NCBI GenBank assembly: GCA_021771715.1
Contig: JAETOO010000003.1
Coordinates: 124,001 to 188,000 of the forward strand
Direction of reading: 5' to 3'
DNA from: Oscillospiraceae bacterium
GTDB taxonomy: Bacteria; Bacillota; Clostridia; Lachnospirales; Lachnospiraceae
Length of the DNA: 64,000 nt
This document shows, in pieces, positions 1 to 64,000 of the stretch (position 1 is the stretch's first letter; each line of letters opens with the position of its first letter). Both the position numbers and the translations under genes were made by a program. Under the pieces are notes generated by a model, which did no database searches, was not told the DNA's origin, and saw only the letters and a list, made by a program, of their open reading frames with translations.

Positions 1-1
1 C

Positions 2-1501
2 ATTGTACAGCTAAACAGACAAACCTTTGAATATGATGTCCATTCGCTTGTGAAGGCATTTTATCCGGCGGAGGATGTAAAGATATGTTACGAAGCACCG
101 GAGGAGGGGACAGAGTGGTCCCTGAGGCTGGTGATTTCTTTCCTTGCGGGCACAGAGGAGGCGCAGGAGACGGGTGCGGCAGAGCTGTCTGCGGCGCAGG
201 CGCGGCTCAGTGTGGAACTCTACGACGGCGCTGATGCGCGCGTGCGCTCGGAGCTGATACCGTCGCACTGGCAGGAGGACCGCAAGGAGACCAAGAATGA
301 GCTGAAGCGCGTCATCTACCGGATGCTTTCTTCGTACACGGGGCAGACGCTGCCCTGGGGGAACCTGACGGGGATCCGGCCGACGAAGATTGCGATGTCG
401 CTGCTGGAGCAGGGATGGCGGAATGCGGACATCGCGAACTACATGCGTGAGACGTATTACACGAGCAACGAGAAGACGGCGCTGGCGATCGCGATTGCGA
501 ACCGGGAGCGCCATCTGCTGAAGGATATCAACTATGAGAACGGCTACAGCCTGTATGTCGGCATTCCGTTCTGCCCGAGCATCTGCCTGTACTGCTCGTT
601 CAGCTCGAGTCCGCTCTCCCTGTGGAAAACACAGGTCGACTCGTATCTGGATGCGCTCTGCAAGGAGATCGACTACGTGTCGGACGCCTTTGCGGGGAAG
701 GAGCTGAACACCGTCTATATCGGGGGCGGCACGCCGACGACGCTCGAGCCGCCGCAGCTGGAGCGGCTGCTGTCGAAGCTGGAGGAGCGCTTCGACTACG
801 GGAAGCTCCTGGAGTTTACCGTGGAGGCGGGACGCCCGGACAGCATCACCCGCGAAAAGCTCGCGGTGCTCCGCGCGCACGGGATCACGCGGATCTCCAT
901 CAACCCGCAGACGATGAACCAGAGGACGCTGGATCTGATCGGGCGCAGACACACGGTGGAGCAGACCGTGGAGGCGTTTTTCCTCGCGCGCGAGATGGGC
1001 TTTGACAATATCAACATGGATCTGATCGTCGGCCTGCCGGGGGAGGAACAGCCGGAGGTGGAGCACACGCTGCAGGAGCTCGCAAAGCTCGATCCGGACA
1101 GCATCACGGTGCACTCGCTCGCTGTGAAGCGCGCCTCGAGGCTGCGGATGTTCCGCGACGAGTACAAGGAGATGACCTTCACGAACAACCGCGCGATCAT
1201 GGACATGGCGGCCGAGTACGCGATGCGCGCCGGACAGTCGCCGTACTATCTGTACCGGCAGAAAAACATGGCCGGCAACTTTGAGAACGTCGGCTACTCC
1301 AAGGAAGGCAAGGCGGGGATCTACAACATCCTGATTATGGAGGAGGTCCAGAGCATCCTGGCGCTTGGCGCGGGGGCATCGACGAAGCTGGTGCTGCCAG
1401 GTGGGCGGATCGAGCGGATCGAGAATGTGAAGGATATCCGGAACTACATAGACCGGATTGATGAGATGATTGAGAGAAAGAGGTCAGGGATCCATGAGTG
1501 A
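2..1501 (+). CDS. hemZ: HemZ-type radical SAM coproporphyrinogen dehydrogenase, 5' end cut by window
   Basis: Radical SAM protein of the HemN/HemZ group, predicted to act in the cytoplasm on coproporphyrinogen III or a related haem-type substrate. The frame is open to the first base of the window, so the true start lies upstream; the GTG at 50 is internal and only the first residues are missing. The cluster-binding motif CPSICLYCSF (CxxxCxxC) lies near residue 175 counted from the GTG. It is followed by YIGGGTPTTLE, the SAM-contacting glycine-rich motif of this family, and by the typical INPQTMN and DLIVGLPGE blocks. The stop overlaps the next gene by 8 bases, so the two are probably co-transcribed. 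Family assignment is firm. The exact substrate is inferred, because HemN-like proteins include haem chaperones. Confidence 0.9.
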   Translation: MVQLNRQTFEYDVHSLVKAFYPAEDVKICYEAPEEGTEWSLRLVISFLAGTEEAQETGAAELSAAQARLSVELYDGADARVRSELIPSHWQEDRKETKNELKRVIYRMLSSYTGQTLPWGNLTGIRPTKIAMSLLEQGWRNADIANYMRETYYTSNEKTALAIAIANRERHLLKDINYENGYSLYVGIPFCPSICLYCSFSSSPLSLWKTQVDSYLDALCKEIDYVSDAFAGKELNTVYIGGGTPTTLEPPQLERLLSKLEERFDYGKLLEFTVEAGRPDSITREKLAVLRAHGITRISINPQTMNQRTLDLIGRRHTVEQTVEAFFLAREMGFDNINMDLIVGLPGEEQPEVEHTLQELAKLDPDSITVHSLAVKRASRLRMFRDEYKEMTFTNNRAIMDMAAEYAMRAGQSPYYLYRQKNMAGNFENVGYSKEGKAGIYNILIMEEVQSILALGAGASTKLVLPGGRIERIENVKDIRNYIDRIDEMIERKRSGIHE

Positions 1502-2309
1502 GCTTGTACATGAATACCGAAAAAAGTACCCAATTATCCGTCCGAGTGTGATCAAGGAGCTCTCCCACGGCATCTGTGTCAGCAATCTGGCCTACCGGGT
1601 CGGGAGAAGACTGGGGATGACGGATGAGGAGTGCCATGACCTGGCAGTCGCGGGCATCCTGCACGATATCGGAAAGCTCGAGATTTCAAAATATGTGCGC
1701 GGGCACGGGGAGGAGACGCTGATCATCGAGGAGCTGAAATACGTCCGGCGGCACTCCGTGCTCGGCGCGAATGTGCTCGGGAGAATGGGCTATTCCGATC
1801 CGATTGTCGACATGGTGCGCTATCACCACGAGAACTGCGACGGGAGCGGCTACCCGGAGAATCTGGTCCGGGAGGAGATTCCGCTTGGCGCGCGCGTGCT
1901 CCGCGTCTGCGACGTGTTCGCCGCTCTGACGGCGGACCGGCCCTACCGCAAGGCGTTCGACGTGGACACGGCGATGGAGCTGATGATCGACGAGTCGCGC
2001 TACTACGATATCCGCGTGTTCCTCGCGTTCATGCAGGTCGTTCACGAGGAGGAGCTGGAGAATGTGATCGACGACGGGGACATGGAGCGCGCCCTGCGCA
2101 GCCTGAACTGGCTCGACGAGGAGCTCGAGCAGAGTCTCGAGGAACCGGACGGCGGGAAGTACGAGGAGAGCCTCGGGGAGCCGGACGGCGGGAAGTACGA
2201 GGAGAGCCTCGGGGAGCCGGACGGCGGGAAGTACGAGGAGAGCCTCGGGAAGCCGGATGGCGGAAAGCACGAGGAGAACCTCGAAGAACCGGTCGAGAGC
2301 ACACTTTGA
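1494..2309 (+). CDS. HD-GYP-type phosphohydrolase with repeat tail
   Basis: Stand-alone HD-domain protein of about 271 residues with HD-GYP signatures: HDIGKLEI (metal-binding HD), YHHENCDGSGYP containing the GYP triplet, and VCDVFAALTADRPYR. Such domains often hydrolyse cyclic di-GMP, but there is no sensor or receiver domain here, so the substrate is inferred. A TTG at 1470 is in frame, but the ATG at 1494, which overlaps the hemZ stop, is preferred. The C-terminal 50 or so residues are four tandem 12-residue acidic units (EPDGGKYEESLG type), encoded by exact 36-base repeats that look recently amplified. The catalytic part ends before the repeats, which are probably disordered. It is translationally coupled to hemZ. 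Confidence 0.8.
   Translation: MSELVHEYRKKYPIIRPSVIKELSHGICVSNLAYRVGRRLGMTDEECHDLAVAGILHDIGKLEISKYVRGHGEETLIIEELKYVRRHSVLGANVLGRMGYSDPIVDMVRYHHENCDGSGYPENLVREEIPLGARVLRVCDVFAALTADRPYRKAFDVDTAMELMIDESRYYDIRVFLAFMQVVHEEELENVIDDGDMERALRSLNWLDEELEQSLEEPDGGKYEESLGEPDGGKYEESLGEPDGGKYEESLGKPDGGKHEENLEEPVESTL
2142..2285 (+). repeat. 36-bp coding tandem repeat, 4 units
   Basis: Four consecutive 36-base units at 2142, 2178, 2214 and 2250. The middle units are nearly identical at the base level and the last has diverged. The period is a multiple of three, so copy-number change would keep the HD-GYP gene in frame. Confidence 0.9.
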
Positions 2310-2312
2310 GCG

Positions 2313-3626
2313 TCAGCCCTCCTGCGCGGACGAATCCGTGGATATCGTGTTGAACGTTTCGATCGCAGTGTCGATATCCCCCATCACAGCATTTGTAAAG
2401 GAATGGTCAAAATAGATTTCCCAGGCCTCCCCGTTGTTGCGAAAGGTCAGATCGAGATCTGTGGAGTTGGTGCTCTGGTTTTCCTGGAGCGCTGCAAGCA
2501 GCAGGCGGGAGGTCTCATTCGATACCTGCACGTCGTTGTCGCGGATGGATTTTGTGGTCGCCGCGTACTCGAGCAGGTATTTCTTATATCTGGACAAAAT
2601 CTCCGGCATGTCAAGGCTCGTGATCCGGACCGTGGCAGTCGCCGTATTCCCATTTTCGCGGCATTTTAAAATTTCATAGTCAAAGCAGGCGGCGATCTGT
2701 GCGGTATATTCGTCGTCAATCTGGGCATAATAGTCTGTATTGTAGGTCGCAAAGACGTCCTCAATCCGCAGATAGTCCTTCCACTGGCTGCCGTCGAGCT
2801 CGCAGAACGCGTCAAGCTGTATGGAGAGGACCTTGGACGCGGGGAGGATGTACGGGTCATTCATGTAGGAGATAAAGCCGCTCACGAGCTCATCCTTGAG
2901 CGCGTCGTCGACGAGGATCACCCAGCCGCTCTCATCCCGTTCGAGGTGAAAGGTGGCGGTGGTGACGGTGGTGTCATAGCGGTTTGCGAGGAGCGTGTCG
3001 TGGAGAAGGCGGTAGTAGTTGACGGGCTCCGCCGCGTCCCGATCGGGGTAGAGGGAGGAGGTCTGCTGCAGGATCGAACAGCAGAGATCCTGCGCGAGCG
3101 CGTGCATGTCACTGTTTGTGATGTTCACCTTCACGGTGGCGGTGCGCTGGTCGACCTCCTCCTCGTGGATGCTGTAGCGAAAGTTTTTAAAAAAAAGTCT
3201 GACGGCATTCACGGCATCCGACTCGGCGCTGTCCGAGAATAGATGGGAATTGGTCAGATTGTCGTAGGAGACGAAGGCCTCTATGGTGTCGCCGTCGAGC
3301 TCACGGATCAGGGAGAGCTCGTGCTCGACCGCCGTGGAGGGGCTGGCCAGACGCTGCTCGTTCCACGAGACGAGGAGGGCGACCAGGAGCAGCTGAACGA
3401 CGAGGATCGCCGGTATGCCGATCGTGAAGGTCAGATGTCTGGTCTTATGGCGGAAGACATAGATGCCGGTCAGCACGCCGATGCTGCCGAACAGGAGCGC
3501 AGTCGCGAACAGCGTCCGCTCCGGGATGCGCCATCTGCGCTGCACCGCCCTTCGCTTGTCCAGGCCCATCAGGCAAAATCCGACAATATTTATAAAAATA
3601 ATGTATGCGATCAAAACTGTTTTCAT
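2313..3626 (-). CDS. DUF1294 membrane protein with large extracytoplasmic domain
   Basis: The N-terminus has the DUF1294 pattern: a first membrane segment (IAYIIFINIVGFCLMGLDKR), the basic motif KRRAVQRRWRIPE, then two further hydrophobic segments ending near residue 90. The remaining 340 or so residues look soluble and outside the membrane. They contain two related segments with similar spacing (IHEEEVDQRTATVKVNITN and ENGNTATATVRITS), each resembling an NTF2-like or DUF5105-like fold, an impression rather than a proof. The start at 3626 is chosen because GGAGG lies 7 bases upstream; an in-frame ATG at 3689 has no site and overlaps the promoter. Function is unknown. It converges on the HD-GYP gene with 3 bases between stops. 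Confidence 0.72.
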   Translation of the reverse strand: MKTVLIAYIIFINIVGFCLMGLDKRRAVQRRWRIPERTLFATALLFGSIGVLTGIYVFRHKTRHLTFTIGIPAILVVQLLLVALLVSWNEQRLASPSTAVEHELSLIRELDGDTIEAFVSYDNLTNSHLFSDSAESDAVNAVRLFFKNFRYSIHEEEVDQRTATVKVNITNSDMHALAQDLCCSILQQTSSLYPDRDAAEPVNYYRLLHDTLLANRYDTTVTTATFHLERDESGWVILVDDALKDELVSGFISYMNDPYILPASKVLSIQLDAFCELDGSQWKDYLRIEDVFATYNTDYYAQIDDEYTAQIAACFDYEILKCRENGNTATATVRITSLDMPEILSRYKKYLLEYAATTKSIRDNDVQVSNETSRLLLAALQENQSTNSTDLDLTFRNNGEAWEIYFDHSFTNAVMGDIDTAIETFNTISTDSSAQEG

Positions 3627-3660
3627 AAAAGCCTCCGACAAAAAGAGCAATTCTCCCATA

Positions 3661-3689
3661 ATTGTACAGGATGATACCAAAAATGTCAA
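3661..3689 (-). promoter_or_regulatory. Promoter for the DUF1294 gene
   Basis: On the minus strand TTGACA (3689-3684) and TACAAT (3666-3661) are separated by 17 bases, about 35 bases before the chosen start at 3626. Confidence 0.7.
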
Positions 3690-3947
3690 CAGAGAATTGT
3701 TATGTGATGAGAGAAAGATTGATATGTGACAGGATTCGACGGAAGTTGCCGTTACAGTTCAGCAACAGGCAGGAGCCGACAGGCGAGACCACACGGTTAG
3801 CGCCGGCCGAAGCGAAGCGTAGCGTAGATCTGCGGCTTGCATGGCGTCCCGGCTGAACGGCAACAAGGCGCCATGCTCCTGGCGCGGTGGGAAAACCTGC
3901 ATGTCCGTGTGACACAAACATATGAAAAAATACGGCGAACATTTTAC
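3690..3947. other. Intergenic stretch without recognisable gene
   Basis: No convincing coding sequence on either strand. Frames that stay open are short, lack ribosome sites and read through the promoter regions at both ends. The G+C-rich middle (about 3760-3900) could be the remnant of something but matches nothing I recognise. Confidence 0.5.
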
Positions 3948-3976
3948 TTGACTTTTCGATACAAGGGGAGTATGAT
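3948..3976 (+). promoter_or_regulatory. Promoter for glyA
   Basis: TTGACT at 3948-3953 and TATGAT at 3971-3976 with a 17-base spacer, giving a leader of roughly 50 bases before glyA. Confidence 0.7.
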
Positions 3977-4036
3977 AGCGGAAATGCGCGTTTCGCAGAC
4001 GCCCAAACAGTATCTATACAGATGGAGGAAGAAGAC

Positions 4037-5275
4037 ATGTATTCACTGGATGAGGTAAGAATGGTAGATCCGCAGATCGCCGACGCGATTGTGGCGGAGC
4101 AGGAGCGACAGAACAGCCATATCGAGCTGATCGCATCAGAGAACTGGGTATCGAAGGCAGTCATGGCGGCGATGGGAAGTCCGCTTACGAATAAATACGC
4201 GGAGGGATATCCGGGAAAACGCTACTATGGCGGATGTGAGTGTGTGGATGTGGTGGAGGAGCTCGCGAGGAAGCGCGCGATGGAGCTGTTTGGCTGCACC
4301 TACGCGAACGTGCAGCCGCATTCCGGCGCACAGGCGAACATGGCGGTGTTTTTTGCGCTGCTGAAGCCGGGCGACACGGTGCTCGGGATGAATCTCGCGC
4401 ACGGCGGCCATCTGACGCACGGCAGCCCTGCGAATTTGTCCGGCGCCTATTTCCATGCCGTTCCGTACGGGGTCAATGACGACGGAGTGATCGACTACGA
4501 CGAGGTGCGCCGCATCGCGCTGGAGTGCCGTCCGAGACTGATCGTGGCGGGGGCGAGCGCATACGCGCGGACGATTGACTTCAAGCGGTTCCGGGAGATT
4601 GCGGACGAGGTGGGCGCGTACCTGATGGTCGATATGGCGCATATCGCCGGACTCGTGGCTGCCGGCGTGCATCCGAGCCCGATTCCGTACGCGCATGTGA
4701 CCACGACGACGACACACAAGACGCTGCGCGGGCCGCGCGGCGGCATGATCCTCTCGAGTGCAGAGTTCGCGAAGCAGGCGAACTTCAACAAGGCAATCTT
4801 CCCCGGCACACAGGGTGGGCCGCTGATGCACGTGATCGCGGCGAAGGCCGTCTGTCTGCAGGAGGCGCTGCAGCCGGAGTACAAGGTGTACCAGGAGAAC
4901 GTCGTGAAAAATGCGAAGGCGCTCTGCAAGGGGCTGATGGACCGGGGCATCAAGATCGTGTCCGGCGGCACAGACAACCATCTGATGCTGGTCGACCTGA
5001 CGAGTGTGGGGCGCACCGGCAAGGAGGTCGAGCACCTGCTGGACGGCGTCAACATCACCTGCAACAAGAATACGATTCCGAACGACCCGCAATCCGCGTT
5101 TGTGACGAGCGGTGTGCGGCTGGGCACTCCGGCGGTGACGTCGCGCGGGATGAACGAGGCGGACATGGACGTGATCGCACAGGCAATCGCGATGATGCTG
5201 CGCGACGAGGTGGACTGTGAGACGAGGGCGAGAGCGCTTGTGAAATCGCTGACAGACAAGTATCCTCTGATCTGA
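4037..5275 (+). CDS. glyA: Serine hydroxymethyltransferase
   Basis: PLP enzyme that interconverts serine and glycine with transfer of the one-carbon unit to tetrahydrofolate; cytoplasmic. 412 residues, the normal length. Visible family blocks: [17 protein letters not shown] near the N-terminus, [12 protein letters not shown]-like substrate loop ([13 protein letters not shown]), [13 protein letters not shown], and [16 protein letters not shown] holding the PLP lysine. The start at 4037 is chosen over the ATG at 4022 because GGAGG at 4024-4028 sits 8 bases before it and the protein then begins MYSLDE as in relatives. It has its own promoter and a strong terminator, so it is monocistronic. A glycine riboswitch controls a different gene in this window, at 52.9 kb. 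Confidence 0.96.
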
Positions 5276-5317
5276 CAGAGATCAGCCATGCTATTATAAT
5301 AGGAAGAAATACAGACC

Positions 5318-5366
5318 GAGGGGTCGCCACATGCGGAGACAGACATGTGACGACTCCCGTTTTTTG
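5318..5366 (+). terminator. Rho-independent terminator after glyA
   Basis: Long hairpin with arms GGGTCGCCACATG and CATGTGACGACTCCC around a 10-base loop, followed by a run of six T. Confidence 0.85.
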
Positions 5367-5470
5367 TGTAGAAATTGTGTTTTTTGTAAGTATTAAGAAT
5401 TTCTCTCTTTCTTTTGCGAAAAGTTGTGGTATAGTGTTTAGAGATAATCAAATCGAAGGGGCGTATTTTC

Positions 5471-7003
5471 ATGAAGAAAGCTTTGATTGCAATCGTCGTG
5501 CTCGGGCTGATCGGAGGCGGCGGGTACGGTGTATATCACTATTTTTTTGAGAAGACCGATACGCAGAAGCGTGTTTCCTCCACGAGCGAGGATGCTGTGT
5601 ACGTGGATCAGGTGTCTGTGATCACGGGCTACGGCAGCGGGAGCGGCTATCTGCAGCGCTATGGCGGTGAGGTGGAGCCGCAGGAGACGCTCGAGGTAAA
5701 GCTCGAGTCGGAGCGCACCGTGAAGGAGTGCTTCGTCGAGGAGGGCGATGACGTGAAGGAGGGGCAGCGCCTCTTCGTCTACGACACGCAGGAGGACGAG
5801 GATAAGCTGGCGCAGGCCGAGATTGATATTGAGAAGGCCAAAGGGGAGATCGAGCTCGCCGAGAAGCAGATCAAGTCCTACGAGAAGTCGAAGGCGAGCG
5901 CCAGCGCGGATGACCAGCTGACCTACACGACGTATATCATGGAGCAGCAGACCGTGATCAAGCAGAGCGAGTACGAGATCAAGACGAAGGAGCTCGAGGT
6001 CAAGAATCTGAAGGAGCGTATCGCCGACGCGACCGTCCTGTGTGAGATGGACGGCGTCGTCCAGAAGATCAGCGATCCGTCGGATAACCAGTCTATGGGC
6101 TACTACGGGTACGGTTCCAGCGATTCCTCGGCGTACATAACGATCCTGTCCGCGGGCGATTTCCGGATCAAGGGCAGCGTGAACGAGCACAATCTGGAGG
6201 ACCTGCAGAATCTGTACAATATGGGCGTGCGCATCGTCGTCACTTCGCGTGTCGACAGCACCCAGAAGTGGTACGGGACGATCTCCGAGATCAAGACGGA
6301 CCAGGCGGAGGATGACACGAACGGCGGCCGGGTGTATTATGACTACGGCGGAGCCGATTCGTCGAACTATTCGTTCTATGTCGAGCTCGAGAGCTCGGAG
6401 GGGCTCATCCTCGGACAGCATGTGTACATGGAGGAGGATGCCGGACAGGACGAGAAGAAGGACGGACTGTGGCTGGAGGAGTATTACCTCATGCAGGAGG
6501 ACGGCAAGGCATACGTCTGGCTGGCGAACAGCAAGGATGTGCTTGAGAAGCACGAGGTGACGCTCGGCGATTATGACGACGCGCTGATGGAGTACGAGAT
6601 CACGGAAGGGCTCGGCGCGGAGGACTACATCGCGGTTCCGCAGGAGGGCGTCGAGGAGGGCAACCCGGTCATCTATAACGATATGACGGCGAATGCGGAA
6701 GACCTGAGCTTTGACGACGGCATGGCTCCGGAGGGCATGGATCTTGAGGGCGGCATGTCCGGTGAGGATATGGGATTTGAGGAAGATCTGTCCGGCGAGG
6801 ATATGGGCCTTGACGGTATGTCTGACGGGGACATGGGCCTTGAGGATGGGATGTCCGGTGAGGATATGAGCTTCGAGGGGGATCTGTCCGGCGAGGATGT
6901 GGGCTCCGTGGACTGGCTGTCGGAGGATGATTACTTAGATCTTGACACTGAGGCCGGGATGGATTCGGATGTCTATGACGCGGATGCGGACGGGAATGAT
7001 TGA
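5471..7003 (+). CDS. Membrane-fusion (HlyD/MacA-like) adaptor of ABC exporter
   Basis: Adaptor subunit of a MacB-type ABC exporter. A single membrane anchor (residues 3-23) is followed by a lipoyl-like half domain (VEPQETLEVKLESERTVKE, FVEEGDDVKEGQRLFVYD), a coiled coil from about 110 to 185, the second lipoyl half (ATVLCEMDGVVQKIS) and beta-barrel segments (AGDFRIKGSVNE). From about residue 405 the tail is a run of acidic, Met- and Gly-rich units of the form SGEDMGFE, SGEDMGLD and DGDMGLED, probably disordered and possibly surface-exposed. Short Tyr/Gly stretches (YYGYGSSD) interrupt the barrel, as also in the second adaptor. The site AAGGGG precedes the ATG. It is the first gene of the four-gene operon. 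Substrate unknown. Confidence 0.85.
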   Translation: MKKALIAIVVLGLIGGGGYGVYHYFFEKTDTQKRVSSTSEDAVYVDQVSVITGYGSGSGYLQRYGGEVEPQETLEVKLESERTVKECFVEEGDDVKEGQRLFVYDTQEDEDKLAQAEIDIEKAKGEIELAEKQIKSYEKSKASASADDQLTYTTYIMEQQTVIKQSEYEIKTKELEVKNLKERIADATVLCEMDGVVQKISDPSDNQSMGYYGYGSSDSSAYITILSAGDFRIKGSVNEHNLEDLQNLYNMGVRIVVTSRVDSTQKWYGTISEIKTDQAEDDTNGGRVYYDYGGADSSNYSFYVELESSEGLILGQHVYMEEDAGQDEKKDGLWLEEYYLMQEDGKAYVWLANSKDVLEKHEVTLGDYDDALMEYEITEGLGAEDYIAVPQEGVEEGNPVIYNDMTANAEDLSFDDGMAPEGMDLEGGMSGEDMGFEEDLSGEDMGLDGMSDGDMGLEDGMSGEDMSFEGDLSGEDVGSVDWLSEDDYLDLDTEAGMDSDVYDADADGND

Positions 7004-7020
7004 TGCGGGGAGGTTATTCT

Positions 7021-7704
7021 GTGATCCTGAAATTGGAGCATATCTATAAAGATTATATTCAGGGAAAAATGACGGTCCCTGTGCTGAAGGATGTGAGCCT
7101 CCACGTGGAGGAGGGCGAGTACGTGGCCATCATGGGACCTTCGGGCTCGGGCAAATCGACGCTGATGAATATTGTCGGATGTCTGGACCGCCCGACCTCG
7201 GGCAGCTACGAGCTGGCCGGAGAGGATGTGCTGTCCCTGAGTGAGAACAAGCTCGCCGATGTGAGGCTGAACAGTATCGGCTTCGTCTTCCAGAATTTCC
7301 AGCTGCTGCCGCGGATGTCCGCGCTCGACAATGTAGCGCTGCCGCTGGTCTACGCTGGGGTGCGCAAGAAGGTGCGCCGGGAGCGCGCGCGGGAGGCGCT
7401 CGTGCGCGTGGGGCTGGAGGAGCGTATCTCCTTCAATCCGTCGCAGCTTTCAGGCGGACAGAAGCAGAGGGTCGCGATCGCGCGCGCGATGGTGAACAAG
7501 CCGAAGATTTTGCTGGCCGACGAGCCGACCGGAGCGCTGGATTCCAAGTCGAGCGCCCAGGTCATGGAGCTTTTTTCGAAACTGAACGAGGAGGGCGTGA
7601 CGGTTGTGATGATCACGCACGACCCGGGAATCGCAAATCATGCGAAGCGTGTCGTTGATATATTTGACGGTGAGATATCGGAACGTGGGGAGGCGGTTCA
7701 ATGA
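7021..7704 (+). CDS. MacB/LolD-type ABC transporter ATPase
   Basis: ATP-binding subunit of the export operon. Walker A GPSGSGKST, Q-loop FVFQNFQLLPRMSA, signature LSGGQKQR, Walker B ILLADEPTGALD and switch histidine in MITHD are all intact. The LSENKLADVR block between Walker A and the Q-loop is typical of the MacB/LolD/FtsE family. The GTG at 7021 is preferred: GGGGAGG lies 7 bases upstream, while the in-frame TTG at 7000 and ATG at 7003 overlap the preceding stop and lack a site. Its stop overlaps the next start (ATGA), so translation is coupled. It works with the permease at 11142 and the two adaptors either side of it. Confidence 0.95.
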   Translation: MILKLEHIYKDYIQGKMTVPVLKDVSLHVEEGEYVAIMGPSGSGKSTLMNIVGCLDRPTSGSYELAGEDVLSLSENKLADVRLNSIGFVFQNFQLLPRMSALDNVALPLVYAGVRKKVRRERAREALVRVGLEERISFNPSQLSGGQKQRVAIARAMVNKPKILLADEPTGALDSKSSAQVMELFSKLNEEGVTVVMITHDPGIANHAKRVVDIFDGEISERGEAVQ

Positions 7705-10700
7705 AAATCAGGACGGTAATCATCAGTGTCGTGGTGAGTGCATCGCTCGTGGCCGGGATCGGCTACGGCGCGTACTACGCGATGAAGGGGGAGGCAAAGC
7801 CGGTCGAGGTGGTCCCCGTGGCGAACGTCAACAGCTACTATGGCTATGGAGGGGATGAAGGGCAGATTTACGGAAGCATCACCTCCCAGGTGGCGCAGAC
7901 GGTCATGCTGAATGAGGAGTATGCGATCGAGAAGATCTACGTCGAGGAGGGCGATACGGTGGAGGAAGGCGCCCCGCTCTTCTCCTATGATATGACGCTG
8001 CCGGAGCTGGAGCTGGAGATGGCGAAGCTGAACCTGCAGTCGCAGGAGCTGACGATGGTCCGGCTGGAGAAGGATCTGGAGAAGCTGAAGAACACGAAGG
8101 CTTCCGCGTCCCTGGATCTGCACGCGGCGGTGCGCACGGCGTCCGCGGAGGAGCCGGCGGAGGAGATTGTCGAGGAGGCGCCGGCGGATGCCGGTGTGCC
8201 GGACGGCTCGGATCTCAGTGAAGCGGGGGAGACGGGTTCGGATGCGTCCCAGGCGGAGGCTTCGGATGCGGAAGAGAGCACAGAGGCAGATCCCGGCGCA
8301 GAGGGCGGCAGCCCGGAGAAGGGCAGCTCGGATGAGTTTGTGCAGTCCATTGAGTCCGTCGAGGGAGCGGACATAGGGGAGGATACGGACCGCATCGTGA
8401 CGATCCGCAACTCGGTCCAGAGCTATGAGCGGCTGATGGCCGCGCTGGATGTCCTGATTCTGACGTACGGCGACTCGCTTGAGGCTGCGGATATCCGGAA
8501 GGCGATGCGGGAGATTGTCGCGTATTACCGGAAGAACCTGGCAGACGAGCAGGTGACGGATGCGGTCGGAGACGACGGCGAGGCTGTGCAGGAGCGCAGC
8601 TATGTGATCAAAGACGAGGTGCGCCAGGCACTCGACGAGGAGGAGTTTGCGAATCTTGAGACGTATGCCGGGCGGATGGATCAGTGCCATGCGGCGTACG
8701 TGCAGCTGCTGATCGCGGAGCTCGACCCGGAGAACCCGGGCGACTTTGCAGCGTATGTGAAGGAGGCGCGGGAGGAATATGAGAGCTTGGTGACCGCGAT
8801 GCGTGCAGAGGTCGCGAACCTCGACCGCCTCGCAGAGATGGAGAAGCGGGCAGAGGCAGGAAGCGGCACGGCCGGAGCGGCGGAGCTTGGGACGGAACCA
8901 GGCACGGCCGCAGGAGCGGAGTTCGGAACGGAATCCGGCGTGGACACAGCGTCCGGGGATGAGACGGAATCCGGCACGGGCGAGACCTCCTCTGCGCAGG
9001 CTGAGAGCGGTCTGCCGGGGGATGGCAGCGGCGTGACGCAGGCCGGGGAGAGCGGTCTGCCGGGCGAAACGTCTGCAGGCGAGACGGAAGTGTTTTCTGA
9101 GACAGAGTCTCCGGACGAATTGATCGAGCTGGACGCACAGGGACAGGAGACCGGGGAGACGCAGACGGAGAGCGCGTCCGAGGAGTCGGAGCAGCAGACC
9201 TACACGGTCACGGTGAAAAACGGCACGCTCGGCGATACGGCGGACGCGACCGGGCAGTTCCGCGCGGGCGATACGGTCACCATAAGAGCTAAGGCGGAAG
9301 ACGAGACGCAGAGCTTTGTGAGTTGGCTTGTGACGCCGAATACGGTGGCGCTCGCGGACGCGGCGGCTGCCGAGACGACCTTTGTGATGCCGGAATCGTC
9401 GGTCGAGGTCGAGGCAGTCTATGACGAGAAGATTAAGAACAGTGTCGAGTCCTTCCTTGCGCTTGCGGAGGCGGCGCTCGGCGCGGACGGAGTGACAATG
9501 ACCGCGTATGATCCGGGGGCGCTTGAGACGGCGATCGCGTTTTACCAGGCGAACCTTGCGGATGAGGCGGCTGAGATTGTCGACGGCGGCACTGTGCAGA
9601 TGGAGGAGTACGAGCTGAAGCAGTCCTTTGCGGATTATCTGACCGCAAACGGGCGGGAGCACGAGGTGACGTATCTGCCGGAGCGCTACAAGGCGCTGTG
9701 CATGACGTTTGTGAAGACCTTGGTTGACAGCCTGAACCCGCAGCAGCTGATCCGGGAGAAGGACGGCGACACGCAGCAGCAGCGGTATCTGACGCTCGAC
9801 TTTGCGAGACGCTCCTACGATTGGCTCGGGGACAACTGGCGCGCGGAGCTCGATGCGAGCGTGACGCAGACCGAGAGCGGCGGGACGGAGTCGCCTGCCG
9901 GGGATGTGGTCAGCTACAACGGGCAGACGGATTCGGCGGAGACGGAGGCAGCGCCAATGCCGGGCGACGGACTGGCAGAAGGCTCCTACGATGAGGGAAC
10001 CCAGGCAGGCGACGGCTCCTCCGAGGAGGAGACGCAGACCGGGGCTGAGGGCGGCGATCAGAGTGCAGCGATGCAGCCGGTCGTGCCTGCGGTGCTGACC
10101 TACGGGGAGCGGCTGGCGGCCTACGAGGTGATCCTGGAGATCCAGGAGACAGAGAATTATATGGCACAGCCGACGGAGCTTCTGGTGGCGTATCTGACGC
10201 AGGTGCGCGAGAATTACCTCGCTCTGACAGACGGCCAGAAGTCCGTGGTCTGGAACAGCGAGATCCTGATTGAGCTTTTGAAGCAGTACGGCCTCTGGGA
10301 GGAGGAGCCGCAGACAGGGAATCCGTTCCCGAATTTTGACGGCGGCATGGATGGCTTCGGCGATGAGGGCTACACCGCAGAGGAACTGCGGGATATGATT
10401 GACGACAAGGAGCGGGATATCCGCGAGTGCGAGCTCAGTATCCGCGAGGCGAACCTGGCGGTCGACAAGCAGCAGCGTGTGGTGGACGGCAAGGTCGTAA
10501 AGAGCACGATGGAGGGGACGGTCGTCAGCATCGGCACGGAGGACGGCAATTCCGAGAACGACTATTTCGTGAAGGTGGTAAATGAGACCGGCCTGTTTGC
10601 GAAGGGCGTGATGAACGAGCTCACGCTCGAGCGCGTGAAGGTGGGGGACACGATCTCCGGCCAGACGGACGACGGTATGTTCTTCACGGCGGTGGTCAAG

Positions 10701-11126
10701 GAGGTCTCGGACTACCCGGATCCGGACGGCAGCAATTACAGCATGAGCGGCTCCGAAAATACAAATGCTTCCTACTATCCGTTCTATGCGCTGCTGGACG
10801 ACACCGAAGGAATCTCGGAGGGCGGCGCGACGATCCAGCTCTCCGGCGATGCGATGAGCGATGCGGACGCGATCTACCTGGAGAATTATTTCATCAGAAC
10901 CGGAAATGACGGCAGGAGCTATCTCTACATACAGGGCAAGGACGGCACGCTGGTGAAACAGTACGTGACGACCGGCAAGTCGCTCTGGGGGTATGCGACG
11001 GAGATCACCTCCGGGCTTACCAAGTCGGACCGGATCGCATTCCCGTACGGGGAGAAGGTATTCGAGGGCGCGCCGACGAAGGAAGTGGATCAGCTCGAGG
11101 AGGCGTACGGAGGCGGACTCGGGTGA
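7701..11126 (+). CDS. Giant membrane-fusion adaptor with about 750-residue insertion
   Basis: 1141-residue second adaptor of the export operon, more than twice the usual length. The N-terminal anchor (residues 7-26) and first lipoyl half (YAIEKIYVEEGDTVEEGAPL) match the adaptor at 5471. The matching coiled coil (from about 892), second lipoyl half (VVKSTMEGTVVSIG) and barrel follow only after an insertion of roughly 750 residues. The insertion holds long Glu/Ser/Thr/Gly/Ala-rich linkers and two related helical blocks, each with the NLADE motif (about residues 283 and 617). Between them (about 500-576) lies a beta domain like the divergent InlB/bacterial repeat (YTVTVKNGTLGDTAD, VTIRAKAEDETQSFVSWLV, TTFVMPESSVEVEAVY). 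The start overlaps the ATPase stop and has GGGGAGG 7 bases upstream. Ligand or partner unknown. Confidence 0.82.
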   Translation: MKIRTVIISVVVSASLVAGIGYGAYYAMKGEAKPVEVVPVANVNSYYGYGGDEGQIYGSITSQVAQTVMLNEEYAIEKIYVEEGDTVEEGAPLFSYDMTLPELELEMAKLNLQSQELTMVRLEKDLEKLKNTKASASLDLHAAVRTASAEEPAEEIVEEAPADAGVPDGSDLSEAGETGSDASQAEASDAEESTEADPGAEGGSPEKGSSDEFVQSIESVEGADIGEDTDRIVTIRNSVQSYERLMAALDVLILTYGDSLEAADIRKAMREIVAYYRKNLADEQVTDAVGDDGEAVQERSYVIKDEVRQALDEEEFANLETYAGRMDQCHAAYVQLLIAELDPENPGDFAAYVKEAREEYESLVTAMRAEVANLDRLAEMEKRAEAGSGTAGAAELGTEPGTAAGAEFGTESGVDTASGDETESGTGETSSAQAESGLPGDGSGVTQAGESGLPGETSAGETEVFSETESPDELIELDAQGQETGETQTESASEESEQQTYTVTVKNGTLGDTADATGQFRAGDTVTIRAKAEDETQSFVSWLVTPNTVALADAAAAETTFVMPESSVEVEAVYDEKIKNSVESFLALAEAALGADGVTMTAYDPGALETAIAFYQANLADEAAEIVDGGTVQMEEYELKQSFADYLTANGREHEVTYLPERYKALCMTFVKTLVDSLNPQQLIREKDGDTQQQRYLTLDFARRSYDWLGDNWRAELDASVTQTESGGTESPAGDVVSYNGQTDSAETEAAPMPGDGLAEGSYDEGTQAGDGSSEEETQTGAEGGDQSAAMQPVVPAVLTYGERLAAYEVILEIQETENYMAQPTELLVAYLTQVRENYLALTDGQKSVVWNSEILIELLKQYGLWEEEPQTGNPFPNFDGGMDGFGDEGYTAEELRDMIDDKERDIRECELSIREANLAVDKQQRVVDGKVVKSTMEGTVVSIGTEDGNSENDYFVKVVNETGLFAKGVMNELTLERVKVGDTISGQTDDGMFFTAVVKEVSDYPDPDGSNYSMSGSENTNASYYPFYALLDDTEGISEGGATIQLSGDAMSDADAIYLENYFIRTGNDGRSYLYIQGKDGTLVKQYVTTGKSLWGYATEITSGLTKSDRIAFPYGEKVFEGAPTKEVDQLEEAYGGGLG

Positions 11127-11141
11127 AGGAGGTGTTGAGAG

Positions 11142-12401
11142 TTGCTGGAAAATGTTAGGCTGTCCTTTCAGGGCATCTGGTCACATAAAATGCGGTCGTT
11201 TCTGACGATGCTTGGCATCATCATCGGTATCGCGGCGATCATCTCGATTGTCTCGACGATCAAGGGGACGAACGAGGAGATCAAGAACAGTCTGGTGGGC
11301 TCCGGGAACAACACGGTGAACATCATGCTGTACACGCAGGGCTATACGCACAGTATCTATGGATCGTCGGATATTCCGTTCGGCGTTCCGCAGTTTTCCG
11401 AGGATACGCGCAAGCAGATCATGGAGCTTGACTCGGTGAAAAATGTGACTGCTTATGTGCAGCGGATGAATACGGAAGGATCTGTGTTCTATCAGGGGAC
11501 GACGCTCTCGTCGGGCTGCGTGCGCGGGATCGACACGAGTTATTTTGACACGATGGGCTACACGGTCCGGACGGGGCGCGGGTTTCTCGACGAGGACTAT
11601 ACGGATTTCCGCAAGGTCGTGATCATTGACCAGAACGCGGCGGACAAGGTTTTTGGCAAGGAGTCTGCGATCGGAAAGACGCTGGAGATCAACAAGGTGC
11701 CGTTTACCGTGGTCGGTGTCGTGACGAAGAAGACGGAGTTTGAGCCGAATATCTCAAATATTTCGGATTACTATGAGTATCAGGAAGACAAGATGAGCTA
11801 TCTGTTTCTCCCGAAGTCCTGCTGGCCGATCACCTACTGCTACGACGAGCCGGAAAATATCGTTGTCCGCGCGAAGACTACGGATGACATGGAGCAGGCC
11901 GGGCAGAGCGTGCAGCGGATTCTGAATGCGACGCTCTCCTCAAAGCAGGAGGATTTCAAGTATAAGGCGGATAACCTGCTCGAGCAGGCGCGCAAGATGC
12001 AGGAGCTGAGCTCGGCGACGAACAATCAGCTGATCTGGATTGCGAGCATCTCCCTGCTGGTCGGAGGAATCGGCGTCATGAACATCATGCTCGTGTCGGT
12101 CACAGAGCGTACGAGCGAGATCGGCCTGAAAAAGGCGATCGGCGCGCGCAAGCGCACGATCCTCGGACAGTTTCTGACCGAGGCGGCCGTGCTGACGAGC
12201 ATCGGCGGACTGCTCGGCGTGGCAGGCGGCATCGGCATGGCGCAGGTGATCAACCGGGTGTCCGGGGTCGCGGTGTCGATCGACGTCGTGGCGTCCGTGG
12301 TGGCGGTGCTGTTTTCCATGATGATCGGGATCATCTTCGGGCTGCTGCCGTCCGTCAAGGCGGCGAACCTGGATCCGATCGAGGCGTTAAGAAGAGAATA
12401 A
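11142..12401 (+). CDS. MacB-type FtsX-domain permease
   Basis: Membrane subunit of the exporter. One N-terminal transmembrane helix follows the family motif SHKMRSFLTMLGIIIGI. A MacB-type extracytoplasmic domain of about 240 residues comes next, then three C-terminal helices of the FtsX fold beginning IASISLLVGGIGVMNIMLVS with the conserved TERTSEIGLKKAIGARK loop. The C-terminus PSVKAANLDPIEALRRE is the standard family ending. A TTG start is used, supported by GAAGGAGGTG about 8 bases upstream. Sixteen bases separate it from the adaptor gene. It closes the operon. MacAB-like systems export peptides, lipoproteins or drugs; nothing here fixes the substrate. Confidence 0.94.
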   Translation: MLENVRLSFQGIWSHKMRSFLTMLGIIIGIAAIISIVSTIKGTNEEIKNSLVGSGNNTVNIMLYTQGYTHSIYGSSDIPFGVPQFSEDTRKQIMELDSVKNVTAYVQRMNTEGSVFYQGTTLSSGCVRGIDTSYFDTMGYTVRTGRGFLDEDYTDFRKVVIIDQNAADKVFGKESAIGKTLEINKVPFTVVGVVTKKTEFEPNISNISDYYEYQEDKMSYLFLPKSCWPITYCYDEPENIVVRAKTTDDMEQAGQSVQRILNATLSSKQEDFKYKADNLLEQARKMQELSSATNNQLIWIASISLLVGGIGVMNIMLVSVTERTSEIGLKKAIGARKRTILGQFLTEAAVLTSIGGLLGVAGGIGMAQVINRVSGVAVSIDVVASVVAVLFSMMIGIIFGLLPSVKAANLDPIEALRRE

Positions 12402-12525
12402 AAAAAGCAGGATCGACTTACAAAGTTACAAAGGCATTGAATTGCTGTTTTGTAAGAGAGTTTCGAAATAAGATTTTTAAAAATTTAAAGATTTGGTATC
12501 TGGATTTATAAGTTTATCCTGAAAA

Positions 12526-12551
12526 AAGGGCTTGTCATATGACAGGCCCTT
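12526..12551. repeat. 26-bp near-perfect palindrome overlapping the rpsB promoter
   Basis: AAGGGCTTGTCAT followed directly by its reverse complement with one G/A difference. It covers the -35 box and most of the spacer of the rpsB promoter. As RNA it forms an 11-base-pair stem with an AUAU loop and one G-U pair. On the minus strand it is followed by six T, so it would terminate leftward transcription well. Confidence 0.8.
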
Positions 12552-12561
12552 ATGTTATAAT
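12532..12561 (+). promoter_or_regulatory. Promoter for rpsB-tsf
   Basis: TTGTCA at 12532-12537 and TATAAT at 12556-12561 with an 18-base spacer. The leader to rpsB is about 105 bases and could hold an autoregulatory structure, but no specific one was recognised. Confidence 0.75.
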
Positions 12562-12672
12562 AGGGAGGCTGTGAAAAAGCACGCATGTGGATTCTGAGGA
12601 TGGTGCCGCATCTGCGGTCTCCCCGGAAGCGTGAGACATGCGGAAGAATTTAACCAAAAAGGAGAAAAGAAA

Positions 12673-13419
12673 ATGAGTGTTATTTCAATGAAGCAGTTAC
12701 TCGAGGCAGGCGTTCATTTCGGCCATCAGACGAGAAGATGGAACCCGAAGATGAAGGAATACATCTACACAGAGAGAAACGGGATCTATATCATTGATCT
12801 TCAGAAGTCTGTGGGCAAGGTAGATGAGGCATACCGTGCAGTGTCCGATATCGCAGCGGACGGCGGCAGCGTTCTCTTTGTAGGCACGAAGAAGCAGGCA
12901 CAGGATGCGGTACAGACCGAGGCTGAGAGATGCGGCATGTACTATGTAAATGAGAGATGGCTCGGCGGCATGCTGACGAACTTCAAGACGATCCAGAGCA
13001 GAATCAAGCGCCTGAAGGACATCGAGACGATGCAGGAGGACGGTACCTTCGACGTACTGCCGAAGAAGGAAGTCATCGCTCTGAAGAAAGAGATGGAGAA
13101 GCTGCAGAAGAACCTTGGCGGTATCAAGGAGATGAAGAGACTGCCGGATGCGATCTTCGTAGTAGACCCGAAGAAGGAGAGAATCTGTGTGCAGGAGGCT
13201 CACACGCTGGGTATTCCGCTTATCGGTATCTGCGATACCAACTGCGATCCGGAGGAGCTTGACTACGTGATCCCGGGCAACGACGATGCAATCCGCGCCG
13301 TGAAGCTGATCGTTTCCAAGATGGCAGACGCAGTGATCGAGGCAAAGCAGGGCGCTGAGGAAGCAGTAGACGAAGTAGAGTACAGCGAAGAGGCTCCGGT
13401 AGAGGCGCTTGGCGAGTAA
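12673..13419 (+). CDS. rpsB: 30S ribosomal protein S2
   Basis: Small-subunit ribosomal protein. The N-terminus [27 protein letters not shown] is the classic S2 opening, quoted here in part. [36 protein letters not shown] and [20 protein letters not shown] are all conserved blocks. About 248 residues, with an acidic C-terminal tail. The start at 12673 has AAGGAG upstream; the in-frame ATG at 12631 would add 14 residues absent from S2 proteins. It is followed after 25 bases by tsf in the usual bacterial order. Confidence 0.98.
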
Positions 13420-13444
13420 GATACAGGACAGGAGGATCACAGAA

Positions 13445-14383
13445 ATGGCGATTTCAGCATCACAGGTAAAAGAGTTGAGAGAGATGACAGGCGCTGGCAT
13501 GATGGACTGCAAGAAGGCTCTGACAGCGACTGAGGGAGATATGGACAAGGCAGTAGAGTGGCTCAGAGAGAAGGGCCTTGCTACCGCTCAGAAGAAGTCC
13601 GGCAGAATTGCCGCTGAGGGCCTTGCGATGGTAAAGGTTTCCGAGGACGGCAAGAAGGCTGTGGCAGTCGAGGTCAATTCCGAGACAGACTTCGTCGCAA
13701 AGAACGAGAAGTTCCAGGGCTATGTTGCGCAGGTAGCAGAGCAGGCGATGGACACGACGGCGGCAGATATCGACGCGTTCCTCGCTGAGCCGTGGAAGTT
13801 CGACACGACGAAGACCGTCAACGAGGCGCTGGCTGGCCAGGTTGCAGTGATCGGCGAGAACATGAAGATCCGCCGCTTCGCACAGGTGAAGGAGGACGCG
13901 GGCTTCATCGCTTCCTACACACACATGGGCGGCAAGATCGGCGTGCTCGTAGATGTAGTGACCGACGTGGTAAATGACGAGATCCGCGAGATGGCAAAGA
14001 ACGTTGCGATGCAGGTAGCAGCTCTGAAGCCGCTGTACACCAACGACAGCGAGGTAAGCGCAGACTACATCGCACATGAGAAAGAGATCCTGATGGCTCA
14101 GATCATGAACGACCCGAAGGAGTCCCAGAAGCCGCAGAAGGTGATCGACGGCATGATCCAGGGCCGTATCAAGAAGGAGCTCAAGGAGATCTGCCTGCTC
14201 GACCAGATCTACGTAAAGGCAGAGGACGGCAAGCAGTCCGTAGGCCAGTACGTCGCTCAGGTGGCAAAGGCAAACGGCGCGACCATCGCGATCAAAGGCT
14301 TCGTCCGCTTCGAGACCGGCGAGGGCATCGAGAAGAAGCAGGAAGACTTCGCGGCAGAGGTTGCGAAGCAGATGGGAATGTAA
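13445..14383 (+). CDS. tsf: Elongation factor Ts
   Basis: Guanine nucleotide exchange factor for EF-Tu. The N-terminal UBA-like domain shows VKELREMTGAGMMDCKKAL and the EF-Tu-contacting core shows VEVNSETDFVAKNEKF. 312 residues, in the longer clostridial range. The ATG at 13445 follows GGAGG; the upstream in-frame ATG at 13409 overlaps rpsB and is rejected. The last codons and the flanking terminator resemble sequences found again at 20.2 kb and 35.7 kb, suggesting that this gene end may have been an insertion target. Confidence 0.98.
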   Translation: MAISASQVKELREMTGAGMMDCKKALTATEGDMDKAVEWLREKGLATAQKKSGRIAAEGLAMVKVSEDGKKAVAVEVNSETDFVAKNEKFQGYVAQVAEQAMDTTAADIDAFLAEPWKFDTTKTVNEALAGQVAVIGENMKIRRFAQVKEDAGFIASYTHMGGKIGVLVDVVTDVVNDEIREMAKNVAMQVAALKPLYTNDSEVSADYIAHEKEILMAQIMNDPKESQKPQKVIDGMIQGRIKKELKEICLLDQIYVKAEDGKQSVGQYVAQVAKANGATIAIKGFVRFETGEGIEKKQEDFAAEVAKQMGM

Positions 14384-14397
14384 TCCTGATTCTATTT

Positions 14398-14448
14398 AAA
14401 TGAATAGTGATTGTTTGAGAGAGCTTCGGAGAAATCCGGGGCTCTTTT
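14398..14448 (+). terminator. Terminator after tsf, part of a duplicated element
   Basis: Hairpin AGAGCTTCGGA-GAAA-TCCGGGGCTCT followed by TTTT at 14420-14448. The whole 51-base block from AAATGAATA onward recurs with a handful of differences at 35678-35729, the other end of the A+T-rich accessory region. Confidence 0.85.
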
Positions 14449-14480
14449 CTGATTTTGCGCAGTTTATGAATATAGAAAAA

Positions 14481-14546
14481 CAGTTTGATTATAAACTGAT
14501 TTTTATAAATAATGAACTTGACAGTAACATGGAAATGACGTAATAT
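14481..14546 (+). promoter_or_regulatory. Promoter and inverted repeat upstream of abiE genes
   Basis: TTGACA at 14518-14523 and TAATAT at 14541-14546 with a 17-base spacer. Just upstream is the inverted repeat CAGTTT-6-AAACTG (14481-14498). AbiEi antitoxins are known to repress their own promoter by binding inverted repeats, so this is the obvious candidate operator, by inference. Confidence 0.6.
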
Positions 14547-14611
14547 GGATTAAATCTACAAAATAATAGACTGATTTTAAACTATTTCAACAAAAAATAA
14601 ACGGTGATTAT

Positions 14612-15361
14612 ATGAATTTGTATTTTGAACTTTTGAAACAGCCGGTGTTTACGATAGAACATGTAAATCAATATTATAATAAGATTGAAAGCGCCCGTTC
14701 TGCGGTGAAACGTCTAATGGGAAAGGGGCTCGCAGTAAAAATACGAAATAATCTTTATACATGTATTAGTGGAGAAACGGATGCTCCGCTTGCCAATCGC
14801 TATCAGATTGCAAGTGCAATTACATCGACCTCTTATGTTTCCCATCATACGGCGATGGAATATTATGGCATCAGTGATCAGGTCTTTTATGAGGTTTACG
14901 TATCTTCAGAGGAAACGTTCCGTGATTTTGAATTTGATGGCTATGTTTATCATTGTGTCTGTTCCAAATGTAATGAAGGAATCGAAAGTGTGAACTTTAG
15001 CGGAGGAGTGCGGATAACGGACAAAGAACGAACCGTGATAGACAGTATAAAGGATATGGACAAAATAGCAGGATTGGAAGAAGTGATAGATAACATTCAA
15101 AGCATACCCAGACTGGATGAAAAAAGGTTGCTTGCATATTTAGAATGCTATCGTAATCAGTTTTTATATCAGAAAACAGGCTTTTTGTTGGAAACGCAGA
15201 AAGAGCGGCTTTCAATACCGGATGAGTTTTTTAAAGCATGTAAAGAGAGGGTGGGTTTAAGCAAGCGCTATTTGACAAAAGACTGCCAAGAGGGAAAATA
15301 TGACTGTAATTGGCGTTTAGTAGTTCCTTTCGGGATATATGATTTGAAAAATGGAGGATAA
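14612..15361 (+). CDS. AbiEi-family antitoxin / transcriptional autoregulator
   Basis: 249-residue protein with an N-terminal winged helix (residues 1-60, including SARSAVKRLMGKGLAVKIRN and LYTC) and the AbiEi antitoxin pattern: IASAITSTSYVSHHTAMEYYG, then ITDKERTVIDSI. It is predicted to repress the promoter and neutralise the adjacent AbiEii nucleotidyltransferase; AbiE is a type IV toxin-antitoxin system that also gives abortive infection against phage. It lies 3 bases before its partner, so the operon is tight. The ribosome site is weak. It is A+T-rich compared with tsf next door, consistent with horizontal gain. Confidence 0.88.
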   Translation: MNLYFELLKQPVFTIEHVNQYYNKIESARSAVKRLMGKGLAVKIRNNLYTCISGETDAPLANRYQIASAITSTSYVSHHTAMEYYGISDQVFYEVYVSSEETFRDFEFDGYVYHCVCSKCNEGIESVNFSGGVRITDKERTVIDSIKDMDKIAGLEEVIDNIQSIPRLDEKRLLAYLECYRNQFLYQKTGFLLETQKERLSIPDEFFKACKERVGLSKRYLTKDCQEGKYDCNWRLVVPFGIYDLKNGG

Positions 15362-15364
15362 GAT

Positions 15365-16333
15365 ATGGTGATTTACGACAAGGGACAGCTTGGACAGGCA
15401 GCAAAGAAAAGCAGATTTGTACGCGATACTTTTGAAAAAGTGCTGCGGTTAAAAGAGATATTGGTATATTTGAATACGGATGAATATTTGCATGAACATT
15501 TGGCTTTAAAGGGTGGAACTGCGATTAATATGACGATTTTTGATTTGCCACGCCTGTCTGTAGATTTGGATTTTGATTTCACTCCTAATTTGTCTTTAGA
15601 AGATATGGAGACAGCGAGAGAAAAGATTACAGAATTTCTGAAAAACTATATGCTGGAGGAAGGATATATTCTGTCTGATTCTTCAAGATATAGTCATAGT
15701 CTGGATTCTATGCTGTTTCAGTATCAAAATGCGGGTGGTAATAGAGATAGTATTAAACTGGAAGTGAATTATTCTATGCGGTCACATATTTTTTCACCGA
15801 CAGAGCGAAAGATAGTAACGGATATTTTCGAAGATAGAGTATTGGTGCGTACTTTGGAACCAATGGAGATATTTGCAGCAAAAGCCAATGCGCTTATGAG
15901 CCGTGCTGCAGCCAGAGATTTATATGATTTTAATAATATGATTTATTTTGGTTTGTTTGATGAATCAGAATACGAATTACTTCGCAAATGTATTATTTTT
16001 TATGCATCCGTATCAGCAGAACAGATTAATAAGACATTTGATGTTTCAGCAATTGACAGACTGGATTTTTCAAAAATAAGACGCGATTTATTCCCGGTAC
16101 TTCGGAAAAAGGATAATTTTAATTTGGAAGAACGCAAAAGTAAGGCGAAAGAATTTATTAGAAAGCTTATGATTTTGAATCTGGAGGAAACAAAGTATTT
16201 GAAACTGTTTGAGACAGGAGAATATAGACCAGAATTGCTGTTTTCTGACAAGCAAATTTTGGAGAATGTTGCCAAGCACCCAATGGCTCTCTGGAAAATG
16301 CGGTCAGGGCATGAGTTGAAGATGAAATATTAA
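15365..16333 (+). CDS. AbiEii/AbiGii-family nucleotidyltransferase toxin
   Basis: 322-residue toxin partner of the preceding AbiEi. The nucleotidyltransferase signature is intact: LALKGGTAINM (glycine-rich loop) and LPRLSVDLDFDF supplying the metal-binding aspartates. Downstream are the conserved MEIFAAKANALMSRAAARDLYDF positions where the family has the KxxAlxxRxxxRDlyDl block. The toxin is thought to modify tRNA or nucleotides and cause stasis. GGAGG lies about 8 bases before the ATG. The reading frame is complete, so the system is probably functional. Confidence 0.9.
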   Translation: MVIYDKGQLGQAAKKSRFVRDTFEKVLRLKEILVYLNTDEYLHEHLALKGGTAINMTIFDLPRLSVDLDFDFTPNLSLEDMETAREKITEFLKNYMLEEGYILSDSSRYSHSLDSMLFQYQNAGGNRDSIKLEVNYSMRSHIFSPTERKIVTDIFEDRVLVRTLEPMEIFAAKANALMSRAAARDLYDFNNMIYFGLFDESEYELLRKCIIFYASVSAEQINKTFDVSAIDRLDFSKIRRDLFPVLRKKDNFNLEERKSKAKEFIRKLMILNLEETKYLKLFETGEYRPELLFSDKQILENVAKHPMALWKMRSGHELKMKY

Positions 16334-16362
16334 GGGAGTAATATGGTTAATAGGAGAATAAT

Positions 16363-18291
16363 ATGTTAACAGATGAAAAAGAGATGTTGAACGTTTTAAA
16401 TATTGGAAAAGAGATTTTATCTGAACATCCAGAATTTTTGTCGATGGAATTAAATGATGTAATGAATGAATTGGATGATGGAACAGATGAAATGATTCAT
16501 AATCGTTGGGGTGTAGCTGCATGGTTAGTTGTAAATCGGATTAGTAGTTTTGAAACAAAGGAATTGATTAAATATTTATCTAAAATAGATAGTGGGATTT
16601 TAACATATGAATATGCGGGATATCTTCTTCAAACAGAGTATCATGTGAATATGGAGGAGTTAATACTAGAAGCAGATCAGTTTGGTGAATTTGATAAAAT
16701 TGTATTATATGTGTGTGAAAATATCAGTTTTTGGACAGAACTACATCAGGAATTTATTTCTGCAATAATAAGTATGTTAGGGAGACATAAAAACTACAGA
16801 GGATATCAAACATTTTTGACAAAATATGCACATCATATAATGAACATGGGAGCACAGCGGTTAACTGAAAATATTTTGGGAGATTTAACTGAACAATCAC
16901 AGTATGATTGTATGCGAGCACTGCGAAGAGAGTGGTATGAAAAAGATAAGGTTGAGGCTAGTGATGTAATTGGACGTATGTTAGAACGGCAGAGTATTTG
17001 GAGTAAGAAAGCCGCTATTGATTTTTGGGAAATGAGTTTATATTACGATGTATATGTATTCTGCCATTATTTCAATGAAATAGAATTATTAATTTCAAAA
17101 AACGATGAATTTTGGAAAATGGTGATACCAGTGTTAGTGGAATATGTAGTAATCATTAGTTCTCAAAGCAATAAGGTTGATGAAAAGCTACATAGTTGCA
17201 TAATGGATTATTTAAAAAGAATTCCGAAAGGTTCTGTAGAGGAAAAAAGATGCTTTTTGGGAAGTGTGGTATGGAATGAAAAGATTCCGGAAGATTTAGT
17301 ACAGATTTTTGAATTAATAATAGTAAGTTCGTTTGAAAAAGATCATCAGATATTAGATATTCTTGATGATTACTTATATAGGCAGCTACAGGAGAAAAAA
17401 TATGAGTTAGTATGTCAGATGTTGTTAAAAGTTTTTGTAACAAACAAATTTTCTTCAAAATATCAAGATTTTTTTGAAACCTTTAATTCGATATGTTATG
17501 AGCTTTCAGGAAAATATGTGGTAGAAGTGACAAAAGATGCGGTGAAATATATGCTTTTGGGAGGTATAGAGCAGTACTTTTTTGGTTTGGGATTGTTGGA
17601 GAAAGTGGGAAATTTAAAAAAATTATACGATGAAAGTGATACCATAATTAAGTTGAGCGATGCACAGATGGTTCGTTTAATGAAAGGAGTTCTTTACTAT
17701 GCTAGTGATAATAAAAAAATATGTCATACAGCGTTTCAATTACTAATGTTTTCTTCTGCAAATTGTGATGCATATATGAAATTATGCTTGGAAGAAGTTT
17801 TTGAAAATTATCCAGAGACGATGTATGAAATTGGGGAAAAGTATAAAATGGGAAAAGATGAACAGCAAGCAAACTTGTCAAATAAGATTATAAAGAGATA
17901 TGAACAGATGTCAGAGGAAAGAAATCAAAGTTATAAAATTAAAGATTTGAATCCTTCAAGGGAACACCAATATATTTATCACAAAGCACAAATGGAACAA
18001 AACCATCGGATTAATAAAATGGCAAATGAGGCATCTGTGTTTGTAAAACTATTCCCAAGTAGAATAATGAAATATGGAAAACGAAATGCGCATATTGTGA
18101 TTGGTAAAAAGAATGAAAAGTTTTATCAAGTAAATCCATATATGGAACATAAATATCAAGTAGAACTTCCTACAATGTATATAAATGACCCTGTAGATTT
18201 TGAGTTGAGGCGAAGAGCGTTTTTAAGGGAGGTGGAGTTGGGTGCGATTGGTAATAAAGGATTATCTACTTCAATTGAAGGAGAAAGATGA
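16363..18291 (+). CDS. Unrecognised 642-residue helical protein, partner of the next gene
   Basis: I do not recognise this protein. It is almost entirely helical by composition, rich in Glu, Lys, Ile and Tyr, with no signal peptide or membrane segments, and could be a HEAT/TPR-like scaffold. The last 120 residues differ, with charged and more structured text (KIKDLNPSREHQYIYHKAQ, FVKLFPSRIMKYGKRNAHIV). It begins 29 bases after the AbiEii stop and ends 50 bases inside the next gene, so the two proteins are translationally linked. Base composition matches the A+T-rich abiE genes. Position beside abiE suggests a role in phage defence, which is inference only. Confidence 0.55.
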   Translation: MLTDEKEMLNVLNIGKEILSEHPEFLSMELNDVMNELDDGTDEMIHNRWGVAAWLVVNRISSFETKELIKYLSKIDSGILTYEYAGYLLQTEYHVNMEELILEADQFGEFDKIVLYVCENISFWTELHQEFISAIISMLGRHKNYRGYQTFLTKYAHHIMNMGAQRLTENILGDLTEQSQYDCMRALRREWYEKDKVEASDVIGRMLERQSIWSKKAAIDFWEMSLYYDVYVFCHYFNEIELLISKNDEFWKMVIPVLVEYVVIISSQSNKVDEKLHSCIMDYLKRIPKGSVEEKRCFLGSVVWNEKIPEDLVQIFELIIVSSFEKDHQILDILDDYLYRQLQEKKYELVCQMLLKVFVTNKFSSKYQDFFETFNSICYELSGKYVVEVTKDAVKYMLLGGIEQYFFGLGLLEKVGNLKKLYDESDTIIKLSDAQMVRLMKGVLYYASDNKKICHTAFQLLMFSSANCDAYMKLCLEEVFENYPETMYEIGEKYKMGKDEQQANLSNKIIKRYEQMSEERNQSYKIKDLNPSREHQYIYHKAQMEQNHRINKMANEASVFVKLFPSRIMKYGKRNAHIVIGKKNEKFYQVNPYMEHKYQVELPTMYINDPVDFELRRRAFLREVELGAIGNKGLSTSIEGER

Positions 18292-19849
18292 ATTGGATTT
18301 GTTGCTCTGCGATTTATTGCTTCAAATGGGATATATCACTGATAACAAACCTGAAACAGGAAATCGCCAGTATGGAGTAGATATTCGGGCACATAATAAA
18401 TGGGAAATATTACTTTGTGTTGTTAAACAAGGTAATCTTAAAAGAAATAATTGGGATTCAGGGAAAAATGCTGTCAGGCAAAGCTTGAATGATATTAAGG
18501 ATGTTTATATTGAATTAATTAAAGGAAAAGAGCGAGAAAAGAAACTACGTATTGTTGTGGCTACTAATGGAGTGATCGATGAAGCTGTCAGACCAAACTG
18601 GGAAGGGTATAAAAGTCAGAATGTTGTGTGGAATGGGATGGAGGTGAATATTGAGTTTTGGGGTATTGATGAGTTGGTGGACTATATACAAAAATACTTG
18701 TTTGATGAACACATATTCGGAGCAGAAATGCAAAGATTGCTTAGAAGAGCCCTTTATTATACGGGAGAGCCCGATTATCGCAAAGGATATTTTGAATGCA
18801 TTATTGATTCATATATTGCACAATTTAATAATAAGGATGTACCAAAAGTGCAAAAGAAAAAACTTGCAGGCCTTTATCTTGCTAGTCAGATGGTGGCACA
18901 ATACGCCGCAGAAACAGGTACATATAAAATTAGCGTGAATGTAACAGAGTATTTGATTATTCGTTATTGGAAATATATGCTTGAATATAATTATTTGGGA
19001 AAAAGTCAGTATGTAGAATGGCTGCATAAGTTTTTATTTGCATATGAGAAATGGAATCAAAAGTATTTTGAGGAAGTGAGATATTGTTGCGAAGGTAAAA
19101 ATCGGATTCCGCTTTATAATCCAGTAGAGCAACGAGTAATGTTATACGAAATGCTTGGTTATTTGGTATCGTATGCATATTATTTGTCATTCCAAAAAGA
19201 ATACAATATAGAGGCACAGAAAAAGTGTCGGCAGATACAAGATAGTATAATAAGTTTGATAAATAATTATTCACAATATCCCTATGCACCCTATGACCAG
19301 CATGTTGGTATTATCAGTATGTTATATCGATTTCTTGGGAAAATGGGAAGAACTGAAGACATAGAATGTCTGCTTCAATATCAATGTATACGTTTAGCAT
19401 ACTATTATATTATATATAAAAAGTATCCAACTGCCCAGGATACATTTGAAGACGCAATAAATATTCATATGGGATTCCAAACGGAAGATTATCTGACTTC
19501 TGGCTTTTGGGGGACTATGATGGAGTGGATAGTATTAATGGAACAAAAGGATTTGTATCAACAATTATATCTCTTTCTAAAAGAGGATTTGGCAAAAGTG
19601 ACAAAATGCGTTTGGTTTCTCAGGGCAGAGGAAGAAGCCAGTTTTTATGATGCATATGCTATGAATAGCGTTGGGGAAGGCATGTCAATTAGTGAGGAAA
19701 AAACCTTTGAAGAGTTAAAAGAAAAAGTATTATTTTGTTTAAAACAGTATGAGGGAGAAAAATTTAGTTTCGAGGAGTATTCTTTTGAACCTTTAGAGTT
19801 TATTGTTTGTAGGTATTATGGCTATTTGGTACGTGTGAAGAAGGAATAA
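18242..19849 (+). CDS. Large protein with restriction-endonuclease-like N-terminus
   Basis: 535 residues. The first 160 or so resemble PD-(D/E)xK nuclease-like domains: LLLCDLLLQMGY, then RQYGVDIRAHNKW, LLCVVKQGN and LRIVVATNG, ending in an FWGIDELVDYI segment of a kind common in such proteins. The usual Q/ExK is not exact (CVVK), so catalysis is uncertain. The remaining 375 residues are helical and rich in Tyr, Gln and Leu, possibly TPR-like. The GTG start at 18242 is supported by AGGGAGG about 9 bases upstream and implies a 50-base overlap with the preceding gene. It is an effector candidate for a two-protein module; function unproven. Confidence 0.55.
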   Translation: MRLVIKDYLLQLKEKDELDLLLCDLLLQMGYITDNKPETGNRQYGVDIRAHNKWEILLCVVKQGNLKRNNWDSGKNAVRQSLNDIKDVYIELIKGKEREKKLRIVVATNGVIDEAVRPNWEGYKSQNVVWNGMEVNIEFWGIDELVDYIQKYLFDEHIFGAEMQRLLRRALYYTGEPDYRKGYFECIIDSYIAQFNNKDVPKVQKKKLAGLYLASQMVAQYAAETGTYKISVNVTEYLIIRYWKYMLEYNYLGKSQYVEWLHKFLFAYEKWNQKYFEEVRYCCEGKNRIPLYNPVEQRVMLYEMLGYLVSYAYYLSFQKEYNIEAQKKCRQIQDSIISLINNYSQYPYAPYDQHVGIISMLYRFLGKMGRTEDIECLLQYQCIRLAYYYIIYKKYPTAQDTFEDAINIHMGFQTEDYLTSGFWGTMMEWIVLMEQKDLYQQLYLFLKEDLAKVTKCVWFLRAEEEASFYDAYAMNSVGEGMSISEEKTFEELKEKVLFCLKQYEGEKFSFEEYSFEPLEFIVCRYYGYLVRVKKE

Positions 19850-20340
19850 TAATTATGGCAAAAGACGGAATGAAACTTTGCCTGTTTCTTCTATAAAAAG
19901 CAGAAACAACAGTTTTACCAATTTCTATTTCCCTTTTACCAACTTTTTAATTTCACCGATTTTGATGCGAAAATCAGGGGAGAAAAATCCTTACCAATCA
20001 AAAGTCTGGTAAACTCAAAGGCGAATATCTATCAGGTCTGCATAAATCCAGCATTTCCTGCAAAAATTCGCAAAGCAGATGGCTGGAAACTAGGTGAATC
20101 AAGTCCGAAGGACGCAGATGAACCGTATGCTGGAAGCTATGTAGCGTTGCTTAGCGAACCGAGCTTGAAGGGTGAAGGTGAGGTTAGCAACAGCCGCATG
20201 GGAATGTAAGCCGAATTTTGTCGATATTCTTATGAATAGTGAAACCCTTGTAAATGGTGTGAGTATGCTGTTTACAAAGGTTTTTCCATTGCAAAATTTG
20301 TAATGGATATTACCCGAAATCTATGGTAGAATAACTATAG
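19850..20340. other. Non-coding stretch with relic sequence
   Basis: No intact gene. A frame from about 20060 to 20209 reads without stops and ends in MGM and a stop, like EF-Ts, but has no start. ATGGGAATGTAA (20198-20209) and ATGAATAGTGA (20232-20242) repeat exactly the two short blocks at the tsf 3' end (14372-14383 and 14400-14410). Confidence 0.5.
20245..20285 (+). terminator. Putative rho-independent terminator
   Basis: CCTTGTAAA and TTTACAAAGG form a stem around a 16-base loop followed by TTTTT. It closes the transcript of the two-gene module or its relic tail. Confidence 0.6.
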
Positions 20341-20361
20341 TTGAAAAGGAGTTGGTTTTAC

Positions 20362-20532
20362 ATGTTAGTAAGTGCAGACAAAAAGTGGGAGTATGCATTG
20401 GGCATGATTAAGGTAGATGGACTGGAACCGTCACCAGAGTTTAAAAAGCTAATAGAAAAGGAAAAACGTGGCGAGATGACTACAGTGGATATGCGTAAAG
20501 TGTTGGATAAAAAGTACAAAATAAAAGAATAG
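20362..20532 (+). CDS. VbhA-like antitoxin of a Fic toxin
   Basis: 56-residue protein of the antitoxin VbhA type: an N-terminal helix, then GLEPSPEFKKLIEKEKRGEM and a final helix (TTVDMRKVLDKKY). In these systems the antitoxin helix inhibits the AMP-transferring Fic toxin encoded directly downstream. Here the toxin gene is broken (next entry), leaving an intact antitoxin. AAGGAG lies 11 bases before the ATG at 20362; an upstream in-frame TTG at 20341 is less likely. Whether it is still useful, for instance against incoming Fic toxins, is speculation. Confidence 0.75.
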   Translation: MLVSADKKWEYALGMIKVDGLEPSPEFKKLIEKEKRGEMTTVDMRKVLDKKYKIKE

Positions 20533-20542
20533 AGGGATTGTT

Positions 20543-20752
20543 ATGAATAATCCATATGTATATCCACACACTGATATATTGAGGAATTTTGCGAACATAT
20601 GAGACGAGAACGAATTGTCTTGTATGGAAGCTGAATATACGAGCATACGGCTTGCAGAACTTGTTACAAAAGAATCTGTAAGCCGTTTTGACTTTGCAGC
20701 ACTTTGTGACATGCACTGGGGGAATAATGTTGAAGGGAAGAGAAGGCAATGA
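20543..20752 (+). pseudogene. Fic-family toxin gene, disrupted
   Basis: Begins MNNPYVYPHTDILRNFANI, the usual opening of Fic proteins of this group, then hits an in-frame TGA at 20600. The frame continues with DENELSCMEAEYTSIRLAEL and FDFAALCDMH, again Fic-like. It then runs out of similarity where the family continues into the domain that carries the HPFxxGNGR active site, which is absent. Sequence to about 20880 has no recognisable continuation. This is therefore an N-terminal relic with a nonsense mutation and a missing catalytic part. Confidence 0.75.
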
Positions 20753-20923
20753 AAAATAAAAAGACTGCTTTCCCAGCTGAGAATAGAGCAGATTGGAAAA
20801 AAGATGAGTGAAGAAAAACTCCAACAGGTTATTGGAGAATTTCCATTCCCTGCTTTTTTCCTATGTTCCTTGGGGACACCATATTGACATTATCACAAAG
20901 TGAATTCTATAGAGGAGGATGTT

Positions 20924-21193
20924 ATGAGTTTTGGAGCGACCTATGACAGTGAGACAGGACTTCCGAAAGATAACAGTTACCTGGAATGCGGTTTGCCTGG
21001 ATTCCTACAGGAATCCATTCAGGCGATGAAATCTGCATGGAGAAAATTGGACCAGGGGGAGGAATATTTGCGCTGGGACTGTGATTTTTGTAATCTGCAA
21101 ACAGACATTAACAATGCCGAAGTAAATCAAATGATTAGTTCCGAACAGGCATGGTATTTGCGGGAAAAGTATTTGAGATTGGAGAAGGAGTGA
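20924..21193 (+). CDS. Small partner protein of HipA-like kinase, unrecognised
   Basis: 89-residue acidic protein (MSFGATYDSETGLPKDN...) with two Trp-rich helices and a Cys-containing WDCDFCNLQTDIN segment. I recognise no domain. GAGGAGG precedes the ATG, and the gene ends 4 bases before the HipA-like kinase, so it is either the cognate antitoxin-type partner or an adaptor. No helix-turn-helix is obvious, unlike classic HipB. Confidence 0.6.
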   Translation: MSFGATYDSETGLPKDNSYLECGLPGFLQESIQAMKSAWRKLDQGEEYLRWDCDFCNLQTDINNAEVNQMISSEQAWYLREKYLRLEKE

Positions 21194-21197
21194 GCAG

Positions 21198-22091
21198 ATG
21201 ACAGTCTTTGATTTTACAGATTTACCAAAGCGTAACAAGGCGTATGCTGGTGCTAACGGTAACAAGATTTCCATCATTTATAATGAGGAACAGTATATGC
21301 TTAAGTTTCCAGCGGTTCCGAAAAAGAATAAGGATATGAGTTATAGTAACGGCTGCTTTTCGGAGTATCTGGGCTGTCAGATTTATGAAAGCATCGGAAT
21401 TCCTGTGCAAAAGACGTTACTCGGCACCTTTCGGGTAAGGGGCAAAGAGAAAATCGTCGTGGCTTGCCGCGATTTCACAAAGCCTGGTGTTGTTTTGCAG
21501 GACTTCGCTTCGTTGAAAAACCAGATGATTGATTCCGAGCGGAATGGTTATGGGACAGAACTATCGGACATTCTCTATACATTTTCAGAACAAACAGCAG
21601 TTGATGAGGCAGCACTCTCACAGCGTTTTTGGGATATGTTCATTGTTGATACATTGATTGGCAACTGGGACCGGCATAACGGCAACTGGGGATTTCTTTA
21701 TAATACCATGACCGACGAAATGGAACTGGCCCCGGTTTATGATTGCGGAAGTAGCCTTTACCCGCAGGCAGACGACAAGATCATGACTTCTGTACTGACA
21801 AATGAGAAGGAACGGGATTTCCGAATTTTTGAGATTCCAACATCTGCGGTTATGATAAACGGCAAGAAAATTAAGTATTTTGACTTTATTTCTTCCCTGC
21901 AAAATGAGGATTGTAATCTTGCCTTAAAGCGGATTGTTCCACAAATTGACATGGCTAAAATTGAGAAAATTATTGATGGTACGCCGTTCTTGAGCGATTT
22001 GCAGCGTCAGTTTTATATGACAATGCTTGCAGCGCGTAAGGAAAGAATACTGGATTTTTCTCTGAACGCATTAGAAAAACAAGGAATTTGA
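21198..22091 (+). CDS. HipA-like serine/threonine kinase
   Basis: 297-residue kinase of the HipA C-terminal-domain type. The ATP-loop lysine lies in YMLKFPAVPKK, the catalytic loop is FIVDTLIGNWDRHNGNWGFL, and the metal-binding segment is APVYDCGSSLYP. It lacks the HipA N-terminal subdomain, as do CtkA-like stand-alone kinases. Toxin kinases of this group phosphorylate translation factors and induce dormancy. It is coupled to the small gene 4 bases upstream. The active-site residues look intact, so it is probably functional. Confidence 0.82.
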   Translation: MTVFDFTDLPKRNKAYAGANGNKISIIYNEEQYMLKFPAVPKKNKDMSYSNGCFSEYLGCQIYESIGIPVQKTLLGTFRVRGKEKIVVACRDFTKPGVVLQDFASLKNQMIDSERNGYGTELSDILYTFSEQTAVDEAALSQRFWDMFIVDTLIGNWDRHNGNWGFLYNTMTDEMELAPVYDCGSSLYPQADDKIMTSVLTNEKERDFRIFEIPTSAVMINGKKIKYFDFISSLQNEDCNLALKRIVPQIDMAKIEKIIDGTPFLSDLQRQFYMTMLAARKERILDFSLNALEKQGI

Positions 22092-22128
22092 TTAGATGTA
22101 GCTGCAATAGATAGAACAGGAAGTTGCT

Positions 22129-22239
22129 ATGGACGATAAGGAAATCCAGAAATTCGGGGTGGTAAAGACAGAGATCCCCGAAGAATATCAAAATGGAGAT
22201 TTCCAGCAGCGTGTCATCATAGACATGAGCCATTGTTGA
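22129..22239 (+). CDS. Short hypothetical ORF, possibly relic
   Basis: 36 codons starting at ATG 22129 (MDDKEIQKFGVVKTEIPEEY...) with a weak GGAAG site. The text reads like real protein, and it sits just after the HipA-like kinase and before mobile-element debris. It may be the start of a truncated element gene. Confidence 0.3.
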   Translation: MDDKEIQKFGVVKTEIPEEYQNGDFQQRVIIDMSHC

Positions 22240-22247
22240 AAGAAAGG

Positions 22248-22664
22248 ATTTGGGGGAAGGCGTTTCCCCAAAATTCAAGGAGCTATCCCCCAAATTTGAA
22301 AATGCGAAGGAGAGAAAAAAGCTGAGGTGCGATTTTCCTACCCCCAAAAAATATTTGGGGGAAAAACGAGAGGGAAGATAGATAGTTGGAATCGCCGCCG
22401 ACATTCCAGAGGCCGGGAAATGCCGGAAATACGGGCAAAAACGCGGGTGGGATGCGGCAGGACGATAAGGGAGCGATCCAAAAGTTCACAAAACAGATGG
22501 GAAGGTAAACTCTATTCCGCATAGCTCAATTTGAGAACTTCAGAACCCTTGAAAATCCCGTAAAATGGGCATTTTCAAGGGTTTTCTGCGTCCTTTGGAG
22601 CGATACACAGCACATCATATCTTACCGCATTTTGAACACAAATTTGGGGGATTTTTTGGGGAAA
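22248..22664. repeat. Cluster of TTTGGGGG/CCCCCAAA repeats, iteron-like
   Basis: Seven copies in both orientations: 22248-22258, 22263-22273 (inverted), 22285-22298 (inverted), 22341-22348 (inverted), 22354-22361, 22639-22652 and 22654-22664. The first pair and the 22341/22354 pair form hairpins. The blocks at 22285 and 22639 are 14-base exact inverted repeats of each other (ATCCCCCAAATTTG). The cluster lies immediately before a ParB-domain fragment. Confidence 0.65.
22545..22585 (+). terminator. Strong hairpin terminator
   Basis: CCCTTGAAAAT and ATTTTCAAGGG form an 11-base-pair stem, followed by TTTT. It lies inside the repeat cluster and before the ParB fragment. Confidence 0.7.
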
Positions 22665-22975
22665 TGGATACGGCAGAGAGTATCCGGCAGCACGGTGTTC
22701 TGGTTCCGGCGATTGCAAGGCCGGACCCGGATGGAGGGTATGAGCTGATTTCCGGGCATCGCCGCCACCATGCGAGTGAGATTGCCGGGAGAGAGGCCAT
22801 GCCGGTGATTGTCCGGGAGCTGGATGATGATGCCGCCACGATCATTATGGTAGACAGTAACCTGCAGAGAGAGGAGCTGCTTCCCAGTGAACGGGCATTT
22901 GTGTATAAGATGAAACTGGAAGCAATGAAGCATCAGGGAATACGGACGAAGTTGAGAGGATACAGATTGAATTAA
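22664..22975 (+). pseudogene. ParB-like partition protein fragment
   Basis: The central ParB/Sulfiredoxin-fold domain is clear: ESIRQHGVLVPAIARPDPDG, YELISGHRRHHASEIAG and MVDSNLQREELLPSERAF, as in ParB proteins of integrative elements and plasmids. The N-terminal part of the domain is replaced by unrelated text, and the protein stops after KHQGIRTKLRGYRLN, before the helix-turn-helix and dimer domains. It is thus a fragment without DNA-specificity domains. The in-frame ATG at 22664 is a formal start only. Confidence 0.7.
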
Positions 22976-23044
22976 AAAACATTCGCTATAAAAAAACAGC
23001 CCAAAATATTTATTGATTATCTGTGAAATTTTTATAGAAGGATA

Positions 23045-23093
23045 TTGACACTGCGTCAGAATACATATATAATAAAACTGACATCGTGTCAGA
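23045..23093 (+). promoter_or_regulatory. Consensus promoter with two inverted-repeat operators
   Basis: TTGACA at 23045-23050 and TATAAT at 23068-23073 with a 17-base spacer, a perfect consensus. Operator 1, TGAC-5-GTCA (23046-23058), covers the -35 and spacer. Operator 2, CTGACA-TCG-TGTCAG (23079-23093), covers the start point. The downstream TetR regulator is the likely ligand-responsive binder. Confidence 0.8.
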
Positions 23094-23106
23094 AAAATAT
23101 GTTTGA

Positions 23107-23427
23107 AAGGAATGCGCAAAGGAAGATAAATCAAAACTGTTTCAATATGAGCTTGGAGCATCCAGGACGCCAATAATTGAAAAAGCGCCGCTGACAATGG
23201 AATGCAGTGTTGTGGATGTATATAATACACCGAATTTTGAAAGTTTTATCTGTACGATTGATAATACCTATGTGGAGGAAGTGTATTTGAATGAGGCTGG
23301 AAAGATCAATTACCAGATATTAAAGCCTGTGCTGTTTGAGTTCCCGACCTATGAGTATTTGAGAACGGGGGAAGTGATTGCACCCTGCCTGTCCTATGCA
23401 AAAGAGATAAAAAAGGGAGAAAAGTAA
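23107..23427 (+). pseudogene. Flavin reductase family protein, 5'-deleted
   Basis: The frame is open from 23107 without a start codon and encodes the C-terminal 100 or so residues of a flavin reductase-like protein: TPIIEKAPLTMECSVVDVY, LNEAGKINYQILKPVLFEFP and YEYLRTGEVIAPCLSYAKEI. The FMN-binding N-terminal half is missing. It follows a perfect promoter directly, so a deletion has fused the promoter to the gene's end. An internal ATG at 23197 could yield a 76-residue product, unlikely to fold. The stop is followed at once by the TetR gene. Confidence 0.75.
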
Positions 23428-23428
23428 G

Positions 23429-24055
23429 ATGCCAAAAGGATCACCAGAACTAACGCAGGCCAGAAAAGACGAGATTATTGCCGCCTGCGAGCAATTATAT
23501 CAGACTATGAGTTTTAAGGAGATTACCTTAAAGGAAATTGGGGAAGTAACTTCTTTTACGAGAACGTCCATCTACAATTATTTTCATACAAAAGAGGAAA
23601 TTTTTCTTGCCCTGCTGAAAAAAGAGTATGAACTGTGGATTAAAGAATTACAGATGATTATGAAGGATAATGAAAGGCTTACCCGGACTGCATTTGCGGA
23701 AAAGATTGCCGCAAGTCTGGAACATCGGCGGCAACTCCTTAAGATTATGTCTATGAATATGTACGACATGGAGGCAAACAGCAGGATGGAAAACCTTGTG
23801 GAGTTTAAGAAAGCTTATGGGATGTCATTAAAGACATTTGCGGAGCTTGTTTCCAAGTTTTTCCCGGCTATGAGTGCGGAAGAGCGTCAAACCTTTATTT
23901 ATCAGTTTTTTCCGTTTATTTATGGCATTTATCCTTACACGGCTGTAACGGATAAACAAAGGGAGGCAATGAAGGAAGCGGAGGTAGGCTATGTCTATAT
24001 GTCTGTTTATGATATTACGCTGAAATGTTTACTGAGGCTTTTGCCTGACGAATAA
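23429..24055 (+). CDS. TetR/AcrR-family transcriptional regulator
   Basis: 208 residues. The N-terminal helix-turn-helix reads ITLKEIGEVTSFTRTSIYNYF with the family-typical HTKEEIFLALLKKEYE following. The C-terminal ligand domain is helical with many aromatic residues. It begins one base after the flavin reductase remnant stop and lies under the promoter with two operators at 23.05 kb, so it probably represses itself and the redox genes downstream. The ligand is unknown; related clusters respond to electrophiles or quinones (inference). Confidence 0.88.
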   Translation: MPKGSPELTQARKDEIIAACEQLYQTMSFKEITLKEIGEVTSFTRTSIYNYFHTKEEIFLALLKKEYELWIKELQMIMKDNERLTRTAFAEKIAASLEHRRQLLKIMSMNMYDMEANSRMENLVEFKKAYGMSLKTFAELVSKFFPAMSAEERQTFIYQFFPFIYGIYPYTAVTDKQREAMKEAEVGYVYMSVYDITLKCLLRLLPDE

Positions 24056-24084
24056 AAAAAATATTTTAAGGAGGAATTTATTCT

Positions 24085-24169
24085 ATGAATTTACCGAAGA
24101 TTGCAATGGGCGCATGAGCATGGAATATTTTGATATTTACTGGATCCATAATCCGGTTGGCGCACCGTA
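24085..24169 (+). pseudogene. Aldo/keto reductase relic, internally deleted
   Basis: After GGAGG the sequence starts MNLPKIAMGA, the opening of a clostridial aldo/keto reductase. It then stops, and a second frame gives [16 protein letters not shown], which in such enzymes lies over 80 residues further on. Both pieces within 85 bases indicate a large internal deletion. Confidence 0.6.
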
Positions 24170-24189
24170 AGGTCTTGGAGGAATATATA

Positions 24190-24669
24190 ATGAGCAAAAT
24201 ATTAGTAGCATATTTCAGTGCAAGCGGAGTCACAAAAAAGGTAGCCGAAAACCTGGCACAGGCTGCAGGGGCTGATTTATATGAAATTAAGCCTGCTGTG
24301 CCTTATACCCGTGTGGATCTTGACTGGATGGATAAAAAATCCCGTAGCAGCGTGGAAATGAGTGATAAGACCAGCCGTCCGGCCATCGCAGATACCGATG
24401 TTGAAATATCACAGTATGATACCGTATTCATTGGATTCCCGATCTGGTGGTATGTGGCTCCAACCATTGTGAATAGTTTTCTGGAAAGTTATGATTTTTC
24501 CGGAAAGAGGATTATATTGTTTGCCACTTCCGGCGGCAGCGGATTCGGAAAAACGGCGGCCGGGTTGAAGGGTTCTGTTGCGGAGGATACGGTCATTGTT
24601 GAGGGAAAGATTTTGAATGGAGCAAATAGTGTAGATAGCTTACGAAAATGGGTGGAAACAATCTTGTAG
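24190..24669 (+). CDS. Flavodoxin
   Basis: 159-residue flavodoxin-fold protein, predicted FMN-binding cytoplasmic electron carrier or quinone reductase-like. The phosphate loop is [15 protein letters not shown] near the N-terminus, [20 protein letters not shown] packs against the flavin, and [10 protein letters not shown] follows. GGAGG lies about 8 bases before the ATG at 24190; frames extending upstream overlap the aldo/keto relic. It is 14 bases from the next gene, an aldo/keto reductase, with which it probably shares a transcript under the TetR regulator. Confidence 0.9.
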
Positions 24670-24683
24670 GGAGGACTTGGAAA

Positions 24684-25694
24684 ATGAAATATACAACATT
24701 AGGAAAATCCGATTTGAAAGTATCCCGTATCTGTATGGGATGTATGGGGTTTGGCAATGCTGCTACCGGACAGCATAGCTGGACAGTGGATGAAAACCAG
24801 ACGAGGGAGATCATAAAGCATGGTCTGGAGCTTGGCATCAATTTTTATGATACGGCCATTGCCTATCAGAATGGAACCAGTGAACAGGTTGTCGGGAAGG
24901 CACTCCGGGATTTTGCGAAGCGTGATGAATATGTGATTGCCACAAAATTCACTCCGCGCACACAGGAGGAAATTGATTCCGGCGTCAGCGGGCAGCAGCA
25001 CATTGAAAATTACATCAATCAAAGCCTTGAAAATCTCGGCATGGATTTTGTTGATCTTTATATTTACCATATGTGGGATTACCATACCCCGATGGAGGAG
25101 ATCATGGAAGGGCTGAATAATGTCGTAAAGGCAGGAAAAGCCCGTTATATTGGAATATCCAACTGTTTTGCATGGCAGCTTGCCAAGGCGAATTATTATG
25201 CAAGATCACAGGGGTTCGCGGAGTTTGTATCCATCCAGGGGCATTATAATCTGATTGCCCGTGAGGAAGAACGGGAAATGGCGCCGTTCTGTTATTCGGA
25301 AAATATTGCCATGACACCGTACAGCGCACTGGCAAGCGGGAGGCTGTCCCGCCATCCCGGTGAGACATCAAAACGGCTTGAGCAGGATACCTATGCAAAG
25401 TTCAAATATGACGCAACGGCGGAAGCTGACGGAAAAATCATAGAGCGGGTGGAGGAGATTGCGGAGAAACGCGGTGTTTCCATGACGGAGGTTTCCCTTG
25501 CGTGGCTTCTGACGAAGGTGACAAGCCCTGTGGTGGGGGCGACGAAATTTTCCCATGTGGATGGTGCTGTAAAAGCAGTGGATTTGGAATTGACGGAAGA
25601 CGAGATCTGTTATCTGGAAGAATTGTATGTTCCCCATGCCCTTGTGGGTGTGATGGCGCAGAACGGCAAGCAAAAAGCAGGAAATGTAGTATAA
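24684..25694 (+). CDS. Aldo/keto reductase
   Basis: 336-residue NADPH-dependent oxidoreductase of the YhdN/YajO-like group. The catalytic tetrad can be seen: Asp and Tyr in NFYDTAIAYQNG, Lys in VIATKF, and His in YIYHMWDYHTP. C-terminal coenzyme-binding block VVGATKFSHVDGAV. The ATG at 24684 is used because GGGAGG lies about 9 bases upstream; the in-frame ATG at 24648 overlaps the flavodoxin gene. The neighbours suggest a detoxification or redox-stress operon for carbonyl or quinone compounds. This is the intact counterpart of the relic at 24.1 kb. Confidence 0.92.
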   Translation: MKYTTLGKSDLKVSRICMGCMGFGNAATGQHSWTVDENQTREIIKHGLELGINFYDTAIAYQNGTSEQVVGKALRDFAKRDEYVIATKFTPRTQEEIDSGVSGQQHIENYINQSLENLGMDFVDLYIYHMWDYHTPMEEIMEGLNNVVKAGKARYIGISNCFAWQLAKANYYARSQGFAEFVSIQGHYNLIAREEEREMAPFCYSENIAMTPYSALASGRLSRHPGETSKRLEQDTYAKFKYDATAEADGKIIERVEEIAEKRGVSMTEVSLAWLLTKVTSPVVGATKFSHVDGAVKAVDLELTEDEICYLEELYVPHALVGVMAQNGKQKAGNVV

Positions 25695-25712
25695 ATGAAG
25701 GAGGATAAGAAA

Positions 25713-26468
25713 ATGGAGAAAATTGTACAGACGGCTGGAAAGATGCAGCTTGGTGATTTTGCGCCGGAGTTTGCGCATTACAATGATGACGTGCTGTTCG
25801 GGGAGAATTGGAATAATCAGGATATTGACCTGAAAACCCGCTGCATTGTGACGATGGTTGCGCTTATGGCTTCGGGCATTACAGATTCTTCGCTGATCTA
25901 TCATTTGGAAAATGCAAAGGCGCATGGCGTGACGAGAGCAGAGGCTGCGGCGATTATTACCCATGCAGCTTTCTATGTGGGATGGCCGAAAGGCTGGGCG
26001 GTGTTCCGTCTGGCAAAGGATGTGTGGAAAGAGGAAACTGTAGGGGAGGATGCGAAAGCCGCCCATGCGGCGCAGATGGTATTCCCAATTGGTGCGCCGA
26101 ATGACGGCTTTGCACAGTATTTTACCGGACAGAGCTACCTTGCCCCACTTTCCACGTCTCAGGTTGGGATTTTCAATGTGACCTTTGAGCCAGGGTGCCG
26201 CAATAACTGGCATATCCACCATGCCGACAAGGGCGGCGGTCAGATTCTGGTCTGTGTCGCAGGGCGTGGGTATTATCAGGAAGAAGGAAAAGAAGCGCAG
26301 GAACTTCATCCGGGGGATGTGGTCAATATCCCGGTCGGCGTAAAGCACTGGCATGGCGCGGCAAAGGATAGCTGGTTCTCCCATCTGGCAGTGGAGGTTC
26401 CCGGAGAGAACGGTTCCAATGAATGGCTGGAGCCTGTTACAGACGAAGAGTATTATCTGCTGAAATAA
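25713..26468 (+). CDS. Carboxymuconolactone decarboxylase-cupin fusion protein
   Basis: 251 residues. The N-terminal half is of the carboxymuconolactone decarboxylase/AhpD-like type (LKTRCIVTMVALMASGI, AAAIITHAAFYVGWPKGW); the redox CxxC of AhpD is not present. The C-terminal half is a cupin with metal-binding histidines in NNWHIHHADKGGGQ and VGVKHWHGAAK. Fusions like this occur beside flavodoxins and aldo/keto reductases in clostridia. The ATG at 25713 follows AAGGAGG by 8 bases. Its reaction is unknown, possibly on small aromatic or quinone-like compounds. Confidence 0.88.
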   Translation: MEKIVQTAGKMQLGDFAPEFAHYNDDVLFGENWNNQDIDLKTRCIVTMVALMASGITDSSLIYHLENAKAHGVTRAEAAAIITHAAFYVGWPKGWAVFRLAKDVWKEETVGEDAKAAHAAQMVFPIGAPNDGFAQYFTGQSYLAPLSTSQVGIFNVTFEPGCRNNWHIHHADKGGGQILVCVAGRGYYQEEGKEAQELHPGDVVNIPVGVKHWHGAAKDSWFSHLAVEVPGENGSNEWLEPVTDEEYYLLK

Positions 26469-26640
26469 TGGAGGATGACGATGAAATTCCTGCTGATACT
26501 TTTGCGGAATTTTTCGGAAAAAATAATGAGGGCTTTGGTGTGCTGATGGCGGCAACGGTAGGTGTTCCGCTTTATGCCTGCGGAGGGGGAACAATCCCTC
26601 TCCTTCAGCAGTGGTTTTCGGATGGATGCCCGGAAGGGTA
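26469..26640 (+). pseudogene. Permease (DUF318/YraQ-like) fragment
   Basis: A continuous frame encodes FAEFFGKNNEGFGVLMAAT and VGVPLYACGGGTIPLLQQW, matching the conserved core of putative permeases of this family. The rest of the protein (about 300 residues) is missing on both sides. It lies between two intact redox genes, so it is another deletion relic in this cluster. Confidence 0.6.
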
Positions 26641-26664
26641 TAAAATTTCAGGAGGTCTTGCATT

Positions 26665-27402
26665 ATGAAAAAATTTAGGAAAATGATTGGAATTGCATGC
26701 ATGATGGCAATGCTGGTCTGCCTTACAGCCTGTGGTTCTTCTGGTAGAAGCCAGGAAACAGATGGGAAGCCTGATACGCCGGAAACGACAGCTTCACAGC
26801 AGGAGGAAACGGATGAGAGTCTGGATACCGGGGCTGCGGAGCCGGTCGGGGAACAGGATGCCCCTGCGGCAGAGCCGGCAGATACAGAAGAATCAGGAGA
26901 GGGAAATAGCAAGGTGCTGGTGGCTTATTTCTCCGCAACAGGAACAACAAAGACGTTAGCTGAGTATGCCGCAGATGCTATGGGGGCAGATCTGTACGAG
27001 ATCGTGCCGGAGGAACCGTATACAGATGATGATCTGAATTATAGTGACCGTAACACAAGGGCAACGGTAGAGCAGAATGACAAAAATGTCCGGCCTGCCA
27101 TTTCCGGCAGCGTGGAAAATATGGAGCAGTATGAGATTGTATTTCTTGCTTTCCCAATCTGGTGGGGCGAGGAACCCCGCATTATGGATACTTTTGTGGA
27201 GGCCTATGACTTCTCCGGCAAAACGATTGTTCCATTTTGCACATCCGGCAGCAGCGGGATTGGCTCCAGTGGGAAAACTATGCAGAGCTTAAGCACAGGT
27301 GACGCTACATGGCTGGATGGTGAGCGGTTCAGTAGTTCCGCTTCCCGTGAGGATATGGTAGATTGGATCAATGGTCTCGGACTGGATGTGGAGGCAAAGT
27401 GA
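26665..27402 (+). CDS. Lipoprotein flavodoxin
   Basis: 245 residues. Signal peptide with lipobox LTAC at residues 20-23, then a 60-residue Glu/Pro/Thr-rich linker and a flavodoxin domain: LVAYFSATGTTKTLAEYA phosphate loop, FLAFPIWWGEEPRIMDTF and FCTSGSSGIGSSG. It should therefore be a membrane-anchored flavodoxin on the outer face of the membrane, perhaps an electron acceptor for extracytosolic reductases. GGAGG lies about 10 bases before the ATG. It is closely related to the cytoplasmic flavodoxin at 24190. Confidence 0.9.
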   Translation: MKKFRKMIGIACMMAMLVCLTACGSSGRSQETDGKPDTPETTASQQEETDESLDTGAAEPVGEQDAPAAEPADTEESGEGNSKVLVAYFSATGTTKTLAEYAADAMGADLYEIVPEEPYTDDDLNYSDRNTRATVEQNDKNVRPAISGSVENMEQYEIVFLAFPIWWGEEPRIMDTFVEAYDFSGKTIVPFCTSGSSGIGSSGKTMQSLSTGDATWLDGERFSSSASREDMVDWINGLGLDVEAK

Positions 27403-27436
27403 AACGGAAGGCATTTATCAAAAGAATCATTGATGC

Positions 27437-27592
27437 TACAATACTGTGCTTGAGGAAGCACAGCGGGATCAGAATGCACAGGCCCGCCCGGAGCTCGCAG
27501 AACATGTGGAGAACATGGATGAGTACGACATTGTGATGAAACTGCCAGGAGATGTGGAGGAATGGCTGAGACAAAATTTGATTATCGAATAA
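27437..27592 (+). pseudogene. Third flavodoxin, fragment
   Basis: The frame reads YNTVLEEAQRDQNAQARPEL then VENMDEYDIVM, matching the middle of flavodoxins, followed directly by the C-terminal text DVEEWLRQNLIIE and a stop. The flavin-binding core between the two parts and the N-terminus are missing. Confidence 0.65.
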
Positions 27593-27746
27593 AAATTGTA
27601 CATTGAAGGTGTTTGGGATAAGGAGGTGGCAGCTACCGGACGCATATTAGTGATAGAATTTGATGAGCGAGATATAAATGTTTATAAGAATCGTTTTAAG
27701 CTTTTACGAAAGGGGCCAGCCAGCATATTTTTTACATTTGCCGATA

Positions 27747-27775
27747 TTGACTTTTGAGAACAGTTAGACTATAAT
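27747..27775 (+). promoter_or_regulatory. Promoter for the aminotransferase operon
   Basis: TTGACT at 27747-27752 and TATAAT at 27770-27775 with a 17-base spacer. It drives a leader of about 160 bases. Confidence 0.8.
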
Positions 27776-27781
27776 TGCCCC

Positions 27782-27925
27782 GGAATCAAATAAACACCTT
27801 GCCTCACCACCGGGTGGGGATTACAAAGAGGTTCGGGACTTTACCGTAGGTACGGCGCACGGAACAGTGCGTTATAAGGTGAAGTCTGGAATCTCTTTTC
27901 TTGTTTAACTCGAGGATATATGCAA
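27782..27925 (+). ncRNA. Structured 5' leader, candidate cis-regulatory RNA
   Basis: The leader between the promoter and the aminotransferase folds by eye into a compact structure. Hairpin CCTCACC/GGTGGGG lies at 27802-27819. A long stem follows with outer helix AAAGAG/CTCTTT (27825-27830 with 27893-27898), an internal loop, and inner helix GACTTTACC/GGTGAAGTC (27837-27845 with 27878-27886). A terminal hairpin GCGCAC/GTGCGT sits at 27855-27872. The 3' side of the outer helix runs into a T-rich segment, so it could act as an attenuator. It matches no riboswitch class I can name. Confidence 0.5.
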
Positions 27926-27944
27926 GACAGAAAGGAAGACGGGA

Positions 27945-29081
27945 ATGAAAATTGCACCATTTAAAGTCGAGGAATGGATGAATGCTTATGAAACAGGAGC
28001 CAGATATAATATTGCGGAAACCTGCGTGGATTCGGTATCGCTGGATGAATTATTTGAACTTACAGGGGAAAGCAAGGAGAAATTCTGGGAGGAGTTTGGC
28101 AGTCAGAGACTGACGTATGGGTATATCGAAGGGAATCCGTCATTTAAAGAGGGAATCTGCTCTTTGTACCATACTCTGAAACCGGATGAAATCGTACCGA
28201 CACATGGAGCCGCCGGAGCCAATCATCATGTTTTCTATTCGTTGCTTGAGCCTGGTGATCGCGTCATCAGTATCATGCCGACGTATCAGCAGCTCTACTC
28301 GATCCCGGAAAGCTATGGCGCCGATGTGAAGATGCTGCACCTGAAAGCAGAAAATGGATATCTGCCTGATCTGGAAGAACTGAAGAAACTGGCAGTTCCG
28401 GGAACAAAAATGATCTGTATCAATAATCCAAATAATCCGACCGGCGCATTGATGGGCAGGGAACTGTTGATGCAGATTGTGGAAATTGCACGCAGTGTAG
28501 ATGCATATGTTTTATGTGATGAAGTGTACCGGCATCTGACACAAAAGGATGAGTGGTGTGAGTCCATTGCAGACCTGTACGAGAAGGGAATTTCTGTCAG
28601 CAGTATGTCGAAAGTGTTTTCTTTGGCGGGCCTGCGGCTGGGATGGATCGCAGCGCATGATCAGGCTGTCATCAAAACGTGCCTGTCACATCGCGATTAT
28701 AATCTGGTCAGCTGCGGGATCTTTGATGAACAGCTGGCCGGCATTGCCTTGAAGCATAGTGACAAATTGCTCGCACGCAATCAGGCTATTGTCAGAACAA
28801 ATCTCAAAATTTTAGATGATTGGGTGCAGTCGGAACCGCATGTGTCCTATCAAAAACCTCAGGCCGGCACGACTGCCCTGGTATTTTATGATTTTGACAT
28901 GGATTCTTACGAATTCTGTGAACGGATGTACCATGAAGCGGGTGCATTTGTGACACCGGGTGACTGCTTTGAAGAAAAACACAGTATGCGAATTGGCTAT
29001 GCAAGTGATACGCAGGAGTTAAAGGATGGACTTGCAGCCATGAGCAGTTTTCTGCGCAAACTGGAACAGGAGGGATATTAA
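27945..29081 (+). CDS. PLP-dependent aminotransferase, class I/II
   Basis: 378-residue fold-type I PLP enzyme. NNPNNPTGAL, VLCDEVYRHL (PLP aspartate and tyrosine) and SSMSKVFSLAGLRLGWI (Schiff-base lysine) are all present. The C-terminal arginine is probably in HSMRIGYA. The N-terminus (MKIAPFKVEEWMNAYE) resembles a subgroup annotated as capreomycidine synthase-like or aspartate aminotransferase-like in clostridia. A site AAAGGAAG precedes the ATG. It is followed after one base by a second, different aminotransferase. Substrate unknown, and the leader RNA upstream may sense a related amino acid. Confidence 0.88.
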   Translation: MKIAPFKVEEWMNAYETGARYNIAETCVDSVSLDELFELTGESKEKFWEEFGSQRLTYGYIEGNPSFKEGICSLYHTLKPDEIVPTHGAAGANHHVFYSLLEPGDRVISIMPTYQQLYSIPESYGADVKMLHLKAENGYLPDLEELKKLAVPGTKMICINNPNNPTGALMGRELLMQIVEIARSVDAYVLCDEVYRHLTQKDEWCESIADLYEKGISVSSMSKVFSLAGLRLGWIAAHDQAVIKTCLSHRDYNLVSCGIFDEQLAGIALKHSDKLLARNQAIVRTNLKILDDWVQSEPHVSYQKPQAGTTALVFYDFDMDSYEFCERMYHEAGAFVTPGDCFEEKHSMRIGYASDTQELKDGLAAMSSFLRKLEQEGY

Positions 29082-29082
29082 A

Positions 29083-30261
29083 ATGCCGCGGATCAGTGAC
29101 CGGGTACAAACTTTTACAGATTCTGTCATTCGCCGTATGACACGGATCAGCGATGAATATGGAGCCATCAATCTTTCGCAGGGATTTCCGGATTTTGACC
29201 CGCCAAAAGAGATTCTGGACCGGCTGGCCCAGGTTGCTTATGAAGGGCCTCACCAGTATTCGGTGACATTTGGCGCGCAGAATCTCCGTGAAGCGATTGC
29301 ACAAAAACAGGGAAGAGCGATCGGCAGAAGGATCGATCCGGATCATGAAATCGTCATCACATGTGGCGGTACAGAAGCCATGATGTGTACCATGATGACG
29401 ATCTGCAACCCGGGAGATCAAGTCATGGTGTTTTCACCATTTTATGAGAATTACGGGGCGGATGCAATTTTAAGCGGTGCGGAGCCGATCTTTATTCCTC
29501 TGGTTCCGCCGGAGTACCATTTTGATATCCATCTGGTCGAGCAGGGATTTCAGGCAGGCGCAAAAGCGATCATTGTCTGCAATCCTTCCAATCCCTGCGG
29601 CAAGGTTTTTACGCGTGAGGAATTGATGGCCATCGGTACGCTTGCTGTGAAGTATGATGCTTATGTAGTGACCGATGAGGTATATGAGCATCTGGTCTAT
29701 GCGCCGTATACGCATACTTATATGTCCGGTCTGCCGGGAATGTTTGACCATACGATCACATGTAATTCTTTGTCAAAGACATTTTCCATCACAGGCTGGA
29801 GGCTTGGATATGTGATTGGCCCGTCACCGGTGATCGAAGCGGCGAAAAAAGTGCACGATTTTCTGACGGTAGGCGCGGCAGCACCGTTGCAGGAAGCGAT
29901 CCTCGCAGGGCTGATGCTCGGAGACGAATATTATAAAGAACTGCAGGAAACTTATACCAGGAAGCGCGATTTCTTTTTGAAAGGACTGGATCGCATCGGT
30001 CTGAAGCATAACATCCCTCAGGGAACGTATTTTGTCCTGGTCGATATTCAGGAATTTCTTGATCTTCCGCAGTTTCAGGGATATTCCGATCTGGAATTTT
30101 GCGAGTGGATGATCCGGAATGTTGGATTGGCGGCAGTACCGGGATCCAGTTTCTTCAGAGAACCAGTGAATCGATATATCCGTCTCCACTTTGCCAGAAG
30201 TGAGGAGGTTTTGGGCGAAGCATTACTATGTCTGGAAAGAATGACTGAAATAGTCTCTTGA
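29083..30261 (+). CDS. PLP-dependent aminotransferase, class I/II
   Basis: 392 residues, of the kynurenine/methionine/aspartate aminotransferase-like group: INLSQGFPDFDPP near the N-terminus, CNPSNPCGKVF, VVTDEVYEHLVY and SLSKTFSITGWRLGYV holding the PLP lysine, then YIRLHFA with the carboxylate-binding arginine. AGGAGGG overlaps the end of the previous gene, with a one-base gap. It is the second of two tandem non-identical aminotransferases, which may work in sequence or on different partners of one amino acid pool. Confidence 0.92.
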   Translation: MPRISDRVQTFTDSVIRRMTRISDEYGAINLSQGFPDFDPPKEILDRLAQVAYEGPHQYSVTFGAQNLREAIAQKQGRAIGRRIDPDHEIVITCGGTEAMMCTMMTICNPGDQVMVFSPFYENYGADAILSGAEPIFIPLVPPEYHFDIHLVEQGFQAGAKAIIVCNPSNPCGKVFTREELMAIGTLAVKYDAYVVTDEVYEHLVYAPYTHTYMSGLPGMFDHTITCNSLSKTFSITGWRLGYVIGPSPVIEAAKKVHDFLTVGAAAPLQEAILAGLMLGDEYYKELQETYTRKRDFFLKGLDRIGLKHNIPQGTYFVLVDIQEFLDLPQFQGYSDLEFCEWMIRNVGLAAVPGSSFFREPVNRYIRLHFARSEEVLGEALLCLERMTEIVS

Positions 30262-30340
30262 TTTAATCAACGCAATGGTCTATCATTTTCATAGAGCCGG
30301 TTGGTCAGAGTTTTGTGTTGTAATTGGGGAGGAGCAGCAA

Positions 30341-31531
30341 ATGATGACGGTACAGCAGCTTTGTCGGCATATCACAAAACTAATTCATTGTCCCATTCGT
30401 GTCTATAATGCGGATGGGGAACAAACTGCTTATTACATAGATAATGGGGAGCAGCAGGATGTTTTTGATCATGATAAGGAGTTTTTAGGTTTTCTTTTGA
30501 CAAAACGGAACCCTGGCAAGCCTGTTATTTATTTTGAAGCCCAAAAGATTATTTATGGGCTGTATGGTGATGAAAAAGATATGTATATTATTGGGCCATG
30601 CAGCCTGGATGGTGATGAAATCACGATGGCAAATGATCTGATCAAACGGCACAGAATGAATGCATCAAAACCGTATCGGATCTATCGGGTGGCTCTGGAG
30701 ACTTTCATTGAAATTATGCTTATGCTCTATGAGGCTCAAAGCGGGGAGATGATCTCACGGCAGGAGTTAATTAAAAACAGCTTTTGCGATGATGAATTTC
30801 ATGCACGGATCAATCAGAATATGAATAGCGTTCTTTTTGAATTAAGGGAGCAATCCGTTGTGCATAATCCTTACAGTCAGGAAATCAGGGAACAGGAGAG
30901 CATCAAAAATGGGGATCTGGAGAGTTTGCACAAGAGTTTCACCGAGACATTTATTGGAGAAATGGGGACGCTCTCGAAGGATACGCTCCGTCAGGTTCAG
31001 AGCATGGCAGTAGTTGTTGTTACCCTTGCATCACGGTCCGCGATCGAGGGAGGCCTTCTTCCGGAGGTTGCGTTTTCTATGTCAGATGCATTTATTCAAC
31101 AGGCAAATGAAATGACGAATATTGGAGAAATTGCGGCTTTAATTCGTCTGGCAGAAGAAGAATACTGCCAGGCCGTTCATGAGCTGAACGCGCCAGCGTC
31201 TCAAAATCCTTTGATTATTCGGTGTAAGGAACTGATTGTACAGCAGCTTCACTCTAAAATATCCATAAGGTATCTGGCAAACGTACTGAATATGAATGCG
31301 GACTATCTCTCCCAGCTGTTTGTGAAAGAGGAGGGAATGAATCTTAGTGATTATATTGCCCGTGAAAAAATCCGGGCTGCAAAGAGACAGCTTGCTTATA
31401 CGGATGATTCTTACGTGAAGATTTCCAGTTCGCTGGGCTTCTCATCGCAAAGTCATTTTGGGAAAGCGTTTAAAAAGTGGACGGATCTGACACCAAAGCA
31501 GTATAGAGAGAGGGTTAGAAAAAAGAACTGA
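30341..31531 (+). CDS. AraC-family transcriptional regulator
   Basis: 396 residues. The C-terminal AraC domain (about 300-396) has both helix-turn-helices: ISIRYLANVLNMNADYLSQLF and YVKISSSLGFSSQSHFGKAFKKW, ending LTPKQYRERV. The N-terminal 290 residues form a sensor domain of the kind found in clostridial carbohydrate regulators (YSIDxN-like VYNADGEQTAYYIDNG). The ATG at 30341 with GGGGAGG 7 bases upstream is chosen over the GTG-like start at 30275. It probably controls the GH5/GPH operon that follows its terminator, though it could also act on the aminotransferases upstream. Confidence 0.88.
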   Translation: MMTVQQLCRHITKLIHCPIRVYNADGEQTAYYIDNGEQQDVFDHDKEFLGFLLTKRNPGKPVIYFEAQKIIYGLYGDEKDMYIIGPCSLDGDEITMANDLIKRHRMNASKPYRIYRVALETFIEIMLMLYEAQSGEMISRQELIKNSFCDDEFHARINQNMNSVLFELREQSVVHNPYSQEIREQESIKNGDLESLHKSFTETFIGEMGTLSKDTLRQVQSMAVVVVTLASRSAIEGGLLPEVAFSMSDAFIQQANEMTNIGEIAALIRLAEEEYCQAVHELNAPASQNPLIIRCKELIVQQLHSKISIRYLANVLNMNADYLSQLFVKEEGMNLSDYIAREKIRAAKRQLAYTDDSYVKISSSLGFSSQSHFGKAFKKWTDLTPKQYRERVRKKN

Positions 31532-31609
31532 TTTATTGAATATGCACAAAAAAGGCACATGCATTTTGTCGAAAATATAGAAAAAGCAAAGGCATATAAG
31601 AAATGTATT

Positions 31610-31650
31610 ACAGCGCTCGGATTTTTGATATAATTCAGCGCTGTTTTTTT
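31610..31650 (+). terminator. Terminator after the AraC gene
   Basis: ACAGCGCT and AGCGCTGT form an 8-base-pair stem around an 18-base loop, followed by seven T. Confidence 0.65.
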
Positions 31651-31709
31651 ATATTCTTCTATCAAAATAGACGGATACAGAAAAACTTATCAACAGGAGG
31701 AATGATTTG

Positions 31710-32879
31710 ATGCGCATTAAGGGTGTGAACCTCGGTAATTGGCTGGTGCTGGAAAAATGGATGAATCCGGCGCTATTCTATGGTACAGATGCACAGGACG
31801 AATATGATTTGCCAAGACAATTATCAAAAGAAGTTTATGAGGCCAGGATCATGATTCACCGGTCAGAGTACATCTGTGAGCGAGATTTTGTGACGATTAA
31901 GTCTATGGGGATGAATACGGTTCGTATTCCTGTTCCATTTTTTGTTTTCGGCGATGTGGAACCATATATCGGCTGTGTCAATGAGCTGGATAAAGCATTT
32001 AACTGGGCGGAGCGATACGGACTTAAGATTCTGATTGATCTGCACACGGTACCGGGTGGACAGAATGGTTTTGATAATGGTGGAATCAGCGGCGTTTGCA
32101 AATGGTCCAGGAGTAGCGAAAATCTGGAGTTCTCTTTGCATGTACTGGAAAGACTGGCACAGAGGTATGGCAGCCGGGAAGGATTATTTGGTATTCAACC
32201 GGTAAACGAACCGATTCTGGATTATATGTGGGATGGCATGGGCGTTCAGAACCGTTATAAGCCGAGAGATCCCGAGATGGCGGAAGGAAGCGGTGGGATT
32301 TCAAGAGACCTTCTGAGATGGTTTTACACGGAAGCTTATCACAGAATCAGACAGTATATGAATGAGGATAAGGCGGTTGTTCTCCATGATGCCTTTGACC
32401 TGATGTCGTGGAAGGATTTTATGCGGGAGCCTGAGTACAAGAATGTCTGGCTGGATACGCATCAATATTTAATGACTGCAGAGTCAATGGGATGTGAGCA
32501 AACCGTTCCCGGTTACCTCCGGTTTATCGCAGACAATTATTACTGGCAAATCGAGGAAATGGAACATTATTTCCCGGTGGTTTGCGGTGAATGGTGTCTT
32601 TTCAATTCTTTGGTGGTAGGCCGTGATACAAAGGGCGGACAGTCCGTTCTGAACGGTTTGGAAAACACCTCTGTAGAATCAGTCAGTGACGAGGAAAAGA
32701 GGGATATCTATTCCGTAATTGCCGCAGCACAATTAGCCGCATGGAATAAAGGACACGGATATTTCTTCTGGAGTTATAAGCTGATGATTGACACGGTCAA
32801 CACCAATGGCTGGGTTGGCTGGGATGCATGGGATTTTGGAAGGTGCTCTGATCTTGGATGGTTTCCAAGTCAAAAATAA
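31710..32879 (+). CDS. GH5-family glycoside hydrolase, cytoplasmic
   Basis: 389-residue (beta/alpha)8 hydrolase of the exo-beta-1,3-glucanase-like GH5 type: GVNLGNWLVLEKWM at the N-terminus, ILIDLHTVPGGQNGFDN, the acid/base glutamate in GIQPVNEP and the nucleophile in VVCGEWCLF. No signal peptide, so it acts on imported oligosaccharides. AGGAGG lies 9 bases before ATG 31710 (an in-frame TTG precedes it). It is followed after 16 bases by a second GH5 with about the same organisation, then by a sugar symporter. A beta-glucoside or beta-1,3-gluco-oligosaccharide substrate is the inference. Confidence 0.9.
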   Translation: MRIKGVNLGNWLVLEKWMNPALFYGTDAQDEYDLPRQLSKEVYEARIMIHRSEYICERDFVTIKSMGMNTVRIPVPFFVFGDVEPYIGCVNELDKAFNWAERYGLKILIDLHTVPGGQNGFDNGGISGVCKWSRSSENLEFSLHVLERLAQRYGSREGLFGIQPVNEPILDYMWDGMGVQNRYKPRDPEMAEGSGGISRDLLRWFYTEAYHRIRQYMNEDKAVVLHDAFDLMSWKDFMREPEYKNVWLDTHQYLMTAESMGCEQTVPGYLRFIADNYYWQIEEMEHYFPVVCGEWCLFNSLVVGRDTKGGQSVLNGLENTSVESVSDEEKRDIYSVIAAAQLAAWNKGHGYFFWSYKLMIDTVNTNGWVGWDAWDFGRCSDLGWFPSQK

Positions 32880-32895
32880 AAAGAAAGGGTGAATA

Positions 32896-34101
32896 ATGAG
32901 TATGAAGATCAGAGGAGTGAATCTTGGAAACTGGTTTTGCCTGGAAAAATGGATAAAACCAGAACTTCTGGACGGCTGCGACGAACTGGATGAGTTAGGA
33001 TTTGTCACGGCAATGCCAGAAGAAAGCAGAAAGCGTCTGGAGGAACACTACAGAACGTATATTACCGAAAAAGATTTTTCGTTCATGGCAGAAGAAGGGG
33101 TAAACCTGGTTCGCATTCCGGTAAACTATACGGTTTTTGGTGATGTGGAAGGCCGGGTGGGTCATATCGAGCAGTTGGATCTTGCCTTTGCGTGGGCAGA
33201 AAAATACAATATGAAGATTTTGCTTGATCTGCACACGGTCAAAGGCGGGCAAAACGGATTTGACAATAGCGGCTGCTGCGCACTTTGTACATGGCATAAG
33301 CATCCTGAGTATGTGGAAGAGACATATCAGTTATTGGAAAAACTGGCAAGGCGTTATGCGGATAGTCCGGCATTATTTGGTATTGAGCCTTTAAATGAAC
33401 CGGCTACAGAGGACATCATCGCTGCAAATATCGGACGCTATGGATCGAAATATCCCGAGAGAGCAGCCCAGTCGGAAGCCGTTCCGGACGAGTTCCTCAA
33501 AGAGTTTTATCTGGAAGTATACCGCAGGTTGAAGCCCATTTTGCCAGAACACGCTGTAATCGTTCTCTCCGACCAGTTTAACTTGTCCAAATGGGAGAAT
33601 TTTATGCCTAAGGATCAATACCCCGGGGTATGGTTGGATGGGCATAAGTATATCTGTTTTTCTGAGGGAATGCTTGAACAGGGTGAAAATGGGTATGCCG
33701 CAGTCGGGGAGCAGATACAAAGTGATGCGGAACTGAGAATACCTGGGCAGGATGAGAGCGGTTATGCCTCAGCCGGGGCACAAGTACAAACGAATGCGGA
33801 GCTGAAGAAGTACCTTGAATTGGTAAAGGAAGGTTTTCTGAAGGATATTCAGCAGGCAGCGCAGTTCCATCCGGTGATGGTAGGCGAATGGGGCATTGTC
33901 AATCATATGAATTCCATTCAGAATGCTGCCAGCGAGAAGGAAGCTGCTTCTTACTACAGAGCGTTGGCGGATGCCCAGATCGCTGCATGGGAGACCTGCG
34001 AAGGCGGAGTCTTCTGGACCTATCGCCTCGACAACGAAGAAGAGGACGATGCCTGGGATTTCAGAACCTGTGTAAAAAATGGATGGCTGTCTTATCGATA
34101 A
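32896..34101 (+). CDS. Second GH5-family glycoside hydrolase with inserted repeat
   Basis: 401 residues, a paralogue of the preceding gene with the same order of blocks: GVNLGNWFCLEKWI, ILLDLHTVKGGQNGFDN, acid/base GIEPLNEP and nucleophile VMVGEWGIV. The difference is an insertion of about 50 residues at 255-300 made of two related units, NGYAAVGEQIQSDAEL and SGYASAGAQVQTNAEL, absent from the first enzyme. The insertion lies in the loop that follows HKY (beta strand 6 region), near the substrate groove, and may change specificity. No signal peptide. AAAGGG lies before the ATG. Confidence 0.9.
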   Translation: MSMKIRGVNLGNWFCLEKWIKPELLDGCDELDELGFVTAMPEESRKRLEEHYRTYITEKDFSFMAEEGVNLVRIPVNYTVFGDVEGRVGHIEQLDLAFAWAEKYNMKILLDLHTVKGGQNGFDNSGCCALCTWHKHPEYVEETYQLLEKLARRYADSPALFGIEPLNEPATEDIIAANIGRYGSKYPERAAQSEAVPDEFLKEFYLEVYRRLKPILPEHAVIVLSDQFNLSKWENFMPKDQYPGVWLDGHKYICFSEGMLEQGENGYAAVGEQIQSDAELRIPGQDESGYASAGAQVQTNAELKKYLELVKEGFLKDIQQAAQFHPVMVGEWGIVNHMNSIQNAASEKEAASYYRALADAQIAAWETCEGGVFWTYRLDNEEEDDAWDFRTCVKNGWLSYR

Positions 34102-34209
34102 GAAATGTGAAAAGTCAGGCGGCTATCCCAGAATAAGAAGGAACATCGAATTAGGACGTGTAAAATCTTAATTGAGGTTAAGATAAAAAAGACAAAGGAG
34201 TAAAATGAT

Positions 34210-35613
34210 ATGAGTGTCAATCAAAAAAAGGGAACAGATCCGAATGCAAAACTTTCTATAGTGGAGCGGATTGCTTATGGCCTTGGCGATTTTTCCGGAA
34301 ACCTGATCTATTCTTCTATTTCCGGATTCCTGCTGGTGTACTATGTCAGCGTGCTGGGAGTGGATGCAGGAGTTGCTGCTTCGATTATGGCAGTTTCTAA
34401 ATTACTTGACGGTGTTTCTGATTTGATCATGGGACGTATTGTAGATAAGACCCATACAAAATGGGGAAAGGCACGTCCCTGGATTCTGAGAATGAGTTTC
34501 CCGTTGGCGATCTGTTTTGTCCTGATGTTTTCCGTTCCCGCTTCTCTGGCCGGCTCTGCTCAGGTTGCGTATATGTTTTTAACCTATAATCTGGTTTCTA
34601 CGATTTTTTATACTGGTTTGAATGTTCCTTATTCCACTCTTCAGGGACTTATGACCACGAATCAGTACGAACGCGGTCTGCTGGGAAATTTCAGAATGCT
34701 TCTTGCAACCGCCGGCACGATGGCAGTGAACACATTCGTCATGAAGCTGACACCAATTTTTGGAGGCGGAGATTCCTATTCTCAGCGTGGATGGACGATA
34801 ACATTTATTCTGTTTGCGGTCGTTTTTGTAGCACTGAATATGATTACATTTCTGTTTTGTCAGGAACGTGTTGTGGATAATAATGTAGATTCCGGGGAAA
34901 AGGCTACCGCTGGCCCATCTATTATAGAAAGCTTTAAGAGCCTTGTTGTGAATCGCTACTGGATCTTATTGGTGATTCAAATGTTCACCATGTACTTTAT
35001 GATGTCCACGTTCTTTGGAAGTAACTTCTATTATGCAAAATATGTGATGAAGAGCGAAGAATCCTTCTCACAATTGTCCAATGCGATTTCTATGGCGCAG
35101 ATCGGCATGATGTTTGTTACACCGTTTATCATGATGAAGATCGGGAAACGCTGGACCAGTCTGGTCGGGTTGGTTATGGCTGCCGTTGCTTTTGTACTGA
35201 CCGCTTTAGCCGGTGACAATGTAACTCTGGTTACTGCCTGCAATGTCCTCAAAGGTGCTGGCTTTGGCTGTGGCGCGGCTACGATGTTTGGTATGCTGCA
35301 GGATGCAATTACATATGGTCATTGGCTTACTGGTGTTCAGGCTACCGGTATGGGGAATGCTGCATCTTCTTTCTGCATGAAGGTGGGTTCCGGTATTGGA
35401 ACGGCTGCACTTGGGTGGATTCTCAGTGCAGGCAACTTCAATACAGATCCTTCCAGCGCGTCAGCGATTGCATCGATCAATATGGCTTGTATCTGGATTC
35501 CTTTGATCATCAATATTATTGGAATCGTTTGCCTGCTGATGTACGATCTTGACAAACACTATGATAAAGCAGTTGCAGATCTTTCTGAGGGAAAGTGGAA
35601 AGGCAGCAAATAA
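34210..35613 (+). CDS. GPH-family sugar:cation symporter
   Basis: 467-residue membrane protein with about twelve hydrophobic segments. The family signature of glycoside-pentoside-hexuronide symporters is at the N-terminus: YGLGDFSGNLIYSSISGFLL, then DLIMGRIVDKTHTKWGKARPW. It imports a glycoside with Na+ or H+; by position, the substrate of the two cytoplasmic GH5 enzymes upstream. AAAGGAG lies before the ATG. It ends the operon and is followed by a terminator. Confidence 0.93.
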   Translation: MSVNQKKGTDPNAKLSIVERIAYGLGDFSGNLIYSSISGFLLVYYVSVLGVDAGVAASIMAVSKLLDGVSDLIMGRIVDKTHTKWGKARPWILRMSFPLAICFVLMFSVPASLAGSAQVAYMFLTYNLVSTIFYTGLNVPYSTLQGLMTTNQYERGLLGNFRMLLATAGTMAVNTFVMKLTPIFGGGDSYSQRGWTITFILFAVVFVALNMITFLFCQERVVDNNVDSGEKATAGPSIIESFKSLVVNRYWILLVIQMFTMYFMMSTFFGSNFYYAKYVMKSEESFSQLSNAISMAQIGMMFVTPFIMMKIGKRWTSLVGLVMAAVAFVLTALAGDNVTLVTACNVLKGAGFGCGAATMFGMLQDAITYGHWLTGVQATGMGNAASSFCMKVGSGIGTAALGWILSAGNFNTDPSSASAIASINMACIWIPLIINIIGIVCLLMYDLDKHYDKAVADLSEGKWKGSK

Positions 35614-35677
35614 GGTTTTTTAGTTAGAAACATCATGGGATGTTCATGATATGGGATTGTAATTCCAGTTTTGCGGC

Positions 35678-35729
35678 AAATGAATAAGACTATTTGAGCG
35701 AGCCTCGGAGAAATCTGGGGCTCTTTTTT
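35678..35729 (+). terminator. Terminator after GPH symporter, copy of the tsf terminator element
   Basis: Hairpin GAGCCTCGGA-GAAA-TCTGGGGCTC followed by six T. From AAATGAATA through the T-run it aligns with 14398-14448 with only a few differences and one base gap. Confidence 0.8.
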
Positions 35730-35934
35730 CATATTGCAGATTGGAAAACGATTTTTAGTAGTCGAAGAAGAAATATATAGAGAAATATCTGGAAACATGG
35801 TATACTTACCCTGGGTAATCGGGCGGCAATCAGAAAAGGATACGTCCTTTACTCAGAATAACGCAACGGTTCTTATATGGGATCGCCTGTGCAGCAAGAT
35901 AAATAGTATCATCAGCAGGGAGGAGAAGAGAAAA

Positions 35935-36564
35935 ATGAAGACAGCAATGCTGATAGAGGTATTTGGTTATATTGGGTCGTTTCTGGTCGTTGTTTCTATG
36001 TTGATGTCATCTGTGGTAAAATTGAGGCTGATCAACACGGCGGGCAGCATCATTTCTCTGATTTATGCGTTCATCTGCGGGGCCTTTCCGCTGGCACTGA
36101 TGAACGGGTGTCTGATTATCATCAATGTGTTCAATTTGTTTAAATTATTAAAATCAGAAAAGCAGTATGATCTGGTGGACAGCAAGCCGGAGGACTCGTT
36201 TGTGAACTATATCCTGAACCGTTACCGTGACGATATCAAAACGTACTTCCCGGGGTTTGACGGGAAAAGCTGTGGGGACAGAGCATACATTGTTTGCTGT
36301 GAGGGAAAGCCCGCGGGACTGCTGTTGGGCACGGAACGAGAGAAGGGTGTTTTGGATGTGATCATTGATTACTCCACGCCGGAGTATCGTGACTGTTCGG
36401 TAGGAACATTCCTGTATGATAAATTGTCAGCCGGTGGGATTCGCACGCTTTTATTCGCGCAGGAGGAATCCAAGATACACAGCTCTTATATGAACAAAAT
36501 GGGATTTGTGAGAGAAAATCATACATATGTGAAAAAAATGAAGGAGTGTGTAACCCGGAAGTGA
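35935..36564 (+). CDS. YgjV-like membrane protein with GNAT-like C-terminus
   Basis: 209 residues. The first 75 contain three hydrophobic helices with the YgjV family pattern (EVFGYIGSFLVVVSMLMSS, LRLINTAGSIISLIYAFICG, ALMNGCLIIINVFNLFKL). The C-terminal 120 look like an N-acetyltransferase fold: IVCCEGKPAGLLLG, YRDCSVGTFLYDKL and YMNKMGFVRE, where GNAT proteins have the acetyl-CoA loop. The ATG at 35935 has GGGAGGAG upstream; the frame extends up to 35734 but without a site. The role is unknown, perhaps a membrane-tethered sensor or transferase. Confidence 0.75.
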   Translation: MKTAMLIEVFGYIGSFLVVVSMLMSSVVKLRLINTAGSIISLIYAFICGAFPLALMNGCLIIINVFNLFKLLKSEKQYDLVDSKPEDSFVNYILNRYRDDIKTYFPGFDGKSCGDRAYIVCCEGKPAGLLLGTEREKGVLDVIIDYSTPEYRDCSVGTFLYDKLSAGGIRTLLFAQEESKIHSSYMNKMGFVRENHTYVKKMKECVTRK

Positions 36565-36681
36565 GGTATAAATAGAAGGAGGCAGAACGATGGACGGTTA
36601 GGTTATGGTCAGAACAGGGAAAGCGGCAGGGGCACATCCCGTCAGCCCGGATTTCGGAATCTGATACAGCATGAGAATAGC

Positions 36682-36708
36682 GAGGGTGCCGCACTTTGCG
36701 GCACCCTC
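36682..36708. terminator. Perfect hairpin between convergent genes
   Basis: GAGGGTGCCGC-ACTTT-GCGGCACCCTC, 11 perfect base pairs. No strong T-run on either side, but it lies between convergent transcripts and probably stops both. Confidence 0.6.
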
Positions 36709-36731
36709 ATTGCTTGGGCGTCCCTTCTGGA

Positions 36732-37583
36732 TTACCGCGCCTCGTCGAGAATGGATTTCAGCGCCGCATAGGCAGTGCGGAATGCGTTCGGGCCGTCGGT
36801 GCGGCCGCGTCTGGCGGCGTCCTGCTCCAGCGTGTTCAGGGCAGCAAAGTCGGTCAGATGGGGCTCCAGGCTTAAAAAGCCGCAGTAGCCGTTGGCGTCC
36901 AAATCCTTCAGGATCGCGGGAATCTGACCGTCGCCTGCCCCGGCGGGGAGGATGGTTTTTGTCTTCTTGTCTGCATCCTTGACGTGAATGTAGGCGATGT
37001 AGGGCTTGAGGAGCTCGTAGGCCTTTACGGTGTCCTCGCCGCATTCCAGGAAGTTGGCGAAATCGAAGGTGGCCTTGAAATTGGCTCCGTAGAACGTCTC
37101 CATCAGATCCAGGCAGGAGGCGGCGGTGTCCCCGTAGATCTTTTTTTCGTTTTCATGGAGCAGAACCAGGTTCTTCGTGGCCGCGTACTCCACCATCCGG
37201 TCAAGGCGGCGGAGCACCTCGTCCCGGTACGCTTCCGGGTGTCCGTCCTGGGGGAGATAGAAGCTGAACATCCGGATCAGCGGGGTCCCGAAGATCTCTG
37301 CCAGGCGGGCGACGTGCAGGAATTGCTCGTAATGGGGCTCAAATTCGTCCGTGATGTTGATTTTTCCGATGGGAGAGCCGACAGCGGAGACAGAGATGTG
37401 GTTCCGATCCAGGATGGAGCGGACTTCCTCCGCCTCCGCGAGGGTGTATTCGGCGACCCCTTTATGGTTGGCACTCCGAAACTCGACGTACGAAATGCCG
37501 AGCTCGTTTAAGAGGTCAATCTGTGTTTGCAGATCCGTGTCAATCTCGTCTGCAAAACAGGACAGTTTCGCTTGTTCCAACAT
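36732..37583 (-). CDS. Sugar phosphate isomerase/epimerase-like TIM barrel
   Basis: 283-residue AP-endonuclease-2/xylose-isomerase-like barrel: LSCFADEIDTDLQTQIDLL, VSAVGSPIGKINITDEF, LVLLHENEKKIYGD (metal glutamate), ATFDFANFLECGED and YIHVKDADKK (metal histidine and aspartate), LEPHL. A metal-dependent epimerase, isomerase or lyase acting on a sugar or a 3-keto sugar. Start 37583 has AAAGGAG upstream; the frame extends to 37613 without a site. It is the last gene of a leftward operon with two oxidoreductases and another TIM-barrel protein. Confidence 0.88.
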   Translation of the reverse strand: MLEQAKLSCFADEIDTDLQTQIDLLNELGISYVEFRSANHKGVAEYTLAEAEEVRSILDRNHISVSAVGSPIGKINITDEFEPHYEQFLHVARLAEIFGTPLIRMFSFYLPQDGHPEAYRDEVLRRLDRMVEYAATKNLVLLHENEKKIYGDTAASCLDLMETFYGANFKATFDFANFLECGEDTVKAYELLKPYIAYIHVKDADKKTKTILPAGAGDGQIPAILKDLDANGYCGFLSLEPHLTDFAALNTLEQDAARRGRTDGPNAFRTAYAALKSILDEAR

Positions 37584-37744
37584 AATGGGAAGCTCCTTTC
37601 TTGCTGATTTCAAATCTCTTTTGCAGCTTCGTCAACCAGGATAAGAAGTACGCCTGCAAAGATCCAGCCAGACTTGTCCTGGTGACGGCTGCCGGTGACA
37701 GTTTCTCTTAGCGTTTCTATGATGACCGAGGGTAACAGTTCCTT

Positions 37745-38761
37745 TTACAGTCCATAGGTATCCAGAAGGTCAATTTCGTTTCGGGTTCGTGCCGACTCGT
37801 ACGAGCCGAGCATCAGGCAGATGGTGTCGAGTGTCCCCGGTAGATCCTGCGGGAAGCTCCGGTTTTCTGCGATCGCCTGATAGAAATCTTCAATACACCG
37901 CTTGTGGCCGCTGCCCCAGTAGTTCTTGCCGAGGGCTTTGGCCTGGGGAAGCTCCGGCTGCTCGCTGTGTCCGTCCCGGTAGAGGTATGTGAGGGCCTGA
38001 TCCTCGATGCGGATGGTCAGGTGTTCGCAGGATACCTCGATCAGGGGAGGCACGTTGTCGCAGTAGGCGGTCGATGCGTAGAAGAGCGCATGCTTCCCGT
38101 CGGCAAAGCGGATGAAGGCCTCCATCGTGTCCTCGACTTCAATGCTGCCTTTTAGGTGGTGGTTCTGCATCGTGGCCTCGACGGCGAGGGGTTTTCCGAG
38201 CAGGTAGACCAGCAGATCCAGCGTGTGGATGGACTGGTTGATCAGCGCTCCGCCGCCTTCCGTCTCCAGGCGGCCTCTCCAGCCGCTGTCGGTGTAGTAG
38301 GCGGCATCCCGGGACCAGGTGACGATTCCGCGGGCTCCGAGCACCTTCCCGGCCAGCCCGGAGGCGAGGAGTTCTTTTGCTGCGCGGATGCTGGGATTGT
38401 AGCGGTTCTGGAAGCAGAAGCCGAACCGTTTCCCGGATTTCAGGCTCTGCAGCTCGCGAAGCTGCTCCCTGGAAATCACGGGCGGCTTCTCGGAGAACAC
38501 ATGCACCCCGTGCTCCAGCCCATAGCAGAGCATCGGGACATGAAGGTAGTGCGGCGTGCAGATGTGGAGGACGTCAAGCTCCTCCCGGGCGAGCATCTCC
38601 GTAAGGGAGGAGTACGCGGCGCATCCGTAGCGCTGCTGAAATTCCTCTGCGCGCTCCGGGCGGATGTCGGCTGCGGCGGCCAGGGTGATTCCGGGGAGTT
38701 CGCCGATGGCTGCGGCGTGCACGTGGGCAATGCTGCCGCAGCCGACGATCGCGGCCCTCAT
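37745..38761 (-). CDS. Gfo/Idh/MocA-family oxidoreductase
   Basis: 338 residues. The Rossmann motif is AIVGCGSIAHVHA, the conserved catalytic lysine lies in VHVFSEKPPV, and the histidine region is LINQSIHTLDLLVYL. It oxidises or reduces a sugar or cyclitol hydroxyl with NAD(P). It overlaps the gene before it by 4 bases (ATGA), so the two oxidoreductases are made together. The 160 bases between this gene and the next one downstream contain no intact gene, though one minus-strand frame there looks like old coding sequence. Confidence 0.92.
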   Translation of the reverse strand: MRAAIVGCGSIAHVHAAAIGELPGITLAAAADIRPERAEEFQQRYGCAAYSSLTEMLAREELDVLHICTPHYLHVPMLCYGLEHGVHVFSEKPPVISREQLRELQSLKSGKRFGFCFQNRYNPSIRAAKELLASGLAGKVLGARGIVTWSRDAAYYTDSGWRGRLETEGGGALINQSIHTLDLLVYLLGKPLAVEATMQNHHLKGSIEVEDTMEAFIRFADGKHALFYASTAYCDNVPPLIEVSCEHLTIRIEDQALTYLYRDGHSEQPELPQAKALGKNYWGSGHKRCIEDFYQAIAENRSFPQDLPGTLDTICLMLGSYESARTRNEIDLLDTYGL

Positions 38762-39933
38762 GATTTCGCGGAGGAACCGTACGATCCCTCTGTGCTGAAG
38801 GTCACTTCCTGCACGTTGTCCTTTTTCCGGGAGGAGGCGCGCAGCTCGTTCAGCTTTTCCAGGAAGAGCTCTTCGTCCACGGGAAGCTCCACCGCACGGT
38901 TCAGCCAGCTCGAGAGGTACATGGCGTTGCAGAGCATGACGCCGTTGAGGCCCTCCTCGCCGCGGGCGACCAGGGGCTCCCCGCGCAGGATGTTGGCGGC
39001 AAAGGCCCGGAGCACGCCCACGTGCTGCGGATTCTCACCGTCGGTCTCGAGCTCTGTCCAGTGTCCCTCCGGCTTTTTGAAGCCCTCGGTGGAGCGGAAG
39101 CAGAATTCCCGCTCGCTTTCTTCCAGCTCATAGAACCGCAGAGTGTCATTTTCACAGATCAGGGTTCCTTTTTCCATCGTGATCTCGAAGCGGTTGGTGC
39201 CGGGCGCGTCGCCGGTGGTGGTCACAAACACGCCGGTGGCGCCGTTCGGAAACTCCATGTACGCGGTGACATCGTCCTCGACCTCGATCTCATGCCACTT
39301 GCCCATGTGGCAGAACGCCTGCACTCTGGCGGGCATTCCGCAGATCCACTGGAGCAGGTCGAGGTTGTGGGGGCACTGGTTGGTCAGCACGCCGCCGCCC
39401 TCCCCGTCCCAGGTAGCGCGCCAGCCGCCGGAATTGTAGTAGGCCTGTGTGCGGTACCAGTCTGTGATGATCCAGTTGACACGCTTGATGGCGCCGTACC
39501 GGCCGCTCTGGATCATCTCATGCATTTTCCGGTACACGTGGTTGGTCCGCTGGTTGAACATCATGCCGAAGACCCGGTCTGTCCTGGCAGCGGCCTCGTT
39601 CATCTCGCGCACCTGTCTGGTGTAGACACCCGCGGGCTTTTCACTCATGGCGTGCAGGCCGTACGCGAATGCCTTCTTTACAAAACGCGGGTGGTCATAG
39701 TGGGGAACGGCGATCAGCACGGCATCGCAGCAGCGAGCTTCGATGAGCGCATCGCCGTTTTCAAAGATCTGTACGCTCTCGGGCAGGGTCTTGCTGGCCC
39801 AGGCGCGGCGGGATTCCCGGAGGTCCGCCACAGCCGCCAGCTCCATATCCGGAACCTTGCCGTCGATGATGGAGCAGGCGTGGGCGCTTCCCATATTCCC
39901 GACTCCGATAATGCCAAGTCTTACTTTTTCCAT
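38758..39933 (-). CDS. Gfo/Idh/MocA-family oxidoreductase
   Basis: 391 residues, a different subfamily from its neighbour: LGIIGVGNMGSAHACSI nucleotide loop, LHAMSEKPAGVY with the catalytic lysine, and VLTNQCPHNLDLLQWICG. The longer C-terminus includes GEPLVARGEEGLNGVMLCNA, typical of clostridial members. Site GAAAGGAT before the ATG. With the adjacent oxidoreductase and the TIM-barrel proteins it could oxidise C3 of a glycoside and later re-reduce it. Confidence 0.92.
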   Translation of the reverse strand: MEKVRLGIIGVGNMGSAHACSIIDGKVPDMELAAVADLRESRRAWASKTLPESVQIFENGDALIEARCCDAVLIAVPHYDHPRFVKKAFAYGLHAMSEKPAGVYTRQVREMNEAAARTDRVFGMMFNQRTNHVYRKMHEMIQSGRYGAIKRVNWIITDWYRTQAYYNSGGWRATWDGEGGGVLTNQCPHNLDLLQWICGMPARVQAFCHMGKWHEIEVEDDVTAYMEFPNGATGVFVTTTGDAPGTNRFEITMEKGTLICENDTLRFYELEESEREFCFRSTEGFKKPEGHWTELETDGENPQHVGVLRAFAANILRGEPLVARGEEGLNGVMLCNAMYLSSWLNRAVELPVDEELFLEKLNELRASSRKKDNVQEVTFSTEGSYGSSAKS

Positions 39934-40020
39934 GTCTTTTGATCCTTTCTAAAGAGTAATCCTACGATGAATAGCAACCCCGGTTGATTGGTAATCCGGT
40001 GCCTGCAGCGGAGGATCGGG

Positions 40021-40779
40021 TCAGCGGTAGCCTGCCGCAGCCAGATTCTCGCAGCTCTGCTTCAGACAGTCAAAGGGGCTCGTCTGGCAGACGTCCTGCT
40101 CCACCAGGAGGTACTTGCAGCAGGTGTTCTCCAGCGTTTTGAGAATGCCTGCAAAGTTCAGATTTCCTTCCATGACCGGGGCCATCTGCGGGGTGCCGGA
40201 AATCACCGCCATATCCTTGAGGTGAACACAGGGGATGCGGTCGTGCAGACGGCGGATCCACCAGCAGACATCGCCGCCAGCCGCCTGGACCCAGTAGGTG
40301 TCCAGCGTGACACCCAGCTCCTCGGGGGAGAAGGCATCCAGCAGGTAGTCGATCATGAGCTTGCCGCCCAGCTTCTCAAACTCGAAGTGATGGTTATGGT
40401 ACATGAAGCGCTTTCCTGCGGCTGCGATCTTCTGGACAGGCTCCCGGAAATCCTCGGCGAACTGAGTGATCGTTTCCGCACTCCGGTATGTTTCCGGCAT
40501 GCAGCCAAGGCCGATATAGTCGCAGCCCAGGATGTCGTGTTCTGCAATCAGCGCCTCCGTATCGTTGAGGATCCGATTCACATCGCTGTGCGTCAGCACG
40601 ATTTTCAGTCCGGCCGCGTCGCAGACTTCGCGGATCCACTCCGGGCGAAGTCCCTTGCCGATGGCGGAAAGCTGTACGGTGGTGTATCCCATAGCCGCCA
40701 CTTTTTTGATTGTATCTGCAAAATCCGTTTCGTTCTGGGTAAAGTCTCTTACCGTGTAAAGCTGTGCTCCGGTGATCAT
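40021..40779 (-). CDS. Sugar phosphate isomerase/epimerase-like TIM barrel, first gene of operon
   Basis: 252 residues, same superfamily as the protein at 36732 but only distantly similar: ITGAQLYTVRDFTQNETD, GYTTVQLSAIG, LTHSDVNRI, MYHNHHFEFEKLGGK (metal ligands), VTLDTYWVQAAG and VHLKDMA. The YTVRD start and NHHFEF motif are typical of the IolE/IolH-like and 3-keto-sugar-associated group. Start 40779 with GGGAGGA 6 bases upstream; the frame extends to 40866 but has no site there. It is divergent from an AraC regulator 205 bases away, which probably controls it. Confidence 0.9.
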   Translation of the reverse strand: MITGAQLYTVRDFTQNETDFADTIKKVAAMGYTTVQLSAIGKGLRPEWIREVCDAAGLKIVLTHSDVNRILNDTEALIAEHDILGCDYIGLGCMPETYRSAETITQFAEDFREPVQKIAAAGKRFMYHNHHFEFEKLGGKLMIDYLLDAFSPEELGVTLDTYWVQAAGGDVCWWIRRLHDRIPCVHLKDMAVISGTPQMAPVMEGNLNFAGILKTLENTCCKYLLVEQDVCQTSPFDCLKQSCENLAAAGYR

Positions 40780-40984
40780 AAAAATTCCTCCCTGTCCGGT
40801 ATCCTGTATGGTTTGTGGCCTGTAGGCCCTATGGAAACTATACCGCATTCCGGAGAAAAAAACCATTGCACAGCGGCTTATTTTTATTGCAGATATTGAC
40901 CTGAGGGATTATAGTGTAAAGAGAAAATGATTTTTCGTACGGGGGAGAAAAGCTGCAGAGCGCGTGAAAGAGGAGAAGAATGGT

Positions 40985-41863
40985 ATGGACGAACATCAAA
41001 GCAGTGTGATCAGCAGTCTTCTGGGAGTCGGATACAAGTGCACCCAGTCGGTGACGGAGCGCTATGACCTGCACTGCCACAATTTCTATGAAATCTATTA
41101 TTTTCTGGAGGGGGATGCGGACTATCTCGTGGAGGGGCAGCAGTACCATCTGTCTCCGCACAGCCTTCTTCTGCTCGCCCCGCACACCTTCCACGGGGTG
41201 CGGATCAATTCGAGGAAGCCTTACCGCCGCTATGCGCTTCATTTTCATCCGGACATTCTCTCGATGGAGCACCGGCGCATGCTGCTGTCCGTGTTTCCGG
41301 TGTTTGAGAAAAATCCGGAGCAGAAGATTTACTTTGAACAGGTGGAGCAGTACGGTCTGGCGGCCTTTTTGCAGGTCCTCTGTGAGTACGCGGAGAGTCC
41401 GCCGGGGCTTCAGGAGCACTTGATTCAGATCGGAGTGGAGGCCGTGCTGGCCAGGATTGTGTCGCTTAGTGAGGAGGAGTGGGAGGCGAAGCCGATGGCC
41501 AACGATGTGGTGACGGAGGTCCTCATCTATCTGAACCGGCATTTGTCGGAGGGGATTCGTCTGGATGAGCTCGCCAGGCGGTTCCGGATCAACAAATATT
41601 ACCTCAACCGCATCTTTCAAAGAGCGGTGGGAACCACGGTCTTCGACTATCTCCAGAGAAAGAGAGTGATCTACGCCCAGCAGCTTCTCCTGAACGGCTG
41701 CAGTGCCCAGGCGGCGTCGCAGGCTGCAGGATTTCAGGATTATTCTTCGTTCTACCGTGCCTACGAGCGGATCCTGGGCCATGCACCCATCAGGGACCGG
41801 GGCGTGCTTCCGACCGTGAGCGGTGGGGCTGTCCGGCGGCAGATGGAGGAGCTGAAACTATAG
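40985..41863 (+). CDS. AraC-family regulator with cupin sensor
   Basis: 292 residues. The N-terminal cupin (YDLHCHNFYEIYYFLEGDAD, LLLLAPHTFHGV) binds a sugar-type ligand. The C-terminal AraC domain has LDELARRFRINKYYLNRIFQ and AQAASQAAGFQDYSSFYRAYER. It is divergent from the leftward operon starting at 40779 and lies next to no other intact metabolic operon, so it is the likely regulator of that pathway. ATG 40985 follows GAGGAG. Confidence 0.9.
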   Translation: MDEHQSSVISSLLGVGYKCTQSVTERYDLHCHNFYEIYYFLEGDADYLVEGQQYHLSPHSLLLLAPHTFHGVRINSRKPYRRYALHFHPDILSMEHRRMLLSVFPVFEKNPEQKIYFEQVEQYGLAAFLQVLCEYAESPPGLQEHLIQIGVEAVLARIVSLSEEEWEAKPMANDVVTEVLIYLNRHLSEGIRLDELARRFRINKYYLNRIFQRAVGTTVFDYLQRKRVIYAQQLLLNGCSAQAASQAAGFQDYSSFYRAYERILGHAPIRDRGVLPTVSGGAVRRQMEELKL

Positions 41864-41896
41864 ACAGATAGACTGCGTTCAGAGTGGAGGATTGTT

Positions 41897-42125
41897 ATGG
41901 CGAAAGTAGGACTGTTGCTTCCCTATGCGGATATGCTGCAGATGACGGAAGAGCTTGTGGGAGATTACAAGCTGGATATTGTGTACAAGAAACTGATCAG
42001 CTCGGCGAGTGCGGTGAAGGAGGCGCGGCTTGCGGTCGATGCGGGCGCTGAGATTATCGTCGCCAGGGGCTATCAGGCCATGCAGATAAAAAGGTTTACG
42101 AACATCCCGGTTGCGGAGATGGATT
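41897..42125 (+). pseudogene. PrpR_N-type sensor fragment, truncated
   Basis: Starts properly after GGAGG with MAKVGLLLPYADMLQMTEEL and continues with AVDAGAEIIVARGYQAMQIK and FTNIPVAEM, the first half of a PrpR N-terminal sensory domain as found on clostridial regulators. After IPVAEM the similarity stops. The frame stays open to 42433 but only as a shadow of the next gene in another frame. The rest of the sensor and any helix-turn-helix have been lost. Confidence 0.65.
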
Positions 42126-42176
42126 TGCGGCGCTATAGTAGAAAGAAGAAACAGTATGCGGGAGGAATACGTCAGA

Positions 42177-42632
42177 ATGGAAAAAAGATACTATATCGCC
42201 TACGGCAGCAACCTGAACGTCAGGGAAATGCGGGCGCGCTGCCCGAAGGCGCGGATTGTGGGCACTTCTGTGATGGAACATTACCGGCTGCTCTTTCGGG
42301 GGAACGAGAGGGGAGCGTACCTGACCGTCGAGCCGGAGGAGGGAGGCAGCGTCCCTGTGGCGGTCTGGGAGGTGACAGAGGAGGACGAGACGGCGCTCGA
42401 TTGCTACGAGGACTATCCGGTGCTCTACTATAAGACGGAGCTGACGCTCCCGGTCGCCGAAATCGGGTCGGGCAGTGTCAGAGAACTGGCCGTCTTCGTG
42501 TATATCATGCACGAAGAGCGCCCGCTTGCAGTCCCCTCGGCCGCCTATGTCTCGACCTGCCGGGAGGGATACCGGGATTTTGGGTTCGACGAGCGGATTC
42601 TGGAGCGGGCTCTGACGGCGGTGCCGGAGTAG
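42177..42632 (+). CDS. Gamma-glutamylcyclotransferase-like protein
   Basis: 151 residues with the GGCT fold: YYIAYGSNLNVREM at the N-terminus (substrate loop YGSNL) and the catalytic glutamate in LDCYEDYPVLY. These enzymes release 5-oxoproline from gamma-glutamyl peptides or amines. ATG 42177 with GGGAGG 11 bases upstream is preferred; a start at 42156 is possible. A weak promoter (TTGCGG 42111, TATAGT 42134, spacer 17) lies in the truncated upstream gene, so a deletion may have supplied it. Confidence 0.85.
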   Translation: MEKRYYIAYGSNLNVREMRARCPKARIVGTSVMEHYRLLFRGNERGAYLTVEPEEGGSVPVAVWEVTEEDETALDCYEDYPVLYYKTELTLPVAEIGSGSVRELAVFVYIMHEERPLAVPSAAYVSTCREGYRDFGFDERILERALTAVPE

Positions 42633-42663
42633 AACGGAATAGAGCGCGCAGAACGGAGCATAA

Positions 42664-42699
42664 GAAACGAGGGTGACGCAAAAGCATCACCCTCGTTTC
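42664..42699. terminator. Bidirectional terminator
   Basis: GAAACGAGGGTGA and TCACCCTCGTTTC form a 13-base-pair stem between the convergent cyclotransferase and nagB genes. Confidence 0.85.
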
Positions 42700-42720
42700 G
42701 CACGCCTGTGTGAGAAATTT

Positions 42721-43446
42721 TTACAGCTGCGACAGCGCCGCCTCGTCCGCGACGATCGTGACGTCCGGGTGGAGCTGCAGGATGGAGGCGGGGAGCTTCG
42801 GCGTGATCGGGCCGCAGATGGTCCCGCGCAGAGCCTCCGCCTTGTCTGCTCCGCTCACGACGACGACGATCTTCTTCGCGCGCATGATCGTGCCGATGCC
42901 CATCGTCACGGCCTGGCGCGGCACGTCCGCCTCGGAGGCGAAGAAGCGCTTGTTCGCGTCGATGGTGCTCGCGGTCAGGTCCACGCAGTGGGTGCCGCGC
43001 GCGAAATCCTCGGCGGGCTCGTTGAAGCCGATGTGGCCGTTGCGCCCCAGCCCCAGAAGCTGCAGGTCGATGCCGCCGACCTGCTCGATCAGCGCGTCGT
43101 ACTCCTTGCAGGCCCCCTCGACATCCTGCGCCAGCCCGTCAGGCACGAAGGTGCGGGATTTGTCGATATTAATATGGTCGAAGAGGTGCGTGTTCATAAA
43201 GTAGCGGTAGCTCTGATCGTGCTCCGGGCCCAATCCGAGGTACTCGTCCAGGTTCACGCTGGTCACCTTTGAGAAGTCGAGATCTCCTTTCTGATACCCG
43301 TCGATCAGCTGCTCGTACGTCCCGATCGGCGAGGAGCCGGTAGCCAGGCCGAGCACGCAGTCAGGCTTCAGAATCACCTGCGCGGAGATCAGATTCGCAG
43401 CTTTTCTGCTCATCTCCGTATAATTTTTTGTCTTGTAAATCATCAT
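42721..43446 (-). CDS. nagB: Glucosamine-6-phosphate deaminase
   Basis: 241 residues. Converts glucosamine-6-phosphate to fructose-6-phosphate and ammonia. Family blocks: LGLATGSSPIGTYEQL (phosphate loop), VNLDEYLGLGPEHDQSYRYF with the catalytic aspartate, LGLGRNGHIGFNEP with the histidine and glutamate, and ALRGTICGPITPKLPAS. Start 43446 has AAGGAG 9 bases upstream; a second ATG follows immediately. Divergent from the nanE-nagA operon, whose product it consumes. Confidence 0.97.
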   Translation of the reverse strand: MMIYKTKNYTEMSRKAANLISAQVILKPDCVLGLATGSSPIGTYEQLIDGYQKGDLDFSKVTSVNLDEYLGLGPEHDQSYRYFMNTHLFDHINIDKSRTFVPDGLAQDVEGACKEYDALIEQVGGIDLQLLGLGRNGHIGFNEPAEDFARGTHCVDLTASTIDANKRFFASEADVPRQAVTMGIGTIMRAKKIVVVVSGADKAEALRGTICGPITPKLPASILQLHPDVTIVADEAALSQL

Positions 43447-43475
43447 ATCTGTATACTCCTTTCCTTATATCTATC

Positions 43476-43503
43476 AGTATACCAGTTTGTCCCGGAAATA
43501 CAA
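43476..43503 (-). promoter_or_regulatory. Promoter for nagB
   Basis: Minus strand TTGTAT (43503-43498) and TATACT (43481-43476) with a 16-base spacer, about 30 bases before the start. Confidence 0.55.
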
Positions 43504-43651
43504 TAGAAAAGAAGCCAAATGAATATACTTTCATGGTTGGGAAGAGAGAACAATGCGTTGTGCAAATGTACCAAGGAAACCGGAAAAAAGGTGCCGGTAC
43601 GGGGGCGGCGGCCGGAAAGCGTGAAAGCACTTCCAAAGGGGAGAAATGCTA

Positions 43652-43679
43652 TTGAAAATAAATTCGACCCTGCTATAAT
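43652..43679 (+). promoter_or_regulatory. Promoter for the nan/nag operon
   Basis: TTGAAA at 43652-43657 and TATAAT at 43674-43679 with a 16-base spacer. The transcript starts close to the nanE ribosome site, so any RpiR operator must overlap or precede the promoter. Confidence 0.7.
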
Positions 43680-43708
43680 GCAGGCAACAAGTCAAGGAGG
43701 GAACGAAC

Positions 43709-44401
43709 ATGGTACAGAAACGAGTAGAAATGTTGAAGGGAAAGCTGATTGTCTCCTGTCAGGCGCTTCCGGATGAGCCGCTGCACTCATCCTTTATCAT
43801 GGGAAGAATGGCGCTGGCGGCCAGGATGGGAGGAGCGGCCGGCATCCGGGCCAACACGAAGGAGGACATCGCGGAGATTCAGACCCAGGTGGACCTCCCC
43901 GTGATCGGGATCGTGAAGCGGGACTATAAGGGCAGCGAGGTCTACATCACGCCCACCATGAAGGAGGTGGACGAGCTGATGGAGGTGAAGCCGGAGATCA
44001 TCGCGGTGGACGCGACCGGGCGGCTGCGCCCGGGGAATGTGACGCTGGATGCGTTCTTTCATCAACTCAAGGAAGCATATCCGGAGCAGCTCTTTATGGC
44101 GGACTGCTCCACGGTGGAGGAGGCGCTTCACGCAGACGCGCTGGGCTTTGACTTCATCGGGACGACGATGGTGGGCTACACCAGGCAGAGCGAGGGCGAC
44201 AAAATCGAATCAAACGACTTTGAGATCCTCCGGAGGATTCTCGCGGGGGTGAAGCACCGCGTCATCGCGGAGGGGAACATCAACACGCCGCAGAAGGCCA
44301 GGCGGGTGATTGAGCTGGGCGCGTTTTGCGTCGTGGTGGGCTCGATTATCACGAGGCCGCAGCTGATCACAAAAGCGTTTGCGGAGGCGCTCGACGAATA
44401 A
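43709..44401 (+). CDS. nanE: N-acetylmannosamine-6-phosphate 2-epimerase
   Basis: 230-residue TIM barrel. Converts ManNAc-6-phosphate to GlcNAc-6-phosphate. Visible blocks: LIVSCQALPDEPLHSS at the N-terminus, GAAGIRANTKEDI, PVIGIVKRDY with the catalytic lysine, IIAVDATGRLRP, FMADCSTVEEA, GFDFIGTTMVGYT, IAEGNINTPQKAR and VVVGSIITRPQLIT. AAGGAGGG lies before the ATG. First gene of the operon that continues to nagA. Confidence 0.95.
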   Translation: MVQKRVEMLKGKLIVSCQALPDEPLHSSFIMGRMALAARMGGAAGIRANTKEDIAEIQTQVDLPVIGIVKRDYKGSEVYITPTMKEVDELMEVKPEIIAVDATGRLRPGNVTLDAFFHQLKEAYPEQLFMADCSTVEEALHADALGFDFIGTTMVGYTRQSEGDKIESNDFEILRRILAGVKHRVIAEGNINTPQKARRVIELGAFCVVVGSIITRPQLITKAFAEALDE

Positions 44402-44461
44402 GGTCACTATAAAATTCAGCATAAAAACTGTCGGCAAAACAAAGAGAAAAGGAGAAGAAGC

Positions 44462-45379
44462 ATGAGAAATCTGGACAAGTACAAAGGAGTTATCCCCGCA
44501 TTTTACGCGTGCTACGACGAAAACGGGGAGGTCAGCCCGCAGAGGGTGGAGGCACTGACACGATATTTCGTGGAGAAGGGCGTCAAGGGCGTGTACGTCA
44601 ACGGGTCGTCCGGGGAGTGCATTTACCAGAGCGTGGAGGACAAAAAGCGGATTCTGGAGCATGTCATGGAGGCAGCGAAGGGGCAGCTGACCGTCATCGC
44701 CCATGTGGCGTGCAACAACACAAAAGACAGCATGGAGCTCGCAGGCCATGCGGAGCGGTGCGGCGTGGACGCGATCGCGGCGATTCCGCCGATCTACTTC
44801 CGCCTGCCGGAGCACGCGATCGCGCAGTACTGGAACGATATCAGCGCTGCGGCCCCCAACACCGATTTCGTGATCTACAACATCCCGCAGCTCGCAGGGG
44901 TGGCGCTCACGATGGGGCTGTTCGCCGAGATGAGAAAGAATCCGAGGGTGATCGGCGTGAAAAATTCCTCGATGCCGGTGCAGGACATCCAGATGTTCAA
45001 GGCGGCGGCCGGGGACGACTACATCATCTTCAACGGGCCGGACGAGCAGTTCATCAGCGGCCGCGTGATCGGAGCACAGGGCGCGATCGGCGGGACCTAC
45101 GGCGCGATGCCGGAGCTCTTCCTCAAGCTGGATGCGCTCGTGCGGGCGAATGAGCTGGAGGAGGCGCGCAAGCTCCAGTATGCGGTGGACGCGATCATCT
45201 ACAAGATGTGCTCCGCGCACGGGAACATGTACGCGGTCATCAAGGAGATCCTGAAGATCAACGAGGGCCTGGATCTCGGCGGGGTGAGAAAACCGCTGCC
45301 TGCCCTGGTGGATGCGGACCGGACGATTGTGGAGGAAGCGGCCAGGATGATTCGCGATGCGAAGGCAAACTATCTGTGA
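44462..45379 (+). CDS. nanA: N-acetylneuraminate lyase
   Basis: 305-residue member of the DHDPS/NAL aldolase family. Cleaves sialic acid to ManNAc and pyruvate. The pyruvate-binding GSSGE is in YVNGSSGECIYQ, the active-site tyrosine in FVIYNIPQLAG and the Schiff-base lysine in VIGVKNSSMPVQD. Its place between nanE and an SSS symporter supports lyase rather than dihydrodipicolinate synthase. Good site (AAAGGAG) before the ATG. Confidence 0.93.
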   Translation: MRNLDKYKGVIPAFYACYDENGEVSPQRVEALTRYFVEKGVKGVYVNGSSGECIYQSVEDKKRILEHVMEAAKGQLTVIAHVACNNTKDSMELAGHAERCGVDAIAAIPPIYFRLPEHAIAQYWNDISAAAPNTDFVIYNIPQLAGVALTMGLFAEMRKNPRVIGVKNSSMPVQDIQMFKAAAGDDYIIFNGPDEQFISGRVIGAQGAIGGTYGAMPELFLKLDALVRANELEEARKLQYAVDAIIYKMCSAHGNMYAVIKEILKINEGLDLGGVRKPLPALVDADRTIVEEAARMIRDAKANYL

Positions 45380-45409
45380 TAGCTGCACAGAGAACAGGAG
45401 GAAATACGT

Positions 45410-46915
45410 ATGCAGGGATTTACGGTCGTTGATTTAGTGATTCTAGTCGTATACCTGGCGGCAGTGCTGTTCGCCGGCCTTCATTTCGCGAAAAAGGAAA
45501 TGAAGGGAAAAGAATATTTCAAGGGGGACGGAAGTATCCCGTGGTGGGTGACCTCCGTATCCATATTTGCAACTCTGTTGAGCCCGATTTCGTTCCTGTC
45601 GCTGGCCGGGAACTCCTACGCGGGGACGTGGCTGATGTGGTTTGCGCAGCTTGGCATGCTGATTGCGATCCCGATCACGATCCGGTTCTTCCTCCCGATC
45701 TACAGTAAGCTGGATATCGACACGGCTTACCACTATCTGGAGCTGCGGTTCGGGAGCAAGGGCCTGCGCGTGCTGGGTGCGGTGATGTTTATCATCTACC
45801 AGGTGGGGCGCATGTCCATCATCATGTATCTGCCGTGTATGGTGCTGAGCAGCCTGACCGGGATCAGCGTCAATGTGCTGATCATCGTCATGGGCGTGAT
45901 TGCGATCATCTACTCCTACACAGGAGGTCTGAAGTCCGTGCTCTGGACGGATTTTATCCAGGGCTCCGTGCTCCTGTTCGGCGTCACGTTTGCGCTGATC
46001 TTCCTTCTGATGCACCTTGACGGAGGGATCGGAGCGATCTTCACGGCGTTTTCTGCGGAGCACAAATTCCTGGCGGCGGATCAGCCGATCTTCAACGCGA
46101 ACCTGCTGCGGGACAGCGTGTTTCTGCTGATTGTGGGCGCCGGCTTCAACACGATGAGCTCGTACGTGTCCAGCCAAGACATTGTACAGCGCTTTACCAC
46201 GACCACTGACACGAAGAAGCTGAACAAGATGATGCTGACAAACGGCGCGCTCTCGATCTTCATCGCGACCGTGTTCTACCTGATCGGCACCGGACTGTAC
46301 GTATTCTATCAGCAGAACACGCTTCCGCCGGCTGCGGCCCAGGATCAGATTTTCGCCTCCTACATCGCGTTCGAGCTCCCGGTGGGCGTCACCGGACTTT
46401 TGCTGGCGGCGATCTATGCGGCATCGCAGTCCACGCTGTCCACGGGGCTGAACTCTGTGGCGTCGAGCTGGACGCTCGACATCCAGGCGAGGCTGACCAG
46501 GAAGGAGCTGAGCTTCGAGAAGCAGACAAAGATCGGCCAGTACGTGTCTCTGATCGTGGGAATCTTCTCAATCGTCGTGGCGATGGTGCTCGCGAACGGC
46601 GGCGTCAAGTCTGCGTATGAGTGGTTCAACGGGTTCATGGGACTGGTGCTCGGAATTCTGATCGGAACGTTTATCCTCGGCGCCTTCACAAAGGTGGCGA
46701 ACACGTTCGGCGCTACCGTGGCGTTCATTGCGGCATCCGCAGTCATGGTGTACATCAAATATGGCGTGCCGGCGGAGGCGGTGTCGATCTGGTCGTACTC
46801 GCTGATCTCCATCGTGGTCTCACTGGTGGTGGGCATCCCGGCGAGCCTCATCTGGAGAAAGGTGAAGGGCGACACGTCCGTGCCGGCGCCGAACACGACC
46901 ATTTTCAAAAAATAG
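45410..46915 (+). CDS. Sodium:solute symporter (SSS), probable sialic acid transporter
   Basis: 501 residues and about thirteen hydrophobic segments. Family features include FAGLHFAKKEMKGKEYFKGDG after the first helix, SISPISFLSL-type text (LLSPISFLSLAGNSYA), and YSYTGGLKSVLWTDFIQGSVL. SSS proteins (SiaT/NanT-like) import N-acetylneuraminate with sodium, and position inside the nan operon supports this. AGGAGG lies before the ATG. No TRAP or ABC sialic acid transporter is visible, so this is the operon's only importer. Confidence 0.9.
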   Translation: MQGFTVVDLVILVVYLAAVLFAGLHFAKKEMKGKEYFKGDGSIPWWVTSVSIFATLLSPISFLSLAGNSYAGTWLMWFAQLGMLIAIPITIRFFLPIYSKLDIDTAYHYLELRFGSKGLRVLGAVMFIIYQVGRMSIIMYLPCMVLSSLTGISVNVLIIVMGVIAIIYSYTGGLKSVLWTDFIQGSVLLFGVTFALIFLLMHLDGGIGAIFTAFSAEHKFLAADQPIFNANLLRDSVFLLIVGAGFNTMSSYVSSQDIVQRFTTTTDTKKLNKMMLTNGALSIFIATVFYLIGTGLYVFYQQNTLPPAAAQDQIFASYIAFELPVGVTGLLLAAIYAASQSTLSTGLNSVASSWTLDIQARLTRKELSFEKQTKIGQYVSLIVGIFSIVVAMVLANGGVKSAYEWFNGFMGLVLGILIGTFILGAFTKVANTFGATVAFIAASAVMVYIKYGVPAEAVSIWSYSLISIVVSLVVGIPASLIWRKVKGDTSVPAPNTTIFKK

Positions 46916-46932
46916 CAGGGAGGGAATGCAGT

Positions 46933-47382
46933 ATGATATTCGGAAATGTGGAGAACCTGCGGGAGTATCCGTTTTTGGAGGAGCAGGTGCGGGAATGCTT
47001 TGCGTACGCGAAGGAGCACGATCTGGCCGCGTACGAGAAGGGAAGCCATGTGATCGACGGCGAGCGGCTGTTCGTGAACATTGTGGAGTATGAGACGGTG
47101 GCGGCCTCCGAGCGGTTCTGGGAGGCGCACAAACGCTACCTGGATGTCCATCTGATGCTGAGCGGCACAGAGCAGATCGACCTGAACTTTCTTCAGAATA
47201 TGGCGCTCTTGCCGTACGTGGAGAAGGATGATTTCCTCCCGATGAAGGGGGAGAAGAACAGCTCCGTCGTCCTGGGGGCAGGGGATTTCCTGATCTGCTA
47301 CCCGAGCGACGCGCACCGCACAGCAGTCGCGGCGGGGGAATCCCAGAACATTAAGAAAGCGATTTTCAAGGTGCGCATCTAG
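46933..47382 (+). CDS. YhcH/YjgK/YiaL (NanQ-type) protein
   Basis: 149 residues, cupin-like: FGNVENLREYPFLEE opening, then the conserved RYLDVHLMLSGTEQI (metal histidine) and FLICYPSDAHRTAVA (second histidine), ending KKAIFKVRI. Members in nan operons act as anomerases that speed interconversion of sialic acid forms (NanQ). AGGGAGGG lies before the ATG at 46933; the frame extends upstream inside the transporter gene and is not used. Confidence 0.9.
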   Translation: MIFGNVENLREYPFLEEQVRECFAYAKEHDLAAYEKGSHVIDGERLFVNIVEYETVAASERFWEAHKRYLDVHLMLSGTEQIDLNFLQNMALLPYVEKDDFLPMKGEKNSSVVLGAGDFLICYPSDAHRTAVAAGESQNIKKAIFKVRI

Positions 47383-47567
47383 GATCGCGTAAAACGGTTA
47401 TTTGTCGAACGCGGTACTGACACGCGGCGAAGAGGCAAACGGAGGGAGGTTCGGTTTGTCTCTTCGTTTCATATCCGAAACAGAGATTGCGGAAACGCCG
47501 GGATTATACTATAATGAAGGAACGATACGTAGTTCCGCACTGTGACGAAAGGGGCAGAGCGGTCGTG

Positions 47568-48494
47568 ATGAGAAAATATGTGAGCATTGACATAGGCGGC
47601 ACGGCGATGAAGTACGGGCTCATAGATGAGCGCGGGGAGATTGTCAGCCGCAGCGAGAGAAAGACGGAGAGCTACAAGGGCGGCCCGTCGATTCTGAAAA
47701 AGGCGGTGGAGATCACCGGGGAGTTCTGCAGAGCAGAGACGATCAGCGGGGTGTGCATCTCGACCGCCGGGATGGTGGACATTGAGAAGGGAGAAATCTT
47801 TCACGCGGCGCCTCTGATCCCGAACTACACGGGAATCAAGTTCAAAGAGACGCTCGAGGGAAGGTTTCACATTCCCTGCGAGGTGGAGAACGACGTGAAC
47901 TGCGCCGGGCTCGCGGAGGCGGTGTCGGGCGCGGCGAGGGGCAGCAAGGTGGCACTGATGCTGACCATCGGCACCGGGATCGGGGGAAGCATCCTGTTGG
48001 ACGGGAAGGTCTTCCGCGGGGCGGGCGGCAGCGCCTGCGAGGTGGGCTACATGCGGATGCTGGGGAGCGATTTCCAGACGCTGGGCGCGGCGAGCATCCT
48101 GACGCGGAAGGTGGCCGAGTGGAAGAACGAGCGCGCGGAGCTCTGGAACGGCTATCACATTTTCGAGGAGGCCAAAAAGGGGGACGAGCTGTGCATCCGG
48201 GCTATCGACGAGATGTGTGACGTGCTCGGGCTGGGGATCGCGAACATCTGCTACGTGCTCAACCCGGAGGTCGTGGTGCTCGGCGGAGGGATCATGGCCC
48301 AGGAAGCATTTCTGAAGAAACGGATTGAGAGCGCGGTGGGAGCGTACTTGATTCCGAGCATTGCGTCCCAGCTTCGCGTCGCGTTCGCGAGGCACAGAAA
48401 TGACGCGGGGATGCTCGGGGCTTTCTACCACTTCTGTCAGCGCCGCGGGCTTGACGTGTGCGATGCACGCCGTCAGGAGAGAGGAAATGGATGA
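47568..48494 (+). CDS. ROK-family kinase, probable N-acetylmannosamine kinase
   Basis: 308 residues with the ROK ATP motif SIDIGGTAMKYGLID and TIGTGIGGSIL. The catalytic aspartate lies in ENDVNCAGLAEA. The zinc-binding CxCGxxGCxE of many ROK proteins is absent (GGSACEVGYMRML instead), as in the BglK-like and some NanK proteins. It supplies ManNAc-6-phosphate for NanE. ATG 47568 or the adjacent in-frame GTG at 47565 is the start, with AAAGGGG upstream. It overlaps the next gene by 8 bases. Confidence 0.85.
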   Translation: MRKYVSIDIGGTAMKYGLIDERGEIVSRSERKTESYKGGPSILKKAVEITGEFCRAETISGVCISTAGMVDIEKGEIFHAAPLIPNYTGIKFKETLEGRFHIPCEVENDVNCAGLAEAVSGAARGSKVALMLTIGTGIGGSILLDGKVFRGAGGSACEVGYMRMLGSDFQTLGAASILTRKVAEWKNERAELWNGYHIFEEAKKGDELCIRAIDEMCDVLGLGIANICYVLNPEVVVLGGGIMAQEAFLKKRIESAVGAYLIPSIASQLRVAFARHRNDAGMLGAFYHFCQRRGLDVCDARRQERGNG

Positions 48495-49341
48495 GCGGAT
48501 GGAGTACTATGTCAAAGCGGTAGTGCCGATGATCGAGTCGAACTATGACAATTTCACGACGGTGGAGCGGAACATCGCCGACTTTTTTATACAGAACCGG
48601 AAGCGGGTGGATTTCTCGGCGAAGGCGATCGCGGAGCGGCTGTACGTGTCGGAGGCGTCGCTGTCGCGCTTTGCAAAGAAGTGCGGCTACCGGGGGTACC
48701 GGGAATTTGTGTACCAGTACGAGGAGACCTTCGTGGAGAAGGACGAATCCATGACGGACAACACGCGGATGATTCTGAACGTCTACCAGGAGCTCCTGAA
48801 CCGGACGTACAGCCTGATGGACGAGGCGCAGATTGCCCGGATCAGCCGGTATCTGAGCCAGGCGGAGCGCGTCTTTGCCTGTGGAAAGGGAAGCTCCGGC
48901 TTTGCGGCGGAGGAGATGGAGCACCGCTTCATGCGGATCGGCGTGGATATCGACTCGATTCAGGACTCTGACCTGATGAGGATGCAGGCGGTGTTCCAGG
49001 ACAAGCGGAGCCTGGTGTTCGGGATCAGCGTCAGCGGGGAGACCGAGCCGGTGCTGTATCTGCTCAAGGAGGCGAACCGGCGCGGGGCCAGGACGGTCCT
49101 GTTGACGGCGAAGAATCGGGGCGTGTTTGACCGCTTCTGCGACGAGGTGGTGCTGTTCCCGTCGCTCCGGCACCTGAACCACGGGAATGTGATCTCGCCC
49201 CAGTTCCCGATCCTGGTGATGCTGGACATCATCTACGCGAGCTACGTGGAGCAGGACAAGTTTTCCAGAGAGTACCTCCACGACAACACGCTGCGCGCAC
49301 TGGAGGAGGGGCAGAAGAGGAGTCACGAGCTAGAAGAATGA
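48487..49341 (+). CDS. MurR/RpiR-family regulator
   Basis: 284 residues. N-terminal HTH (FTTVERNIADFF, FSAKAIAERLYVSEASLSRFAKKCGYRGYREF in parts) and a C-terminal SIS domain (VFACGKGSSGFAAEEMEHRF, VFGISVSGETEPVL). Such proteins sense phosphosugars, here probably GlcNAc-6-P or ManNAc-6-P, and regulate the nan/nag operon and nagB. GGAGAGAGG lies before ATG 48487. Unlike most, it is encoded inside the operon it is thought to control. Confidence 0.9.
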   Translation: MDERMEYYVKAVVPMIESNYDNFTTVERNIADFFIQNRKRVDFSAKAIAERLYVSEASLSRFAKKCGYRGYREFVYQYEETFVEKDESMTDNTRMILNVYQELLNRTYSLMDEAQIARISRYLSQAERVFACGKGSSGFAAEEMEHRFMRIGVDIDSIQDSDLMRMQAVFQDKRSLVFGISVSGETEPVLYLLKEANRRGARTVLLTAKNRGVFDRFCDEVVLFPSLRHLNHGNVISPQFPILVMLDIIYASYVEQDKFSREYLHDNTLRALEEGQKRSHELEE

Positions 49342-49355
49342 GGAGGCTGCAGAAC

Positions 49356-50510
49356 ATGATCATCAAGAATGTAAGGATCTTTACAGAGGAAAAGACGTTT
49401 GAGGACGGCGAGATCGCCATCCGGGAGGGTGTGTTTGTACGGGAGCCGGAGGGCGGCGACGGGGAAGTGCTGGACGGGGAAGGCTGCTACGCGATCCCTG
49501 GTCTGATCGACCTCCACTTCCACGGCTGCCGGGGCTATGATTTCTGCGACGGGACCGCGGAGGCGATCGAGGAGATCGCGAAGTATGAGGCGTCCGTCGG
49601 GGTGACGGCGATCGCCCCAGCGACGATGACACTCCCGGTGGACGAGCTCACGCACATTTTGGCGACGGCGGCCTCCTACCGGAAGCGTGCGGGCGAGGAC
49701 AATCCGCAGGCGGCGGATCTGGTCGGTGTCAACATGGAGGGCCCGTTTATCAGCGCGGCGAAAAAGGGGGCGCAGGATGAGCGGAACATCATCCCGTGCG
49801 ACGCCGGGATCTGCCGGCAGTTCCTGGAGGCCTCGGAGGGTCTGGTGAAGTTCGTCGGGATCGCGCCCGAGTGCAGTGAGGATGCGCTGGAGTTTATCCG
49901 GGAGATGAAGGGGCAGGTGCACATATCGCTCGCGCACACGAACGCGGATTACGACAGGGCGAAGGCGGCGTTTGACGCGGGGGCGGACCATGCGGTCCAC
50001 CTCTACAACGCGATGCCGGCGTTCACACACCGCGCGCCCGGCGTGGTGGGGGCGGTGGCCGACAGCCCGCAGGTGAACGCGGAGCTGATCTGTGACGGCG
50101 TGCACATCCACCCGGCGGTGGTCCGCGCCACGTTCCGGCTGCTGGGCGGTGAGCGGATGATCCTCATCAGCGACAGCATGCGCGCGACCGGAATGCCCGA
50201 CGGGCGCTACACGCTGGGCGGCCTGGATGTGGACGTGGTCGGGAACCACGCGACGCTGGTGTCGAACGGCGCGCTGGCCGGCTCGGCGACCAACCTCATG
50301 GACTGCATGAGAACAGCCGTGAAGCAGATGGGCCTCCCGCTCGGGACCGCCGTAGCGTGCGCCACGGCAAACCCCGCCAGGGCGCTTGGCATATACGACC
50401 AATACGGCTCGATCGCACCCGGAAAAAAGGGAAATGTCGTGCTGCTCGATGAGGAGCTGAACCTGAAGGCAGTGATCAAGGACGGAGTGGTGATCCGGAA
50501 GAATTTTTAA
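49356..50510 (+). CDS. nagA: N-acetylglucosamine-6-phosphate deacetylase
   Basis: 384-residue amidohydrolase. Yields glucosamine-6-phosphate for NagB. Metal site: IDLHFHGCRGYDF, VNMEGPFISAAKKGAQDE with the glutamate, LAHTNADYDRAKAAFDAGADHAVHLYNAMPAF in parts with metal histidines, ICDGVHIHP, and ISDSMRATGMPDG with the catalytic aspartate. GAGGAGG lies about 9 bases before ATG 49356; an upstream ATG at 49338 overlaps the regulator stop. Last gene of the operon; its stop overlaps the convergent kinase stop. Confidence 0.96.
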   Translation: MIIKNVRIFTEEKTFEDGEIAIREGVFVREPEGGDGEVLDGEGCYAIPGLIDLHFHGCRGYDFCDGTAEAIEEIAKYEASVGVTAIAPATMTLPVDELTHILATAASYRKRAGEDNPQAADLVGVNMEGPFISAAKKGAQDERNIIPCDAGICRQFLEASEGLVKFVGIAPECSEDALEFIREMKGQVHISLAHTNADYDRAKAAFDAGADHAVHLYNAMPAFTHRAPGVVGAVADSPQVNAELICDGVHIHPAVVRATFRLLGGERMILISDSMRATGMPDGRYTLGGLDVDVVGNHATLVSNGALAGSATNLMDCMRTAVKQMGLPLGTAVACATANPARALGIYDQYGSIAPGKKGNVVLLDEELNLKAVIKDGVVIRKNF

Positions 50511-52726
50511 GGAAGTACCTCGCCGAGCACGCGGTACAGCTCTTTGGTGTCAATCGGTTTGGCGATATGGGCGTTCATGCCGTGTGACATGGCCTCCTTT
50601 TTGTCCTCGTCGAACGCGTTTGCGGTCAGCGCGATGATCGGAATCCGGGCGAGCGCCTCGTCCTTGAGGCAGCGGATTTCCCGGGAAGCCTGGTAGCCGT
50701 TCATCACCGGCATCTGGATATCCATCAGGATGGCGTCGTAGTAGCCGGGCGCAGAGCTGCGCACCAGCTCCAGGGCGATCTGTCCGTTCTGGGCGGTATC
50801 GACGAGAAAACCGATCTCGCCAAGGAGATCCTGGGCGATCTCGAGATTGAGCTCATTGTCCTCGACCAGCAGCAGCCGTTTGCCCAGGAACCGATCTGCG
50901 GGCATGGCCGCGGAAGGGGCCTGCTGCTCTGACTGCGGCGCCTGCTCCTGCAGCTTGAAGGTGAACTGCAGGGTGAATTCCGTCCCGCGGCCGGGTTCGC
51001 TGGCCACTTCGATGGAGCCGCCCATCAGGTCGACGAGCTTTTTCGTGATGGGCATGCCAAGGCCGGTCCCCTGCGTCTGGCTGACGGTCGAGGTGTGCTC
51101 GCGCTCGAACGGCTCGAAAATGTGGGACAGAAATTCTGGTGACATCCCGATCCCGGTGTCCTTCACGCGTATCTCATAGGCGGCATACTCCCGGAGGGTG
51201 CACGGCTTCTGGCTGAGTGTGACGAGGATCCTGCCGCCGGGCTGAGTAAATTTTACCGCGTTGCTCAGAAGATTGAACAAAATCTGGTTCAGGCGGAGCG
51301 TGTCGCAGGAAACCTGGGGATTTGTCACAGCCGCCGTGTCGGTCAGGAGGGTCAGCTGCTTTTTGCCGAGCTCGGTCTGCAGAACATCCCGGGCTCTCTG
51401 GATGCACGCGACGAGATCGCAGCAGTCCTCGGTCAGCGTGACCTTCCCGTTCTCGATTTTTGCCATGTCCAGGATGTCATTGATCAGCTGCATCAGGTGC
51501 TGGCCGGAAACCTGTATCTTCTCCAGACAGTCTGCCAGCCTGGCGGGGTCGCCTTTGCTGCGCTGCGCGATTTCGGTAAAGCCCAGAATCGCGTTCATCG
51601 GCGTGCGGATGTCGTGCGACATGTTGAACAGAAAGAAGGATTTCGCGCGGCTTCCCTCCTCCGCGTGCTTGAGGGCATCCATGAGGAGGAGCTGCTGCTC
51701 CTTCATGCGCGCGTTGATGGCCGAGAGCTCCTGGGCGCGCTGTTGGGCCGCGATCTGCTCGGAGCGCTTCAGGCGCAGAATGCGGTTTTTGCGCAGCAGA
51801 AAGAGGATCAGCAGCAGGCTGACGAGCAGGATGAGCGTCGCGAAGCGGTAGCGGTACAGCATATCCCACATGGTAAACTGGTAAGCATGCTCAGCGGTCC
51901 CCTTGATCATCAGGAAGGAGACCTTGTTCTGGTCGAGGCTGGCGATGCCCTTGTTCAGGATTGACAGGAGCAGCGAGGTCTCCTCGGACAGGACATTCTG
52001 CCGGTCCTCATTGATCGGCACGAGGAATCCGAGGCACTGGCTGTCGCCGATGGAAGCTGTGGCCACGATCTGCAGGTTCTCGTAGATGGGCCTGCACAGG
52101 ATCCGCTCGATCGTGTACTGGTTCTGCAGGACCGCGTCGGCCTCGCCGGAGAGCAGCGCGGACAGTGCAGCCTCCGTGGAGTCGTAAAACAGGACCCGGA
52201 AGTTCGGGTACTGCTGCCGGATGATGGTCGCGAGCGTCTGTGAGCCGGAGTTGACGGCGATGAGCATCTCGTCATCCGGGTGGAACACCACGCCCTTTTT
52301 GCACACGAACACCTTCTCCGCATGCAGGTAGGGAGCGGTCATGGCGATGCCGGTGGAGTGCTTGTTGATCTCATTGGACTCGACGGCTGCGACCATGTCC
52401 ACCTGGAGCTGCTGCAGCGTCTCGTACGAGATTGACCCGGAGGGGAGGGCCTGATAGCGGAACGTCAGGCCGGTCGCCTCCGCGATCATGTCCAGGATAT
52501 CAATGGTGATGCCGTCGATCCGCCCCGTCTTTTCATCCTGAAAGAGCAGAGGGCAGTTCCCGACCGGGCAGCCGATCGTGATCGGGTCGAGCCCGTCGCG
52601 GTACGCCAGCTCCTCCGAGGAGAGCTGCGGGGCCGCAGTCTGGGTGTCTGCCGACGCGGCGGACGTCTGTGGCGGCCAAAAAAACATGCTGCATAAAAGC
52701 AGAAGAAAAAGCGTCATTCGATTCAT
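50507..52726 (-). CDS. Hybrid sensor histidine kinase with SBP sensor
   Basis: 739 residues. Signal/anchor at 1-23, then a solute-binding type 3 sensor (about 45-260: ITIGCPVGNCPLLFQDEKTG, DGITIDILDMIAEATGL, GEADAVLQNQYTIERIL). A transmembrane helix lies at about 285-305, a HisKA domain (FLFNMSHDIRTPMNAILGF) and a HATPase domain (NQILFNLLSNAVKFT, DTGIGMS, GTGLGMPITK) follow, and a receiver closes it (LLLVEDNELNLEIAQ, ILMDIQMPVMNGYQ, lysine in AKPID). It has no HPt domain. A separate HPt gene lies at 56419, so a split phosphorelay is likely. Start 52726 has AAGGTG upstream; the same strand stays open far upstream only as an antisense shadow. Confidence 0.9.
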   Translation of the reverse strand: MNRMTLFLLLLCSMFFWPPQTSAASADTQTAAPQLSSEELAYRDGLDPITIGCPVGNCPLLFQDEKTGRIDGITIDILDMIAEATGLTFRYQALPSGSISYETLQQLQVDMVAAVESNEINKHSTGIAMTAPYLHAEKVFVCKKGVVFHPDDEMLIAVNSGSQTLATIIRQQYPNFRVLFYDSTEAALSALLSGEADAVLQNQYTIERILCRPIYENLQIVATASIGDSQCLGFLVPINEDRQNVLSEETSLLLSILNKGIASLDQNKVSFLMIKGTAEHAYQFTMWDMLYRYRFATLILLVSLLLILFLLRKNRILRLKRSEQIAAQQRAQELSAINARMKEQQLLLMDALKHAEEGSRAKSFFLFNMSHDIRTPMNAILGFTEIAQRSKGDPARLADCLEKIQVSGQHLMQLINDILDMAKIENGKVTLTEDCCDLVACIQRARDVLQTELGKKQLTLLTDTAAVTNPQVSCDTLRLNQILFNLLSNAVKFTQPGGRILVTLSQKPCTLREYAAYEIRVKDTGIGMSPEFLSHIFEPFEREHTSTVSQTQGTGLGMPITKKLVDLMGGSIEVASEPGRGTEFTLQFTFKLQEQAPQSEQQAPSAAMPADRFLGKRLLLVEDNELNLEIAQDLLGEIGFLVDTAQNGQIALELVRSSAPGYYDAILMDIQMPVMNGYQASREIRCLKDEALARIPIIALTANAFDEDKKEAMSHGMNAHIAKPIDTKELYRVLGEVLP

Positions 52727-52762
52727 ACCTATCACCTTCAAAAACAGAATTCGGCTACCACT

Positions 52763-52791
52763 ACTATATCGGAAAATGGAGCGGGCTGCAA
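52763..52791 (-). promoter_or_regulatory. Promoter for the sensor kinase
   Basis: Minus strand TTGCAG (52791-52786) and TATAGT (52768-52763) with a 17-base spacer, about 35 bases before the start. Confidence 0.55.
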
Positions 52792-52829
52792 GTCCAAAAG
52801 TAGCTGCGGTGGAAATATCTGGAAAAAGA

Positions 52830-52858
52830 TTGACATTTTTACCGCGATATGGTATCGT
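52830..52858 (+). promoter_or_regulatory. Promoter upstream of the glycine riboswitch
   Basis: TTGACA at 52830-52835 and TATCGT at 52853-52858 with a 17-base spacer, ending about 15 bases before the aptamer. Confidence 0.65.
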
Positions 52859-52872
52859 AGACCAAAATTGTA

Positions 52873-52955
52873 ACTGGAGAAGCTCACAAAGAGGTGAGTG
52901 CCGAAGGTGTAAGGCGCGCGTGCGCTGATCTCTCAGGCAAAAGGACAGAACAAGG
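52873..52955 (+). ncRNA. Glycine riboswitch, single aptamer
   Basis: Conserved glycine aptamer blocks occur in order: GGAGAAGCTC, GTGCCGAAGGTGTAAGGCG, then CTCTCAGGCAAAAGGACAGA. Only one aptamer is visible; most glycine riboswitches are tandem. It precedes an AGCS alanine/glycine symporter gene, a well-known target. In clostridia the singlet type may act as an on- or off-switch. Confidence 0.93.
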
Positions 52956-52986
52956 ACTGATAATCTCAGATTGGATTTGTTTTTAC

Positions 52987-53011
52987 GGGTGAGAGGAATC
53001 TCACCCTTTTT
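52987..53011 (+). terminator. Expression-platform terminator of the glycine riboswitch
   Basis: GGGTGAGA-GGAA-TCTCACCC followed by TTTTT, 120 bases before the symporter start. Ligand-dependent readthrough here is the obvious mode of control. Confidence 0.8.
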
Positions 53012-53131
53012 GCGTGTGCAGACAGCTTGTCCTGCAGTGCCTGGCAGGACTTGGGATCTGCGCTGCCTGTCCTGTGCGCGGTTTGGCTCTGCCGTGGGCT
53101 GCTCCGGAGAAAGAGAAAGGGTTGAACGCTT

Positions 53132-54622
53132 ATGGTAGAAATGATCACAAAAGTAAACGGCGTCATTAACAATTTTGTCTGGGGGCTTCCGATGCTGGTG
53201 ATGCTGGTGGGCACCGGCATTCTGATGACCGTGCTCACGAAGGTGTTCCAGATCTCGCATTTCGGGTACTGGATGAAGCACACGCTGGGCAGCATCTTCA
53301 CGGACCGTCACATCACGAAGCACACGGACAAGGAGGACAAATCCATCTCGCAGTTCCAGTCGCTGTGCACGGCGCTCGCGGCTACGATCGGCACGGGAAA
53401 CATTGTGGGAGTTTCCTCCGCGCTGATCGCCGGAGGGCCGGGAGCGATCTTCTGGATGTGGATCGTGGCTTTCTTCGGGATGATGACGAACTACTCGGAG
53501 AATGTGCTCGGCATTTATTATCGGAAGAAAAACGCGCGCGGTGAGTGGGCCGGCGGCGCGATGTACTACCTGCGGGACGGCCTGGGCGCGAAAAAGGGCT
53601 GCAGAGGGATCGGCGCGGTCCTGGCAGTGCTGTTCTCCGCGTTCTGCCTGCTTGCGTCCTTCGGAATCGGGAACATGAGCCAGATCAATTCCATCGCGGG
53701 AAATATGGACGCGGCGTTCCACATCCCGACATTCGTCACCGGTATCGTGCTGATGGTGATTGCCGCGCTGGTGATTCTGGGCGGCCTGAAGCGCATCGCG
53801 TCCGTGACGGAGAAGCTCGTGCCGTTCATGGCGATCGCCTACATCGTCGGCGCGCTGGTCGTCTGCGTGGTAAATGCGGATCAGTTCGGCGCGGTGTTCG
53901 CGGCAATCTTCAAGGGCGCATTCGGAATGAAGGCCGTGGGCGGCGGTATCGTGGGCTCCGGCGTGAAGCTGGCGGTCACCTGGGGCATGAAGCGCGGCGT
54001 GTTCTCGAACGAGGCGGGACTTGGCTCCTCGGTTATGGTCCATTCCAGCTCGAACGTGAAGGAGCCGGTGCGTCAGGGGATGTGGGGTATTTTTGAGGTG
54101 TTTGCCGATACGATCGTAGTCTGCACGCTGACGGCGTTTACCGTCCTGTCGTCCGGCCTCGTGGATCTCGAGACCGGCAAGGTCCTGAGCGCTTCCGCGG
54201 GATCGGCTCTGGTGGGCGAGGCGTTCTCGACGGTCTTCGGCAAGGTAGGCCCGGCCTTCATCGCGCTTGCCATTCTGCTGTTTGCGTTTTCGACCGTGCT
54301 CGGCTGGAGCCATTACGGCTCCACGGCCTGTGAATATCTGTTTGGCACGGCGGCGACGTTCGTGTACAAGGTGATCTTTGTCGTCTTCATCCTCTGCGGC
54401 GCGGTCATGAAGCTGGATCTGGCCTGGGATCTGTCCGACACCTTTAACGGGCTGATGGCGATGCCGAACCTGGTGGGTGTGCTCGTCCTGTCCCCGGTGG
54501 TGTGCCGGATCACAAAAAATTATGTGGATCGGAAGATCAGACACAAAAAGACAGAGCCGATGCTCTCCGCGTTCCCGGAGATTCAGCGGCAGCAGGAGGT
54601 CGGTCTGGACGGGAGCGACTGA
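53132..54622 (+). CDS. AGCS-family alanine/glycine:cation symporter
   Basis: 496 residues, eleven or so membrane segments. Family signatures: LCTALAATIGTGNIVGVSSAL, GGPGAIFWMWIVAFFGMM, and KRGVFSNEAGLGSSVMVHSS. Imports glycine or alanine with Na+ or H+. The glycine riboswitch and terminator directly upstream indicate glycine-responsive expression. Site AAAGGG about 11 bases before the ATG. Confidence 0.95.
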   Translation: MVEMITKVNGVINNFVWGLPMLVMLVGTGILMTVLTKVFQISHFGYWMKHTLGSIFTDRHITKHTDKEDKSISQFQSLCTALAATIGTGNIVGVSSALIAGGPGAIFWMWIVAFFGMMTNYSENVLGIYYRKKNARGEWAGGAMYYLRDGLGAKKGCRGIGAVLAVLFSAFCLLASFGIGNMSQINSIAGNMDAAFHIPTFVTGIVLMVIAALVILGGLKRIASVTEKLVPFMAIAYIVGALVVCVVNADQFGAVFAAIFKGAFGMKAVGGGIVGSGVKLAVTWGMKRGVFSNEAGLGSSVMVHSSSNVKEPVRQGMWGIFEVFADTIVVCTLTAFTVLSSGLVDLETGKVLSASAGSALVGEAFSTVFGKVGPAFIALAILLFAFSTVLGWSHYGSTACEYLFGTAATFVYKVIFVVFILCGAVMKLDLAWDLSDTFNGLMAMPNLVGVLVLSPVVCRITKNYVDRKIRHKKTEPMLSAFPEIQRQQEVGLDGSD

Positions 54623-54732
54623 CGGGCAGTGTGCGCCGTTTGCGGACAGCGAAAGGAGCGCCGTTCTGTGTCTGAAGGAGGATTGACAGAAAAAAGTGAC
54701 ATCAAAATGTGCCGTTTTGTAAAAAATCCTGG

Positions 54733-54761
54733 TGGACAGTTGCCTTCTGGGAGAGTATAAT
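54733..54761 (+). promoter_or_regulatory. Promoter for the REC-HD-GYP gene
   Basis: TGGACA at 54733-54738 and TATAAT at 54756-54761 with a 17-base spacer. Transcription would begin near 54768, which rules out a GTG start at 54767. Confidence 0.7.
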
Positions 54762-54817
54762 AAAGAGTGTTTTACTTTTACAACAACAATACATACACTA
54801 AAAAAACGGTAGCTAAA

Positions 54818-56380
54818 ATGAATACACAGAATAAGGAAAGGCAATGGATTCTGGTGGCAGATGATTCGGAGATGAATCGCCTGATCCTGACAGATATCCT
54901 GGGAGATGAGTTTGAGATCCTCGAGGCGGGCAATGGAGAGGAAGCGGTCATGATGCTGCAGAAGTACGGCACACAGATTTCGCTTCTTCTCCTCGATATT
55001 GTGATGCCAAAAATGGATGGCTTCGAGGTCCTTGCAATGATGAACCGGTACAAGTGGATCGAGCAGATCCCGGTTATTATGATTTCGGCGGAGAGCGCGC
55101 CGTCCTACGTGGAGCGGGCGTATGATCTCGGTGTGACAGACTATATCAGCCGTCCGTTTGACACGCTGGTCGTGCATCGCCGTGTGGTCAATACGATCAT
55201 GCTGTACGCGAAGCAGAGGAGACTGGCGGGCATGGTGGCGGATCAGATCTACAAGCGGGAGAAGAGCAACAGCCTGATGATCAATATCCTGAGCCACATC
55301 GTAGAGTTCCGCAACGGCGAGAGCGGGCTGCACGTGCTTCACATCAACACGATGACGGAGCTGCTGCTTCGGCGGCTGGTGCAGAAGACGGACCGGTACG
55401 GGCTGGATTACGCGGATATCTCGCTGATCAGCACCGCATCCGCGCTGCACGACATCGGAAAGATCGGGATTGCGGCCGAGATTCTGAACAAGCCGGGCCG
55501 TCTGACGAAGGAAGAGTTTGAGATTATGAAGACGCACTCGCTGATCGGGGCGCAGATGCTGGAGAAGCTGCCGGATCAGCAGGAGGAGCCGCTGGTGAAG
55601 GTGGCATATCAGATCTGCCGCTGGCACCATGAGCGGTATGACGGGAGCGGATATCCGGACGGGCTGAAGGGAGAGGAGATCCCGATCTCGGCGCAGGTGG
55701 TCGCTCTGGCGGATGTCTACGACGCGCTGACGAGTGAGCGGGTGTACAAGCCAGCCTACACGCATGAGAAGGCGATGCAGATGATCCTGAACGGAGAGTG
55801 CGGTGTGTTCAACCCGCTGGTGCTCGAGTGTCTGCAGGACATCGAGGACAGAGTCGGGGAGGAGCTCAAGGTCAACTCGCTCTCGAGAAAAAACCGCCGC
55901 GAGGTGAGCGGGCTTGCGGAGGAGATGCTGCAGCACGAGGAGCTCTCTTCTACAGAGCGCACGATCAACCAGCTCGAGCAGATCCGCGCGAAGGAGCAGT
56001 TCTTCCTGGAGATGTCGGACGAGATATGGTTCGAGTATTCCAACGAGCCCCCGGTGCTCTCCCTGTCCACGCACGGCGCGCGGTGCATGGGACTGCCGGA
56101 GCAGATCCTGGATCCCGCGAAGAACGAGCAGCTGCGCGCGATGTTTGGGCCTAAGTGGGAAGAGCGGATAGAGGAGCTGATCCTGCACGGGACGGAGCCG
56201 GTGTTGCAGATGACCTGCCCGATTTTGGTGGGAGGCCAGAATCGCTGGTACCGGATGATTCTCCACACGAACTGGTCTGCGGGAGAGCCGCGCGAGGTGA
56301 TCGGGATCGTCGGGAAGCTGGTTGAGGTGCAGGAGGAGCACACGGATTCCGGAAGTCAGCCGGACGGGACAGAAAATTAA
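54818..56380 (+). CDS. Response regulator with HD-GYP and PAS-like domains
   Basis: 520 residues. The receiver (residues 8-125) has WILVADDSEMNRLIL with acidic pocket, phospho-acceptor in LLLLDIVMPKMDGFEV and the lysine position replaced by arginine (YISRPFD), which may alter phosphorylation response. HD-GYP domain (about 150-330): LHDIGKIGI, HHERYDGSGYPDG and ADVYDALTSERVYK, all catalytic residues present, so c-di-GMP hydrolysis is likely. The C-terminal 150 residues have a PAS-like pattern (FFLEMSDEIWFEYS, GIVGKLVEVQEE). The start at 54818 lacks a clear ribosome site. It neighbours the HPt gene and probably receives phosphate from it. Confidence 0.85.
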   Translation: MNTQNKERQWILVADDSEMNRLILTDILGDEFEILEAGNGEEAVMMLQKYGTQISLLLLDIVMPKMDGFEVLAMMNRYKWIEQIPVIMISAESAPSYVERAYDLGVTDYISRPFDTLVVHRRVVNTIMLYAKQRRLAGMVADQIYKREKSNSLMINILSHIVEFRNGESGLHVLHINTMTELLLRRLVQKTDRYGLDYADISLISTASALHDIGKIGIAAEILNKPGRLTKEEFEIMKTHSLIGAQMLEKLPDQQEEPLVKVAYQICRWHHERYDGSGYPDGLKGEEIPISAQVVALADVYDALTSERVYKPAYTHEKAMQMILNGECGVFNPLVLECLQDIEDRVGEELKVNSLSRKNRREVSGLAEEMLQHEELSSTERTINQLEQIRAKEQFFLEMSDEIWFEYSNEPPVLSLSTHGARCMGLPEQILDPAKNEQLRAMFGPKWEERIEELILHGTEPVLQMTCPILVGGQNRWYRMILHTNWSAGEPREVIGIVGKLVEVQEEHTDSGSQPDGTEN

Positions 56381-56418
56381 AAGAAACGTGGCCCGCAGCC
56401 GGGCAGGAGGAGATTGAG

Positions 56419-56781
56419 ATGACGCTGAAGGAATGCTATAGCAAAATGGGCGGCGATTATGAGGCAGTGCTGGGACGTCTGCGCAGTGAGGATCGCGTGC
56501 GCCGGTTTGCGCTGAAATTTTTGGATGACTCCAGCTTCACGACGCTGGAGCGCTCGATGCAGGAGCAGAACTATATGGAGGCCTTTCGGGCGGCTCACAC
56601 GATCAAGGGAATTTGCCAGAATCTCAGCTTTACACGTCTTGGAGATTCGAGCCATGAGCTGACCGAGGCGCTGCGCGACGGTGTCGTGCATCCCGGGTAT
56701 GATGTGGATGCGCTGTGCGGGCGCGTGCGGGAGGACTATCAGCTGACGAGCGGTGCGCTCATGGAGCTGAAAGAATCCTGA
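56419..56781 (+). CDS. HPt-domain phosphotransfer protein
   Basis: 120 residues, a stand-alone histidine phosphotransfer domain: FRAAHTIKGICQNLSFTRLG includes the phosphorylated histidine (AHTIKG), followed by SSHELTEALRDG. It supplies the HPt step missing from the hybrid kinase at 50507 and is 38 bases downstream of a response regulator, suggesting a relay kinase receiver-HPt-REC-HD-GYP. AGGAGG lies 9 bases before the ATG. Confidence 0.92.
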   Translation: MTLKECYSKMGGDYEAVLGRLRSEDRVRRFALKFLDDSSFTTLERSMQEQNYMEAFRAAHTIKGICQNLSFTRLGDSSHELTEALRDGVVHPGYDVDALCGRVREDYQLTSGALMELKES

Positions 56782-56836
56782 GAAGAGAGAATCCTATAGT
56801 TAGTAAAACGGAAAAATAGAGCAACAGGGCATTCGG

Positions 56837-56909
56837 AGGCCGGAGCGATTTGGACATGCTGCGAGAGAGCGCGGCAGGGCGCATCGCTCCGGCCTGTTTG
56901 TTTCGGTGG
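56837..56909 (+). terminator. Long-stem terminator
   Basis: GGCCGGAGCGAT and ATCGCTCCGGCC pair perfectly across a 35-base insert that can itself fold, followed by TGTTTGTTT. Confidence 0.65.
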
Positions 56910-56912
56910 AGG

Positions 56913-56983
56913 TGTATGTGATGTACGATGGCTTATCGGTTTGCGAAGGCTGTATGTGATGCAAAATGACTTATCGGTTTGCG
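56913..56983 (+). repeat. Imperfect 38-base-period tandem duplication
   Basis: TGTATGTGATG and TTATCGGTTTGCG occur twice in the same order, at 56913-56945 and 56951-56983, about five differences in 33. Each copy contains an ATG. It lies in the leader of the small gene at 57020. Confidence 0.6.
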
Positions 56984-57019
56984 GAACTGCAAACGGGTGA
57001 GACAGAAGGAGCGGAAGGA

Positions 57020-57385
57020 ATGATGGAGAAGGACAGAACGGATTGGGACGCGGTGTATCGGCGCTTCTGCGGCACAAAGCAGCCGGCGCTCCGGCTGGCC
57101 GCGGCGGTGGACGGCTTCTTTGGAGGACAGGAGGTGTGCGAGGAAGCACGCGCGGAGTATGGCCACTGTATCAGGAGCCGGATCCGTCCTGCGGTGGAGC
57201 TCCTGATCGAGCAGAACGAGCCGGGGAGGATACTGGAGCTGGAGCGGCTGGGCTGGTTCGGGGAGCGCGAGCTGGACGAGTTTATCCGCAGGGCAGGGGA
57301 GCGCGGCAGGGAGACCGTGCTGCTTGTGCTGCTGCGGCTGAAGGAGGAGCGATATGGCTATCGGGACCGGGACTATTCTCTGTAG
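57020..57385 (+). CDS. Small protein of the VWA/MoxR operon, unrecognised
   Basis: 121 residues, charged and helical (VYRRFCGTKQPALRLAAAVD, ILELERLGWFGERELDEFI). The last is typical of small proteins that accompany a DUF2201-type VWA protein and MoxR ATPase. ATG 57020 follows GGAAGGA; an in-frame ATG at 56966 lies in the second leader repeat and is less likely. It overlaps the next gene by 32 bases, so both are coupled. Confidence 0.7.
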   Translation: MMEKDRTDWDAVYRRFCGTKQPALRLAAAVDGFFGGQEVCEEARAEYGHCIRSRIRPAVELLIEQNEPGRILELERLGWFGERELDEFIRRAGERGRETVLLVLLRLKEERYGYRDRDYSL

Positions 57386-58967
57386 GATTCTGCGGAGCTG
57401 CCGGGCCGGGCTGTACCGGCGCTACCCCTGCCTCGACGCGGCGTTCGCGGGGCTTCCGGCGGTCGCTTCGGAGGAGACAGACCGAGTCGGGACGGACGGC
57501 GCACAGCTCTTTGTCTCTTTGGCATATCTGATCCGCGCGTATGCAGAGAGCCCTGAGCGTCTGGTCCGCGGCTATCTGCATGTGCTGCTCCACTGCCTGT
57601 ACCTTCATATGGTGCGCGAACCGCGCTTCGAGGAGCGGCTGTGGGATGTCGCCTGCGACCTCGCGGTCGAGCAGATCCTGGAGAAGGAGAGCGAGAAGTA
57701 CACGGAGCTTGCGTGGAAGGATGGGCAGGAGGGCGTTGTGTCCGTGCCTGGAGCAGAAGACAGAGAGAGCAGACGGGATGCTTTTGCGTCTGAGTCCCGC
57801 GGAGAGGACAGAAAGAACAGACAGTGTGGTTTTGTGTCTGAGTCCCGCGGAGAGGACAGAAAGAACAGACAGTGTGTTTGTGTGTCTGAGTCCCGCGGAG
57901 AGGACAGAAAGAACAGGCAGTGTGGTTCGGTGTCTGAGTCACGTGAGAGGAACAGAGAAAACATACAGTGTGATTTGGTGTCTGAGTTCGGTGAGGAGAG
58001 AGAAAAAGGAAACTGCGAAGAAAGTGGGGAAGAAAGACTGCGTACCTTTATATCTGTGCATGGTAGAAAGATCCAGGAGGAGTGTCTGAGGATTCTGGGG
58101 GCGGAGGTACACTCTGCGGAGCGCATCTATGCGATGCTGGAACAGGGCAGGTTTCCGTACACTCTGGAGGAGATCGAGGCTGCGGTGGGATTTGACGATC
58201 ACAGGTTCTGGCGAGACAGTACCGATACGGGCTGCGCGGGTCTTCACAGAAAGTGGGAGCAGATCCGTGCGCACGCTGCGGCGGGCGGCGGGCGGTACGG
58301 CGCGCAGTCCGCGGGGACCATGAGCGGAGGCGCGTCCGAGCAGATCCGAGTGCGGCGCGGCGGGCGGCGGGATTACCGGAGCTTTCTTGAGCGGTTTGCG
58401 GTGCCGCGCGAGGAGGTCGCGGTGGATACGGAGAGCTTCGACTATATTTACTACAGCTACGGGATGGAGCATTACGGGGATATGCCGCTGATCGAGCCGC
58501 TGGAGTACAGGGAGGGGAACCGGCTGGAGGAGCTGGTGATCGCGATCGACACTTCCGGCTCGTGTGACACGGCGACCGTGGAGCAGTTTCTCGCGGAGAC
58601 GTATGCGATTCTGTCAGAAAAGGAGAATTTTTTTGCTGAGATGAAGGTTTACCTGATTCAGTGTGACTGCTGTATTCAGGACGTCAGGGTGATCCGCTCT
58701 GCGCAGGAGTGGGTGGAGAGCGGCGGCACGGTCACAGTCCAGGGACGCGGCGGCACGGATTTCCGCCCCGTATTCCGCTATGTGGAGCAGCTGCGCGCAA
58801 AGAAGGAGCTGAAAAAGCTGCGGGCGCTGCTCTATTTTACGGACGGGGACGGCATCTACCCGGGCGAGGCGCCGGACTATGAGACGGCCTTTGTGTGCGT
58901 GAAGAGAACTGCCGGGATCACACACGCCCCCGGATGGGCGCGGACATTCTGCACAGCGGAGCCGTAG
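57354..58967 (+). CDS. VWA-like protein with putative metallopeptidase domain (DUF2201-type)
   Basis: 537 residues. The N-terminal part contains RGYLHVLLHCLYLHM, an HxxxH-type putative metal site as in the DUF2201 N-terminal metallopeptidase-like domain. Central tandem repeats (residues about 147-210) of 16 residues follow, then a linker and a C-terminal VWA-like domain (about 395-537): LVIAIDTSGSCDTATV as a MIDAS-like DTSGS, and GGTDFRPVFRY. It probably pairs with the MoxR-type ATPase at 59117, as MoxR and VWA proteins commonly assemble into chaperone-like complexes. Function in clostridia is unknown. GGAGGAG lies before the ATG. Confidence 0.82.
   Translation: MAIGTGTILCRILRSCRAGLYRRYPCLDAAFAGLPAVASEETDRVGTDGAQLFVSLAYLIRAYAESPERLVRGYLHVLLHCLYLHMVREPRFEERLWDVACDLAVEQILEKESEKYTELAWKDGQEGVVSVPGAEDRESRRDAFASESRGEDRKNRQCGFVSESRGEDRKNRQCVCVSESRGEDRKNRQCGSVSESRERNRENIQCDLVSEFGEEREKGNCEESGEERLRTFISVHGRKIQEECLRILGAEVHSAERIYAMLEQGRFPYTLEEIEAAVGFDDHRFWRDSTDTGCAGLHRKWEQIRAHAAAGGGRYGAQSAGTMSGGASEQIRVRRGGRRDYRSFLERFAVPREEVAVDTESFDYIYYSYGMEHYGDMPLIEPLEYREGNRLEELVIAIDTSGSCDTATVEQFLAETYAILSEKENFFAEMKVYLIQCDCCIQDVRVIRSAQEWVESGGTVTVQGRGGTDFRPVFRYVEQLRAKKELKKLRALLYFTDGDGIYPGEAPDYETAFVCVKRTAGITHAPGWARTFCTAEP
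57792..57983 (+). repeat. 48-bp coding tandem repeat
   Basis: Units at 57792, 57840, 57888 and a degenerate one at 57936, each encoding an ESRGEDRKNRQC-type 16-residue unit. The first three are almost identical, so recent amplification is likely. All three frames stay open across it on the reverse strand, which gives false long frames. Confidence 0.9.
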
Positions 58968-59116
58968 CAGGATAAAAAGGATATGAGTACGAGCGTATGC
59001 GATAGAAAAAGAGACATGTGGACGGATTCCATTGGGATAGAAAGAAGCATCAGAAACTGGTGTAGAGATGGGAAAATCTGGCGCAGAGGTACAAAAAGAG
59101 CAGGAGATTGAGGAGC

Positions 59117-60658
59117 ATGAATATCCGGGAAGCGAAGGAAGAGATCATACACACATTGCAGGCGTATCACAGAAAGGATGCGGATGGCCGCTATACCTTT
59201 CCGCAGGTGCGCCAGCGGCCGATTTTGCTGATGGGGCCTCCGGGGATCGGGAAGACGGCCATCATGGAGCAGATCGCGGCCGCCTGCGGTGTCGGACTCG
59301 TGGCCTACACGATCACCCACCACACGCGGCAGAGCGCGATCGGACTGCCGAAGATCGTCCCGAGAGAGTATGGCGGCCGTGCGTTCAGCGTGACGGAGTA
59401 TACGATGAGTGAGATCATAGCGTCTGTCTATGACTGCATGGAGCGGACGGGGTATCAGGAGGGGATTCTGTTTATCGACGAGATCAACTGTGTCTCCGAG
59501 ACACTTGCGCCGACGATGCTGCAGTTTTTGCAGAACAAGACGTTCGGCAGCCATCGGGTGCCGGAGGGCTGGATGATCGTGGCAGCAGGCAATCCGCCGC
59601 AGTACAACAAATCCGTGCGGGAGTTTGACATCGTGACGCTGGACCGTGTGCGCCGGATCGACGTGGAGGCGGACCTGGACGTCTGGCTGGAGTACGGCGC
59701 GGGTCATGGGGTACACGGCGCGATTTTGTCGTACCTCACGATAAAGAGGGAGCATTTTTATCTTGTCGATGCAGGGGAGCAGACCGAGGGCAGGCAGTTT
59801 GTGACTGCGCGCGGCTGGGAGGATCTCTCAGAGCTGCTCGGAAGCTATGAGGAGCTCGGCGTTGCGGTCGATGAGAAGGTGGTGCGGCAGTACCTGCAGA
59901 ACGATGAGGTGGCGCGCAGTTTCGCGGCTTACTACCTGCTCTACCGGAAATATGGGACGGACTACGGGATCGCAGAGATCTTACAGGGGACAATCACGCC
60001 GGAGAGGCGCAGCGAGAAGGTGCGCATGGCACGGCAGGCGGCTTTTGACGAGCGGCTCACGGTCATCGGACTTTTGCTGGACGGACTGGGAGAGAGCCTG
60101 GCGCGGTATGAGGAACTGGACCGGCAGACGGTCCGGCTGCACGAACTGCTGTTGCAGCTGAAACGGGAAGCAAGTGAGCAGGGGACAATGCGCTGTTTTT
60201 CCGGTTTTCTGGAGGAACAGAAGAGAAGGCTTGCAGTGAAGGAGGAGAGGGAGCTGATCACGGAAGAGGATGCGGCGCTTGAGCGCGCGGTCCTTCGGAT
60301 CTGCGCACTGTTTGACCGGAAACTTCAGGAAGCGCATATCGCCGACCCGGAGAGCGGGATGGCGCGGATCCGGGCGCTCTTTGACGAGCTGCTGCAGGAG
60401 CGGCGCGCGTGCATCGCGTCGGTGCAGGCCGAACTTTCCCGGGCGTTTGAGTTCGCGGCAGACTGTTTCGGCGAGGAGCAGGAGCTGCTGCTCCTCGTGA
60501 CCGGACTGACGCGCAGCAGCCGTGCGAGAGCGTTTATCCGGATGCACGGCTGCCCGGAGTATCTGCGGTATGCGGAGGCGCTGCTCACAGAGGAGACGGA
60601 GGAGCTGCGGCAGGAGTGCAGGCGGCTTCTTGAATCCGGTCGAGCAGATCTGCGGTGA
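59117..60658 (+). CDS. MoxR-type AAA+ ATPase
   Basis: 513 residues. Walker A MGPPGIGKT, Walker B ILFIDEINCV, sensor 1 VAAGNPPQYNKS and an arginine-finger region TLDRVRRIDVE. The C-terminal 250 residues are helical and specific to this subgroup (YEELDRQTVRLHELLLQL). It is an ATPase partner of the VWA protein upstream. ATG 59117 is preferred with AGGAG 10 bases upstream; TTG 59108 is an alternative. Its last 74 bases overlap the 3' end of a gene on the other strand. A 43-codon frame at 58984-59115 between the two genes is not convincing. Confidence 0.88.
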   Translation: MNIREAKEEIIHTLQAYHRKDADGRYTFPQVRQRPILLMGPPGIGKTAIMEQIAAACGVGLVAYTITHHTRQSAIGLPKIVPREYGGRAFSVTEYTMSEIIASVYDCMERTGYQEGILFIDEINCVSETLAPTMLQFLQNKTFGSHRVPEGWMIVAAGNPPQYNKSVREFDIVTLDRVRRIDVEADLDVWLEYGAGHGVHGAILSYLTIKREHFYLVDAGEQTEGRQFVTARGWEDLSELLGSYEELGVAVDEKVVRQYLQNDEVARSFAAYYLLYRKYGTDYGIAEILQGTITPERRSEKVRMARQAAFDERLTVIGLLLDGLGESLARYEELDRQTVRLHELLLQLKREASEQGTMRCFSGFLEEQKRRLAVKEERELITEEDAALERAVLRICALFDRKLQEAHIADPESGMARIRALFDELLQERRACIASVQAELSRAFEFAADCFGEEQELLLLVTGLTRSSRARAFIRMHGCPEYLRYAEALLTEETEELRQECRRLLESGRADLR

Positions 60659-61355
60659 TGCAGCCGAGCGTCTCGCAGTGCACAAAGTCTGTCACGCAGC
60701 GGTCGACCTGGATTTGGGCTTGCGCCGCGAAATCTTCATCCGCATCCCAGAAAATCAGCCGTACCGCAAGGCACGGGAACGCCGCGAACTGAAAGGAGAC
60801 ATCTCCTGTGTCGAGCCTCAGACCTCTCGCCCGCCGGCAGGCCGCATCGAGCTCAGCGCAACGGCCGCTCCACTGACGCGCGAAAGGCGCGAGGAGCGGG
60901 TCAGGCATGCGCCGTCCGCTGCGACTCGCGACGCTGTCCAGAGTATCGGCGGGCACCCAGCTGCCCGTGATGCGCGGGTTGTTCTGTGTATAGTGCAGGA
61001 GATGGTAGATAGCCATCGTCTCATTAAAAAAGAGCGCGTCGGTCCAGACATTCTCCTCGGAAGCTTTGTCTGCGCTGCCCGACGGCAGAGGAATGGCGCA
61101 GTGTGCGGCTGCTGATGGCTGTGCCTTGGCATTCCGGCGCATCGGCTTCTCCAGCACACCGTCCGAGAGTCTCAGACGGTATGGCACGCCGAAATACGGG
61201 ACATACAGATATTCGGAATCGTAGGACAGCCCGAGTCTGTCAGCGCTTGGCTCCGGCCGGTAGCCGGTAAAAGTTCCGTGCCATTGCGCCGCAACCGCTT
61301 CATATTCGGCAAATGGCACGCCTCGCCCCTGGTGGGCATGGAAATTGATGCTCAT
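60585..61355 (-). CDS. DUF3786-type protein
   Basis: 256 residues, recognised by FHAHQGRGVPFAEYEAVAAQW, YVPYFGVPYRLRLSDG, MAIYHLLHYTQNNP and VRLIFWDADEDFAAQ, which match the DUF3786 pattern of clostridial and methanogen proteins (putative corrinoid-related function unproven). Start 61355 has GGAAGGAG 5-6 bases upstream. The frame is open further upstream to 61640, encoding an unrecognised 85-residue stretch that could be an N-terminal extension or a leader frame. Its 3' end overlaps the MoxR gene tail by 74 bases. Transcribed from a promoter at 61.76 kb through a possible attenuator. Confidence 0.78.
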   Translation of the reverse strand: MSINFHAHQGRGVPFAEYEAVAAQWHGTFTGYRPEPSADRLGLSYDSEYLYVPYFGVPYRLRLSDGVLEKPMRRNAKAQPSAAAHCAIPLPSGSADKASEENVWTDALFFNETMAIYHLLHYTQNNPRITGSWVPADTLDSVASRSGRRMPDPLLAPFARQWSGRCAELDAACRRARGLRLDTGDVSFQFAAFPCLAVRLIFWDADEDFAAQAQIQVDRCVTDFVHCETLGCITADLLDRIQEAACTPAAAPPSPL

Positions 61356-61615
61356 AGTAGCTCCTTCCTGAATTTGAATCGCCTGGCTGGATTGATCGTA
61401 GATCCGCATAAGTACCTTGACACAATGTGTGTTGTCATAGGTAGAGATTGAAATGGTTTGACCATTAATTTTCAAAATTCTTTTTAATTTTGGCGTGAAT
61501 TTTTTTAACCCGCAGACCACCAATAGACCCTGATAGCCTTTATTTTGGAAAATAGCGTAATCTTTTGGATCCGTCTGAGAGCTTGCTGGCCTTCCGGGCG
61601 GTTTTTGCATAAAGC

Positions 61616-61641
61616 AAAAGGTGCCTTCAAATGAAGACACC
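61616..61641 (-). terminator. Attenuator-like hairpin in the DUF3786 leader
   Basis: On the minus strand GGTGTCTTCA-TT-TGAAGGCACC is followed by TTTTGCTTT. It lies between the leader promoter and the DUF3786 gene, so it is probably a conditional stop. Confidence 0.55.
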
Positions 61642-61657
61642 CTGACATTTAAATGAA

Positions 61658-61684
61658 TTACAAGATGGGCGGCGTATCCATCAT
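61658..61684 (-). CDS. Possible 8-residue leader peptide MMDTPPIL
   Basis: On the minus strand ATGATG follows GAAAGGAGAACCTGAG and runs to a TAA after 8 codons, just before the attenuator-like hairpin. GAATTACAA upstream and TTGTAATTC over its end are exact inverted repeats (9 bases), so translation could change folding. Short and unproven. Confidence 0.35.
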   Translation of the reverse strand: MMDTPPIL

Positions 61685-61752
61685 CTCAGGTTCTCCTTTC
61701 AGAGAGTGTCGGGAGCCTTTCCGACCTTTGTAATTCAATTTATTGTATCTTC

Positions 61753-61781
61753 ATTATAGAGAAAATATTCTAATATGTCAA
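61753..61781 (-). promoter_or_regulatory. Promoter for the DUF3786 leader transcript
   Basis: Minus strand TTGACA (61781-61776) and TATAAT (61758-61753) with a 17-base spacer, a perfect consensus. The -35 box overlaps the stop of the gene upstream. Confidence 0.8.
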
Positions 61782-62149
61782 ATCTTTTTTAGCCTGCCGT
61801 TTTCTATTCCATGTTTTAGTTTTCCAGTAGTAATAGTGTGCAAGGTGGCAACATATAGGTAATCTTCCTTAATATCCAGTTTTATTCCAACCTGGATATT
61901 TTTATTAAAAACTTTGACAAGTTCAAAACTGATTCCGGGTTCATTCGGATTTACGCCAATATAGTCTGGATGCGCAATGATGTATGGTAAGTACTGTAAA
62001 AACTCAATGCACTCAGGGTGTCTTTTGAGGATGTGTTTTTCCAAACCGGCAGACTGATAAATGAATTCATAATCAAGTGAGTATGGAAGATAACAGTTTA
62101 GATTCTTATCAAAATGCGCAACTGGAAAAATTTTGTCACTCAAATTCAA
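61778..62149 (-). CDS. PBECR3-like nuclease-fold protein
   Basis: 123 residues, matching the pattern of phage-encoded Barnase/EndoU/Colicin E5-D-RelE-like (PBECR3) domains: KHILKRHPECIEFLQYLPYI, IAHPDYIGVNPNEPG and DYLYVATLHTITTGKLKHG. Possibly a toxin or RNA-acting protein of phage origin. TTG start at 62149 with AAGGAG closely upstream; a TTG two codons later is an alternative. It is A+T-rich relative to its neighbours and sits next to an ImmA/IrrE remnant, suggesting both came with a mobile element. Confidence 0.65.
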   Translation of the reverse strand: MNLSDKIFPVAHFDKNLNCYLPYSLDYEFIYQSAGLEKHILKRHPECIEFLQYLPYIIAHPDYIGVNPNEPGISFELVKVFNKNIQVGIKLDIKEDYLYVATLHTITTGKLKHGIENGRLKKI

Positions 62150-62190
62150 AACTCCTTCTCCTTTTTATTTTAAACGCTAAAGCGATTTAA

Positions 62191-62343
62191 TCATCTCAGC
62201 CTCAACTCAATGAGTTTCTGATGGTATCCTAAAACCCTGGATATTTGTTCCGAAGTATAATTGTGATATTCTGCGAGTGCGTCATCGGATACCAAAAGAT
62301 GCATGGCGAACAGGTTCGCTTCCTGTTCATACCGATCTGCATT
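62191..62343 (-). pseudogene. ImmA/IrrE-type metallopeptidase C-terminal fragment
   Basis: The frame encodes YEQEANLFAMHLLVSDDAL and ISRVLGYHQKLIELRLR, the C-terminal part of ImmA/IrrE proteins. The HExxH active site and the helix-turn-helix are missing upstream, where text becomes unrelated. A truncated relic of a phage or ICE repressor-cleaving protease. Confidence 0.6.
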
Positions 62344-62502
62344 GCGCCCAGGATGGAGTCGATCGTCTCCAGGCTGGCTTGCGGGCGACGATACGCATGT
62401 GCTTACGCGCAACGCGCATCCACGGGAGGGCTAGTTTGCATAGTACACTAAAATGCCATTTTACGGGCAAAATATCGGTTATAAACGGATAAGAAAAACA
62501 TC

Positions 62503-62541
62503 AAAAAACCGCGTAAATAAAGGATTCCTTTATCTACGCGG
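62503..62541 (-). terminator. Terminator after tRNA-Val
   Basis: Minus strand CCGCGTAGATAAAGGA and TCCTTTATTTACGCGG form a 16-base-pair stem with one mismatch, followed by TTTTTT. Confidence 0.85.
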
Positions 62542-62546
62542 AAAAA

Positions 62547-62620
62547 TGGAAGCAATGGGGCTCGAACCCATGACCTCTCGCGTGTGAGGCGAACGCTCAT
62601 CCCGACTGAGCTATGCTTCC
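62547..62620 (-). tRNA. tRNA-Val (CAC)
   Basis: Complete cloverleaf on the minus strand: acceptor GGAAGCA/TGCTTCC with discriminator A, D arm GCTC/GAGC, anticodon stem TTCGC/GCGAG with loop CTCACAC giving anticodon CAC, and T arm ATGGG/CCCAT with loop TTCGAGC. CCA is not encoded. A good promoter and terminator flank it, so it is monocistronic. It is a potential integration site beside phage-type relics. Confidence 0.95.
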
Positions 62621-62629
62621 ATGCCATTT

Positions 62630-62657
62630 ATTATAGCACTATGTCGGAAAAATGCAA
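62630..62657 (-). promoter_or_regulatory. Promoter for tRNA-Val
   Basis: Minus strand TTGCAT (62657-62652) and TATAAT (62635-62630) with a 16-base spacer, 10 bases before the tRNA 5' end. Confidence 0.6.
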
Positions 62658-62735
62658 GGAAAATTTTTGAATTTCTTGCAAGAGCTTTCGAGGTGCCTTG
62701 ACAGCGGTTTTCGCAGCAGAACGCGCAAAAAAGAC

Positions 62736-62764
62736 TTGACAATTCTTAAATCAAATATTATTAT
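62736..62764 (+). promoter_or_regulatory. Promoter for the HTH regulator and ABC transporter
   Basis: TTGACA at 62736-62741 and TATTAT at 62759-62764 with a 17-base spacer. Confidence 0.7.
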
Positions 62765-62825
62765 CAAAAACGAGAATAATACATAAAATAATAATGCTAT
62801 AAATCTTTGAATCGGAGAGAGGAGA

Positions 62826-63386
62826 GTGGCTGTGGAGAGGGATATTGTGGAGGTGGTGATGAATCCGGTGCGGCAGCGCATTGCGCAGTATCTGATTCTG
62901 CACGGAGTCGGGACCGCGGGGGAGATGCGGCGGGAGCTGTCGGATGTGCCGCCTGCGAGTCTGTACCGGCATATCAGGATTCTGCTGGATGCGGGCTGTA
63001 TCGAGATTGCCGAGCAGCGCCAGGTGCGCGGGACGGTCGAGAAGGTCTACAAGCTTGTGGAGCAGCCGCTCGGCCAGATCGAGGGGCAGGACGTCAGCGC
63101 GCTGTTCCGGGGCGGGCTGCTCTCGCTGATCGGAACGTTCGAGCGCTACTTTGCGGCCCCGGACAGCGATCCGGAGCGCGATATGCTCGCGCTGAACTCG
63201 TCGGTTTTGATGCTGAGCGACGAGGAGTTTATGGAATTTCTGCAGAAGCAGAGCGAGGTGATCAGCGGCTACGTGCAGAATACGGCAGGCGAGGGGCGGA
63301 AGCCGCGGCAGATCGTCTTCGTCTCCGCGCCGGTGGGGAATCCTGGTCAAAATGTACAGAATAAGGTATTTGAAGAAGATGGATGA
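62826..63386 (+). CDS. ArsR-like winged-helix regulator
   Basis: 186 residues. N-terminal HTH: VMNPVRQRIAQYLILHGV, AGEMRRELSDVPPASLYRHI, ILLDAGCIEIAEQRQVRGTVEKVY, which is the ArsR/HTH_20 pattern. The rest is a helical domain. GTG 62826 (or GTG 62832, better spaced from AGGAG) is the start. It lies 127 bases before an ABC ATPase gene and probably regulates that exporter. Confidence 0.82.
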   Translation: MAVERDIVEVVMNPVRQRIAQYLILHGVGTAGEMRRELSDVPPASLYRHIRILLDAGCIEIAEQRQVRGTVEKVYKLVEQPLGQIEGQDVSALFRGGLLSLIGTFERYFAAPDSDPERDMLALNSSVLMLSDEEFMEFLQKQSEVISGYVQNTAGEGRKPRQIVFVSAPVGNPGQNVQNKVFEEDG

Positions 63387-63513
63387 GAGGTACAAGGCGA
63401 AGTAAAGTGTCTGCGGAGAACGACTGGAATGTGCGGGATAAAATGTCCGCAAAGTCCGGAGACAATGCGGAGCAGAGATGTGCGGCGGGCCGCACGGAAA
63501 GGGAAGGTTGCAT

Positions 63514-64000
63514 ATGCTTACGATACAAAATCTGACAAAGACATACGGCGGCGGGAAGACCGCGGTCTCACATCTGAGCCTGAGCGTGGAGGCCGGAGAC
63601 ATCTACGGGTTCATCGGGCACAACGGTGCGGGGAAGACGACGACGATCAAGGCGATTGTCGGGATTCTCGCGTTTGAGGAGGGTGATATCCTGATCGACG
63701 GCGTCTCGATCCGCCAGGATCCGCTGCAGTGCAAGTCGAAGCTTGCCTACATCCCGGACAATCCCGATCTCTACGACTACCTGACCGGGATCCAGTACCT
63801 GAATTTCATCGCAGACATCTTCCGGATTCCGCAGCGGGAGCGCCAGAGCCGGATCACGACGTATGCGGAAGCGTTTGATCTGACGGCGTCTCTGGGCGAT
63901 CTGATTTCCTCCTACTCACACGGCATGAAGCAGAAGTTGGCGATTATCAGTGCGCTGATTCACGATCCGAAGCTTTTGATTCTGGATGAGCCGTTCGTGG
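63514..64000 (+). CDS. ABC transporter ATPase, cut by right edge
   Basis: The first 162 residues of an ABC ATPase, open to the window end. Walker A FIGHNGAGKTTTIKAI, a Q-loop region LAYIPDNPDLYDYLTG, signature SSYSHGMKQKLAII (SHGMK replacing LSGGQ as in the CcmA/NatA-like exporter group) and Walker B LLILDEPFV. Start ATG 63514 with AAGGGAAGG upstream. Its permease should lie beyond the window. An inverted repeat (GTGCGGC/GCCGCAC) precedes it and may be a hairpin or operator. Confidence 0.9.
   Translation, partial: MLTIQNLTKTYGGGKTAVSHLSLSVEAGDIYGFIGHNGAGKTTTIKAIVGILAFEEGDILIDGVSIRQDPLQCKSKLAYIPDNPDLYDYLTGIQYLNFIADIFRIPQRERQSRITTYAEAFDLTASLGDLISSYSHGMKQKLAIISALIHDPKLLILDEPFV

Follow-up and report, generated by a model that had tools for sequence, protein, structure and literature searches.

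Gene content of the locus

The window, i.e., the whole 64,000-nucleotide stretch of DNA that was analysed, carries two overlapping genes, oloA and oloB, behind a pair of abiE-like genes.

14612-15361, forward strand: abiEi-like gene, a neighbour not counted in Olokun (PADLOC AbiEi, E 9.3e-110)
15365-16333, forward strand: abiEii-like gene, a neighbour 29 nt ahead of oloA (PADLOC AbiEii, E 1.1e-116)
16363-18291, forward strand: oloA, ATG start, 642 aa, predicted HEAT-like alpha-solenoid
18227-18235, forward strand: Shine-Dalgarno-like sequence GGGAGGTGG, inside oloA and ahead of the oloB GTG, read from the sequence
18242-19849, forward strand: oloB, GTG start, 535 aa, PADLOC OloB

The overlap between oloA and oloB comprises 50 bases (18242-18291). 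With regard to the GTG start of oloB, 12 relatives in alignment A1 begin aligning at about the same residue. The G+C content is 0.311 for oloA and 0.340 for oloB, close to the abiE genes (0.381 and 0.357) and well below the window's 0.524. An earlier note on this DNA had given the same coordinates, the same overlap and the low G+C content common to the abiE pair, all of which hold. In line with its statement that neither protein has a recognisable housekeeping domain, searches of Pfam and NCBIfam yielded no match above the cut-off for the window's OloA or OloB.

Identification as Olokun

We take OloA and OloB to be the two genes that make up the Olokun anti-phage system. The window's OloB matches the PADLOC OloB profile with an E-value of 2.5e-86 and 289 bits, its residues 1-528 covering positions 1-543 of the profile's 556. 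OloA matches the PADLOC OloA profile with an E-value of 2.2e-26, in a match limited to residues 269-622. Judging by homology, the window pair is almost certainly Olokun. The earlier note had proposed an undescribed module, naming no known family for either protein; given that PADLOC names both as OloA and OloB, an undescribed system is ruled out, and the homologues belong to a defence family that was already known.

PMC10121019 lists Olokun and credits its description to Millman et al. 2022 (Cell Host Microbe). A review table enters its mechanism as unknown (PMC12926258), and a passage of PMC12592470 states that a thorough characterisation is still missing; in the portions of the literature cited here, the system is known by name and its mechanism is unexplained.

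The window pair is a divergent member of this known system. It shares with Olokun the matches to both family profiles, the order oloA-oloB, the overlapping genes and an OloB that is matched over its whole length. However, the front of its OloA, approximately 180 residues, is unalignable to canonical OloA: when a profile of the branch's OloA sequences (A9, which includes L002) was compared with canonical OloA (A10), 425 columns aligned with an E-value of 1.1e-18, starting from residue 180, and the first 180 or so residues yielded no alignment. The OloA subsets differ among alignments A2, A6, A9 and A10. The gene overlap differs as well: the window and L002 have 50 nt, five loci (L018-L020, L026 and L028) have 17 nt, and each of the nine other loci measured has 4 nt (L010, L013 and L014 were left out of these measurements).

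Pairing, neighbours and distribution

OloA lies upstream of a full-length OloB, on the same strand, in all 18 distinct fetched loci (the window, L010-L015, L017-L020, L022, L023, L025-L028 and L030), recognised by PADLOC in 17 of them and by blastp in L014 (E 2.9e-5). Outside these 18 are the fragments L003, L007/L021 and L016, and the interrupted oloB of L002. L029 and L031 are apparent duplicates of L026 and L025, with the same matches, and do not enter the pairing counts; L004-L006, L008, L009 and L032-L035 repeat loci that the counts include under another handle. Given that every fetched full-length OloB has an OloA upstream, the pairing is more than chance. The coupled two-protein defence module proposed in the earlier note stands, as OloA and OloB of Olokun.

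The survey of gene neighbourhoods which that note had suggested finds defence-type neighbours in some of the loci, in addition to the recurrent pairing. Among them, L019 has a type IIG restriction enzyme, L011 a DNA methyltransferase together with a helicase, L015 a DncV-like synthase and L010 a NACHT protein. By eye, no defence neighbour was recognised in L018 and L020. In L010, two transposase genes lie between oloA and oloB.

A short OloA of 300 aa is found in L013, where it matches profile positions 360-589, and one of the same length in L014. These led us to consider OloA as a split protein in some genomes, but the piece in L016 reads as a remnant: a 142-aa OloA piece adjoins a CBASS-type 2TM effector, and the 359-aa OloB ends against an IS3 gene. 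In that locus, on a Burkholderia plasmid (L016, 2874-6080), the genes of a nucleotidyltransferase and of the 2TM effector run into the 142-aa OloA tail, as if a CBASS-like unit had taken the place of the front of oloA, with OloB shortened at the IS3 gene.

OloB, whose profile matches 13 of 13 A1 sequences, is rare: it is present in 5 of 397 genomes of the same family (G107 holds a fragment only), in 3 of 398 from the phylum and in none of 14 controls, the own genome being counted in both the family and the phylum. The OloA profile matches 1 of 98 relatives, the own genome, yet also 2 of the 14 control genomes, and for this reason OloA alone is weak, unspecific evidence. With tblastn, OloB was found in 33 plasmid records, 19 of them from Klebsiella (eight of the 33 were fetched), and in seven IMG/VR contigs; phage records yielded none at E 1e-5. 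Scans of viral contigs with the window's OloB, A4, L013 and L010 as queries returned no relative, and the L027 query returned only itself.

The N-terminal domain of OloB

18242-18721, forward strand: oloB residues 1-160, predicted Mrr-like nuclease domain (hhalign with Mrr_cat, conservation, model)
18722-19846, forward strand: oloB residues 161-535, helical and repeat-like (model and Foldseek)

Nine residues are invariant in the 20 OloB N-domains of alignment A7: E14, E17, D19, G45, D47, K62, R68, S81 and G110. The three motifs quoted in the earlier note are present and fall on this set, GVDIRA containing D47, LLCVVKQG containing K62 and VVATNG containing G110. At position 60, the site of the ExK acid, the residues are S (9), V (6), I (3) and T (2), i.e., neither an acid nor Q in any of the 20 sequences, in keeping with that note's description of the ExK as non-canonical. 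In PD-(D/E)xK enzymes the equivalent position holds D or E, and in Mrr it holds Q. Thus, the canonical D...(D/E/Q)xK motif is not present in OloB, despite D47 and K62 being found in 20 of 20. Position 84, inside the predicted helix 78-92, is E in 18 sequences and D in two, those of the window and L002.

When A7 was compared with 16 members of Mrr_cat (A8) using hhalign, the score was 33.1, at a probability of only 67. The alignment pairs D19 with the acid of helix A, D47 with the aspartate of GxD and K62 with the lysine of QxK. None of 200 column shuffles of this comparison scored above 23.7, the reversed alignment scored 10.2, and an unrelated profile (OloA) gave a probability of 0.6. Pfam's Mrr_cat itself matches one of the 20 N-domains (E 0.065). 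Profile searches of the PDB yielded chance-like matches and no nuclease. DUF4365 was also considered as a relative; it had no match anywhere, controls included, and is hence uninformative.

The AlphaFold2 model of OloB, built from an eight-row alignment, has a mean pLDDT of 74.7, with block means of 71-93 over residues 1-160. Its helix 18-28, strands 48-51 and 55-62, helix 78-92 and strand 101-108 form a topology that fits a PD-(D/E)xK/Mrr-like core, yet no nuclease is found among the best 50 of the 567 Foldseek matches to the full model, which are helical-repeat and other non-nuclease chains, none with an E-value below 0.001. The restriction-endonuclease-like N-terminus and PD-(D/E)xK fold put forward in the earlier note gain support, in that the Mrr_cat score exceeds all 200 shuffles and the predicted topology agrees; against them, the structural matches listed include no nuclease.

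On these profile comparisons, the predicted N-domain of OloB is Mrr-like. Its profile aligns with that of Mrr_cat (PF04471) along helix A and along the two strands that bear GvD and the lysine. It differs in that the acid or amide of QxK/ExK is absent in 20 of 20, in an extra near-invariant acid at 84, and in a long helical C-terminal part.

A second, possible likeness is to the CCGG-family restriction enzymes, whose motif is given in a passage of PMC4652773 as PD-x21-53-K-x12-13-E plus a further acid. The plan described there for NgoMIV, Cfr10I, Bse634I and BsaWI, in which an acid on a helix accompanies D and K and another acid stands on the helix that follows the strand of the lysine, would be shared by the predicted OloB N-domain. 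The spacing, however, differs: the window has D-x14-K-x21-D, and the interval from K62 to position 84 is 21 residues, against 12-13 in the CCGG enzymes. Given these values, the likeness is one of plan and not of spacing, and by analogy the putative OloB active site would resemble a relocated CCGG-type plan.

It is unlikely, in our assessment, that the system is Olokun with a catalytically dead OloB domain, which would bind nucleic acid only, leaving protection to OloA or to a block of a phage process. Such a reading would account for the ExK position having neither an acid nor Q in 20 of 20 sequences, and for the weak similarity to active Mrr families. However, across 20 sequences whose overall difference reaches approximately 80%, E14, E17, D19, D47 and K62 never vary and only E or D is found at position 84; we disfavour a dead domain because such constancy would hardly be expected unless the residues served catalysis or metal binding.

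OloA and the proposed mechanism

The model of OloA is almost wholly helical, with a mean pLDDT of 72.3 and values below 50 for residues 553-618 and 620-642. Foldseek returned three matches below an E-value of 0.001, the best being the PP2A scaffold 1b3u (E 1.9e-4). OloA accordingly models as a HEAT-like solenoid, in agreement with the helical, scaffold-like protein of 642 residues described in the earlier note. The fold class of the model is shared with the PP2A scaffold PR65 and other HEAT proteins, but at 11% identity this is a generic solenoid likeness and not kinship.

17890-18237, forward strand: oloA residues 510-625, a C-terminal segment that is the family's best-conserved part of the protein (the part aligned by blastp in distant OloA)

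This best-conserved segment is the low-confidence, unfolded part of the model of OloA alone, and because of this combination we infer a role as a docking tail.

In the mechanism that we propose, OloA, as a HEAT-type solenoid, would sense infection or act as a scaffold, holding OloB through the conserved C-terminal segment. OloB would be the effector, a metal-dependent DNA nuclease with the acids of the first helix (E14, E17 and D19), D47 and K62 in the usual places and the ExK acid shifted to the next helix (E84, here D84), on the pattern of the CCGG-family enzymes. A change brought about in OloA by the phage would set OloB free or bring it into alignment, and OloB would then cut the DNA of the phage or of the cell. 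We consider it fairly probable that OloA is the sensor or scaffold and OloB a nuclease effector with a moved acid, catalysis and triggering being the inferred parts. A more detailed version is put forward tentatively, as one that may well prove wrong: a PP2A-scaffold-like OloA would gate an Mrr-derived OloB nuclease with a migrated acid, the variable front half of OloA being the phage sensor and its conserved tail the docking site, and the window's branch would sense a different trigger. The invariant non-canonical residues of OloB and the conserved tail of OloA are direct handles on how Olokun works.

A divergent branch

Identity between the window's OloB and those of L018-L020 is 45-48%, but only 19-25% to the nine A1 members outside this branch. 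In the OloB tree, the window and L018-L020 form a clade with 100/100 support, and the branch that bears it measures 1.97 changes per column; the tree is rooted at its midpoint, and the program warns of long branches meeting and of letter composition differing among the rows. By these sequence comparisons, the window belongs to a well-separated Olokun branch, which adds to the breadth of the family and provides sequences from which structures could be predicted better. The branch is taken to be of Lachnospiraceae, the family of the window's two named close relatives.

That this branch is a decayed or repurposed Olokun, with phage defence lost, seems to us quite improbable. The length of the branch would suit it, as would the interrupted or fragmentary oloB of L002, L021 and L003 and the lack of obvious defence neighbours, by eye, in L018 and L020; on the other hand, the window's genes are intact, the invariant residues are kept, AbiE is on the same block, and L019 adjoins a type IIG restriction enzyme.

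The AbiE neighbours

The earlier note had placed the module beside AbiE. The abiE pair does adjoin oloA in the window, but the linkage looks incidental, since blastp relatives of the window's AbiE proteins are found in 1 of 24 loci, the window itself (E <= 0.05, at which a divergent AbiE could be missed; the 24 take in the two duplicates L029 and L031), and in none of the other 23. AbiE as an Olokun partner is thus unsupported, and as far as the sequences tell its place beside Olokun seems incidental. It is very improbable that abiEi, abiEii, oloA and oloB act together as a single system of four genes, with AbiE as guard or trigger of Olokun: the 29-nt gap between abiEii and oloA, the common strand, low G+C content and block, and another HTH and nucleotidyltransferase (DUF6036) pair in the same place before oloA in L002 speak for it, but the other 23 loci have no blastp AbiE relative, and the OloAB of L018-L020 lacks a pair of this kind directly ahead of it.

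Copies of the tsf 3' end on either side

14363-14375, forward strand: left copy of a 13-nt repeat, GCGAAGCAGATGG, within the end of tsf, read from the sequence
20062-20209, forward strand: displaced tsf 3' end and post-tsf sequence, with the right repeat copy GCAAAGCAGATGG at 20070-20082

The gene names tsf (a translation-factor gene) and rpsB are those that we presume from the sequence. A repeat search pairs the tsf end with 20198-20217. The stretch 20060-20222 is single-copy in the own genome. Four genomes (G821, G794, G822 and G805) have, across the 3' end of their tsf, sequence with 84-91% identity to 20062-20209. A longer query was matched in some part by 12 of the 47 genomes of the genus, the own genome among them; several of the matches fall in other places or shortly past tsf, and in the own genome the terminator part of the query is partially matched a second time. 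The approximately 5.7 kb between the tsf 3' ends hold abiEi, abiEii, oloA and oloB, and a terminator-like stem at 14417-14448 lies in the block framed by the tsf copies. Given these copies on either side, the abiE-Olokun block looks acquired, apparently by insertion at the tsf 3' end. No integrase was found in the block among ORFs of 100 aa or more, and Rfam had no match in 14300-21300.

Olokun or its remains also follow tsf in two other genomes (L002 and L021), beyond the tsf terminator and not at the same base; in L018-L020, Olokun lies elsewhere than after tsf. In L002, from a named Lachnospiraceae, positions 2763-8876 after tsf hold an HTH gene, a DUF6036 nucleotidyltransferase gene, oloA, and an oloB into which a DDE_3 transposase gene is set, splitting it; at 10883-12188 there is another HTH and nucleotidyltransferase pair, closely similar to the first. 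In L021, positions 8900-9708 after tsf hold an oloB fragment and an apparent oloA start, after which come an HTH gene and a type I restriction-like protein of 919 aa; this locus reads like a decayed Olokun.

We also considered whether defence systems generally gather at the end of tsf in this genus. This is unsupported: 20 same-genus post-tsf stretches, six of them under 3.5 kb, contain no Olokun by eye, and the OloA profile matched no same-genus genome besides the own.

By eye, some same-genus genomes seem to have approximately 120-130 bp inside the last tsf codons, which are absent in others and give the ending AGN instead of GM (L077 408-554 versus L080 and L081; window 20083-20202). This sequence could be a small mobile repeat. 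In another same-genus locus (L037, 1131-2048), a phage-integrase-family gene, which could be a XerC/D-type recombinase, lies approximately 0.8 kb past tsf. Downstream in the window lie a HipA_C-like gene and a short gene with a ParB_N domain (21198-22975), and the stretch of lowered G+C content that holds them extends to about 36 kb.
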